NCBI GenBank assembly: GCA_017610265.1
Contig: JAFCCH010000010.1
Coordinates: 1-45,016, forward strand
Reading direction: 5' to 3'
From: Nitrososphaerota archaeon
GTDB lineage: Archaea > Iainarchaeota > Iainarchaeia > Iainarchaeales > GCA-2688035
DNA length: 45,016 nucleotides
Below, piece after piece: positions 1 through 45,016 of this stretch (within the stretch, counting starts at the first letter, position 1; each line of letters starts with the position of its first letter). A program made the position numbers and the translations under genes. The notes under the pieces were generated by a model that was not told the DNA's origin, did no database searches, and saw nothing but the letters and a program-made list of their open reading frames with translations.

Positions 1-1
1 C

Positions 2-991
2 TCATCAGGACTTATTCAAAACACTCTTATTTCAGGAGGTGGTGGGATAGCAATAGCTGCAGCGCCTCCAACAGGAGAAAATACTGATTATCTTTGCTCA
101 GACGGATTTAACAACGATGCAGATGAATTAATTGACTGTGCAGATCCAGACTGCATAGGCAAAACAGGAACAGGACAATATCCGGACGGATTTTTATGCG
201 AACAGCCAGAAGCAAGTTGCGCAGATTCCTATGACAATGATGGGAATGAGGATGTTGATTGTGATGACAGTGATTGCATTAGTAGTTGTATTGTAGGAAA
301 TCCTGTTTCAGAGTGTATGACTATAAACAGCAGTGGATTGTATATGTTAACTCAGGATATTTTGGACGAGCAAACAGACAAGTGTATTATTATTGCAGCA
401 GATAATGTTATTTTAGATTGTGATGGAAAAACTCTAACTGGTAAATATGGTTCTCAGATGGGTTTTGTTTACGGGGTATATTTACATAGTAGAACAAATG
501 TCACTGTTAAGAATTGTAATTTGGATAAATTTAGTCCAGGAATTTCAGTTGAATTTTCATCAAATAATACTTTTACTGGAAACACAATGAGCAATTATGG
601 CGTTGGCTTTCGTACAGTTAATTCACATGAGAACACCTATGGCAATAATGTGTTTAACGGCGGCTATGCAACTACAGCAATGTTGTTGTTAACTTCACAT
701 GACAATGTTCTGACTAATAACACAGCAAATTCAGGCGGTTATGGCTTTCATATAAGGTATTCAACCGGCAATACCTTAACAGGCAACACAGCAAATCAAA
801 ATGAGCTTGGCGGAATTCGGTTTGTGGAATCGTTGGGAAATACTTTAAACAACAATACTATTTGTGGCAGCGGACTTGGTGATATTCAGTGTGTTATTAA
901 CTCAGAGGATAACAGTGGAACAGAAAATATAGCGAACACGTTGTTTGGCGACTGTGGCGGAAACTTGGAAATGCTTGATTGTCCTCCATAG
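2..991 (+). CDS. Partial surface/secreted protein with parallel beta-helix (NosD-like) repeats, cut at the 5' end by the window edge
   Basis: The frame of ORF 317..991 has no stop back to base 2. The extra N-terminal part contains Cys/Asp repeats LCSDGFNNDADELIDCADPDC and CADSYDNDGNEDVDCDDSDC. It is followed by NNTFTGN / NTLTGNTANQN / NTLNNNT right-handed beta-helix repeats. Confidence 0.8.
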   Translation, partial: SSGLIQNTLISGGGGIAIAAAPPTGENTDYLCSDGFNNDADELIDCADPDCIGKTGTGQYPDGFLCEQPEASCADSYDNDGNEDVDCDDSDCISSCIVGNPVSECMTINSSGLYMLTQDILDEQTDKCIIIAADNVILDCDGKTLTGKYGSQMGFVYGVYLHSRTNVTVKNCNLDKFSPGISVEFSSNNTFTGNTMSNYGVGFRTVNSHENTYGNNVFNGGYATTAMLLLTSHDNVLTNNTANSGGYGFHIRYSTGNTLTGNTANQNELGGIRFVESLGNTLNNNTICGSGLGDIQCVINSEDNSGTENIANTLFGDCGGNLEMLDCPP

Positions 992-1075
992 CAAAAGACT
1001 TGTATCCTTGTGTTGAATAATTTTTTTTTAGAAAAAGCTTTATTCTGCGAGTTCGCCTTCGTGGCTGAATAACAC

Positions 1076-2746
1076 TCATTGTGATTTAAAAACTAAAAAG
1101 TCTCCAATTGCCAATGCATCTAATCCTGTTGACGAAAAAGTCTTAATCGCATCGTTAGGAGAACAAACAATTGGCTCGCGTTTGTTAAAAGATGTATTCA
1201 AAACCATTGGAACAGAAGAAAGGTTCTCAAAGCTTTTAATTAAATCAAAATATTTCTTATTAACATCTCTTGAAACAGTCTGAGGTCTTGAAGTTCCATC
1301 AAAATGAACAACTGACGGAATTTCCTTTTTTTTATTTTCGACAGTATAAAAAGCTTTTAACATAAAAGGTGAATCAAAACAATTTTCAAAATATTCGCTT
1401 GCACTATTTTTCAAAACACTTGGGGCAAAAGGTCTCCACGATTCTCTTGCCTTAACTTTTCCATTGACAACATCTTTTATATTCTCCAAACAAGGATTTG
1501 CCAAAATGCTTCTGTTACCCAACGCTCTTGGGCCAAATTCCATTCCGCCCTGGAACCATCCAATAACCTTCCCTTCAAAAATCATTTCGGCAGCAACTTT
1601 TGAAATATTTTTATGTTTATCAAAATCCAAATTAGATTTTAATAAAACTTGTTCAATTTCCTCATTTGAAAATGAAGGTCCGTAAAAAGCATGCTCTAAT
1701 TTAAACCTTGGAGTGTTTTGTTTCAATTTGTTGAAAATAAACATTGCAGCACCCACTGACTTTCCTCCATCTCCGGCAGCGGGGACAATAAATAAATTGT
1801 CAACTAATCCAGACTTTTGAATTTCCCCGTTGGATTTGCAATTCAAAGCAACTCCTCCTGCTAAACAAACATCCTTAATTCCTGTAACTGCTATGGTGTG
1901 CTTAATCAGATTTTCAATAGCCTCTTCAAAACGAGCTTGAAGGGTTGCAGCAACATTCAAATGTTTTTTTGAATAAGAATCAAAGGGGTTTTTATGAGAT
2001 TCTCCAAAACATTTTTCGAGTTGTTTTTTAGTTCCACGGCCATAACAAGTTGAAGGTACAGTTTCAAAAAAAACATTGCTTGTGTCAATTACTCCAGAAA
2101 AGTCTTCAACAGGTTCCCCATAAGCAGCCAACCCCATAACTTTTCCCTCGTGGCCAATTCCTTTATAATAACCCAAATACTTTGAAACATTTGCATACAT
2201 AAAACCCAGACTGTTAATACCCTTAATTCTTTTGATTTCATCAAAACCTTCGTTGTTTGCCTTTGACAAAAGCACGGTAGTCAAATCGCCCCAGGCATCA
2301 AAAGTAACAACAGAAGACTCTCTAAAACCAGAACAATAAAAAGAAGACGAAGCATGACACAAATGATGTTCAACAAAATGAATTTCTGCATTTTTAAAAA
2401 GAGTTTTTATAGTTTTAATAGGTACACGAAAATTATTGTGTGCGGGATAATTCAAAACATTTTTAATTGATGTTCTTCCATCCAACAAAAAATTTCCATT
2501 AAAAATATAGTGTCTTAACCACAACTTCAAATGTTCTAACGGTTCAACATCAGCAATTGCGACATAAGCAATATCTTCGGAAGAAAGTTTTGCCTTTTTC
2601 AAAACAAAATCAATAGATTTATAGGGGAAACCACAATGGTGTTTTATTCTACTAAATCGTTCCTCTTCACACATTGCAATAAGTTTACCGTCTTTAATTA
2701 GGCAAGCAGATGCATCATGTTCTCCAGTAATTCCCAAAACAATCAT
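1076..2746 (-). CDS. Carbamoyltransferase (NodU/CmcH/TobZ family)
   Basis: N-terminal ITGEHDASACLIKDGKLIAMCEEERFSRIKH; HHLCHASSSFYCSGF; C-terminal GGMEFGPRALGNRSILANP and RPFAPSVL motifs. Confidence 0.92.
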   Translation of the reverse strand: MIVLGITGEHDASACLIKDGKLIAMCEEERFSRIKHHCGFPYKSIDFVLKKAKLSSEDIAYVAIADVEPLEHLKLWLRHYIFNGNFLLDGRTSIKNVLNYPAHNNFRVPIKTIKTLFKNAEIHFVEHHLCHASSSFYCSGFRESSVVTFDAWGDLTTVLLSKANNEGFDEIKRIKGINSLGFMYANVSKYLGYYKGIGHEGKVMGLAAYGEPVEDFSGVIDTSNVFFETVPSTCYGRGTKKQLEKCFGESHKNPFDSYSKKHLNVAATLQARFEEAIENLIKHTIAVTGIKDVCLAGGVALNCKSNGEIQKSGLVDNLFIVPAAGDGGKSVGAAMFIFNKLKQNTPRFKLEHAFYGPSFSNEEIEQVLLKSNLDFDKHKNISKVAAEMIFEGKVIGWFQGGMEFGPRALGNRSILANPCLENIKDVVNGKVKARESWRPFAPSVLKNSASEYFENCFDSPFMLKAFYTVENKKKEIPSVVHFDGTSRPQTVSRDVNKKYFDLIKSFENLSSVPMVLNTSFNKREPIVCSPNDAIKTFSSTGLDALAIGDFLVFKSQ

Positions 2747-2859
2747 TTTTATGACCCTCGCGTTGCTATTTATTCATTCATATGGAACTTAATTCTTTTT
2801 TAATATTTTTCCTATAGGCCTCTTGCTGCTGGCAAATTCTTTTCCCCTTCATTCATTAA

Positions 2860-2932
2860 TAGCCCCGGAGAGATTCGAACTCTCGTCGCCGGCTCCAGGG
2901 GCCGGCATCCTTGGCCACTAGACTACGGGGCT
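2860..2932 (-). tRNA. tRNA-Gln (anticodon CUG)
   Basis: Reverse complement folds as AGCCCCG-TA-GTCT..GGAT-G-CCGGC-CCCTGGA-GCCGG-CGAC-GAGAG-TTCGAAT-CTCTC-CGGGGCT-A. All four stems are complete; position 33 is C rather than U. Confidence 0.9.
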
Positions 2933-2935
2933 TTG
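2918..2935. repeat. 18-bp direct repeat, copy 1 (5' end of the tRNA gene)
   Basis: ctagactacggggctttg is identical to 2981..2998. Confidence 0.9.
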
Positions 2936-2957
2936 CTTCCGTAGTCTTTTTTTTGGT

Positions 2958-2980
2958 CAACCTTTTCTTGGAAAAGGTTG
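2958..2980. repeat. Perfect 10-bp inverted repeat with 3-nt loop
   Basis: caaccttttc-ttg-gaaaaggttg, between the tRNA and its truncated copy. Confidence 0.85.
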
Positions 2981-2998
2981 CTAGACTACGGGGCTTTG
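2981..2998. repeat. 18-bp direct repeat, copy 2 (truncated tRNA 5' end)
   Basis: ctagactacggggctttg is identical to 2918..2935, without the rest of the tRNA. Confidence 0.9.
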
Positions 2999-3066
2999 TA
3001 TGTTGTTTTTCCTTATTAATTATCCATTAAATAACCTTAAAAATCTTCAAATTTTCTCTTTTTTTT

Positions 3067-3285
3067 TTACGAAATTATTAAGTTTTTTTCAAGCCTTGTG
3101 TTTGAGTCAACACATCTGCATTCAAGGCCCTGGCCTGTGCTTACGGCTCCTATTGCCATATCATAACCTTCTTCACTGCAGGCATTGCTGCACTCGGCTA
3201 AAGACTGTTCGTTTAGGAAGTAAAGTGGCAGGGAAACAGCAAGATATGCCACAATGACGATAATTGCAATTGTTTCAAGCCTCAT
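3067..3285 (-). CDS. Small membrane-anchored Cys-containing protein
   Basis: 72 aa; N-terminal hydrophobic helix IAIIVIVAYLAVSLPLYFL followed by CSNAC and CRC. Just upstream of, and on the same strand as, the prenyltransferase gene. Confidence 0.55.
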   Translation of the reverse strand: MRLETIAIIVIVAYLAVSLPLYFLNEQSLAECSNACSEEGYDMAIGAVSTGQGLECRCVDSNTRLEKNLIIS

Positions 3286-3306
3286 TTTTAAATCACTGCA
3301 AAAGGC

Positions 3307-4005
3307 TTACTTTCCAAAATTTCTTTGCCTTAGTTCAAAGTCTGCCACTGCCTCTCCCAAATCTTCTTTTGAAAATTCAGGCCAGTAGTGCTGGCAGAAA
3401 TAAAGTTCAGAGTAGTCGCTTTGGTATGGCAAAAAGCCAGATGTTCTCTTGGCTCCGCCTGTTCTGATTATCAAATCAGGATCATCAAGTTTTGCATAAA
3501 GGTAATTTTCAAATTTCTTTTCGTCAATGGCATTAATGTCAATTCTGCCTTCCTTTGCGTCCAGGGCCAGCTTTTTTGCGGCGTCAACTATTTCAGCCCG
3601 GCCACTGTATCCAAGTGCAAGATTAATTGTCCTCTTCTTAAAATTTTCAGTGAGCTCTTCGGCTTGCCTTACTTTTCCAAGAAGCTTTTCCGGCAGGAGT
3701 TCAAGCCTTCCGAAAAATTTTAGCCTTATTTCGTTTGATTCAAAGTAGCCTGACTTTGTTGCCTTGTCAAGTTCCCTGTCAAAAATTTTAAACAATAGTC
3801 CAAGTTCAGCGCTTCTTTTCTGAATGTTTTCAAGTGAAAGCATCCAAAAGGTTCCTGTTTTAACTGTCTTGTATTCTTCAAGCCAGTCCATTACCTGCCA
3901 TGCTTTGTTTGTTCCCATTTGATAAGCCTTAAGAAAATTTACTCCTGACTGCCTTGCGAAACGCCTGTTCCCGTCCGGAATGAATGCAATTGATTCCAAG
4001 TTCAT
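3307..4005 (-). CDS. uppS: cis-Prenyltransferase (undecaprenyl/polyprenyl diphosphate synthase)
   Basis: FIPDGNRRFAR N-terminal motif; IIRTGGAKRTSGFLPYQSDYSELYF C-terminal UPP-synthase signature. Confidence 0.93.
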   Translation of the reverse strand: MNLESIAFIPDGNRRFARQSGVNFLKAYQMGTNKAWQVMDWLEEYKTVKTGTFWMLSLENIQKRSAELGLLFKIFDRELDKATKSGYFESNEIRLKFFGRLELLPEKLLGKVRQAEELTENFKKRTINLALGYSGRAEIVDAAKKLALDAKEGRIDINAIDEKKFENYLYAKLDDPDLIIRTGGAKRTSGFLPYQSDYSELYFCQHYWPEFSKEDLGEAVADFELRQRNFGK

Positions 4006-4182
4006 TTTTTATCACTTTCAAAAAAGCCAGAATCCACTCCAGTGGCTCTCTATTATCTAAATTGCTGGTTTCCTTTAAAAAATTACTGTTGGCTTTACTC
4101 TTTGATGAATGTAACAATTTGCCTTTTTTGAGGGTGAGGCAAATTTTTTAAACTACAGAATCCTTAATATAACGGTTTTGGA

Positions 4183-4380
4183 ATGCCGGAAAACAACATC
4201 TCTGAGAAAAAAAAGGAAAAAATGCTTGAAATTGTCTCAGGCCTGAAGATGAGAATGAGGGAACTGGACGATCTAGGCAAGCAAATTAAGATTGAAGGAA
4301 GGCTTGTCTCTCCAAGGACCACTAAACGAATGCTTGAAGAAATTAAAGTGCCCCCCTTAAAGCTTTTAAAAGAAAAATAA
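4183..4380 (+). CDS. Small charged hypothetical protein
   Basis: 65-aa ORF directly upstream of the DUF192 gene, same strand, helical/charged composition. Confidence 0.5.
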   Translation: MPENNISEKKKEKMLEIVSGLKMRMRELDDLGKQIKIEGRLVSPRTTKRMLEEIKVPPLKLLKEK

Positions 4381-4390
4381 GGTTTTTCCA

Positions 4391-4741
4391 ATGCTGTTAA
4401 ACAAGTCATCCGGCAAAAAGATAATAGACAGGGTTGTCCTTGCAGAAGCCCACTGGCAAAAAATGAAGGGCTTAATGTTTGAGGATCCTGCGCGCTTTAA
4501 TTACGCCCTTGTGTTTTGCCTGAAAAGAGAATCGATTTCCAATGCAGCCATTCACATGCTTTTTGTTTTCTTTCCAATTGACGTTGTTTACTTAAACAAG
4601 GACAAAAAGGTTGTTGACATCGCCAAAAACGTTCCTCCTTTTTCCCTTGGATATGTTCCCAAAAAGCCAAGCAAATTCTTTGTTGAATTGCCTGTTGGCA
4701 AAAGCAAGGGAATAAAGTTTGGAAACAAGCTTGAGTGGTAA
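4391..4741 (+). CDS. DUF192 family protein
   Basis: LAEAHWQKMKGLMF, MLFVFFPIDVVYLNKDKKVVDI, FVELPVGKSKGIKFGNKLEW match the DUF192 pattern. Confidence 0.8.
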   Translation: MLLNKSSGKKIIDRVVLAEAHWQKMKGLMFEDPARFNYALVFCLKRESISNAAIHMLFVFFPIDVVYLNKDKKVVDIAKNVPPFSLGYVPKKPSKFFVELPVGKSKGIKFGNKLEW

Positions 4742-4746
4742 AACAA

Positions 4747-5073
4747 ATGGACGAAATTTTTGGAAAAATTACCTCCGTTCTGGACGAAACAGAAGATGTT
4801 AGGTAGCCGGCAAATATTCCTGCCAAATTTCTTGAAAATGTAAAATACATCAAAATTGATTTTTCTTTTACTGACAATAAAAATATTCTGAGAACAGGCT
4901 TTGTTCAGTTAATGTTTGAAGGAAGCTCCTATGAACAAAGCAAGTCTATGATTCCACAGGTTGGAACAAGCTTAACCCTTGCAAAAAAAGGCTTTTTGGT
5001 TAAATCCTTTAAGCCAGTTCTCCCAGGCCTTGAAAAATATATAAATTTGGTTAAGATAAACAAGGCCAATTAA
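4747..5073 (+). pseudogene. Hypothetical protein, 108 codons, with in-frame TAG at codon 20
   Basis: ATG at 4747, 19 codons, TAG at 4804-4806, then the same frame stays open to TAA at 5071: MDEIFGKITSVLDETEDVR*PANIPAKFLENVKYIKIDFSFTDNKNILRTGFVQLMFEGSSYEQSKSMIPQVGTSLTLAKKGFLVKSFKPVLPGLEKYINLVKINKAN. Absent from the ORF track. Confidence 0.6.
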
Positions 5074-5086
5074 TTCGAAAATTTAA

Positions 5087-5263
5087 TTAGTCCAAGGGCA
5101 TTCCGACATATCTTTCTTTGCAGGTCTTTGAGCAAAATTTCTGGTAATAAAGGGGTTCTCCCTTGTTTTCAAGCAGTTTATTGCACTGCATACAGCGCCT
5201 TTCAACAGAATAATCTTTTGATGCCATTGCGTCATTTTTCCTAATATACTTTCCCAAATTCAT
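5087..5263 (-). CDS. Small zinc-ribbon-like protein (58 aa)
   Basis: Reverse-strand translation MNLGKYIRKNDAMASKDYSVERRCMQCNKLLENKGEPLYYQKFCSKTCKERYVGMPLD; CxxC and CxxxC pairs. Below the apparent 60-aa cutoff of the track. Upstream GGGGTGAAAG resembles a Shine-Dalgarno. Confidence 0.7.
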   Translation of the reverse strand: MNLGKYIRKNDAMASKDYSVERRCMQCNKLLENKGEPLYYQKFCSKTCKERYVGMPLD

Positions 5264-5404
5264 GTTCTTTCACCCCTACTGCTGGTTCTAAATGCCTGAA
5301 CCAATCTGCATACATTTCTGCAAAATACTATATCTATTAATGAGGGTGAATGGATTTAAGCATATCGTAAGAAAGGGGCATTTCGCAGATTAGAGTTAGT
5401 AATA

Positions 5405-5443
5405 GAGGAAAGAAAAAGATTAGAACTGTTTTTTTCTTTCCTC
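5405..5443. repeat. Perfect 13-bp inverted repeat, 13-nt loop
   Basis: gaggaaagaaaaa ... tttttctttcctc in noncoding sequence. Confidence 0.8.
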
Positions 5444-5629
5444 CTTTGCCTTTTTGCCTTCCTGTTATACAGAATTCGGGGGTGATAAACCCGCAACTAA
5501 TATGCCTAACCTTATATTTAAACAAGCCTGTTTTGAAAAGCGAACAAAGTTATGGTTAAAACGGTTTGAAAAGCGAAAGAACAGGGGTTTTTCCGCAAAA
5601 TGCACATTTTTCAAAAAGGGAGCGATAGC

Positions 5630-5649
5630 CATTTTTTGACTAAAAAATG
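5630..5649 (-). terminator. Hairpin just downstream of the reductase gene, possible terminator or 3'-end structure
   Basis: cattttttgactaaaaaatg, 8-bp stem with 4-nt loop, about 15 nt past the stop at 5665. Confidence 0.35.
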
Positions 5650-5664
5650 CTCTCAAAGAGATTT

Positions 5665-6831
5665 TTACATTGTCCTAATAACTGCAGGCAAAAGGCCCCA
5701 CATCTTTGGCTTGAACAAAACCTTTTTCATAAACGATGAAGGACGATCCATGTCACCGTGTTCCTGCAAAAACTCTTCAATCCCTGCATTCTTTGCCTTC
5801 AACAGCATTGAATTAAACTGCCCTGGCTTCATTGCCTGAATGTAAGAATGCAGTTTCCAATGAAGGTTAAGCTCTTTGTTAATGCCCTGCATGTTTTTTG
5901 AATAAGCGTCAAGTGAATGCTGGTGCTTTAAATGGTTTGCAATTGTGTCTGCACATACTTCTGTAGCCCTCAGGCCAAAAACAATTCCTCCGCCGGTGGT
6001 TGCCTTTGTATGTCCTGCCGCATCTCCTACAAGCAAGATGTTTCCTGAAGAAATTTCCTTTAACGGGGGGGAAATTGGAATAAGGGCACTGCTCTTGCTT
6101 AAAGTTCTTATGCTAAACTGCTTTTGTTCAAGAAACTGTTTCATTGAATTTCCCGCATTGAGCCCAAGACTTACTGCCAGACCAATTCTTGCAACTCTTT
6201 TTGATTCAGGCACAACCCATGCAAAAAAACCAGGAGCAAAATCTCCAAAATGCATTTCAACAAGATCTGGATTAAACTTTCCCTCTGCCCTAATTTGTAT
6301 AGCGTGCACAAATTCCTTTTCAAGCACTCCTGGAAAAACACTGTGTCTTACAACACTGTTGGCTCCGTCAGCTCCAATAGTAATTTTTGACTTTATCAGT
6401 TCTCCGCGGCCCTTGTTTTGCAGGAAAAGACTGCTGTTGTCATTTAGCTTTGCCCTTATGTCAATCAGCTTGCAATCTGTCTTGATTTCACACCCAAGTC
6501 TTTTTGCTTTTTTGTAAAACATTTGGTCAAATAAGAAACGGTCAACTACATAGGCAACAGTGCTTGGCCTTTGAATAGTGAGGCTTTCTCCATTCGGAGA
6601 AAAAATCTTTGCGCCCTTTACTTCGTTTATTACGCTGTTTCCAAGTTCCACTCCAAGCTCTTCAATGCCTGACCTTGAAATAAGCCCTGCACATTGCACA
6701 GGCCTTCCGACAGTTTGGTGTTCTTCAAAAATAGTAACTTCAAAGCCTTCTTCTGCAAGTAGTGTTCCGCAATGAAGACCGACCGGTCCTGCTCCAATAA
6801 TGTTGATTAGTCCCAAGCTAAAAAACCCCAA
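5665..6831 (-). CDS. Geranylgeranyl reductase family FAD-dependent oxidoreductase (archaeal lipid saturation)
   Basis: INIIGAGPVGLHCGTLLAEEGFEVTIFEEH Rossmann motif; QCAGLISRSGIEELG; GNILLVGDAAGHTKATTGGGIVFGLRA. Confidence 0.85.
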   Translation of the reverse strand: MGFFSLGLINIIGAGPVGLHCGTLLAEEGFEVTIFEEHQTVGRPVQCAGLISRSGIEELGVELGNSVINEVKGAKIFSPNGESLTIQRPSTVAYVVDRFLFDQMFYKKAKRLGCEIKTDCKLIDIRAKLNDNSSLFLQNKGRGELIKSKITIGADGANSVVRHSVFPGVLEKEFVHAIQIRAEGKFNPDLVEMHFGDFAPGFFAWVVPESKRVARIGLAVSLGLNAGNSMKQFLEQKQFSIRTLSKSSALIPISPPLKEISSGNILLVGDAAGHTKATTGGGIVFGLRATEVCADTIANHLKHQHSLDAYSKNMQGINKELNLHWKLHSYIQAMKPGQFNSMLLKAKNAGIEEFLQEHGDMDRPSSFMKKVLFKPKMWGLLPAVIRTM

Positions 6832-6865
6832 TAACTAGAGGTAACGGTTATTATTATTCTTTACT

Positions 6866-9800
6866 TTAGTCTTTGAAAGACCATTTTCTGCCAGGCTGTT
6901 TTTCTTCCTTTTTGCCAAAGCTTCCGATTCTGTCAAAGAAACTGCTGCTCAAACCGCTTCTGTTTACTGCGGTGTCAAATGGATTGTTCTTCTCGCCTTT
7001 TCCAAGCTGGTTTACTGCAACCAAAGCAACTGCAATAATTGCAATAATAAGCAACCCCCATGATCCGAGGCTTACAAGGTTGGGTAAAGCAAATAGTCCT
7101 GCGTTTGCCTGGTTTGAAAACTGTTCTTTGCTTACCTCTGTTTCCTCTTCAAGAAGTATTGGAGGTGCGCTAAACTTGTTAATGACTCCTGATATCAGCA
7201 ATTCTTCTGCGTCGTCTGCAATAAAGTCTGTTTTCAAAGTGTAAGAAAGTTCCCTTTCCTCTCCTGCTTCCAGTTCAATTGTCCACTCAAGAACAGGGTC
7301 GTCAACAAGCACTGTGTAATTGTCTCCTACAAGCTCTGAAGCTGTTTCAGCAAACTCTTTTGGAACAATCTCAATAACCTTTATTTCCCTGGTTTCGTCT
7401 GAATCGTTCTTTACTGTAATTGTAATAATTGCCCTGTAAACTGAGGAGTCTCCGTCTGTTATCTTCTTAATCGAAAGTTTTCTGCTGGCACTGAATGTTT
7501 CTGCAATTGCTTCTGCTTCTTCAATAAGAGTTGGGCTGAATCCAAGGTCCTGCAGCATTAATTCCAAATGCTCTTTGTTGAAAACATATCTAACAGGGTT
7601 TTCGTAATCTTCTGCTGCAAACATATCAATCAGTTCGTTGAGCTTTTCTTCGGCTTCTGCTGCTTTTTCCTCTGTATCCTCAAATTCTTCGTCGTCAAAG
7701 TCTGTTTGAGCCTCGTCCAACAAGTCTACTGCATCTGAAAGAAGTTCTGCAGCTTCATCTGAAATCTCTATTCCAAATGCCTGAATTTCTGCAATCAAAG
7801 CAACTGCTTCTTCCTTCAAGTCATCTGCTGCATCCAAAGCTGCTTGGGCATCTGCTTCGTCTCCGGAATCGGTGCCAATTTTAAGAGTTGTTACTCCGTT
7901 GTTGGTTGTAATTGTAATTGTTTTAACTGTGGTATCATTGCTGGTTCCGCTTCTGTTCTTTGCAGTTGCCTTCAAGGTATACGTTCCATCCACAACTGTT
8001 TCACTATTCCAGTCAATGCTATATCTTTCGCCTGAGGCAGTTCTGTCTGTGTCAATTGGGGTATTGTCAACCCTAAACTGAACCATGCTTACACTGCTTT
8101 GGTCGTCGTAGGCCTGAACCTTAAGTGTTATCATTCCGCTTACTGTGCTGTTGTTTCCAGGTAATTCCCAGAAAAGTTCTGGGGTGCTTGTGTCTTGATC
8201 GTTATTATTGCTGCCGTCGTTTACTGGTGTTTCTGAAAGCTCGTTGCTCCAGTCAGAAGTGTTTCCTGCACTGTCTACTGCAGCTACCCTAAAATCGTAA
8301 GAGGTTCCGTTTGTAAGGTTTGTAACCTGGTAATAGGTGTTTACTGTCCTTGCAACCTCTGAACCGTTTCTGTAAACAATGTATTCTTCAATTCCGCTTG
8401 AGCCATTGTCTTCAACAGAAGTCCAGTCAAGCTCAACTTCCTCGTCATTGCCTATTGCACTGTCAAGGGTTGGTCTGTCTGGAGGGCTTCCGTCATAATT
8501 TGTGCCTGCGTTTACTGAGGCTGATTCATTTCCAACTGCATCTTTTGCCTTTAGGTAAACAGTAACAGCACCACCTGATCCATCAAGACAGCCATAGTTT
8601 CCTGTATAGATGTTAAAGTTTGTAACAGTGCTTGAATAAGACTGCCATGCCTTCCAGTCACTGTCATTGCAGCTTAATGCTATTTGTGTACCGCTTGACA
8701 ATCCGTTTACTGTGATTGCCGGAGTCTTGTCATTGGTATAATATTCATCAATTTCTATACCTGTTACATTTGGGGCTTCTGTGTCAACTGAGAAATTCCA
8801 GTTAACGTCGCCAGTGCCGTTTCCAAGGTCGTCTTCAACGTTCAAGCCAATGTAAACAGTGTCTGCGTTTGCTTCGGCAGTTTTGTTTTCCCCGTCAATA
8901 AAAAGAGTCAGTGTAGAAATATCTACTCCTGAACCTGAATCATTGACATCAAAGCTGATTGTTGGCTTAAGAACATTTACGTCACTTGAAGGCTCCTTAT
9001 TGTTAACAGTTGGAGCATTTCCTGCGGTTACTGTTACAATTTCCAAGCTTGTGTCTGTTGCTGCATCATCGTCTGTTGCTGTAAGAGTTACTGTATAAGT
9101 GTCTGCGCCTGTGAATGTATGGGTCATGCTGTCAGTAAAGTCTTCTTCTGCACTTCCGTCACCAAAATCGATTTTGCAGGTGGCTATATCATCATCTGCG
9201 TCAGTGCATGAGCCTGTAAAAGTTACTTCTACTGTTTCAACGCCTGAATCAGGTGTTCCACTTAAGCTTGCAACTGGGTCAGAATTTACAATTGTGACTT
9301 CTGCACTTTGAACTAGGTCCCCAGGGCTTGTGCCTGTTTCTGCAACTGGTGTAACCTCACATTTCCAGGCTTCACCTTTTGCTGTTTTGCTTGAGTCAAG
9401 GGTTGAAGCTGTTTCCCCTGCTTCCACAATAGTGTCTTTAAACCATTTGAAAGTGCTGGTTCCCTCGGCGTCTGATTCATTGTCGTTGTAAGTGTAATTG
9501 CAGGTTAATTCATCGCTTGTATTGCCTAGATCAGGTGTAATTGCTACCTCTGTTGCAGTTGGTGCGGTGTTTTCATTAACAGTTATAATTGCATTATCTG
9601 AGGCATTTGGATCTATTTCGTTTTTGCCTGTTAAGGTTGTAATATATGGAGATGCGATATTTGTGCATGTTACTTCAATTGATGAAGTCGCTGAAATAGT
9701 TCCAATTCCGTTTATTATTGGATTGGCAGTTGTACATTCTGCTGCTGGAACTTCCCATGAACATTCAGTTACTTCAGCATCATCAGTACAAGTTCCTTCA

Positions 9801-9925
9801 AGAAGAACCATAACGTTATTTGTGGTTATTTTATCTTCGCCTGCATCTGCGGTTATCGCAAAAACACTGGCACTTATTAGAATTAATGATATTAACAGGA
9901 AGGCAAACTTTTTTATCACTCCCAA
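6866..9925 (-). CDS. Large membrane-anchored surface protein with PKD, FN3 and Ig-like domains
   Basis: Signal peptide-like N-terminus; PKD-like CKIDFGDGSAEEDFTDSMTHTFTGADTYTVTLTATDDD; FN3-like VELDWTSVEDNGSSGIEEYIVYRNGSEVARTVNTYYQVTNLTNGTSYDFRVAAVD; acidic helical region; C-terminal TM and basic tail. Track start is TTG at 9925; the in-frame GTG at 9919 is an alternative. Confidence 0.88.
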   Translation of the reverse strand: MGVIKKFAFLLISLILISASVFAITADAGEDKITTNNVMVLLEGTCTDDAEVTECSWEVPAAECTTANPIINGIGTISATSSIEVTCTNIASPYITTLTGKNEIDPNASDNAIITVNENTAPTATEVAITPDLGNTSDELTCNYTYNDNESDAEGTSTFKWFKDTIVEAGETASTLDSSKTAKGEAWKCEVTPVAETGTSPGDLVQSAEVTIVNSDPVASLSGTPDSGVETVEVTFTGSCTDADDDIATCKIDFGDGSAEEDFTDSMTHTFTGADTYTVTLTATDDDAATDTSLEIVTVTAGNAPTVNNKEPSSDVNVLKPTISFDVNDSGSGVDISTLTLFIDGENKTAEANADTVYIGLNVEDDLGNGTGDVNWNFSVDTEAPNVTGIEIDEYYTNDKTPAITVNGLSSGTQIALSCNDSDWKAWQSYSSTVTNFNIYTGNYGCLDGSGGAVTVYLKAKDAVGNESASVNAGTNYDGSPPDRPTLDSAIGNDEEVELDWTSVEDNGSSGIEEYIVYRNGSEVARTVNTYYQVTNLTNGTSYDFRVAAVDSAGNTSDWSNELSETPVNDGSNNNDQDTSTPELFWELPGNNSTVSGMITLKVQAYDDQSSVSMVQFRVDNTPIDTDRTASGERYSIDWNSETVVDGTYTLKATAKNRSGTSNDTTVKTITITTNNGVTTLKIGTDSGDEADAQAALDAADDLKEEAVALIAEIQAFGIEISDEAAELLSDAVDLLDEAQTDFDDEEFEDTEEKAAEAEEKLNELIDMFAAEDYENPVRYVFNKEHLELMLQDLGFSPTLIEEAEAIAETFSASRKLSIKKITDGDSSVYRAIITITVKNDSDETREIKVIEIVPKEFAETASELVGDNYTVLVDDPVLEWTIELEAGEERELSYTLKTDFIADDAEELLISGVINKFSAPPILLEEETEVSKEQFSNQANAGLFALPNLVSLGSWGLLIIAIIAVALVAVNQLGKGEKNNPFDTAVNRSGLSSSFFDRIGSFGKKEEKQPGRKWSFKD

Positions 9926-10085
9926 ACCCCCACTGCTCCTTTGTCAGAAGCGTTTTTTGTTATGTATATTTGTTTATGGTTTGATAATGTGGCATCTGAG
10001 CTATTGCTCTTACTTATCTTTGTGCACTTCTCTTTAAAAACTTTTTTGCATTTTGACCTCTTATCAACGGCTTTCAAGTGATTTT

Positions 10086-10550
10086 ATGGATATACATAAT
10101 TTTTTGATGTTTGTTTTTTTAACTTTCTTGCCGACTCTTGAGTTGAGGGCTAGCATTCCTTATGGCATTCTTGTTCTTGAATTGCCTTGGTGGCAGGTCT
10201 TTTTGATGGCTGTAATTCTAAACTTTATTTTTGGAGTTGCACTTTATCAGTTCCTTGATTTCTTTGTAAAGCTCTTTACAAAAGTCCCATTTATTAAAGA
10301 AATATATAATGGGCTTGTTGAAAGGACTCAGAGAAAGGTTGAGCCCTTTGTGGAAAAATATGGCACAATTGGAATTGCCTTGTTTATTGCTGTTCCATTG
10401 CCTGGTTCAGGGGTTTGGACAGGGGCTTTGGCTGCCTATTTGCTTGGAATGAAACATAGGAAATTTGCCCTTGCAGCATTGATTGGGGTAATCCTTGCGG
10501 GTCTTGTTGTAACAGTTGTTTCACTTGGTCTGCTTAACAGTTTTGCCTAA
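10086..10550 (+). CDS. Small multidrug export-type membrane protein (COG2426-like)
   Basis: FLTFLPTLELRASIPYGI and PLPGSGVWTGALAAYLLGM motifs. ATG 10086 preferred over the track start 10053. Confidence 0.75.
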   Translation: MDIHNFLMFVFLTFLPTLELRASIPYGILVLELPWWQVFLMAVILNFIFGVALYQFLDFFVKLFTKVPFIKEIYNGLVERTQRKVEPFVEKYGTIGIALFIAVPLPGSGVWTGALAAYLLGMKHRKFALAALIGVILAGLVVTVVSLGLLNSFA

Positions 10551-10619
10551 TTGCTGGCCTTGCCTGATTAGCTTAATTAGATTGCCTGAATTTTGTATTG
10601 CCTTTGTTGCATTGCCTGA

Positions 10620-11375
10620 TTACTTTACTTTTGGAATAGCTTTTGTCAAAAGGTCGGTAACCTTTTTAACATTGTTGTGGAAAATCTTGAGAATTTCTTC
10701 CCATTTTGCAGGTGGCTCGTCTTCTGCCCAGCTGTCATAATCTGTTGACATTGCAATTGCGGCATAGGGAATTCCTGCCTCGTTTGCAAGGCTGCATTCT
10801 GGGGCAACAGACATATTGATTACGTCAGCTCCCCATATTCTAAACATCTTTGATTCAGCCCTTGTTGAAAAGCGAGGGCCTTCAATTGTAATAACTGTTC
10901 CCTTTGAATGGAACTTTAATCCAAGCTCTTTGCAGGATTCAATTAACACTTTTCTAAGGTTTTCTGCAAAAGGGTCTGGCATTGCAGTGTGCTTTGCGTT
11001 TTTTCCACCTGGGGCGAATTCTTCAAAGAAAGTAAGCTTTCTAAGCCTTGTAAAGTCAATGAACTGGTCCAATACAACAAAATCGCCTCTTTCAATCTCT
11101 TTTCTCAAAGAGCCGCAGGCAGTAGTTGCAATAATTTGTGTTACTCCCTGGTCCTTCATTGCCTGAATGTTTGCCCTGGAATTAATCTGGCTTGGCGGGA
11201 TAGTATGTTCTCTGCCATGCCTTGCAAGCAAGCAAACCTTTTTGCCGCCAATCTCGCCTATTTTTAAGGGAGAGCTTGGCTTGCCATACTTTGTTTCAAC
11301 CTCTACATTCTTTGCATTCTTCAAAATTTTTGGATTATCCAATCCAGAGCCGCCGATTATTCCAATCATCTTCAT
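10620..11375 (-). CDS. mtnP: 5'-Methylthioadenosine phosphorylase family (PNP/MTAP)
   Basis: IGIIGGSGL; RHGREHTIPPSQINSRANI; INMSVAPECSLANEAGIPYAAIAMSTDYDSW. Confidence 0.9.
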   Translation of the reverse strand: MKMIGIIGGSGLDNPKILKNAKNVEVETKYGKPSSPLKIGEIGGKKVCLLARHGREHTIPPSQINSRANIQAMKDQGVTQIIATTACGSLRKEIERGDFVVLDQFIDFTRLRKLTFFEEFAPGGKNAKHTAMPDPFAENLRKVLIESCKELGLKFHSKGTVITIEGPRFSTRAESKMFRIWGADVINMSVAPECSLANEAGIPYAAIAMSTDYDSWAEDEPPAKWEEILKIFHNNVKKVTDLLTKAIPKVK

Positions 11376-11902
11376 TCCTCTTTGTCGTATTTTATAAGAG
11401 AGCAGATGTCATATCCCTTGATTTTGTCCCTGCCCTTCAAAAAAGTTAATTCCACAAGACATGCAATGCCGTTTACCTTGCCGCCGAGCTTTTCAACGAG
11501 GTCAATTGAAGCCCTAAGGGTTCCTGCTGTTGCGATTAGATCGTCACATACTAACACACTTTCTCCTTTTTCAATTGCGTCTTTGTGTATTTCAAATGCG
11601 TCAGTTGAATACTCTGTTTTAAATTCTTGTTTTATTGTTTCAGACGGAAGCTTTCCGGGCTTTCTCAAAGGAACAAATCCTGCGTGAAACTCGTAGGCCA
11701 GAACAGAACCAAGAATAAAGCCCCTCGCCTCTGTACTTACAACTTTGTCAAAGTGAAGGTCTTTCTTCATAAAATATTCAACCAAATCGTCAATTGCCTT
11801 TCTAAAAGCAGGCGCGTCCTGCAAAAGGGTTGTAATATCTTTGAACATTATTCCTTCTTTTGGAAAATTTGGAATTGTTCTGATTTTTTTAGTTAAATCC
11901 AT
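11372..11902 (-). CDS. apt: Adenine phosphoribosyltransferase
   Basis: IPNFPKEGIMFKDITTLL; ARGFILGSVLAYEF; VLVCDDLIATAGTL (PRPP loop). Overlaps the MTAP start by 4 bp. Confidence 0.92.
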   Translation of the reverse strand: MDLTKKIRTIPNFPKEGIMFKDITTLLQDAPAFRKAIDDLVEYFMKKDLHFDKVVSTEARGFILGSVLAYEFHAGFVPLRKPGKLPSETIKQEFKTEYSTDAFEIHKDAIEKGESVLVCDDLIATAGTLRASIDLVEKLGGKVNGIACLVELTFLKGRDKIKGYDICSLIKYDKEE

Positions 11903-11956
11903 TTTAAATCATTTAATTCTAGCTGAAAAAGAAATTTAAAGCATTGCCTGCTTGCC

Positions 11957-12838
11957 CTATTTCCTTTTCCTGTTTTTTCCTGGGTAAAGGGCAAGTTCGC
12001 GAGCGTAAAGTCTTAATACTTCGGGCAGCCATATTTTGCCCTCGTTTCTTATAAATTTTCTTATGGCTTCAGGCGTTCTTTCAATAATTGCAATTTTTGG
12101 AGGTTTCCATTTTTTATTTTCTAATTTTTCAAAGAGCCTTCTTGCTTCTTCAGGAGTAATACCTGCCCTTATAACATGCACAATGTCATAATTTGCATTT
12201 TTTTCTTTAAGGTGCAATGCAAAGGCTTCTCCTTTTCCAGACTTTTTAAATCCCTTTCCAATAACATTCATTTTACTTAGAGGAATTCCTGTTTCTTCCC
12301 GTATTTTTTTCTTAAGAGCGTCAAGAGGTTTAGTCTTTGCCATTGTTAATCCGGCGGCAAAGTCAAAATGCAAAGGACCTCCTGTTGCAACATTTCTAGG
12401 TCTTTGAATTAGCATAATATAAGTGGGTTTTCCTTTTTTGTCCACCAGTTCAATTAATGCATTTGCTCCAATGGAATAAGGTGCTTTCTTAAACCGCTTT
12501 TTTTTCATTTCAACGGCTCTCTTTTGTTGATTTTTTCCCTTTCTTGCTCCATACCATTTTGAAAATTTTGTTTCAGCAGTTGGGATTAGAACACCTGCTT
12601 TTTTCCTGGTGCTTCCCTGTTTTACTTTTCCAATTCGCCTAATGCTTCCGTCAAAAGTAGCTGGATTATTTTTAGCAAGGTTTGCATAATGCCTTCGCTC
12701 TTCTGCATTTGTTTTCACAGCCGGCATTTTTTCTGGCCTGTAAACAGGCTTGAACCAAGGTCCTGCAACCAGTTTTCGCTGCCTTTTTCTTAACTCAGAA
12801 ATCTGCCTTTTTCTCACACTTGTCTTTGGCTTAGGCAT
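11957..12838 (-). CDS. Nudix-like domain protein with degenerate Nudix box and long basic N-terminal extension
   Basis: AAGLTMAKTKPLDALKKKIREETGI resembles GX5EX7REUXEEXGU but lacks the E after GX5 and the RE pair. About 120 Lys/Arg-rich residues precede it. Confidence 0.6.
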   Translation of the reverse strand: MPKPKTSVRKRQISELRKRQRKLVAGPWFKPVYRPEKMPAVKTNAEERRHYANLAKNNPATFDGSIRRIGKVKQGSTRKKAGVLIPTAETKFSKWYGARKGKNQQKRAVEMKKKRFKKAPYSIGANALIELVDKKGKPTYIMLIQRPRNVATGGPLHFDFAAGLTMAKTKPLDALKKKIREETGIPLSKMNVIGKGFKKSGKGEAFALHLKEKNANYDIVHVIRAGITPEEARRLFEKLENKKWKPPKIAIIERTPEAIRKFIRNEGKIWLPEVLRLYARELALYPGKNRKRK

Positions 12839-13574
12839 CTAGTTCACTTTTTGTAAAGCCCTTCCATTCCTTGATTGCGTGTTCATACCTTTCAAAAGTG
12901 TCTGTCTGTAAAAATTGCCTTTCACCCATATCAACGCCGTAAAGTTTGTCTTCCTCTGCAAGCTTTGGAAAGACCTCTTTCTCAATGCTCATCTTCTGCC
13001 CCTTTGGAATGTAGTCAAAAATCTTTGGGCTAAGGATGTAGGCTCCTGCGTGAATCAATTTAAAGCCCTCTTCCTCATCAGGCGGCTTCTCGCTGAACTC
13101 GGTAATCTGCTCTCCCTCCAACTTGACAAGGCCGCCTGCCTTTGTATAGGCAACGGTTGCAAGCGCAAGGCAGGCAACGGCGTCGTTTTTGTCAAAAACC
13201 TTGCTCATTGCGCCAAAGTCAATATCTTTCAGTTCGTCTCCGTTCATTCCAATAAATTTTTTCTCGTTCTTAAAGTGCTCTTCGGCAATCTTGAGTGCGC
13301 CGGCTGTTCCCATGTACTCTTCTTCAATATGGTAGTGGAGCTGCACATCCAATGCTTTGCCGTCTTTGAACTTTTCTTCAATTTGCTCGTGCTTGAAGCC
13401 AACAGCAAGACTAATGTCTTTTACTCCAAACTTTTTTACAAGCTCAATGTTCCACTGCAAACAGGGTTTTCCCTGAACAGGCAAAATAAGCTTGCTTAAT
13501 TCAAGCGTAATCGGTCTAAGCCTTGTGCCAAGTCCGCCGGCCAAGATAAATGCTTTCTCAATTCCAAAATTCAA
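12831..13574 (-). CDS. Sugar-1-phosphate nucleotidyltransferase
   Basis: KAFILAGGLGTRLRPITLELSKLILPVQGKPCLQWNIE. Confidence 0.9.
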   Translation of the reverse strand: MNFGIEKAFILAGGLGTRLRPITLELSKLILPVQGKPCLQWNIELVKKFGVKDISLAVGFKHEQIEEKFKDGKALDVQLHYHIEEEYMGTAGALKIAEEHFKNEKKFIGMNGDELKDIDFGAMSKVFDKNDAVACLALATVAYTKAGGLVKLEGEQITEFSEKPPDEEEGFKLIHAGAYILSPKIFDYIPKGQKMSIEKEVFPKLAEEDKLYGVDMGERQFLQTDTFERYEHAIKEWKGFTKSELDA

Positions 13575-13713
13575 ACTCTCACCAATTAATTCTTTTGTGC
13601 TTTGATTAATTTAAACCTATTCAATGCGACTTTTATTGCTTTTGTCATTGCACCAATTGGTTTTTTATTGTTTCAGCAGGTTAATTCATTTAATCAAACA
13701 AGGCGTTTTTTTA

Positions 13714-14331
13714 ATGAACAGACTACAGTATTTCGTTTCAAATTTTAGGGGAAAAGTCCTGAATATAGGCTGTTATGACTCAAAATCCTATGATTTAATG
13801 CTTGACTCGGGCTACAAAGACCTTTACGGTCTTGACATTGTTGAAGGGGACTCAAGTAGGAGAATAAGAAAGGGAGACGCCCTCAAAATGAATTTCAAAA
13901 ACGAGTTTGACGTCATAATTGCAGGAGAGCTTGTAGAGCATCTTCATCCAAAGGAAGCAAGCCTTTTTTTGAAAAACTGCTTTAATGCTCTAAAAGAAGG
14001 CGGGGAAATAATTCTTACAACTCCAAACAAGCTGGCTTGGTCAAACAGGCTTTTTCACAAGTTTGACAATGCATCTCCCGCAATGTACCAGGGCCATGTT
14101 CATGTTTTCAAAATAAATGAACTGGAAAATTTTCTTGCTGGCTCAAATTTTGCAGTTGAAGACAGCTTTTGCCTTCCATATTTAAGGGAAGCAAGCCCAA
14201 ACCATTCAGAAATTGTTTACCTTGTTCGAAGCCTTGTTCACTATCTCTTGCCCAAGGGTTTGCAGGAACAGATTGTTATAAAGGCAAAGAAATTAGATGC
14301 AAATGCAAAGCAAAAGAAGGTGAATGAATGA
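13714..14331 (+). CDS. SAM-dependent class I methyltransferase
   Basis: KVLNIGCYDSKSYDLMLDSG; DVIIAGELVEHL; GGEIILTTPNKL. ATG 13714 preferred over the track start 13624. Confidence 0.82.
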   Translation: MNRLQYFVSNFRGKVLNIGCYDSKSYDLMLDSGYKDLYGLDIVEGDSSRRIRKGDALKMNFKNEFDVIIAGELVEHLHPKEASLFLKNCFNALKEGGEIILTTPNKLAWSNRLFHKFDNASPAMYQGHVHVFKINELENFLAGSNFAVEDSFCLPYLREASPNHSEIVYLVRSLVHYLLPKGLQEQIVIKAKKLDANAKQKKVNE

Positions 14332-15179
14332 TTGGACTAAGCTCAAGCTATTATGGGCTGCAAAAGAAAAAAGTTTACGAGTCTGCAAAAAGCGTTTTTG
14401 ACCTTGGCTTTGAAACAGTTGAGTTAGGTGCGGCCCACGGCCCTGAAGAAAACATTTGGGACACTGTGAAAAAAATAAAGCACGACTTTCCAGACAAAAA
14501 TTACACAGTGCACGGCCTCTTTCCTCCGCCTGAACAAAGAATGTGGTTTAATGCAAGCCTTGGCCTGACCAAGCAAAACAATGCAGCAGTTGAAGCATTC
14601 TTCAAAACAGCTGAAATCACTGAGGCAAAAATGGTTTCAATTCATCCTGGCTTCAGGGAAGAAATTATTTGGAAAGAACATGATGAGCCGGAATCAAGGC
14701 CGGCCACTCAAAGAAAAATTCCTGAAGAAAAAGCATGGGAAGGCGTATTCAAAGTAATTGAAAAAAGTTTAAATCTTGCCGAAGACGTTGGATGCAATTT
14801 TGCAATTGAGAATGTTCCAAACATTGCAATTCCGCTTGTTTATTCTCCCAATGACTTTGAGAAAACATTTGAAAAATTTCCTGATTTGAAGCTCTTGCTT
14901 GACTATGGCCATGCCTTATACGACAATGTTTTGCCAATCTTTCTTGACAAGTTCCACAACAAAATTGGACAGGTTCACTTGCATTTTTCAAGGGCTGAGG
15001 CAATCGCCCCAACGGCAGACGAGCACGATCCAATAACCTCTTTTGACCAGGTTAATCCCCTGTTGAAAGTAAAGCAATTCAAGGAAATTCCAATTATTTT
15101 TGAACACTGGCCTAAGACAAAGGAAAGCCAGATTGCTGAGGAAAAGAAGCTAATTGAGAAATTTGAGAGTAAGTTCTAA
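14328..15179 (+). CDS. Sugar phosphate isomerase/epimerase-like TIM barrel (xylose isomerase-like)
   Basis: FDLGFETVELGAAHGPEE; MVSIHPGF; CNFAIENVP; LLLDYGHALY; IGQVHLHFS; IPIIFEHW. Confidence 0.8.
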   Translation: MIGLSSSYYGLQKKKVYESAKSVFDLGFETVELGAAHGPEENIWDTVKKIKHDFPDKNYTVHGLFPPPEQRMWFNASLGLTKQNNAAVEAFFKTAEITEAKMVSIHPGFREEIIWKEHDEPESRPATQRKIPEEKAWEGVFKVIEKSLNLAEDVGCNFAIENVPNIAIPLVYSPNDFEKTFEKFPDLKLLLDYGHALYDNVLPIFLDKFHNKIGQVHLHFSRAEAIAPTADEHDPITSFDQVNPLLKVKQFKEIPIIFEHWPKTKESQIAEEKKLIEKFESKF

Positions 15180-15240
15180 AGCTTGGTACATGGCTCAAAG
15201 AAATAGCTTTTTTAAGAGTTCTTGATTTTTGTTCTTTATC

Positions 15241-15247
15241 AGGAGGT
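15241..15247 (+). promoter_or_regulatory. Shine-Dalgarno AGGAGGT
   Basis: aggaggt 7 nt upstream of ATG 15255; supports this start over the track start 15222. Confidence 0.75.
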
Positions 15248-15254
15248 ATATATT

Positions 15255-16562
15255 ATGAAGGTTGCAGTGATAGGAACTGGTTATGTTGGCCTTGTGGCAG
15301 GCACTTGTTTTGCAGACATGGGAAACGACGTAATTTGTGTGGACATCGACGAGAAAAAGATAAAAACTTTGAACGAGGGAAAGGTTCCTATTTATGAGCC
15401 AGGCCTTGACAAATTGATTAAGAAAAATGTTTCGGCAAAAAAACTTATTTTTACGACAAATTTTGATGACGCAATCAGAAAAAGCGAAGTTATCTTTATC
15501 GCGGTTGGAACGCCTCCAAAGCCAAAGGGAGACGCAGACCTAAGCTATGTTGAAAATGTGGCCAGGGGAATTGCCTCTGTTGCCAAAAAGCCAAAGATCG
15601 TTGTTGAAAAAAGCACTGTTCCGGTCCAAACCTGCAAAAGAATAATGCAGGTTCTTGACTGCAACGAAGGAGATGACAACGGCAAGTGTATCAAACATTT
15701 GGTTGTAAGCAATCCGGAATTCCTAAGGGAAGGAAGTGCAGTTGACGACTTCTTGCACCCTGACAGAATTGTTGTCGGAACAGACGACGAAAAGGCTGAA
15801 AAGGTAATGGACAAGCTTTACAAACCTCTTAATTCAAAGATTCTTTTTACAGACATTCAAAGTGCTGAATTGATAAAGCACGCAAGTAACAGTTTCCTTG
15901 CAACAAAAATCAGTTTTATCAATGCGGTTGCAAATGTTTGTGAAAAAACAGGTGCAGACATTGAAAAGGTTGCAGAGGGAATGGGTCTTGATGATCGAAT
16001 TGGCCGAAACTTCCTCAATGCGGGAATTGGATACGGCGGATTCTGTTTTCCAAAAGATGTTGAAGCCTTTATCAGAATCTCTGACAAGAACGGATATGAT
16101 TTCAAGCTCTTGAAAGAGGTTCAGGCAGTTAACAAGGGCCAGAGAGAACTATTCCTCAAAAAGATTGAGGACTCAATCTGGAACCTTAACGGCAAAACCA
16201 TTGGGGTTTTGGGTCTTGCGTTTAAGCCAAACACTGACGACATGAGGTTTGCACCAAGCATTGATATCATTAATACTTTGCTCGAAGAAGGGGCAAAGGT
16301 AAAAGCCTATGACCCAGAAGCAATGGGCAGGGCAAAAACCATTTTCAAGGACAAGATAGAGTACTGCGACGACATGTATGCAGTTCCAAAGGATGTCGAC
16401 GCCCTTTTGTTCCTAACTGAATGGGATGAGTTTAAGAAAATTGACCTTGAAAAGGTAAAGAAGATGATGAAGCAGCCATTTGTCTTTGATGGACGAAACA
16501 TGTTCAATCCAAAGGACATGAGGGCAATGGGCTTCAAGTACGAAAGCATTGGAAGGCTCTAA
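15255..16562 (+). CDS. UDP-glucose 6-dehydrogenase family
   Basis: MKVAVIGTGYVGLVAGTCFADMGNDVICVDID; NPEFLREGSAVDDFLHPDRIVVG; GYGGFCFPKDVEAF. Confidence 0.93.
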   Translation: MKVAVIGTGYVGLVAGTCFADMGNDVICVDIDEKKIKTLNEGKVPIYEPGLDKLIKKNVSAKKLIFTTNFDDAIRKSEVIFIAVGTPPKPKGDADLSYVENVARGIASVAKKPKIVVEKSTVPVQTCKRIMQVLDCNEGDDNGKCIKHLVVSNPEFLREGSAVDDFLHPDRIVVGTDDEKAEKVMDKLYKPLNSKILFTDIQSAELIKHASNSFLATKISFINAVANVCEKTGADIEKVAEGMGLDDRIGRNFLNAGIGYGGFCFPKDVEAFIRISDKNGYDFKLLKEVQAVNKGQRELFLKKIEDSIWNLNGKTIGVLGLAFKPNTDDMRFAPSIDIINTLLEEGAKVKAYDPEAMGRAKTIFKDKIEYCDDMYAVPKDVDALLFLTEWDEFKKIDLEKVKKMMKQPFVFDGRNMFNPKDMRAMGFKYESIGRL

Positions 16563-16564
16563 AG

Positions 16565-17302
16565 ATGCAGGTAATCATTCCGGTTGCAGGATATGCCACA
16601 AGGCTCTTTCCCCTGACAAAAGACAAGCCAAAGGCCTTGCTTGACGTTAAGGGAAAGACAATCCTTGAGCACATTCTGAAACGGATTGAAGACCTTCCAA
16701 ATATTTCAAGCATTTCCATTGTAAGTAATGCCAAGTTCTTTTCTCACTTTGACGACTTTGTCAAAGGCTATAATGCAAAGGTTTCAATAAATGTTTTGAA
16801 CGACGGCACAACAAGTAATGACGACAGGCTTGGGCAGATTGGCGACATTCAGCTTGCAATTGAAGAACAGGGAATTAACGAGGACTTGCTGCTGATTTCA
16901 GGAGACAACTTGTTTAACTTTAGCCTAATGCCTGCCTATAATTTTTTTAAGGAAAAAAATGCAATTGTAAACGCCTTGTATGACATAAAGGATTTGGAGG
17001 CTGCAAAAGAGCTTGGAGTAATGTCAATAGACCCTGTTTCAAGCATTGTCACAGACTTTGAGGAAAAGCCGGTTGAACCAAAGAGCACAAATGTTTCACT
17101 CGGCATTTACTTCTTTCCAAAGGATTCTGTCAAGGAAATAAAGGCCTTTTTGGACAGGGGCGGCAAGCCAGACAAGATAGGCTATCTAATGGCAGAACTA
17201 ACCGGAAAAAAGGCCCTTTTTGGCTTTGTTTACGAGCAAAAATGGTTTGACATAGGTGTTCCAATTGCTTTGGAGAAGGCAAGGAACGAATTTGAGCCAT
17301 AA
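16565..17302 (+). CDS. Sugar nucleotidyltransferase
   Basis: MQVIIPVAGYATRLFPLTKDKPKALLDVKGKTILEHIL. Confidence 0.9.
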   Translation: MQVIIPVAGYATRLFPLTKDKPKALLDVKGKTILEHILKRIEDLPNISSISIVSNAKFFSHFDDFVKGYNAKVSINVLNDGTTSNDDRLGQIGDIQLAIEEQGINEDLLLISGDNLFNFSLMPAYNFFKEKNAIVNALYDIKDLEAAKELGVMSIDPVSSIVTDFEEKPVEPKSTNVSLGIYFFPKDSVKEIKAFLDRGGKPDKIGYLMAELTGKKALFGFVYEQKWFDIGVPIALEKARNEFEP

Positions 17303-17348
17303 GCCCAATTAAATAATTTTTGTTGCTTTATTATTATAGGTTTTTTTA

Positions 17349-18287
17349 ATGAAAACAATTGTTATCACAGGCGGAGTAGGCTTTATCGGAAGCCACTTAT
17401 GCGAACGACTTTTGAAAGAAGGCAATAAGGTAATTGCAGTTGACAACTTTGTTACAGGCAACAAGGCAAATGTTAATGCCTTTCTCTCAAACGAAAACTT
17501 TTCACTAATTGAACACGATATTACAAAGCCCCTGGAGATTGAAGGAGAGGTTGACCAAATTTTCAATATGGCAAGCCCTGCTTCCCCGGTTGACTTTCCA
17601 AGAATTCCAATTGAAATTCTTTTGACAAACTCTCTTGGAACAAAAAATGTTTTGGATTTTGCTGTTTCAAAGAATGCAAGGATTTTACAGGCTTCAACAA
17701 GTGAGGTTTACGGAAATCCTTTGGAGCACCCTCAAAAGGAAACATATTTTGGAAATGTCAATACAATTGGGCCAAGAAGCTGTTATGATGAAGGAAAAAG
17801 GTTTAGCGAAGCCCTTCTACTGGCCTACAAAAGAAAGAAGAACGCAGACATTCGAATTGTAAGAATTTTCAATACTTATGGCCCAAGAATGAGGCCAAAG
17901 GACGGCAGAGTAATGCCAAATTTCATTAATCAGGCATTGGAAGGCAAGCCATTGACTGTTTACGGCGACGGAAGCCAGACAAGGTCTTTTTGTTTTGTGT
18001 CAGATGAGGCAGATGGCCTGATAAAGCTAATGAATTCTAATTATAACAAACCTGTTAATGTTGGAAATTCAAATGAGATGACAATAAAGCAGCTTGCAGA
18101 ACTTGTGATAAAGCAAATTGAAAGCAAAAGTGAGATTGCTTTTGAGCCATTGCCAGGAGACGACCCTGCAAAGAGAAAGCCGGACATTTCCCTTGCAAAG
18201 AAAGAGCTTGGATGGGAACCAAAAATAAGCCTTGAAGAGGGCTTGGCCAAAACAATTGATTGGTTCAGGCAAAGCGCGGGCAAGTGA
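17349..18287 (+). CDS. NAD-dependent SDR, UDP-glucuronate decarboxylase (UXS)-like
   Basis: VITGGVGFIGSHLCERL; FNMASPASPVDF; TIGPRSCYDEGKRFSEAL; RIFNTYGPRMRPKDGRVMPNFI. Confidence 0.87.
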   Translation: MKTIVITGGVGFIGSHLCERLLKEGNKVIAVDNFVTGNKANVNAFLSNENFSLIEHDITKPLEIEGEVDQIFNMASPASPVDFPRIPIEILLTNSLGTKNVLDFAVSKNARILQASTSEVYGNPLEHPQKETYFGNVNTIGPRSCYDEGKRFSEALLLAYKRKKNADIRIVRIFNTYGPRMRPKDGRVMPNFINQALEGKPLTVYGDGSQTRSFCFVSDEADGLIKLMNSNYNKPVNVGNSNEMTIKQLAELVIKQIESKSEIAFEPLPGDDPAKRKPDISLAKKELGWEPKISLEEGLAKTIDWFRQSAGK

Positions 18288-18292
18288 TCTAC

Positions 18293-19723
18293 ATGCCTTT
18301 AAAAATATTGCTGATTCATCCCCCTGCCGATATGTCGGTCAAAAAGGTTCGCATTGAAAAGTCCGCAATTGAAAAATTACACGCTGTAACCGCCCCATTG
18401 GGCCTTGCATATCTTGCGGCAATGGTGAAAGACCTTGATGTAAAAGTTCAGATTTTTGACGCAAACCTTTTTCAGGCTTCCCTTGAAGAAATTGGTGAGG
18501 AAATCAAAAAGGCAAAGCCAGATCTTGTTGGCATTGGAGTAACCTCTGCCTCTGGAAAGGCAGGTGGCCAAATTGCAGACCTTTCAAAGGAACTGGCGCC
18601 AAACGCTCTCACTCTAGTTGGAGGGCCACACATTATTGCAACAGGAACTGAGATGATGGAAATCTTTGCAGGAGTTGACATTTTAATTCCGGGAGATGCT
18701 GAAGAGTCTTTCAGGGAGCTTGTTGAAACACTTCTTGCAAAAAAACCTTTGGCAAAGAGCAGGGGCATTATCTTTAGAGACAAGAAAGGCAAGTTTGTAA
18801 AGACCGAGCCGATTCCTTTGAAGCACTTGGATGATTTGCCAATGCCTGAGTGGGATTTGCTGCCTCCGCTGGACAAGTATAATTTCCAGCCCGCAACTTA
18901 CAGGCGACATCCCCATTCTTTTGTGGTTGCAAGCAGGGGCTGCCCTTACAGATGCGTGTTCTGTCATATCAGCAGGTTCAGGCACCAGGTAAGGGTCAGG
19001 TCTCCTGAAAAGATTGTTGAAGAAATAAAGATTTTATATGAAAAATATGGAATCAGGGAATTCAGGTTTGGAGACGAAATATTTACGTTGAACCACAAGT
19101 GGTGCACTGAAATTTGTGATAGGATAATTAAGGCTGGGCTTGATATTTCCTGGACTTGTGACACAAGACCTGACCGAATGTCTGCAGAGCTTGCCAAAAA
19201 GCTTGCTGAAGCAGGCTGCTGGGCTATTTCAATTGGAGTTGAGTCAGGCTCTCAAAAGATTCTTGACAGAATAAAGAAAGACATTACTTTGCAGCAGGTG
19301 GTTGACACAGTCAAGTATGCACATGATGCAGGCATGATTGTAAGGGCTTTCTTCATGCTTGGCTTTCCGTTTGAGACAAGGAATGACATTGAGCAAACAA
19401 TTGACTTTGCAAAAAGGTCAGGCATTGACTTTTCCCAGTTTAGTTACGTTATTCCATTCCCTGGCACTGAAATTTATGACATTTGCCAGGAAAAGGGCAT
19501 TTATGGGAAATACGGTTGGATGGAGTATGATGCATCAGTCTACACAACCCCAACCTGCTTGCCTGACGGCATAACCAAGGAAGAAATGCAGGTTTACTTC
19601 AAAAGAGCTTACAGGGAATTCTATTTCAGGCCAAAGCTTTGGATTAAGGTATTGCTCAGCATTAGAAGCATGACTGATATCGAACGTTACTGGAAGGGCT
19701 TTTGGGGCCTTATTCATGCCTAA
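18293..19723 (+). CDS. B12-binding-domain radical SAM protein (paralogue 1)
   Basis: N-terminal cobalamin-binding-like domain; SRGCPYRCVFC (CxxxCxxC); C-terminal AYREFYFRPKLWIK. ATG 18293 preferred over the track start 18260. Confidence 0.9.
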   Translation: MPLKILLIHPPADMSVKKVRIEKSAIEKLHAVTAPLGLAYLAAMVKDLDVKVQIFDANLFQASLEEIGEEIKKAKPDLVGIGVTSASGKAGGQIADLSKELAPNALTLVGGPHIIATGTEMMEIFAGVDILIPGDAEESFRELVETLLAKKPLAKSRGIIFRDKKGKFVKTEPIPLKHLDDLPMPEWDLLPPLDKYNFQPATYRRHPHSFVVASRGCPYRCVFCHISRFRHQVRVRSPEKIVEEIKILYEKYGIREFRFGDEIFTLNHKWCTEICDRIIKAGLDISWTCDTRPDRMSAELAKKLAEAGCWAISIGVESGSQKILDRIKKDITLQQVVDTVKYAHDAGMIVRAFFMLGFPFETRNDIEQTIDFAKRSGIDFSQFSYVIPFPGTEIYDICQEKGIYGKYGWMEYDASVYTTPTCLPDGITKEEMQVYFKRAYREFYFRPKLWIKVLLSIRSMTDIERYWKGFWGLIHA

Positions 19724-19765
19724 ACATTAAGCGAAAAATCAGATTTTAAGAAACAGGCAAACAAA

Positions 19766-20485
19766 TCAGATTTTGCCTTCTTTCTTCATTCTTTCCCTGA
19801 ACTGGAAAATTTCTTTTACATAGTCCTTTGTGTCAGAAAAAATCTTAACAGTTGACTTGGTCTCGGGATTTTTTTCAAATTCAACAGGAATTTCCTTTAT
19901 CTTCAGGCCCTCGTAATAGGCGATTGCCATTATTTCCGTGTCCCAAAACCAGTGTTTGTTCTTTGTCTGTGCCAGGATTGGAGCAATCTTTTTCTTGTTA
20001 AAAAATTTACAGCCTGACTCAGTGTCTTTTAACTTAATTTTCAAAAGAACCCGTGTAAACTTGTTGTAGCCTCGGCTTAACACAAATCGATGAATGTTTT
20101 TCCAAGTAATCTTGGTGTGCCTGTCTCCAATTGAAACGTCAAAGCCGTTGTCAATTGCTTCAACAAGTTTTGGAATGTATTTTTCGCTTACCTCCAAGTC
20201 AATGTCAAGGAAGCCGACAATTTCTCCCCTGGCTTTGGCAATTGCGTCTTTTACCGTCTGACCACGGCCCTGGTTGACTGTGTGAAAGTAAGCCTTGGCA
20301 TTTGAATTTTCTGCGGCAATCTTCCTGATGTTGTCTGCCGTTTTGTCTGTGCTTTTGTCGTCGAAGAGAATTATTTCAAACGGCCTGTTCATTTTGCCAA
20401 GCAAGTTCTCCAGCCTTTTGACTGCCTTGAAAATAAATTCTCCTTCATTGTAGCATGGGATTGTGAGGCTTACCATTTTCTTCAT
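19766..20485 (-). CDS. GT2 family glycosyltransferase (dolichyl-phosphate sugar synthase-like)
   Basis: VSLTIPCYNEGEFI; EIILFDDKSTDKTADNIR; GEIVGFLDIDLEVS; WFWDTEIM. Confidence 0.88.
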   Translation of the reverse strand: MKKMVSLTIPCYNEGEFIFKAVKRLENLLGKMNRPFEIILFDDKSTDKTADNIRKIAAENSNAKAYFHTVNQGRGQTVKDAIAKARGEIVGFLDIDLEVSEKYIPKLVEAIDNGFDVSIGDRHTKITWKNIHRFVLSRGYNKFTRVLLKIKLKDTESGCKFFNKKKIAPILAQTKNKHWFWDTEIMAIAYYEGLKIKEIPVEFEKNPETKSTVKIFSDTKDYVKEIFQFRERMKKEGKI

Positions 20486-20494
20486 TTAATCACA

Positions 20495-21688
20495 TTATTT
20501 TTTGTAAAAGTCAAGCACTTTTGTAATGGAGGTTATTACGTCTTCAACATCCTGGTCTGAAAGTTTTGGAGACAAAGGCAAAGAAATTGTCCGGTCTGAA
20601 ATAAATTTCGCGTTTGGAAACTGCTCTTGCTTAAATCCAAAAGTGTCTATGTAATACCTGTGCAAATGCAGTGAAATAAAGTGAATGCCTGTGCCTATGT
20701 TCTCTTTGTGAAGGGCTTGTTGCAAAAAGTTTCTGCCCTTTTTCAGTTTTTCCAAATCAAGCAGTGGAGTATAAAGATGCCTTGCGTGCCTTGTGTTCTC
20801 CTCGGTTTTTGCAGGAAGGAACACAGGCAAGTCCTCAAATGCCTCATTGTATTTCTTCCAGATTTTTTCCCTTTTCTTTAAATTTTTTTCAACCCTTGCA
20901 AGTTGGTGAATGCCGAGAGCTGCCTGCATGTCCATCATGTTAAATTTGTAGCCTGGAAAAACAACTTCGTAGTGCTTAAAGCCCTCGTCGCTGTATCTTT
21001 GCCATGCTCCCTTGCTTAAACCATGTAATGCATATTTTTCAATATCTTCAGCCCACTTACCATTGTTTGTGGCAACCATTCCACCTTCTCCGCATACAAC
21101 GTTTTTTGTCGCATAGAAAGAGAACGCCGTTAAATCTGAAATATTTCCAATCTTTTTGCCCTTGTATTTGGCTTCAACTGCATGGGCAGCGTCTTCTATT
21201 ACAAGCAGGCTGTTGTCTTTGGCAATCCTTTGGATTTCGTCCATGTTACAGGGCCTTCCTGCAAGGTGTACTGGAATTATTGCTTTGGTTTTCTTTGTAA
21301 CTGCTTTCTCAACAAGGTTTGGATCAATGTTCATTGTGTTCTTTTCAACATCAACAAAGACCGGCTTTGCCCCTGCGTGCAGTATAACATTTGCTGTTGA
21401 GGAAAATGTAAGCGGTGTTGTAATGACTTCGTCACCTGGCTTTATTCCTGAGACAATCAATGAGAGAAACATGCCTGCTGTGCAGCTGTTCAATGCTTTT
21501 GTGTGCTTGCAGCCAATGTATTCTTTAAAATCTTTTTCAAAGCGCAGTACTTTTGGGCCTGTTCCAATCCAGCTTTTCTTTAAGCTGTCGACAACCTCGT
21601 CTATTTCTGGCTGTAGTATTTCAGGGCTGCCAAAGACAAGATATTCTTCTCTTACAGGCTTTCCTCCTTCTATTGCAGGTTTTTTCAT
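20495..21688 (-). CDS. DegT/DnrJ/EryC1/StrS family PLP-dependent sugar aminotransferase
   Basis: GDEVITTPLTFSSTANVILHAGAKPVFVDVE; VIEDAAHAVEAKYKGKKIG; AFSFYATKNVVCGEGGMV with PLP lysine. Confidence 0.93.
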   Translation of the reverse strand: MKKPAIEGGKPVREEYLVFGSPEILQPEIDEVVDSLKKSWIGTGPKVLRFEKDFKEYIGCKHTKALNSCTAGMFLSLIVSGIKPGDEVITTPLTFSSTANVILHAGAKPVFVDVEKNTMNIDPNLVEKAVTKKTKAIIPVHLAGRPCNMDEIQRIAKDNSLLVIEDAAHAVEAKYKGKKIGNISDLTAFSFYATKNVVCGEGGMVATNNGKWAEDIEKYALHGLSKGAWQRYSDEGFKHYEVVFPGYKFNMMDMQAALGIHQLARVEKNLKKREKIWKKYNEAFEDLPVFLPAKTEENTRHARHLYTPLLDLEKLKKGRNFLQQALHKENIGTGIHFISLHLHRYYIDTFGFKQEQFPNAKFISDRTISLPLSPKLSDQDVEDVITSITKVLDFYKK

Positions 21689-21845
21689 TGAGTCCTTTCC
21701 TAAATTTGTGTTTTTTGCTTAAGCATTACTTACTCTGTGAATTTAATGAATTGAGCTAAAAAGCATTAAAAATCATAACGTTATCAGAATTGTACCAAAC
21801 TTTTTTGCGATGCTTTTTATTACTATTGTCTTAATGGATTTTTAT

Positions 21846-22364
21846 ATGCCGGTCAACGAAATGCCCTATGATCACTGGAATCCGCTTGTAAGGTTTTACT
21901 TTAATGGCATCCTAAAGAAGGCCGTTAAACTTGCAGACCTTAAGACAGGGGAAACAGTGCTTGACTTTGGCTGCGAAAGCCAACAGCTCAAGAAATTTAT
22001 TCCAAAGGGTGTGAAATATGTGGGATTTGACATTGTTCCGGGAAATTCAGATCTCAAGGATTATAGGCAGGCAAGGCCAAACGTTGTTTTTGCTTTAAGC
22101 GTGTTGGAACACCTTGAGGAAAAGGAACTTGAATATACTTTAAATGACTTTAAGCAAATGGGTGTCAAAAAGCTTGTTGTAAGCTTGCCGACAGAACACT
22201 TCATTTCAAAGATTTTGGCCTGGCTTCATGGTTTTAGTGAAGAACACGAGGACGAGCACAAAACAAACTGGAAAAGCGTTTACAAAATTCTTTCAAGCAG
22301 GTTAAAGCAGGAAAAAACAGCCGGCTTTTACACAATGCAAAAAATGAGTGTCTGGGCTCTTTAA
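21846..22364 (+). CDS. SAM-dependent methyltransferase-like protein
   Basis: LKTGETVLDFGCESQQLKKFI; YVGFDIVPG; VFALSVLEHLEEKEL. Start ambiguous (track start 21810). Confidence 0.72.
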   Translation: MPVNEMPYDHWNPLVRFYFNGILKKAVKLADLKTGETVLDFGCESQQLKKFIPKGVKYVGFDIVPGNSDLKDYRQARPNVVFALSVLEHLEEKELEYTLNDFKQMGVKKLVVSLPTEHFISKILAWLHGFSEEHEDEHKTNWKSVYKILSSRLKQEKTAGFYTMQKMSVWAL

Positions 22365-22412
22365 TTGAAAACAATTCTAACAGATAATTTAATGGTGAAT
22401 TTTTAGGGGTGA

Positions 22413-23885
22413 ATGATTATGTCTGAACAACTTTTGTCCTCGGTAAAAAACAAGACAATTTTTGGAATGATTGCCTTATTCCTTGTTTTAATGGTTGCAA
22501 ACCTTCTTCTTTCAAGGCCCAATCCAGATGAAGGAATTCATATGATGGGCGGGTGGCTTTTGCTGAATGGAACAGTCCTTTACTCAGAGCTTTTCTCAAT
22601 GTATGCTCCTGGAAGCTATTTTATTCTTGCGGCATTCTATTCCTTGTTTCCTGCAGACTTTGTTGTAAGTAGGCTTTTGATGCTTGCAGTAAACCTTGGT
22701 TCTCTTGTAGCATTCTTTGCCTTGTGCAGAAAGCTTTTGGACGAAAGGGCTTCCTTGATTGCGTTATTTTTCTACGTGGTCTGGAGTGTTTTTACAATTT
22801 CCTGGAATGTTCTAATGGAACCATTTATGACACTTTTTGCAATTCTTTTGGTTTACTTTGTCTTAACCTATCTTGAATCAAAAAAGCTTCAGGATCTTGC
22901 TCTTGCAGGCCTGTTTATTGCAAGCATTGTCATGATGAAGCAGACAATGCTGTTCTTTTCAACAGCCGCATTGTTTTTCCTAATCATTAAGGCAAGGCCT
23001 TCCCTCAAAGAGTATGCGGTTTTAGGAGTTTCCTATGCCCTGCTTCCCTTGCTTTTTCTTTACTACCTTTTTTCAAACAATGCCTTTTTTGACTTTGTTG
23101 ACCAGGCAATTCTTTACAACCTTGCCCACTCTTCGCTTTTTGCTTTTAGGTTTCACCTTGGCTGGATTGCGGTAACTGCCTTGTTTGTCTCGGTCTTTGC
23201 ACTTGCTGCTCTTTTGTTTCTTTCAAAAAAGCTTAGAATCAAGAAGGACAAGGGTCAGCTTTTGTTTATTTGGATTGTTTTAACTCTTCCAACCTTGCTG
23301 CCTGTTCTTGGCTGCTGCCACCACCACCTGCCTTTGGTGCCTGGCTTTGTGATTCTTTTCACCCTTGCCTTTGACTCTGTTTTCTTCAAAGGAGACGGCT
23401 TTAGCCTTAAGGGCTTTGATGCAAAGCCTTTACTGAAAGGATTTTTGGCTTTGGTTTTTGTGGCAAGCATTGTGGGTTCAGGTATTTACCTTTCACAATA
23501 CTTTTTCCAAAATGATTTCGAGGACTTGTTTGAAGTAGCTGAATTTGTTAATGAAAATAGTTCTCCTGAGGACAAAATTCATGTAACCTACTGGGATGAA
23601 GAAGTTTACTTCTTTGCCTTAAGAAAGCCGGCCACAAGATACCTTTACCACCCATTTTTGTTTGAGGCAGAGGAAAAGGCATTTCAGGCAGAGGTTGTTC
23701 AGGCACTTGAGGATGAAAAAGCAATTTTCGTGGTGGACTTTGCAAGAGACGATGAACCCATGCAAAGCGAGGGAGAAATGTCAGAATATATCCTTGAAAA
23801 TTACTCTCTTGTAAAAACACAGGAAATGGATCCTGCTCTCTACAACACTTTTAACTATGGCTTTGTTTTGCAGAGAAACGAGTAA
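22413..23885 (+). CDS. Polytopic glycosyltransferase, GT39/ArnT-PMT-like
   Basis: RPNPDEGIHMMGGWLLLNGTVLYSELFSMYAPGSYF plus many TM segments. Preceded by aggggtga. Confidence 0.82.
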   Translation: MIMSEQLLSSVKNKTIFGMIALFLVLMVANLLLSRPNPDEGIHMMGGWLLLNGTVLYSELFSMYAPGSYFILAAFYSLFPADFVVSRLLMLAVNLGSLVAFFALCRKLLDERASLIALFFYVVWSVFTISWNVLMEPFMTLFAILLVYFVLTYLESKKLQDLALAGLFIASIVMMKQTMLFFSTAALFFLIIKARPSLKEYAVLGVSYALLPLLFLYYLFSNNAFFDFVDQAILYNLAHSSLFAFRFHLGWIAVTALFVSVFALAALLFLSKKLRIKKDKGQLLFIWIVLTLPTLLPVLGCCHHHLPLVPGFVILFTLAFDSVFFKGDGFSLKGFDAKPLLKGFLALVFVASIVGSGIYLSQYFFQNDFEDLFEVAEFVNENSSPEDKIHVTYWDEEVYFFALRKPATRYLYHPFLFEAEEKAFQAEVVQALEDEKAIFVVDFARDDEPMQSEGEMSEYILENYSLVKTQEMDPALYNTFNYGFVLQRNE

Positions 23886-23908
23886 CGGCTTTTCTTTAAG
23901 AAAAAGAA

Positions 23909-24637
23909 TTAGTCTCGCCCAAGCTTTCTTAATTCAGTGAGCCTTCTTTTCTTCAAGCTTAAAACGCTTCCAAACAGGCTGAGGGCTGCTGAAAAAATGT
24001 TCAAAGTACTTCCTCTAAAACCGTAATCACCCTCGATTGGAACTTCCTTTACACTGAAGCCAAGCCATTCACACACCATTAATATTTCAGTGTCCCAAAA
24101 CCATTGCTCGTCTTTTACAAAGGGCAATGCTTTTTTGATTGCTCTTTTTTTGAATCCCTTCATGCCACCCTGATAATCCCTTATCTTTCCACCAAGGATT
24201 ATTCTGACAATTAGGTTGTAGCTTCTTCCCAAAAACTTTCTCGTAAAAGGGCTTTTGAATTCAGACTTTGGATTGTGCTTGCTTGTAATTGCAATGTCGT
24301 AGCCTGACTGGATTTTTTTAACAATTTCTCCAATATATTTAGGCCCTATTTCAAGGTCTGCGTCTGTGTAAATTTGAATTGCTCCCTGTGCCTTTCCGAA
24401 GCCAATTGACAAAGCCCTTCCCTTGCCAACTCTTTCAGCCCTGTAAACAACACTTACTCTCTTGTCCTTTGCCGCAATTTCTTTTGCAACTTTAAGAGTA
24501 TTGTCGGGATTTTTTCCGGTAACAATCAGAATTTCGTAGTCTTTTGAAAAGCGCTGTATTTCAAGGCTTACGTCCTTGACGGTTTTTTCCAAAAATCTTT
24601 CAGATTTATAAGCCGGAATTACTACTGACAACATCAT
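23909..24637 (-). CDS. GT2 family glycosyltransferase
   Basis: LSVVIPAYKSERFLEKTV; GAIQIYTDADLEIGPKYI; WFWDTEILMVCEWLGF. Confidence 0.88.
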   Translation of the reverse strand: MMLSVVIPAYKSERFLEKTVKDVSLEIQRFSKDYEILIVTGKNPDNTLKVAKEIAAKDKRVSVVYRAERVGKGRALSIGFGKAQGAIQIYTDADLEIGPKYIGEIVKKIQSGYDIAITSKHNPKSEFKSPFTRKFLGRSYNLIVRIILGGKIRDYQGGMKGFKKRAIKKALPFVKDEQWFWDTEILMVCEWLGFSVKEVPIEGDYGFRGSTLNIFSAALSLFGSVLSLKKRRLTELRKLGRD

Positions 24638-24686
24638 ACTGCTTCACTATCTATGAATATTAAAAACCTTTAAATGATTTGCCTGT

Positions 24687-26345
24687 CTATGGGCAGGTTT
24701 CTCTTGCAAAAACAACAAGCATGTCATACTTTCCGTTCTCAATTGTTCTGCATCTCTTAAATTTCTGTAATGCTTGATTTAATTCATTCTCAGGCTCTTC
24801 TAAGAGCTCTGGCACAACCAAAGCATAGTCTGCTTTCTCAAAATCGCTTGGTTCTGCAATCACAAGTTTTCTTTTCTCTTGAAAAAGGGCTTCAACACTT
24901 GCATCAGGTGTGAAAATTTTGTCAAACAACGGCTTTCTGATTGACAAATCATATTTGTAAATTTCTTTGTAATAATTTGCTGTAAAATATGCCTCTTTAG
25001 TGTAAACAATAGAGTCTTCCGGAATGCTTGTAACAAATTCTGAAATTCCCTTAAAGTCGTGGACCATGACAACATTAATGCTTCCAACAAGGAAGACTGC
25101 CACAAGAAGGCCTGCAATCATTTGCCTTGTTCTTGGAAATTTCTTTATTGAAGCAAGCATAAAGCTTACAAGCATTATCGCAGGCAACTCGTATCCAAGT
25201 GCCCTGTTGGTCCTCTTCATGGTTAAAACACTAAAGAAGAACACAAACGCTCCGATTCCAATTAAGAGAATAGATGCTAGTTCATAATTTTTGCTCTTAA
25301 ATGCATGGTATGCCGCAAATGGCAATGCAAACGCAAGCAAAAGCATAAAAAACGGCGAGTAAAAGAAGTTCATTACCTTAAACAGGAACAAAAAGTCCTC
25401 GCTTGGAAGACCCTCTGTTTCAACAGCCTCTGCAATCGGTGCGCTCATATGGGCTTCTGTCAAATCCCATCTTTCCCCTCCACCTCTTTCCTCCCAACCT
25501 CTTGCACTCTCAAACTGGTTTAGGATAAGAGGAGTGTAAAAAAGCACTACTGTAATTATAAGTGTTGCAAAGATTGCAACATTTTTTTTGTTCTCCTTTT
25601 TCAAAAGCTTTTCTTTGTTAATCCAGGCAATTCCTGCAAAGAATGGAATAATAATGAGGGTTGGAAACCTTGTTGCAAAGGCAAGCCCTGCAAGTGCTCC
25701 TGCAAGAGGCAAAAGGTTTGGCTTTTTTTGGGCTTCGAAGAAAACTGCAAGTGAGGCAAATGCAAGGAACCATCCAAGCGGTCCAAGGAATGACGTGGCT
25801 GACATAAAAACATTGTATGGGGAAAACAGAATCAATGCAAATGCAAGAAAGCCTGCATTTTTGTTCCACTTGCGTCCTATGAAAAGGCCGACAAATGCAA
25901 GCCCAACCATTGCAAGGCTTGAAACAAGTTCTCCTGCGATGTTTGGCGCAAGGCCTGTAACAAAAATTGTGGCTGCTGTTGTCAGCACAAATAAGGGAGG
26001 GGGAGCCTGCATCAAATAAGGAATTCCCAAGCCGAATTTGGCAATCAAAAGAACAGCTGCGATGGCAATTGTTGCCTTAAAACTTCTTTTGATAATTATA
26101 AGATATGCCGAGGCGATTGCAATTACCGCAAGAACAACTGCTACAAGGGGGGCGCTCCATAAAAGATAGGCAATTTTGTATGCATAAGTTACAAAGAAGA
26201 CCTCGTCTCCGCTTATGTCTGTTGAATTGATAAAGAAAAGCCTCAAAGCTATTCCAATAAATGTAATTACTGCAAGGCCGATGAATGTCTGCCTGTCTTC
26301 CTTGTAAAATTTCTTTAGCTTGTCAGCCACGTCCTTTAAGCACAT
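24687..26345 (-). CDS. Polytopic glycosyltransferase, GT39/ArnT-PMT-like
   Basis: ALRLFFINSTDISGDEVFFVTYAYKI, at least 10 hydrophobic segments. Confidence 0.82.
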   Translation of the reverse strand: MCLKDVADKLKKFYKEDRQTFIGLAVITFIGIALRLFFINSTDISGDEVFFVTYAYKIAYLLWSAPLVAVVLAVIAIASAYLIIIKRSFKATIAIAAVLLIAKFGLGIPYLMQAPPPLFVLTTAATIFVTGLAPNIAGELVSSLAMVGLAFVGLFIGRKWNKNAGFLAFALILFSPYNVFMSATSFLGPLGWFLAFASLAVFFEAQKKPNLLPLAGALAGLAFATRFPTLIIIPFFAGIAWINKEKLLKKENKKNVAIFATLIITVVLFYTPLILNQFESARGWEERGGGERWDLTEAHMSAPIAEAVETEGLPSEDFLFLFKVMNFFYSPFFMLLLAFALPFAAYHAFKSKNYELASILLIGIGAFVFFFSVLTMKRTNRALGYELPAIMLVSFMLASIKKFPRTRQMIAGLLVAVFLVGSINVVMVHDFKGISEFVTSIPEDSIVYTKEAYFTANYYKEIYKYDLSIRKPLFDKIFTPDASVEALFQEKRKLVIAEPSDFEKADYALVVPELLEEPENELNQALQKFKRCRTIENGKYDMLVVFARETCP

Positions 26346-27150
26346 TTAAATCACGCGTCCGCCTTTTTCCCTGAACTCTTTCCAGTGTTCTTTTGTTGGC
26401 CAGCTATAATAGCTTGGCTTGTTTCCCTTGTCAACTTTTGAAAAGTCCTGGTTTCTCACCTTATCAAGGGCCTCAAACAATGCTTCAACACTTTCATCAA
26501 AGCACTTTGAATAGAGTTCGTGCAATGTTTCGTTTCCGTGAATTGGAACCTTTCTTTGCGCCAAAACTTTTCCTTTGTCAATCTCGTGTTCCATTGTGTG
26601 AATTGATGTGCCTGTAAACTTTTCCCCTTTTCTAAAGGCCTGTAAGACAGGAAGCACTCCTCCATATGATGGGAGAAGGGCAGAGTGCCTGTTGAGGCAG
26701 CATATCTTTGGCAATGCTAAAATTTCCTTGCCGAAAATCCAATGCTAAAATTTCCTTGCCGAAAATCAATGGGTTTGAACTGATTATTACGTCTGGCTCA
26801 AATCCCCTCATTTTGAAAATGTATTCCTTTTTGTTGATGTCTTCTTTTACCCTGAAAAAAGGAATGTGAAAAAATTCAAGCACTGACTTTACCGAATAAA
26901 ATTTTGAGTTGGCATTCTTTTGTTGAAAGGCATTTTTTGACTTCATGTCCGCTTTTGTCCAAGCCATTTTTGCAAGCTCTTCAGGTGTAAAGTAATTCAA
27001 ATGCTTTAAGAAATATCTTTCAATATTGTTTTTCTTTGGAACCTTTGTTACAAGCGCGACTCCGACAACCTTGTCCTTGGTTCGCCTGAGAAAATCCGCA
27101 AAAAATTCAGGATGGTAAATGCCCTCGTCCAAGACAAAGAAAAGCCTCAT
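26346..27150 (-). pseudogene. Methionyl-tRNA-formyltransferase-fold sugar formyltransferase split by a 28-bp tandem duplication
   Basis: Track ORFs 26632..27150 and 26346..26714 fuse when one 28-bp copy is removed: SSNPLIFGKEILALPKICCLNRHSALLPSYGGVLPVLQ...GTSIHTMEHEIDKGKVLAQ. 805-28=777 nt, 258 codons plus stop. Asn/His/Asp catalytic residues are present in the restored frame. Confidence 0.88.
26712..26767. repeat. Exact 28-bp tandem duplication inside a coding region
   Basis: caatgctaaaatttccttgccgaaaatc at 26712..26739 and 26740..26767. Confidence 0.97.
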
Positions 27151-28037
27151 TTTTTTACACCGCCAAAATCTTCTACAAGCCTTTTGAATGAAACGCTTTT
27201 CACAGTTTTAAACTCTTTCTTTCTCCACTCAGAGTAATAAAATTCCGGAAATCCCTTTCCGTCCTTCCAGTGAACGGCTTCTTCCTTTTTTGCAAAGCCA
27301 GGGTGAAACAAGGCCTCCACTACTGCATTTCTTTCCCAAATTTTTGGCAAAGCAGCCCTTACAACTTCCTCGCTCATGTTTCCTGCAAAAATGTTTCCAA
27401 TAAAGTAATCATTGCTTTTTATTCCGAGCTTTTCAAGCTTTTGCTTTTTTCCGGCAGACAACTGGTTTAGAAGAACGTGCTTTGCAATGTTTAATCCGAA
27501 ATAATTTTCCAAAAAGTTTGCCCTGTCAAGTGCAAGGAAGAACGGTTCTTTTGGAATTCTGATATAGGAAATTCCCAATTCTTTTCTAAGCTCTAAAATT
27601 GTTTCAAACACAAAGGGAATCATGTGGAAATGACGGTGACTGTCAATGTTTATTTTAGCATTTTTGGGCAAAACTTTTCTGACCTTTTCAACCTGGCTTG
27701 CAATCTCTTTCTTTGTTTCATGCTTCAGCCTTTTTTTTCCTGCCTTGCCTGCTGAAAGCCATGCAAACCAAAGGCTTTGAAAGCTGTGCTTAAAATATCC
27801 TTTTTCGTCAACAAGAAGACCTTTATTTGCCCTTAGGGCTTTTCCTTCTGCAAGGTTTAGGTGGATGCCAAGCCTAAGGCCCTTTCTCTTCTTGAATTCC
27901 TTTATTGCATAGTCAAATGCATAGCCGTTTGGCACAATGCTTGTGCTTGTAAGGCTCCCTTTGTCAGCACATTCGAGTATTTTGTCCGAAACGCCTTTTG
28001 AGAAGCCAAAGTCGTCAGCATGTATTATTAGCTTCAT
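27147..28037 (-). CDS. ChbG/YdjC-like carbohydrate deacetylase
   Basis: MKLIIHADDFGFSKGVSDKIL; GIHLNLAEGKAL; INIDSHRHFHMIPFVFE. ATG 28037 preferred over the track start 28091. Confidence 0.9.
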   Translation of the reverse strand: MKLIIHADDFGFSKGVSDKILECADKGSLTSTSIVPNGYAFDYAIKEFKKRKGLRLGIHLNLAEGKALRANKGLLVDEKGYFKHSFQSLWFAWLSAGKAGKKRLKHETKKEIASQVEKVRKVLPKNAKINIDSHRHFHMIPFVFETILELRKELGISYIRIPKEPFFLALDRANFLENYFGLNIAKHVLLNQLSAGKKQKLEKLGIKSNDYFIGNIFAGNMSEEVVRAALPKIWERNAVVEALFHPGFAKKEEAVHWKDGKGFPEFYYSEWRKKEFKTVKSVSFKRLVEDFGGVKK

Positions 28038-28159
28038 AGCCAGATATTCTTGGACAGCGAAAGCCCTAAAAAAGCTCTTTTCGTGGTACAATTCTCGCAG
28101 AGTAAGCGCTTTAAATCCCCTTAGGCTTTATTTCTTTAGACGCTGTTTTGTTGGTTAAA

Positions 28160-29434
28160 ATGGACACAATTTGCATTATTGGACTTGGATATGTGGGTCT
28201 GCCATTGGCATGCCTTTGTGCTGAAAAGGGTTTTAGGGTTAAAGGCCTTGACTTAGACAAAGGCATTGTTGAAAGCACAAACAAGGGAATTTCCCACATT
28301 AAGAACAAAAGCCTTGAAGCCAAGGTAAAAAAGCTCAAAGGAAAAATCGAGGCCTTTTCAGAGCCAAACTGCATTAAGGGATCAAACATTGTAATTGTAT
28401 GCGTTCCAACGCCGGCAATTGGCTCAAAGCCTGATTTAAATCCTTTGAAGAGAGCTTCTTCAACCATTGCAAAATTCCTTGAAAAAGGGCAGCTTGTAAT
28501 TGTTGAGTCAACAATCTATCCTGGAACAGTGCAGGAAGTTGTTCAGCCAATTCTTGAAAAAACAGGATTAAAGGCAGGAACAGACTTCTTCCTTGGACAC
28601 TGCCCTGAAAGAATTGATCCTGGCAACACAGTCTTTTCACTTGAAAAAATTCCAAGAGTGCTTGCATGCCTTTCAGAAGAGGGGACAGGCAAAGCTGAGA
28701 AATTTTACAAATCAATTATCAATGCCAATATTCTTGTGTTAAGCAGTGTCAAAAGCGCTGAAGCAGTAAAGGTTGTTGAAAATACTTTTAGGGACATTAA
28801 CATTGCTTTTGTAAACGAGCTTGCAAAAAGCTTTGACAAAATGGAAATTGACCTTAAAGAAGTAATCAAAGGTGCTTCCTCAAAGCCCTTTGGCTTTATG
28901 CCATTTTATCCAGGGCCAGGGGTGGGCGGACATTGCATTGCCCAAGATCCTTACTATCTGATTGCAAGAGCCGAGGAAGCAGGCTTTCAGCACAGTTTCC
29001 TGAAACTTGCTCGTTCAATCAATGAGAGCATGCCGTCTTATGTTTCACAGCTTGTGGAAGGTGCGTTGCTTAAATCAGGCGCAAAAATTAAAGGTGCAAA
29101 AGTTGCGGTCCTAGGTCTTTCATACAAGCCAGATGTTGACGACACAAGAAAAAGCCCTGCTTTGGAAATAATTAAGTTGCTTGAACAAAAGGGCTGCAAA
29201 ATAAATGTTTTTGACCCATGGGTTTTGGAGGACGGCAATGTTTCCTCTCTTGAAGAGGCATTGGAGAATGTTGACGCAATTGTCCTTGCAACAAATCACA
29301 AAATTTTTATTGAAAAGCTAAAGCCCTCTTTCCTGAAGGGGAAAAATATAAGGGTTGTAATTGACACAAGGAATGCACTTGACAAATTTGGAATTGAAGC
29401 AGAAGGCATTCTTTACAAGGGAATTGGAAGATAG
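28160..29434 (+). CDS. Nucleotide sugar dehydrogenase (UDP-N-acetylhexosamine/ManNAc dehydrogenase, WecC-like)
   Basis: MDTICIIGLGYVGLPLACLCAEKGFRVKGLDLD; STIYPGTVQEVV; GHCPERIDPGN; GVGGHCIAQDPYYL. ATG 28160 preferred over the track start 28148. Confidence 0.92.
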   Translation: MDTICIIGLGYVGLPLACLCAEKGFRVKGLDLDKGIVESTNKGISHIKNKSLEAKVKKLKGKIEAFSEPNCIKGSNIVIVCVPTPAIGSKPDLNPLKRASSTIAKFLEKGQLVIVESTIYPGTVQEVVQPILEKTGLKAGTDFFLGHCPERIDPGNTVFSLEKIPRVLACLSEEGTGKAEKFYKSIINANILVLSSVKSAEAVKVVENTFRDINIAFVNELAKSFDKMEIDLKEVIKGASSKPFGFMPFYPGPGVGGHCIAQDPYYLIARAEEAGFQHSFLKLARSINESMPSYVSQLVEGALLKSGAKIKGAKVAVLGLSYKPDVDDTRKSPALEIIKLLEQKGCKINVFDPWVLEDGNVSSLEEALENVDAIVLATNHKIFIEKLKPSFLKGKNIRVVIDTRNALDKFGIEAEGILYKGIGR

Positions 29435-29442
29435 GTGTTTTC

Positions 29443-30876
29443 TTGAGCGGAACAATTGAAAGAGGTGCTTTCTCGCTTTTTTTGTCAAACTTCGTTTTCT
29501 TTATTTCAAGTTACCTGGTTTACTTTGCTTTGGGACGGCTTTTGGGCGAAGCAAGTTTCGGAGTTTACGGAATTGTAATTTCACTTGTAACCATTATTAA
29601 CATGGTTTTAATGACTGCAATGGAGCAAACTGTTTCAAAATTTGTGTCAGAAAAGCCAGAGCAGCATGAGCGCATTAAAAAAGCGGCATTAATGCTGCAT
29701 CTTTCAATTTCCTCATTAATCTTCATTGCATTTCTTTTGTTTACTCCAATGATTGCCCTTTTGCTTAATGATGTGTCACTTACTCCCTTCATTTACTTAA
29801 TTTCTCCCTTAATTCTTTTGCATCCCTTGTTTAGAATTTTTTCAGGTGTCCTGAATGGCTTGAAGAAATTTAGCCTGCAGGCAAAGCTTGTTGGAGTTTA
29901 CTCTATTGCAAAGGTTGTTTTAATCGTTGGTCTTGTCCTTCTTGGATTTGGCCTTGGAGGGGCAATTTCCGGTTTTGTGCTTTCATCAGTTCTTGTAGTG
30001 ATTGCCGCATTCTTTGTTGTGGGCCTTGACATTTCCAAAAAGCCTGTTAACCAGGCAAAAATGATTGCCTTTGCACTGCCAATTGGTGGACTTGCAGTTA
30101 TCACCAACCTTTTGATGAGCCTTGACCTCTTTGCAGTAAAGGCTTTTACAGAGCCAAGCATTTCAAGCACTCTTGCAGGATATTACACTGCAGCCGGTAC
30201 AGTTGCAAAGGTTATCCCAACACTTGTAATTGCAATTTCTTTTGTGGCATTTCCGCTTGTTTCAGGAGCTTCGTTTAAGAAAGACAGCAAGAAAACAGGT
30301 TTTTACATTTCCAATGCATTGCGTTATTCCCTTCTTGCAATTGGATTTATGGCCTGCCTTTTTTCAGTTACTGCTTCTGAATTACTTGAATTTGTTTACG
30401 GCGCAAGATATGCACCTGCTGCAATTCCATTAGAAGTGCTTGCATTCGGCCTTGGAGCCTTTGCCCTTTTCTCAATTTTTGTAACCATTATCTCTGCCGC
30501 TGGCAAGCCAAAAACAGCCTTTTTAGTTGGCAATGTTGTTCTTTTGGCGGATATTGTGCTAAACTTTATCTTTGTTCCCTCCCACGGAATGCTGGGAGCA
30601 GCAATTGCAACCACTGCAGCCTCGTTTTTTGGGCTGATTATATCAGGCCTTTTTGTAAAGGCAAGGCTTGGCTCTTTTGTGGCTTTGAAAACAATTGCAC
30701 GTGTTTTCCTGGCAGGAGCGGCAATTTTTGCGGTTGCAGACTTTTTGCCTGGAACAGGTCTTCTGCTGCCTTTTAAATATTTTACTTTGTTAGTTGTTTA
30801 TCTGGGTGTTTTGCTTGGCTTGCGTGAGCTAAAGCACTTTGATTTTTTGGTTTTGAAAAACGTTTTAAGAAAATGA
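29443..30876 (+). CDS. Polysaccharide flippase (Wzx/MATE-like, MOP superfamily), copy 1
   Basis: TTG start; GRLLGEASFGVYGIVISLVTIINMVLM; at least 12 TM pattern. Confidence 0.85.
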   Translation: MSGTIERGAFSLFLSNFVFFISSYLVYFALGRLLGEASFGVYGIVISLVTIINMVLMTAMEQTVSKFVSEKPEQHERIKKAALMLHLSISSLIFIAFLLFTPMIALLLNDVSLTPFIYLISPLILLHPLFRIFSGVLNGLKKFSLQAKLVGVYSIAKVVLIVGLVLLGFGLGGAISGFVLSSVLVVIAAFFVVGLDISKKPVNQAKMIAFALPIGGLAVITNLLMSLDLFAVKAFTEPSISSTLAGYYTAAGTVAKVIPTLVIAISFVAFPLVSGASFKKDSKKTGFYISNALRYSLLAIGFMACLFSVTASELLEFVYGARYAPAAIPLEVLAFGLGAFALFSIFVTIISAAGKPKTAFLVGNVVLLADIVLNFIFVPSHGMLGAAIATTAASFFGLIISGLFVKARLGSFVALKTIARVFLAGAAIFAVADFLPGTGLLLPFKYFTLLVVYLGVLLGLRELKHFDFLVLKNVLRK

Positions 30877-30880
30877 TAAA

Positions 30881-32308
30881 ATGAAGATATTACTTACAAT
30901 GTCAAGGTTTGAGCCCAATATTAATCCTCCTTTGGGGATTGCTTATGTTGCAGCAGCCTTGCGCAAGGAAGGCTTTGACGTTGAAATTCTTGACCCAAGC
31001 TTTGACGGAAAGCAGTATGCAATTGACAGAATAAAAAAGGCAGACTATGACATTATTGGCTTTAGTTGTTTTACCATGAACTATAATGTTTCAAGAGAGC
31101 TTTCAGAGCTTGCAAAAAAGGTTAACAAAAATGTTTTGAGGGTTTTTGGCGGGCCGCATGTAATTGTTGTGCCTGAAGAAAGCATTACTGATAAGGAAGT
31201 TGACGTAATTTGCCTTGGTGAGGGCGAAACAACTTTTGTGGAACTGGCTAAGGCTTTGAGAGACAAAAAGCCACTGGAGTCAGTTAGTGGAATCTGGTTT
31301 AAGAAAGAAGGTCAGATTGTGAAGAATCCTGTTCGCTCAATGATTTGCAAGCTTGATGAGCTTCCTTTTCCTGCAAGGGACTTGCTGAAGATGGACAAAT
31401 ATCTTAATGCAAAACTTGGAAGGGCTGCATGGGCGGTAAAACAACCCTCAACAACTGTTATGGTTGGAAGAGGCTGTCCCTTTAACTGTACTTATTGTTC
31501 AACAAAATTAATTTTTGGTAAGAGTGTAAGGTTAAGGTCTTCTGAGAATGTTGTTGACGAAATAGAGCAATTGATTAAGGATTATGGCATTAGGGGCATT
31601 GCATTTATTGACGATACCTTTACAATTAACAAAAAGGTTGTCCAGGCAATCTGCGAAGAGCTCATTAGGAGAAAAATAAATATTGAATGGGCTTGCAATA
31701 GTAGAATTGACACAATTTCTCCTGAACTCTTGAAGATTATGAAGAAAGCTGGCTGTGTTTACATCACTTTTGGAGTTGAATCAGGAAATCAAGAAGTTTT
31801 AGACAAGTTTATCAAAAAGGGAATAAGGCTTGAAAAGGTTAAAGATGTTTTCAGATGGACAAAGCAGGCGGGCATTAACATAGGAGCCTACTTCCTTTTG
31901 GGGATTCCTGGTGAAACTCTGGAGAACATGCAGGAAACAATTGACTTTGCAATTAAGGTTAATCCAGATGTTGTAAACTTTAATATGGTAAGGCCAATGC
32001 CTAAAACTGAAATGTATTATCTTGCAAAAAAGTATGGCAAGGTAACTGCCAAGGGCTGGGATGACTTTAATTTTGATGCAAAGCCAATCTTTGAAAGCAA
32101 GGACTGGACCTCAAAGCAGGTTGAGGAAATGTATCACAATGCCTACAGGGCATTTTATTTCAGGCCAAGCTTTATGGCTAAACAGTTTTTCTCTATTAGG
32201 AATGCAGACGACATAAAAAGCATTTACCACGGCCTGTTGATGATTTTGAAACAGGCTTTTGTTAAAAGAATTCCTGGTTCAAAGAAGAAAGACGGCGGGA
32301 AAAAATGA
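30881..32308 (+). CDS. B12-binding-domain radical SAM protein (paralogue 2)
   Basis: GRGCPFNCTYC; FGGPHVIVVPEE; C-terminal AYRAFYFRPSFMAK. Confidence 0.92.
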   Translation: MKILLTMSRFEPNINPPLGIAYVAAALRKEGFDVEILDPSFDGKQYAIDRIKKADYDIIGFSCFTMNYNVSRELSELAKKVNKNVLRVFGGPHVIVVPEESITDKEVDVICLGEGETTFVELAKALRDKKPLESVSGIWFKKEGQIVKNPVRSMICKLDELPFPARDLLKMDKYLNAKLGRAAWAVKQPSTTVMVGRGCPFNCTYCSTKLIFGKSVRLRSSENVVDEIEQLIKDYGIRGIAFIDDTFTINKKVVQAICEELIRRKINIEWACNSRIDTISPELLKIMKKAGCVYITFGVESGNQEVLDKFIKKGIRLEKVKDVFRWTKQAGINIGAYFLLGIPGETLENMQETIDFAIKVNPDVVNFNMVRPMPKTEMYYLAKKYGKVTAKGWDDFNFDAKPIFESKDWTSKQVEEMYHNAYRAFYFRPSFMAKQFFSIRNADDIKSIYHGLLMILKQAFVKRIPGSKKKDGGKK

Positions 32309-33498
32309 AGAAGCCAAATGTTCTGTTTCTAGTAACCTCGTTTATCCGCTTTAAGGAGGATGACAGCGCCTGGTTTGACCATCTAAGGCTCTGCGCACAA
32401 AAAGGTGTAAGTTATGATGTTGTTGCCCCTCATGATAGAGAGAACAGCAAGGGCTTTGAAATTCTTGACAAAATCAGGATTCACAGGTTCCGATACTTTT
32501 TTCCAAAATCCCTTCACAGAATTGCCTATTACGGTGGAGCAGCTCACAATCTTTCAAAAAGCCTTCTTGCGAAAATTCAATTGCCTTTTTTTATGGTTTC
32601 GTTTTTCCTAAAAGCTTTGCGGAATGCGCGAAACAAGAATGTTTATCACGCAATTTTTCTTCCAAGTGCAGTTGTTGCAGTAATTTTGAAAAAGCTTACT
32701 GGAAAGCCGTTTGTGTTTTGGGTGCAAAGGCTTGTGTTTGGAAAAGGCTTAATGAGAAAGCTAAACCACTGGATTTTGGTAAATTGTGACTTTGTAATGT
32801 TTAATTCTTCTTACCTGCAAAAAAAGGCCTTGAAGGAAATCACTCCCAAAAGGCACATGATTCTCCACATGGGAGTTAACTTGAAGAATTTCAAGCCAAT
32901 GGCAAAAGCCCCTTTGAGAAAAAGGCTTGGCATTCCGCAGAACAAAAAGATTGTTTTTGCTGTTGGAAGATTTGTTGAAAAGAAAGGATTTCCCTATTTG
33001 ATTGAGGCAATGAACAGGATTAAGACAAAGAACGTGCTTTGCCTGATTGGCGGTTTTGGCCCTCTTGAAGAAAAACTCAAGCAGCTTGTCAAAGACAAGG
33101 GTCTTGAAGATAAAGTTAAGTTTGTGGGGCTGATTCCAAACAAGGAGGTTTCTCTTTGGCTTAATGCAACAGACGTTTTTGTTGTTCCCTCAATAGTTGA
33201 CAGCAGGGGCGAAACAGAAACTCTTGGGATTGTGGCAGTTGAAGGCATTGCATGCGGCAAACCAGTCATTGCTTCAAGGGTCGGTGGTCTTGTTGACGTT
33301 GTAAAAGATGGCTTGAACGGTTTCCTTGTAAAGGAAAAGTCTCCTTTGGGGATTGCTGAAAAGATTGACCTGATGTTTAGTGAGCAAGGCCTTGTTGAAC
33401 AACTTGGAAAAAATGCGAGAAAGTTTGCCAAAGAAAACTTTTCAGAAAAGCAGGCCGTTGAAAATATTCTTTCTGTTTATAATCAAGTTCTTGAATAA
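32305..33498 (+). CDS. GT4 family glycosyltransferase
   Basis: KIVFAVGRFVEKKGFPYLIEAM; VFVVPSIVDSRGETETLGIVAVEGIACGKPVIASRVGGLVDVV. Confidence 0.93.
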   Translation: MKKPNVLFLVTSFIRFKEDDSAWFDHLRLCAQKGVSYDVVAPHDRENSKGFEILDKIRIHRFRYFFPKSLHRIAYYGGAAHNLSKSLLAKIQLPFFMVSFFLKALRNARNKNVYHAIFLPSAVVAVILKKLTGKPFVFWVQRLVFGKGLMRKLNHWILVNCDFVMFNSSYLQKKALKEITPKRHMILHMGVNLKNFKPMAKAPLRKRLGIPQNKKIVFAVGRFVEKKGFPYLIEAMNRIKTKNVLCLIGGFGPLEEKLKQLVKDKGLEDKVKFVGLIPNKEVSLWLNATDVFVVPSIVDSRGETETLGIVAVEGIACGKPVIASRVGGLVDVVKDGLNGFLVKEKSPLGIAEKIDLMFSEQGLVEQLGKNARKFAKENFSEKQAVENILSVYNQVLE

Positions 33499-33533
33499 AT
33501 CAAACAAGTTTTTGTCTAACCAAACAAACCTGA

Positions 33534-34910
33534 TTAGGTTTTGAGAATCCACTGGTAGGCAACCTTTGCGCCTGCAAAAAGCTTTTTTGGATTTCCCAAA
33601 TTCTTTAAAATTGTTTTTGGCCTAAGCAAAAGCTGAATTCTTGCCTTTTTGTAAGTTTTTTCAATGTCTTCTTTAGAAGCCATACCAGGCATGATAAATT
33701 TGACCTTGCTTCCAAGGCTGAATAGGTCTTCCTGGCTTGTGGTCAAAAATTTGCCTTCTCCCTTGTTTATTTGGTCGTAAAGCCTTGTGCCAGGGTAAGG
33801 TGTTGTCATCGAAATGCTGCAATAATCTAAGTCAAGCTCTTTTGCAAACTGAACAGTGTCTTTCATTGTTTCAAGGGTGTCATTTGGCAGGCCAAACATA
33901 AAAAAGCCAACTGTTGTAATCTTGTATTTCTTCAAAAGCTTTACCGCATTCCTGACTTCTTCCAGAGTTTGCTGTTTTCCAATCTGGTCAAGAATCTTTT
34001 GGTTGCCTGACTCAATGCCAAGGCCTGTGTATTTTAGGCCAGCTTTTTTCATCCAGCTTACAACCTCTTCATTGAGGCTGTTTGCCCTTATTCCGTTTGG
34101 CAGGCTCCATGGAAGGTTAAGCTTTCTTTTCACCATTTCCTTGCAGATTGCAATTGCTCTTTTCTTGTCTGCAGCAAATGCATCATCTGCAATTTGGAAT
34201 TCCTTTATTTCAAAATTCTTTTTCAAGTAAACAAGCTCGTCAACAACATTTTTTGGAGATCTTGCCCTAAACTTTATTCCGAACAGGCCTTTGAAGCAAT
34301 AACAGCAGTTGAAGGGACAGCCTCTGCTTGTAACAATAGGCAGGCTTTTTCCGCTTGTCCTGACTGCAGAGCCATATTTTTTAATTGGAAAGCCGTTCCA
34401 GTCCGGAAAAGGGATTGAGTCCAAGTCTGTGTTTAAAGCCCGGCTTTCATTTAGGATTCTTTTATCACTCCACCTGAATCCAAGTCCCTTAATCTTTTTC
34501 AGCTCAGCCAATTTTTTTCCATTTTCAATAGCGTTTAACAATTCCACAAATGTTTGTTCTCCCTCTCCCATTATCACATAATCTGCAAAGTCAAGGCAGT
34601 CCTTTGGGTCAATTGTGGGGTGGGCTCCTCCAATAACAACTGGAATGCCCAATTTTTTCCTGATTGCTCCAGACAATTCCTTTACTGTCTTATAAGTAGG
34701 GGTAGTCATGCTGATTGCGGCAATGTCACTGCCCTTAACTCTTTCAAGAACCTCGTCAAGCTTTAAATTAAGCACATTGTTGTCAAGAATCTTTACCTTG
34801 TGGCCTGCTTTTTGGGCAACTGCTTTAAGGTATGCAAGGCCTATTGGAGCCTCGTGCGTGAAGTAAATTTCAAATGATGGATGGATTAATTCAATTTTCA
34901 TCTTAATCAC
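33534..34910 (-). CDS. B12-binding-domain radical SAM protein (paralogue 3)
   Basis: SRGCPFNCCYC; VIGGAHPTIDPKDCL; GIESGNQKILDQI. Confidence 0.92.
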   Translation of the reverse strand: MIKMKIELIHPSFEIYFTHEAPIGLAYLKAVAQKAGHKVKILDNNVLNLKLDEVLERVKGSDIAAISMTTPTYKTVKELSGAIRKKLGIPVVIGGAHPTIDPKDCLDFADYVIMGEGEQTFVELLNAIENGKKLAELKKIKGLGFRWSDKRILNESRALNTDLDSIPFPDWNGFPIKKYGSAVRTSGKSLPIVTSRGCPFNCCYCFKGLFGIKFRARSPKNVVDELVYLKKNFEIKEFQIADDAFAADKKRAIAICKEMVKRKLNLPWSLPNGIRANSLNEEVVSWMKKAGLKYTGLGIESGNQKILDQIGKQQTLEEVRNAVKLLKKYKITTVGFFMFGLPNDTLETMKDTVQFAKELDLDYCSISMTTPYPGTRLYDQINKGEGKFLTTSQEDLFSLGSKVKFIMPGMASKEDIEKTYKKARIQLLLRPKTILKNLGNPKKLFAGAKVAYQWILKT

Positions 34911-35982
34911 TTCCTGGCAAAAGGTCTTTTATGATATAAAGCGCAATTTTTGGCCACAGTCTTTTTGTAAACATCATATTGTTCTGCTGAAAACAGGAGT
35001 GGGTGCACCAGCATTTCTTTTGCCTTATTGAATCCCGCTGCCTTTCAGCCTTTTCACCTTTCAGAATCTCTTCTGAACTGTTTTCCCTGATATTTCCAAT
35101 TTTTGGGGTCAACTCACAGAAATGCAGGTTGCCTGTCTCTGTCAAAACCATGTTAACTGTTCCCACATAACATGGGAAAAGCTGTTTTTTCTTTTCAAGT
35201 ATTTCAAGATATTTGTCAAACACAAATTTTTTGGCTGAAATAGCAATCCTTGAAGTGATGCTGTTTTCCCTATAAAAAGAACTGCCTTTGTAGGATGCAA
35301 AGATTGCAGGCCTAACTTTTTTCAGCTGTGCAATAGTCGGCGCAGTAATTCCCTTATCTTTTGGGCTGCCTCTCATGATTTCAAAGGTCTGGAAGTCAAT
35401 TGCAGGCATGTTTTTCTTGACGAAATCAATAAGCATTGGAATGTTTTCCACGTTCTTGTTTGAAATTGTTGTAACTGCTTTTAGTCCAAAGTCTTGTTCC
35501 TTCTTGAGTTGTGCAAGAAGCTTGTATGTTTCAAGCGCCTTTTCAAACGAGCCTTTAACGCCTCTGATTTCGTCGTGAATTTGCTTTGTGCCATCAAGCG
35601 AAATATTGATTCCAAGATTTATTTTAGGATGCTTTTCAAGAATGTTTTCAATCTCTTTGGCAATTTGCTTTGGCCTCAAGCCGTTTGTTGGAATGCCAAA
35701 GTTTTTTGTGCCGCATTCTTTTTCAAAGATTGTGATAATGTCCTCAAGGTCTTTTCTAAGCAGGGGTTCTCCGCCTGAAAAGCCAACTTCAGGCAGGTCT
35801 TCAAATTCTTTTGCAAATTTTTCAATTTCTTCAAGCTTTAATTCGTTTTTGTTTTGGTTCAATGCCTGCCAGTTAAAGCAGTGAATGCAGCGGCTGTCAC
35901 ATCTTCCTGTAACAAAGAAGATTAGGTTGACAGGCTTTTTCAGTCTGCCTTTTGTAAATGATCTGATAACTTTTTCAAGCAT
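34903..35982 (-). CDS. Radical SAM protein with SPASM-like C-terminal Cys cluster
   Basis: FVTGRCDSRCIHCFNW; EVGFSGGEPLLRKDL; C-terminal FPCYVGTVNMVLTETGNLHFCELTPKIGNI...KCWCTHSC. Confidence 0.88.
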   Translation of the reverse strand: MLEKVIRSFTKGRLKKPVNLIFFVTGRCDSRCIHCFNWQALNQNKNELKLEEIEKFAKEFEDLPEVGFSGGEPLLRKDLEDIITIFEKECGTKNFGIPTNGLRPKQIAKEIENILEKHPKINLGINISLDGTKQIHDEIRGVKGSFEKALETYKLLAQLKKEQDFGLKAVTTISNKNVENIPMLIDFVKKNMPAIDFQTFEIMRGSPKDKGITAPTIAQLKKVRPAIFASYKGSSFYRENSITSRIAISAKKFVFDKYLEILEKKKQLFPCYVGTVNMVLTETGNLHFCELTPKIGNIRENSSEEILKGEKAERQRDSIRQKKCWCTHSCFQQNNMMFTKRLWPKIALYIIKDLLPGSD

Positions 35983-36835
35983 TTTTTAAACCCCTGAATG
36001 CTCCGTAAAACCATGCGAGCTTTGCAAGCAAAACAATTGGAAGCAGGTAAATGTACTTCCAATTATAAATTTTTGAGTAAACATTGGCTGTTACTGCAAT
36101 TGATGCAAAGGGCGCAACTGCAAGCAAGAGCCACCTGTTCTGCAGCCAAAAAGGCAGTTTCAAAAAGACCTTGTGTTTAATCCTTACTGCCATTGAATTA
36201 CTGGCCCAGTACATTGAGTGTCTTAAGACAGCAAAAAGATTTTTTCTTAAAGGATAATGTCTTACCACTGCATTTGGCTCAAAGTAAAACTTTTCTCCGG
36301 CTTTTTTCAATTTTATTGCCATGTCAAGGTCCTCTCCTGTTTCAAGATTTTCATCAAAGCCGGAAACTGACAAAACCTTGCTTTTAGGAATCTTCAATTG
36401 AATGGTTCCAAACAAGGGTATCTCGCCTCTTTTTACTTTTCTGCTTGAGGCGTAAAAGTGCACAAAATTGTCGCAGGTTGTCCAAAAGCTTGGCGCATCA
36501 AACTCAACAGCGCCTGTTACAATATCTTCTTTGTTTTGCAGAATGGCCTGCAACCATCCTTTTTCCGGAACACAATCTGAATCAACAAAGACAATTGTTT
36601 CAGCCCTTGCCCTGGCAATTCCTATATTCCTTGCCTTTGAAGGAAACGTCCTTTCCTTTGTCCTGATGAAAGTTATCTTTGGATTTGGTTTTATAAAATT
36701 TGGATCATCCTTGCCAACTACAATAATTTCTATATTTCTCCGAAACGACTGGTTCAAAATCGCTTCAATGGTTTGGTCTACAACTGGCGAATTGTAGTTT
36801 GGCATTACAATTGAAACATCAGGCTTTGAATTCAT
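35975..36835 (-). CDS. GT2 family glycosyltransferase
   Basis: VSIVMPNYNSPVVDQTIEAIL; AETIVFVDSDCVPEKGWL; ETGEDLDMAIKL. Confidence 0.88.
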   Translation of the reverse strand: MNSKPDVSIVMPNYNSPVVDQTIEAILNQSFRRNIEIIVVGKDDPNFIKPNPKITFIRTKERTFPSKARNIGIARARAETIVFVDSDCVPEKGWLQAILQNKEDIVTGAVEFDAPSFWTTCDNFVHFYASSRKVKRGEIPLFGTIQLKIPKSKVLSVSGFDENLETGEDLDMAIKLKKAGEKFYFEPNAVVRHYPLRKNLFAVLRHSMYWASNSMAVRIKHKVFLKLPFWLQNRWLLLAVAPFASIAVTANVYSKIYNWKYIYLLPIVLLAKLAWFYGAFRGLKNA

Positions 36836-36857
36836 TTGGTTTCCTCTTTTGAAGAAA

Positions 36858-38279
36858 TTATTTAAGGTAATTAAGCAGGCTCCAGGCGCTCCTAAAGCTT
36901 GTCTTCATAAGATTCCAGTTGGTCAGTCTTTGCTTCATTGCTTTTAGGACATAGTGTGGCCTAAGATAGTATTCTCTGTAGGCTTGTCTCAACCAATACT
37001 GCATTTCCTTCATGCTAAGATTTGGATATTCAAAAATCGGAGTAATTCTTCCCTCACAGTCAAGGTAGTCTGACCATTCCTTGAAATGCAAATAGCCCCT
37101 GCTTTTGAGATAATCGTAAAATTCTGTTCCAGGGTAAGGCTGTGCAATGCTAAATTGAACAAAGTCCAGGTCAAGCTCCTTTGCAAAGTCAATTGTTTTC
37201 CTCATTGTCTTAGTTGTTTCTCCAGGCATTCCAAAAACAAATGTTCCGTGAACCTGAATGCCTGCGTTTGTGAAAAACTTTGTTGCTTTTCTTGCCTGGT
37301 CTGTTGTAGCCCTGTCGCCCTTCTTCATTGACTTAAGCAGAGAGTCGCAGCCTGACTCAAACCCAACCTTTACAAGGAAACAGCCTGCTTTCTTCATAGC
37401 TTCTGCTATTTCCTTGTCAACAGAGTCAACCCTGCTGTAGGCAATCCATGGAATGTTTATTTTTTCTTCAACAATCCTGTCACACAGTTCCAAAATATGC
37501 TTTTTGTTAACATTCAAAGTGTCGTCGTTGAACAAAACGCTTTTGAATTTGAAGTTTTTCTTCAAATACTTTAATTCGTCTATTACATTTTCAACAGACC
37601 TCATTCTATATCCTCGGCCTGACATCAGCTGTGGTCCTGCACAATAAATGCATTGGTGTGGGCAGCCTCTTCCTGCCAAAATAAATGTAAACGGGTTTTT
37701 GTAAAGCGCAGAGTAATACTGGTTGTTTGGCAGGAACTCTCGGGCAGGGAAAGGCACCTTATCAAGATCTTTTATTAGAGCCCTATCGTTTGTATGAATA
37801 ATTTCCTTGCCTTTCTTGAAGATTATTCCTTCAACATTTTTCAGTTCTTTTATTTTAGCCAAATCTTTTGCAGTGTAGTCATATTCTCCCTTTACAACAA
37901 TGTCAAATCCAAAGCCAAGTGTTTCCTCTGGAACAGCTGTTGCATGAACTCCTACTGCAACTGTTTTTGCTCCAATCTCTTTTGAAATTCTTTTTGCAAT
38001 TCTGCCGTCGCTTTCAACAGATGCTGTAGAAGTTAACATTACAACAAATTCCGGCTTGAAGTCTGCAAGCCTTTTCATTGTTTCTTCCTCGCTTATTTCA
38101 AGGGCAGGGGCATCAATTAAGTCAACTTTGTGGCCTGCTTCCTTACATATTGCGGTTGCATAACCAAGCATTATTGGAGGATGCAGTGCCTTTTGCGGCG
38201 AAACAGCCTGAAATCTAACTTCTCTGTTGTATGTACCCTTAAAAGGCGGATTCAAAAATACAATATTCATGTTTATCAA
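36858..38279 (-). CDS. B12-binding-domain radical SAM protein (paralogue 4)
   Basis: AGRGCPHQCIYC; VGFESGCDSLLKSM; C-terminal AYREYYLRPHYVLKAM. Confidence 0.92.
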   Translation of the reverse strand: MINMNIVFLNPPFKGTYNREVRFQAVSPQKALHPPIMLGYATAICKEAGHKVDLIDAPALEISEEETMKRLADFKPEFVVMLTSTASVESDGRIAKRISKEIGAKTVAVGVHATAVPEETLGFGFDIVVKGEYDYTAKDLAKIKELKNVEGIIFKKGKEIIHTNDRALIKDLDKVPFPAREFLPNNQYYSALYKNPFTFILAGRGCPHQCIYCAGPQLMSGRGYRMRSVENVIDELKYLKKNFKFKSVLFNDDTLNVNKKHILELCDRIVEEKINIPWIAYSRVDSVDKEIAEAMKKAGCFLVKVGFESGCDSLLKSMKKGDRATTDQARKATKFFTNAGIQVHGTFVFGMPGETTKTMRKTIDFAKELDLDFVQFSIAQPYPGTEFYDYLKSRGYLHFKEWSDYLDCEGRITPIFEYPNLSMKEMQYWLRQAYREYYLRPHYVLKAMKQRLTNWNLMKTSFRSAWSLLNYLK

Positions 38280-38351
38280 CCAATTTCCCTAATTACTAAG
38301 AAAGTAAATCCATTTTTTAATTTAACCGATTTGGTACAATCTTAAAAGCCG

Positions 38352-39329
38352 TTACTTTCTTGCAAACTCCTTTTTCCTAAGAAGATAAAGTGCCTCTTCC
38401 TGAATCTTTCTCTGCCTGTCAAGCATATCTGCAATTAAGGCGAGAATGATTAGCAAAAAGCCAAGAATCATAAAAATTATTGAGGTGTAAGCAGCCCACA
38501 TGTAAGGGTCAACCTTGTGAATTAGCATCAGCCTAATCCAAAGTCCAAATGCTGTCACAAAACCTGTTCCAAAAACAACTGTTCCGATTGTTCCAAAGAA
38601 TTGCAATGGCTTGTAATCGCGCAATGTTCTGACAATAATGAGCAATGCCTTAATGCCGTAACTATACCAGTGCTTTACAACACGGCTTTTTCCACTTCTT
38701 TCTCCTTTAACTTTGCATGCAATTTCCTCTATTCTCATTCCCTTGTGCACAAGGTCAATCAGAACTTCTTGTGTGTAAGTGAATTTTGCAAAAAGACTTA
38801 ACCTAAGGGCGGCTTCACTGCTGTAGGCTCTGAAACCACATTGCGTATCTGTAAAATTGCTTTTTGTAAAGAAATTAATTATTTTCCTAAAAACATCGTT
38901 TCCAAACTTTTTGATTGGAGGCATTTCAGGAACAAGCTTTGGATCTTTAAAGCGAGAGCAAGTGACCATGTTTGCTCTGCCGGCAAGAATTGGTTCAATA
39001 ATTTTTGGGATATCGTTTGTGTTGAACTGGCCGTCTGCGTCAATGTTAACAATTATGTCGGCGCCCATTCTAAGAGCTTCTTCAATGCCTGTCTTGAAGG
39101 CAACTCCAAGTCCCTTGTTTCCCTTGTGGGAAACAATTTTGTCGGCCTGTCTTGCTTTTTGAACAGTCCTGTCAGTGCTGCCGTCGTTGACAACAAGAAC
39201 TTTTACTTTGGCAATGCCTGTGATCTTTCTTGGAATTTCCTTTATCACGGAAGCAATTGTTTTTTCCTCGTTTAATGCAGGAATTAAGACAACCATGTTC
39301 AATTGTTGTTTCATACTAAATTTCCTCAT
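38352..39329 (-). CDS. GT2 family glycosyltransferase with C-terminal TM segments (DPMS/ArnC-like)
   Basis: VVLIPALNEEKTIASVIKEIP; VLVVNDGSTDRT; IIVNIDADGQFN; QCGFRAYSSEAA; two C-terminal hydrophobic helices. Confidence 0.9.
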   Translation of the reverse strand: MRKFSMKQQLNMVVLIPALNEEKTIASVIKEIPRKITGIAKVKVLVVNDGSTDRTVQKARQADKIVSHKGNKGLGVAFKTGIEEALRMGADIIVNIDADGQFNTNDIPKIIEPILAGRANMVTCSRFKDPKLVPEMPPIKKFGNDVFRKIINFFTKSNFTDTQCGFRAYSSEAALRLSLFAKFTYTQEVLIDLVHKGMRIEEIACKVKGERSGKSRVVKHWYSYGIKALLIIVRTLRDYKPLQFFGTIGTVVFGTGFVTAFGLWIRLMLIHKVDPYMWAAYTSIIFMILGFLLIILALIADMLDRQRKIQEEALYLLRKKEFARK

Positions 39330-40958
39330 TTAAGTGTTTTAAACCGTTATTTTTTGATTAACGTACTAGAAAAAACGCTATTTTCTTTAAATATCTTTCC
39401 AGAACTAACCCTATATAATGCAGTTCAATTTTTCCCGTTTAAAGGGCTTGAAAAGAAGATTTTCATTGCAATCATAGCCTTGGCTATTTTTGCAAGAATA
39501 TTCATTTTGTTTGCAATGCCAGACGCGCCGCTTACAGATACATTGTATCATTTAACCATCAGCAGGTTTATTGTTGAAAACCATGCTTTGCCATTCAACG
39601 GCATTCCAAACATGGTTAGAAACATGCCTGTTCCCCTCTACCATGTTGTAATCGCAATTCCGTTTGCAATCCTTCCAATTGAATTAAACATTTCCACTGC
39701 AAGAGTTTTTCCATTCATTTTCTCCGCGATTCAGCTTTTGCTTTCATTTATTTTGTTAAAAAAACTTTTTCCAAAAAACTGGTTTGCTGGATTTGCATTT
39801 GTTGCAATTCAGCCCCTTCTCCTAATTTATGGTGCACTAAACTATGTTGAAACATTTGCCTCAAGTTTTGTTCTTCTTTCATTCATCGTTTACTGGAAAT
39901 TTGTTGAAACAGGTAAAAAGCATTACTTGCTTGCAATGCCGTTTGTACTTGCAGGAATGGCAATGTCAAAGGAAACTGCCACAATTCTTGTTCCTATTTT
40001 TTTCCTTGCATTTCTCTTTGAAATATGGAAACAAAAGCCAAAACAGCTTTCGCAAAAATGGATTGCATTCACTGCCTACTTTGTGTTTGCCTCAGTCTTG
40101 CTTTCTTCCGCATGGTTTGCAATAAATTTTCTTGCAATCGGCGGCTTTGGAGCAATTGCCGAAGCAGGCGTTGGTCAGGTAACGGTAGGAACATCTGCTC
40201 CTTTTTCATTGCAGTCAAGCTTTCTCTATCCTCTTGAATTCAACACAGCCTTCTGGTCTTTTCTGCCACAGGCATTTGCCTCAAGCCCTCTTGGAATTTC
40301 GCTTGAAATTGCTTTCACAATCTTTTCCATTGTAACCCTGCCAGTCCTTGCATTTATTTTTTACGGAATGATAAAAGGCTCTTTCAAACTTGAAAAGCCG
40401 TCAATTGTTCTTCTCTCATGCTTTGTTCTGGCAATGCTTTCCATTTTGCTAATTAGTCCCAAATCATCTGTAATTTACATCAGGATTCTTGTTCCACTGC
40501 TTCCATTGTTTGGAATAGCGGTTTGTACTGGATTCAAACATTTTAAGAGCCCTAAAAAGCGAACAATTCTGATTGCCTTATTTGCAATGGCTGCCCTTTA
40601 CTCAATTGCATTTATTTCGCTTTACGCAATGCATTTTAATCAGGAATACAACAATCATTTGCCATTGTACAATTTCATAAAAGAATTACCTGATGGCAGC
40701 ATAATTGCAGTTCACGAGGAAAAGAAAAGGCAGGTTTATTTCATTGGAGAAAAAGAGTTTGCTTCGCACGCCTGGTTTTACAAAATGAACAAGGAAGAAA
40801 TGCAGGAAGCGTTTGACGCAAGAGATGTTTCCCATATTGCAAAAACTTGTTCGCAAAATCCATGGGATGTAGAAATAATGGATTCTTTCCTGGAAGAGGG
40901 TTATTTACAGCAGGTTTACCAAGACAGTTGCAGTACCTTGTACAAGATTAATAGGTGA
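39303..40958 (+). CDS. Polytopic glycosyltransferase, GT39/ArnT-PMT-like; true 5' end uncertain (see frameshift finding)
   Basis: FARIFILFAMPDAPLTDTLYHLTISRFIVENHALPF plus many TM segments. The track N-terminus overlaps the divergent GT2 gene and the candidate TATA box. Confidence 0.75.
   Translation: MLFHTKFPHLSVLNRYFLINVLEKTLFSLNIFPELTLYNAVQFFPFKGLEKKIFIAIIALAIFARIFILFAMPDAPLTDTLYHLTISRFIVENHALPFNGIPNMVRNMPVPLYHVVIAIPFAILPIELNISTARVFPFIFSAIQLLLSFILLKKLFPKNWFAGFAFVAIQPLLLIYGALNYVETFASSFVLLSFIVYWKFVETGKKHYLLAMPFVLAGMAMSKETATILVPIFFLAFLFEIWKQKPKQLSQKWIAFTAYFVFASVLLSSAWFAINFLAIGGFGAIAEAGVGQVTVGTSAPFSLQSSFLYPLEFNTAFWSFLPQAFASSPLGISLEIAFTIFSIVTLPVLAFIFYGMIKGSFKLEKPSIVLLSCFVLAMLSILLISPKSSVIYIRILVPLLPLFGIAVCTGFKHFKSPKKRTILIALFAMAALYSIAFISLYAMHFNQEYNNHLPLYNFIKELPDGSIIAVHEEKKRQVYFIGEKEFASHAWFYKMNKEEMQEAFDARDVSHIAKTCSQNPWDVEIMDSFLEEGYLQQVYQDSCSTLYKINR
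39386..39394 (+). promoter_or_regulatory. Candidate archaeal TATA box
   Basis: tttaaatat, centre about 28 nt upstream of ATG 39418. Confidence 0.4.
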
Positions 40959-42535
40959 TTTTTATGCAAAAAGAACTTTCAACAATTGCAAAGGGCGCAG
41001 GATTCTACTTCGCAGGCTTTGCCATAAGTAAGGTTCTTGCATATCTTTACAAGGCAATGATTGCAAGGGGCCTTGGCCCTGAAGCATTTGGAGTTTTCTC
41101 AATTGGAGTTGTAATTGCAGGGATTGTAACTGTTCTGGCAGCATTTGGATTGCACCAGGGCATAATGCACTTTGTGGCAGTTTATAACAGCACAGGCAAA
41201 AAGGCAAAGGTTCTTGGAACAATTTTGCTTGCAATAAAGACCCAGCTTGCTGTTTCAGTAATTATGGCGGCTGCTCTTTTCTTTTCAGCCGACTGGCTTG
41301 CAGTCTCATTCTTTAACGAGCCGGGAATTGCAATTGTTTTAAGGGTTCTTGCAGTGTCAATGCCTTTCTCTGTAATGACTTCTGCTTTTCTGATTACTGC
41401 CCAGGCATTCAAAAAAATTGAATACAAGATTGCAGTCAGGAACATAATTGAAAATGTTGCAAAGCTTTTGTTTACAGGAATTCTTCTTTTCTTGGGCTTT
41501 GAGGTTTTTGGCGCAACTCTTGGACTTGCATTAAGCGCGGTTGTGGCATTTATTTTTTCATTTTACTTTGTCCAAAAAAAGGTTTTCCCAATCATTGGCT
41601 CAAAGTTGAAGCCTGAATACAATGCATCTGAATTATTTAGGTATAGCTGGCCATTGCTTGCAGTCGGCTTTTTTGACATCATAATGTATTCGATTGATAC
41701 AATAATGCTCGGCTCGCTAAGCACGGTTTATGCTGCAGGATTGTACAATGTTGCATTGCCAACAGCAAATCTTTTGGTTGTCGCATCATTTGCATTTGAA
41801 TCATTGTTTTTGCCAATCACAACCGGCTTGTATGCACAAGGCAGGCTTGCAGAATTTTCTAAGATGTACAAGGTTGTAACAAGATGGATTTATGCGACCA
41901 TCTTTCCTGCCTTATTGTTTACAGTCTTGTTTGCGAGAGAAATTCTTGCAATAATGTTTGGTGATGTTTACGCTGCAGGTGCAAGCGCCTTGATAATTCT
42001 TGCATTGGGAATTTTTCTAGTTTCATTTGTTGGCCCGGTCCGTTCAATTCTTGAAAGCGTAGGCAAAACAAAGCTTATTTTTGTCAACACAGTTATTTGC
42101 GGAATAATTAACATAAGCCTGAACCTTTGGCTTATCCCTTTGTTTGGTGCAACAGGCAATGCAATAATCGGGGCGGCAATTGCAACAGCCTTTACTTACT
42201 TTCTTTGGAACTTTTTGGCTTTGGCAGAGGTCTTTATCTTTACTAAAATGCATCCCTATAGCAAGGCATATATTGTGCCAACCATTGCAGCCTGTGTTTC
42301 AATTGCAGCATTCATTTTTATCAAACAGGCAATTCCTGCAATAGAGCAGATGTTTTTCCCGCTCAGCTTTATTTCACTTGTAGTCCTTGGTTCAACATTT
42401 ATGGGACTTTACGGTCTTCTCTTTATAATCCTGAGAGGGCTTCAGCCAGAGGACATTGATGTCCTAAGAGCTGTTGAAGCAAAAACAGGAATAAGAATTG
42501 GCTTTGTGAGAGATTTTGTCAGGAGGTTTAGCTAA
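40955..42535 (+). CDS. Polysaccharide flippase (Wzx/MATE-like, MOP superfamily), copy 2
   Basis: GAGFYFAGFAISKVLAYLYKAMIARGLGPEAFGVFSIGVVIAG; many TM segments; 4-bp overlap with the preceding gene. Confidence 0.87.
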   Translation: MIFMQKELSTIAKGAGFYFAGFAISKVLAYLYKAMIARGLGPEAFGVFSIGVVIAGIVTVLAAFGLHQGIMHFVAVYNSTGKKAKVLGTILLAIKTQLAVSVIMAAALFFSADWLAVSFFNEPGIAIVLRVLAVSMPFSVMTSAFLITAQAFKKIEYKIAVRNIIENVAKLLFTGILLFLGFEVFGATLGLALSAVVAFIFSFYFVQKKVFPIIGSKLKPEYNASELFRYSWPLLAVGFFDIIMYSIDTIMLGSLSTVYAAGLYNVALPTANLLVVASFAFESLFLPITTGLYAQGRLAEFSKMYKVVTRWIYATIFPALLFTVLFAREILAIMFGDVYAAGASALIILALGIFLVSFVGPVRSILESVGKTKLIFVNTVICGIINISLNLWLIPLFGATGNAIIGAAIATAFTYFLWNFLALAEVFIFTKMHPYSKAYIVPTIAACVSIAAFIFIKQAIPAIEQMFFPLSFISLVVLGSTFMGLYGLLFIILRGLQPEDIDVLRAVEAKTGIRIGFVRDFVRRFS

Positions 42536-44319
42536 TGGCAAACCATCTTGCACTTGTTTCAAGCGAAGCAGAATTTAACGAGGTCAAGAAACTTGTTGAA
42601 ACACGAATCGGCAAGGAAGACAAGGTTGTTTTCCTGTTTCACTCAATCTTTTTGGGCCCAGGAATTTCATCTGACTCAAAAAGGTTTCCTGCAAAGGTCA
42701 TTTCCGAGTTTTTGAAAGAAGCCGATTTCAAAGAAATTGAACTAAGAGTGGCTTTCTTTGCAAGAAACTGGTACAAGTTTGTTCCTGGCTTTGATGGAAA
42801 GGCAAGCTTTGATGGAATAAGCCTTGGCTTTGTGCAGGAAAACGAATTAAATTACTTTTTCAAGCGAACCTTCTATCTTTTGAAGGCAATTTTAAAGGCG
42901 ATTGAGGAATTTAATCCTAAGATAATTTTTGTGAACAAAAATGGCCTTTCAAGTCAGTATGTGGAAGCAGTTGAGGATGCGGAAAAGATTGCAAAAGTTG
43001 AATGGCTTGACATTCCTGCCGAAACAGTTTATGTAAGGCATCCGAATCTGACTCAAAAAAAGGCAAGAGATGTCTGGCAAAAGGTTAAGACAATTGCTTC
43101 AAATCCTTTTCCTTCAAGGCCAAACCCTGAAAAGAAAACTGTCTTTGTCAGGGAACGTGGTTATGTTCCAGAGTTAAAGGCAAAGCTTGCAAAAGAGCAA
43201 GACATTAACCTTGTTTCACTTGACGAGTTTTTGCTTAGGAAATTGCTCAACCCAGTTACTGCCCTGCGTTATTATTCTGAAAAAAACGGTTTGAAAAGTG
43301 AGTTCAAAGAACTCTTTGAGGGCTTGTGGGTTGATTCCACATTCTCAACAAGGTTTGAATTTCAGGGAATAAATTTTGCCAATGTGTTTAGAATGCAGCT
43401 TAGCCAGCTTGCCGAAAGGGACTGGCCCGAATTTGTTTTATTGATTAAGGCTTTGTCAAAGCACTTTGAAAAGAAAAAGCCAGACCTTGTTGTTTTGTGG
43501 GAGGACTGGGTTCCGTTTGAAAGAATCTGCACAATTCTTGCGAAAAGGGTAGGGGCAAAAAGCCTTGTTTTGCAGCATGGCTTCTTCAATCCAATTTTGG
43601 ACGAGGGGGACTGGGTTCAGGGATTTGTCCCTCTTACAGCTGACAAGATAACTGTTTGGGGCCAGAAGTTCAAGGACATTTTGATTAGGTTTGGCATTGA
43701 ACCTGATAGGGTTGTTATAACAGGGGTTCCGAGGCTTGATTCATTTATCCGCAAAGAGTTTGATGCAGAGGGGACAAGAGCCAAGCTTGGATTAAAGCAG
43801 GGAGAGAAAATGGTTTTTGTTGCAACAAGCGGTTACTTGACCAAGCCAGAGCTTAAGGAAATTATGGACACTGTTTCAAAAAGGGCGAACACAAGGCTTG
43901 TTGTAAAGATTCATCCGTTTGAAGATCTTGCCTATTATAACTGGATGAAGGAAAAGGCAATTGTTTTGCAGGCTACAAACCTTTACGAACTTTTGAATAT
44001 TTCTGATGCAGTAATTATCAAGTTTTCAACTGTTGGGTGGGAAGCAGTTGCTCTTGGAAAGCCCGTAATCATGTTTGAAAAAAACTGGCTGCCTGGAAAG
44101 GCATTTGGGTCAAAGGATCCTGTTCTAAAGGCAAAAAATGCGCAAGAGCTTGAAAAGGTTTTAGAACTTGTTTTGTCAAAGGGTAACGAAAAACTGCTTT
44201 TGGAAAACAACCAAAAAATAATTCACAATACCTTGTTTAAACTGGATGGAAAATCAACTGACAGAACAATAAACGTTATAAAAACTTTAATGACAACAAA
44301 TACTAGTAGAGTTGATTGA
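42535..44319 (+). CDS. GT-B fold glycosyl/glycerophosphotransferase-like protein (CDP-glycerol transferase or polysaccharide transferase-like)
   Basis: KSLVLQHGFFNP; KITVWGQKFKDILIRFGIEPDRVVITGVPRLDSF; VVKIHPFEDLAYY; AVIIKFSTVGWEAVALGKPVIMFE. Confidence 0.7.
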   Translation: MANHLALVSSEAEFNEVKKLVETRIGKEDKVVFLFHSIFLGPGISSDSKRFPAKVISEFLKEADFKEIELRVAFFARNWYKFVPGFDGKASFDGISLGFVQENELNYFFKRTFYLLKAILKAIEEFNPKIIFVNKNGLSSQYVEAVEDAEKIAKVEWLDIPAETVYVRHPNLTQKKARDVWQKVKTIASNPFPSRPNPEKKTVFVRERGYVPELKAKLAKEQDINLVSLDEFLLRKLLNPVTALRYYSEKNGLKSEFKELFEGLWVDSTFSTRFEFQGINFANVFRMQLSQLAERDWPEFVLLIKALSKHFEKKKPDLVVLWEDWVPFERICTILAKRVGAKSLVLQHGFFNPILDEGDWVQGFVPLTADKITVWGQKFKDILIRFGIEPDRVVITGVPRLDSFIRKEFDAEGTRAKLGLKQGEKMVFVATSGYLTKPELKEIMDTVSKRANTRLVVKIHPFEDLAYYNWMKEKAIVLQATNLYELLNISDAVIIKFSTVGWEAVALGKPVIMFEKNWLPGKAFGSKDPVLKAKNAQELEKVLELVLSKGNEKLLLENNQKIIHNTLFKLDGKSTDRTINVIKTLMTTNTSRVD

Positions 44320-44934
44320 ATGGATTTTGTAATGCTGAATACCTCTTCTCATCAAAAAGTGGTGGAATTTGTCGGCTCGGACAAAATTGTTTTGGATATA
44401 GGAGCAGGTTCAGGAGTTGTATCAAAGCAGTTTGTGAAAAATGGCTGCAAAGTAACTGTTTTGGAATTAGATCCTGAAAGGGCAAAGCAATGCAGGCCAT
44501 TTTGCCAAAAGGTTCTAATCAGAAATATTGAGGATTTGAATTTTAAGTTTGACAAAAAGTTTGACAGAATTGTTTTCGGAGATGTCCTGGAACACTTGAT
44601 GGATCCTGTAAAAGTTTTGAGGCATGTCAGCAACAATTATTTGGCAAAAGACGGCTCAATAATTATCAGCATGCCAAACATTGCCAATTGGCACATCAGG
44701 CTAAACCTTTTGTTTGGCAAGTTTAATTATACCAAGGACGGAATTCTGGACAGAACACATCTGCATTTTTATACTCTTGAGACTACCAAGGCATTGCTTG
44801 ATTCATGCGGCCTTAAGATAAAACAAATCTACTATGTGCCATCTGTTCCATTCCCTTTTTTCAAAAAACATTTGGCAAAGTTGAACAGGGGCGCGTTCTC
44901 CTTTCAGTTTGTTATGGAAGTTGTAAAAAAATAA
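44320..44934 (+). CDS. SAM-dependent class I methyltransferase
   Basis: IVLDIGAGSGVVSKQFVKNGCKVTVLELDPE; DRIVFGDVLEHLMDPVKVL; IIISMPNIANWHIRLNLLFGKFNYTKDGILDRTHLHFYT. Confidence 0.9.
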   Translation: MDFVMLNTSSHQKVVEFVGSDKIVLDIGAGSGVVSKQFVKNGCKVTVLELDPERAKQCRPFCQKVLIRNIEDLNFKFDKKFDRIVFGDVLEHLMDPVKVLRHVSNNYLAKDGSIIISMPNIANWHIRLNLLFGKFNYTKDGILDRTHLHFYTLETTKALLDSCGLKIKQIYYVPSVPFPFFKKHLAKLNRGAFSFQFVMEVVKK

Positions 44935-44990
44935 TTAAAAAATTAAATTAAAAAAACAATTAAAAAAATTAAACTTAAAAAAATTAAACA
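44932..44990. repeat. A/T-only-rich low-complexity tract with reiterated ttaaaaaaa units
   Basis: taattaaaaaattaaattaaaaaaacaattaaaaaaattaaacttaaaaaaattaaaca directly after the stop codon. Confidence 0.8.
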
Positions 44991-45016
44991 GTGAATTGAA
45001 TTGGAACTAAAAGATC

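Follow-up and report, generated by a model that had tools for sequence, protein, structure and literature searches.

Does the stretch between positions 15255 and 28037 of this archaeal contig encode a counterpart of Arn, a bacterial pathway of antibiotic resistance? The preliminary description of the window (the whole stretch of DNA analysed, 45,016 nucleotides) proposed that it does, with a YdjC-family enzyme in place of ArnD. Gene families were assigned with Pfam and NCBIfam profile searches, and the genome carrying the window (G000) was compared with a sister genome (G002) and further related genomes (other G numbers). The genome is archaeal, with ribosomal protein L21e present, and the gene classes named previously lie close to where they had been placed (UDP-glucose dehydrogenase or UGDH, a UXS-type SDR, DegT aminotransferase, GT2s, PMT_2/GT39, Formyl_trans_N and YdjC); uppS is likewise confirmed (PF01255, 201 bits). 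The inventory holds for these genes but left out a nucleotidyltransferase, a B12-binding radical SAM protein and a methyltransferase-like protein. Two genes just outside the stretch, UGDH2 and a Wzx-type flippase, are also missing from that list.

Conserved core and variable insert

Comparison with related genomes identifies UGDH, nucleotidyltransferase and UXS as a conserved core block. Orthologues of UGDH1 (15255–16562, plus strand; PF03721/00984/03720, TuaD-like at 584 bits; 62–81%) adjoin UXS in relatives, with the nucleotidyltransferase (16565–17302, plus; PF00483, 106 bits) kept between the two, and UXS itself (17349–18287, plus) has orthologues in 40 of the 85 genomes searched. The upstream member of the block is a xylose-isomerase-like TIM-barrel protein (14328–15179, plus; PF01261), also found upstream of UGDH1 in G003, G004, G005, G006 and G030. 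The core further includes UGDH2 (28148–29434, plus), a second UDP-sugar dehydrogenase resembling UDP-ManNAc dehydrogenase (NF040825, 341 bits, below the cut-off of 750), and a Wzx/MurJ-type flippase (29443–30876, plus; PF01943). UGDH2 follows UXS in G002 and G010 and precedes the flippase in G003 and G010, and the flippase is kept after UGDH2 in relatives.

Between UXS and UGDH2 lies an insert (18288–28147) that is absent from G002, in which 30 bp separate the two genes compared to 9.9 kb in the window; the flanks share 78% and 74% DNA identity between the two genomes. The insert contains genes for radical SAM, GT2, aminotransferase, methyltransferase, GT39, GT2, GT-C, formyltransferase and YdjC proteins, the first being the B12-binding radical SAM gene (18287–19723, plus; PF04055+PF02310). 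The locus is made up of two layers, a conserved core and a strain-variable accessory cassette of about 10 kb, and is not one pathway. The GC content of the insert is flat (0.39–0.42) and gives no signal of recent transfer, an explanation that we dropped on this basis. We suggest that sugar cassettes in the UDP-sugar core locus are exchangeable in this archaeal lineage, and that a set of adjacent enzymes can therefore resemble a known pathway but not constitute it.

Comparison with Arn and dideoxyhexose enzymes

The SDR at 17349–18287 scores 372 bits to human UXS1 versus about 100 to ArnA, falls below the NCBIfam cut-offs for ArnA (116, cut-off 777) and for the bifunctional 4-keto-pentose/xylose synthase (102, cut-off 294), and has all of the T-S-E and Y-x3-K active-site residues. 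Judged by its sequence it is of the true UDP-xylose-synthase type and not an ArnA-type decarboxylase. Both this and its place in a core block that also occurs on its own count against an Arn route. GT2a (19766–20485, minus; PF00535), which resembles polyprenyl-phosphate-sugar synthases and lies 9 bp behind the aminotransferase gene, scores 60 against the ArnC family (cut-off 529), and hydrophobic windows number zero in both GT2a and GT2b (23909–24637, minus; PF00535, 98 bits) compared to two in ArnC. A scan of 30 window proteins gave no polysaccharide-deacetylase match, as would be sought for the NodB-type deformylase ArnD.

The DegT-family sugar 4-aminotransferase (20495–21688, minus; PF01041, 418 bits) scores 362 against ArnB (cut-off 631; E. 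coli ArnB itself scores 739) and 350 against PseC (cut-off 423.5), whereas the aminotransferases of G003 and G008 exceed the PseC cut-off (432 and 440). In a tree it falls within its own archaeal clade, whose joining to ArnB lacks strong support. On these scores it is intermediate between ArnB and PseC, passing neither cut-off. A GT2a homologue (47%) directly follows the aminotransferase in G016, forming the same pair as in the window, while in G017 the aminotransferase adjoins a 42% homologue of the methyltransferase-like gene (21810–22364, plus; PF13489, just under cut-off).

A true archaeal Arn-like route would have UXS leak UDP-4-keto-xylose, followed by ArnB-like amination, formyl protection, GT2 loading, YdjC deformylation and GT-C transfer. 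All of these enzyme classes lie inside 13 kb, and the aminotransferase has ArnB as its nearest match in the PDB (269 bits) and, in the arrangement known from arnBC, a GT2 behind it; in addition, the title of Polizzi 2012 (cited in PMC12820599) indicates that human UXS and ArnA have in common a shunt able to release a 4-keto sugar. We nevertheless regard this route as very unlikely. UXS belongs to a core that exists without the aminotransferase, and UXS feeding the aminotransferase was rejected as a conserved link because the orthologues of the two lie apart in G005, G016, G017, G052 and G058; the ArnA, ArnB and ArnC cut-offs are all missed, the formyltransferase is frame-broken, and its pairing with YdjC recurs nowhere else among the genomes examined. 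The gene set does resemble the bacterial arn operon for L-Ara4N in its list of enzyme classes and in having ArnB as the nearest solved structure to its aminotransferase. It differs in having UXS for the ArnA decarboxylase and a broken formyltransferase, in the lack of a NodB-type ArnD, in that ArnE/F were not seen, and in its spread over several transcription units on both strands. Homology of the set to Arn was rejected on the UXS, ArnB and ArnC tests together with synteny, and membership of the 4-keto-pentose route, as originally proposed, is not supported by the sequence comparisons.

The same aminotransferase scores leave room for a route to a 4-amino-4,6-dideoxyhexose, in which a 4,6-dehydratase encoded elsewhere in the genome would feed the aminotransferase, the formyltransferase would make a permanent 4-formamido sugar (PseC/VioF-type), and YdjC would be an independent trimming enzyme acting without a lipid carrier. 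Clusters for pseudaminic and legionaminic acids and for such hexoses combine PseB/PseC, or RmlB, with a DegT aminotransferase and a sugar N-formyltransferase, and occur in archaeal relatives: in G008, G028, G030 and G031 a DegT aminotransferase lies no more than 5 kb from a sugar-type formyltransferase, accompanied by SDR dehydratases, and the G008 genes are part of a PseB-PseC-NeuB-like-SpsF-like cluster. The genome G000 encodes three candidate 4-keto-sugar dehydratases (RmlB, over its cut-off, a PseB-like and a LegB-like enzyme). The window shares the aminotransferase and formyltransferase with these clusters, but contains no 4,6-dehydratase; moreover, the conserved SDR near the aminotransferase in G005 and G016 has a 4-epimerase-like S-S-I-A-(V/A)-Y-G motif, and the adjacency of bacterial YdjC genes to polyprenyl-phosphate-type transferases (see below) would go unexplained. 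We consider this route rather unlikely.

The formyltransferase and YdjC genes

An exact 28-bp tandem duplication (26712–26767, minus; copies 26712–26739 and 26740–26767) splits the formyltransferase into two frames, and the gene was searched as two separate pieces. Its assignment to the Formyl_trans_N family stands for the downstream frame alone (26346–26714, minus; PF00551, 71 bits), which holds the N..H..D catalytic region; the upstream, out-of-frame piece (26632–27150, minus) gives a weak ArnA_N match and 14.8 bits to a formyltransferase HMM, and the frame break may be an assembly error. The 4-bp overlap with YdjC (27147–28037, minus; PF04794, 157 bits) is confirmed. In none of the other genomes examined did we find formyltransferase and YdjC as a pair, nor at 80 bacterial loci carrying the same YdjC subfamily, where none of 2004 ORFs was a formyltransferase (a scope limited by truncated contigs; the piece from the window served as positive control). 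The preliminary description had itself named such an outcome as refuting. Our literature search found no paper on YdjC with formyltransferase, or on ChbG with formyltransferase and glycosyltransferase. It is highly improbable that the pair protects a polyprenyl-phosphate sugar of the archaeon transiently with an N-formyl group and then deprotects it, YdjC being a deformylase without homology to ArnD and the 28-bp duplication switching the formyltransferase on and off.

The model of YdjC (pLDDT 91) matches the ChbG fold (E 1e-14), and its metal-site residues D8, D9, H59 and H134 are invariant in 18 homologues; the intact site in this fold, and the same-strand run with GT2 and GT-C genes (28037–23909), are both as expected of a NaxD-type enzyme. 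The polytopic member of that run (24687–26345, minus) has no Pfam match and is assigned to GT-C by a low-confidence model (mean pLDDT 68) that matches STT3/AglB and, slightly behind, ArnT (E 1.6e-4). Homologues of this protein occur in G019, G028 and G029, directly behind a GT2 in the latter two. A further polytopic transferase of GT39/PMT_2 type (22413–23885, plus; PF13231, 52 bits) has 10 hydrophobic windows.

Only one other YdjC, shorter and in an unrelated context, occurs in the phylum. In bacteria the same subfamily directly adjoins an ArnC/GtrB-like GT2 or a GtrII gene at 56 of 80 loci; the closest homologues (Desulfobacterales, Campylobacteraceae) have no adjoining GT2 or GT-C gene. Single-sequence scans of genome and viral contigs with YdjC gave no match, nor did a two-sequence alignment against viral contigs. 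A bacterial member of this family is already known to deacylate an amino sugar on polyprenyl phosphate, as ArnD does: NaxD is a YdjC-superfamily deacetylase of undecaprenyl-phosphate-GalNAc (PMC11279074). By analogy with this relative, the archaeal YdjC probably deacylates an amino sugar borne on a lipid carrier. The amino-sugar and lipid-carrier theme of the initial proposal is supported by the bacterial loci and the NaxD precedent, as is an ArnD-like position for YdjC, although not within an Arn set.

YdjC and the radical SAM protein score best in NCBIfam against HpnK (119 bits) and HpnJ (194 bits), respectively, which could suggest lipid head-group remodelling whereby a GT2 adds GlcNAc to a lipid, an HpnK-like YdjC deacetylates it and an HpnJ-like B12/radical SAM enzyme rearranges it. 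Both scores are far under their cut-offs (233 and 578), BchE scores about the same for the radical SAM gene (192), and several similar genes occur in the window and in relatives without YdjC. With such low specificity we rejected this explanation, which is extremely unlikely.

A candidate accessory glycosylation cassette

The reading we favour, at somewhat above even probability, is that the insert is an accessory glycosylation cassette specific to the lineage and including a NaxD-like step, set in a conserved surface-glycan core locus. The core enzymes (UGDH, nucleotidyltransferase, UXS, UGDH2, Wzx) would provide a glycan on the cell surface or on proteins with UDP-glucuronate, UDP-xylose and a HexNAc-uronate, the lipid-linked form of the glycan being flipped by the Wzx-type flippase. 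Within the cassette, GT2b probably attaches an N-acylated amino sugar to a polyprenyl phosphate that stems from the UppS-type synthase. YdjC would then deacylate the sugar while it is on the carrier, and transfer of the free amino sugar outside the membrane would fall to the GT-C protein. The aminotransferase-GT2a pair would make and load a 4-amino sugar, the 4-keto precursor being supplied not by UXS but by a 4,6-dehydratase encoded elsewhere in the genome; such a sugar would be N-formylated by the formyltransferase, which is, however, frame-broken in the assembly. Gene families, the two layers, their variability and the bacterial neighbourhood of YdjC with polyprenyl-phosphate-type transferases are observed, whereas the substrates, order of steps and carrier are those we infer for the cassette.

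We counted for this cassette the core without it in G002, the rarity of YdjC in the phylum, the bacterial GT2/GtrII adjacency and the NaxD precedent, together with the YdjC model and metal site, the GT-C fold, the GT2 genes preceding its homologues, the recurrent pair in G016 and the other 4-keto sources in G000. Counted against it were the broken formyltransferase separating YdjC from GT2b and the GT-C gene, the closest YdjC homologues without such neighbours, and the low confidence of the GT-C model.

The proposed GT2b-YdjC-GT-C steps would follow the logic of FlmF2-NaxD-FlmK in the Francisella/Acinetobacter lipid A galactosamine pathway (ArnC-like FlmF2, NaxD and FlmK, the last acting as an ArnT-like transferase), and would be analogous, not homologous, to ArnC-ArnD-ArnT. 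The likeness is one of superfamily and gene neighbourhood, YdjC sharing a run with a GT-C transferase and a GT2 of polyprenyl-phosphate type, with deacylation expected on the lipid carrier. In contrast to that pathway, the host is archaeal and has no lipid A, a formyltransferase gene is interposed, the GT2 lacks membrane helices and the GT-C protein is distant from ArnT. Members of this mainly bacterial YdjC subfamily that lie beside polyprenyl-phosphate-type GT2 or GtrII genes are candidate carrier deacylases, and NaxD-like deacylation on a lipid carrier may therefore extend beyond the lipid A case. The GT2-YdjC and GtrII-YdjC pairs of gut Clostridia and Lachnospiraceae belong to the same subfamily (26–41% identity) and likewise lie beside transferases, but differ from the window in having neither formyltransferase nor UXS block. 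At four Phascolarctobacterium loci an ArnT/PMT gene is found near YdjC.

Conserved UXS core and variable insert

The genes named in the preliminary description are present at the same or close coordinates by window gene calls and family searches, on one 45-kb contig of an archaeal bin (1.28 Mb, 82% complete). The reading we favour is that of an accessory cassette for polyprenyl-phosphate amino sugars in which one step is a deacylation like that of the bacterial YdjC-superfamily enzyme NaxD, set within a conserved UDP-GlcA/UDP-xylose glycan locus. Membership of the Arn pathway, which had been proposed, is rejected on the features tested (a UXS-type SDR, a missed ArnB cut-off and GT2s without the helices of ArnC).

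The best solved relatives of the SDR (UXS, 17349–18287, +) are human UDP-xylose synthase entries (369–372 bits), ArnA entries reaching only about 98–101 bits. Its T-S-E and Y-x3-K active-site residues are common to UXS and ArnA. NCBIfam scores fall short for both ArnA (116 vs a cut-off of 777) and a bifunctional 4-keto-pentose/xylose synthase (102 vs 294). An archaeal UDP-xylose synthase of a different type, Mth373, has been described structurally (PMC12820599).

Close UXS matches (E < 1e-60) occur in 40 of 85 genomes searched, at 55–81% identity with few exceptions. The usual order in relatives is TIM-barrel gene, UGDH1 (15255–16562, + in the window), nucleotidyltransferase, UXS (G003, G004, G005, G006, G030), and is kept in G002 without a directly adjoining TIM-barrel gene; UGDH2 and a Wzx-type flippase follow the block in G002, G003 and G010. 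Only 30 bp separate UXS from UGDH2 in G002, with which the window aligns at 78% up to 18258 and again from 28171 at 74%, having 9.9 kb extra between, and in G003 and G006 other genes fill this site. From this comparison we conclude that the variable site carries the aminotransferase, GT2s, GT-C genes, formyltransferase and YdjC as cargo. That these genes lie close to UGDH and UXS is therefore in itself no evidence of a common pathway. GC content shows no sign of a recent foreign origin for the insert.

Aminotransferase and glycosyltransferases

The closest solved structure to the DegT-family aminotransferase (20495–21688, −) is ArnB (269 bits), but it misses the NCBIfam cut-offs for both ArnB (362 vs 631) and PseC (350 vs 423.5). 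Since E. coli ArnB, as a reference control, scores 739 and 366 respectively, the window enzyme is about equally distant from the two. A 25-row tree places it in an archaeal clade with proteins of G005, G058, G052 and G017, without strong support for a relation to ArnB or the PseC-type pair. The G005 orthologue (76% identity) follows a GT2 and an SDR which bears the 4-epimerase-like motif S-S-I-A-(V/A)-Y-G and is 79% identical to an SDR on another contig of the window genome. A 47% homologue of GT2a (19766–20485, −) lies 6 bp behind a C-terminal aminotransferase piece in G016, in agreement with the 9-bp gap between the two genes in the window. UXS was absent as a neighbour at every orthologous place examined. 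The window genome also encodes a dTDP-glucose 4,6-dehydratase (above cut-off), a PseB-like and a LegB-like enzyme, each of which could supply a 4-keto sugar.

Elsewhere in this genome (locus L084, contig C54, 14475–17469) a PLP aminotransferase-like gene adjoins SpsF-like cytidylyltransferase and aldo-keto-reductase-like genes, with a PseB-like gene nearby (identities read by eye from N-termini); this is possibly a nonulosonic-acid-type cluster.

The polytopic gene at 24687–26345 (−; TRANSFERASES) has no Pfam match. Its predicted structure (mean pLDDT 68) matches AglB/STT3 and ArnT (E 1e-5 to 1e-4); of the GT39/ArnT-like assignment, a GT-C fold is therefore likely on this model, but ArnT specifically is not established, AglB/STT3 matching as well. 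GT-C homologues directly follow a GT2 in G028 and G029, with no formyltransferase or YdjC adjoining, and GT2 plus GT-C thus looks like the stable unit. Unlike ArnC, GT2a and GT2b (23909–24637, −) have no C-terminal membrane helices.

YdjC and the formyltransferase

The YdjC protein (27147–28037, −) belongs to a mainly bacterial subfamily (26–41% identity), with D8, D9, H59 and H134 invariant across 18 aligned homologues, and its predicted structure (mean pLDDT 91) matches ChbG (E 1e-14). Among 87 genomes of the phylum there is one other YdjC protein (G030), shorter and in unrelated context; weak, partial matches occur in 6 of 245 genomes of a second archaeal phylum. In bacteria YdjC directly adjoins a same-strand ArnC/GtrB-kind GT2 or GtrII glucosyltransferase at 56 of 80 loci, often with a few-base overlap, and at four Phascolarctobacterium loci an ArnT/PMT-type gene lies one or two genes further on. 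A formyltransferase model that finds the window's own piece at 2e-24 found none at these 80 loci (2004 ORFs), a count limited by truncated contigs.

NaxD deacetylates undecaprenyl-phosphate-GalNAc, after which galactosamine goes to lipid A (PMC11279074). As it acts after polyprenyl-phosphate loading, the idea of YdjC in the position of ArnD is sound as an analogy, and the window enzyme may work likewise on a loaded sugar; this known bacterial precedent has an N-acetyl substrate. A GT2, YdjC and polytopic membrane proteins also occur in a phage entry (L100, MT838305.1, an unverified 'Bacteriophage sp.' gut scaffold) that resembles a bacterial chromosome fragment.

The formyltransferase-fold gene has a Formyl_trans_N match in its downstream part only, and lies in two frames rather than a single ORF. 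An exact 28-bp unit is repeated in tandem within it (26712–26739 and 26740–26767) and, 28 not being divisible by 3, shifts the frame. This repeat may be genuine biology or an artefact of assembly, with artefact, pseudogene and slippage switch as the possible readings. A formyl-protection cycle is possible, its basis being a single genome with this broken gene. Sugar-type formyltransferases in G008, G028, G030 and G031 have a DegT aminotransferase within 5 kb, that of G008 sitting in a PseB-PseC-NeuB-like-SpsF-like cluster (NeuB and SpsF by eye from N-termini), and on this gene context we favour formamido sugars as probable end products in the lineage over a transient protecting group.

Surrounding genes

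UGDH2 (28148–29434, +) is UDP-ManNAc-dehydrogenase-like (NF040825, 341 bits, below cut-off), and relatives keep it close to UXS and Wzx. A carbamoyltransferase (1076–2746, PF02543/PF16861) has homologues in glycan regions of relatives, and the gene for a probable surface protein of 1019 aa with PKD, Big_7 and fn3 domains (6866–9925) precedes the glycan locus. Three B12-binding and one SPASM radical SAM protein (18287–19723, 30881–32308, 33534–34910, 34903–35982) are encoded in an 18-kb stretch of the glycan locus, and similar genes occur in many relatives. The contig end (44924–44990) carries degenerate, A+T-rich tandem repeats.
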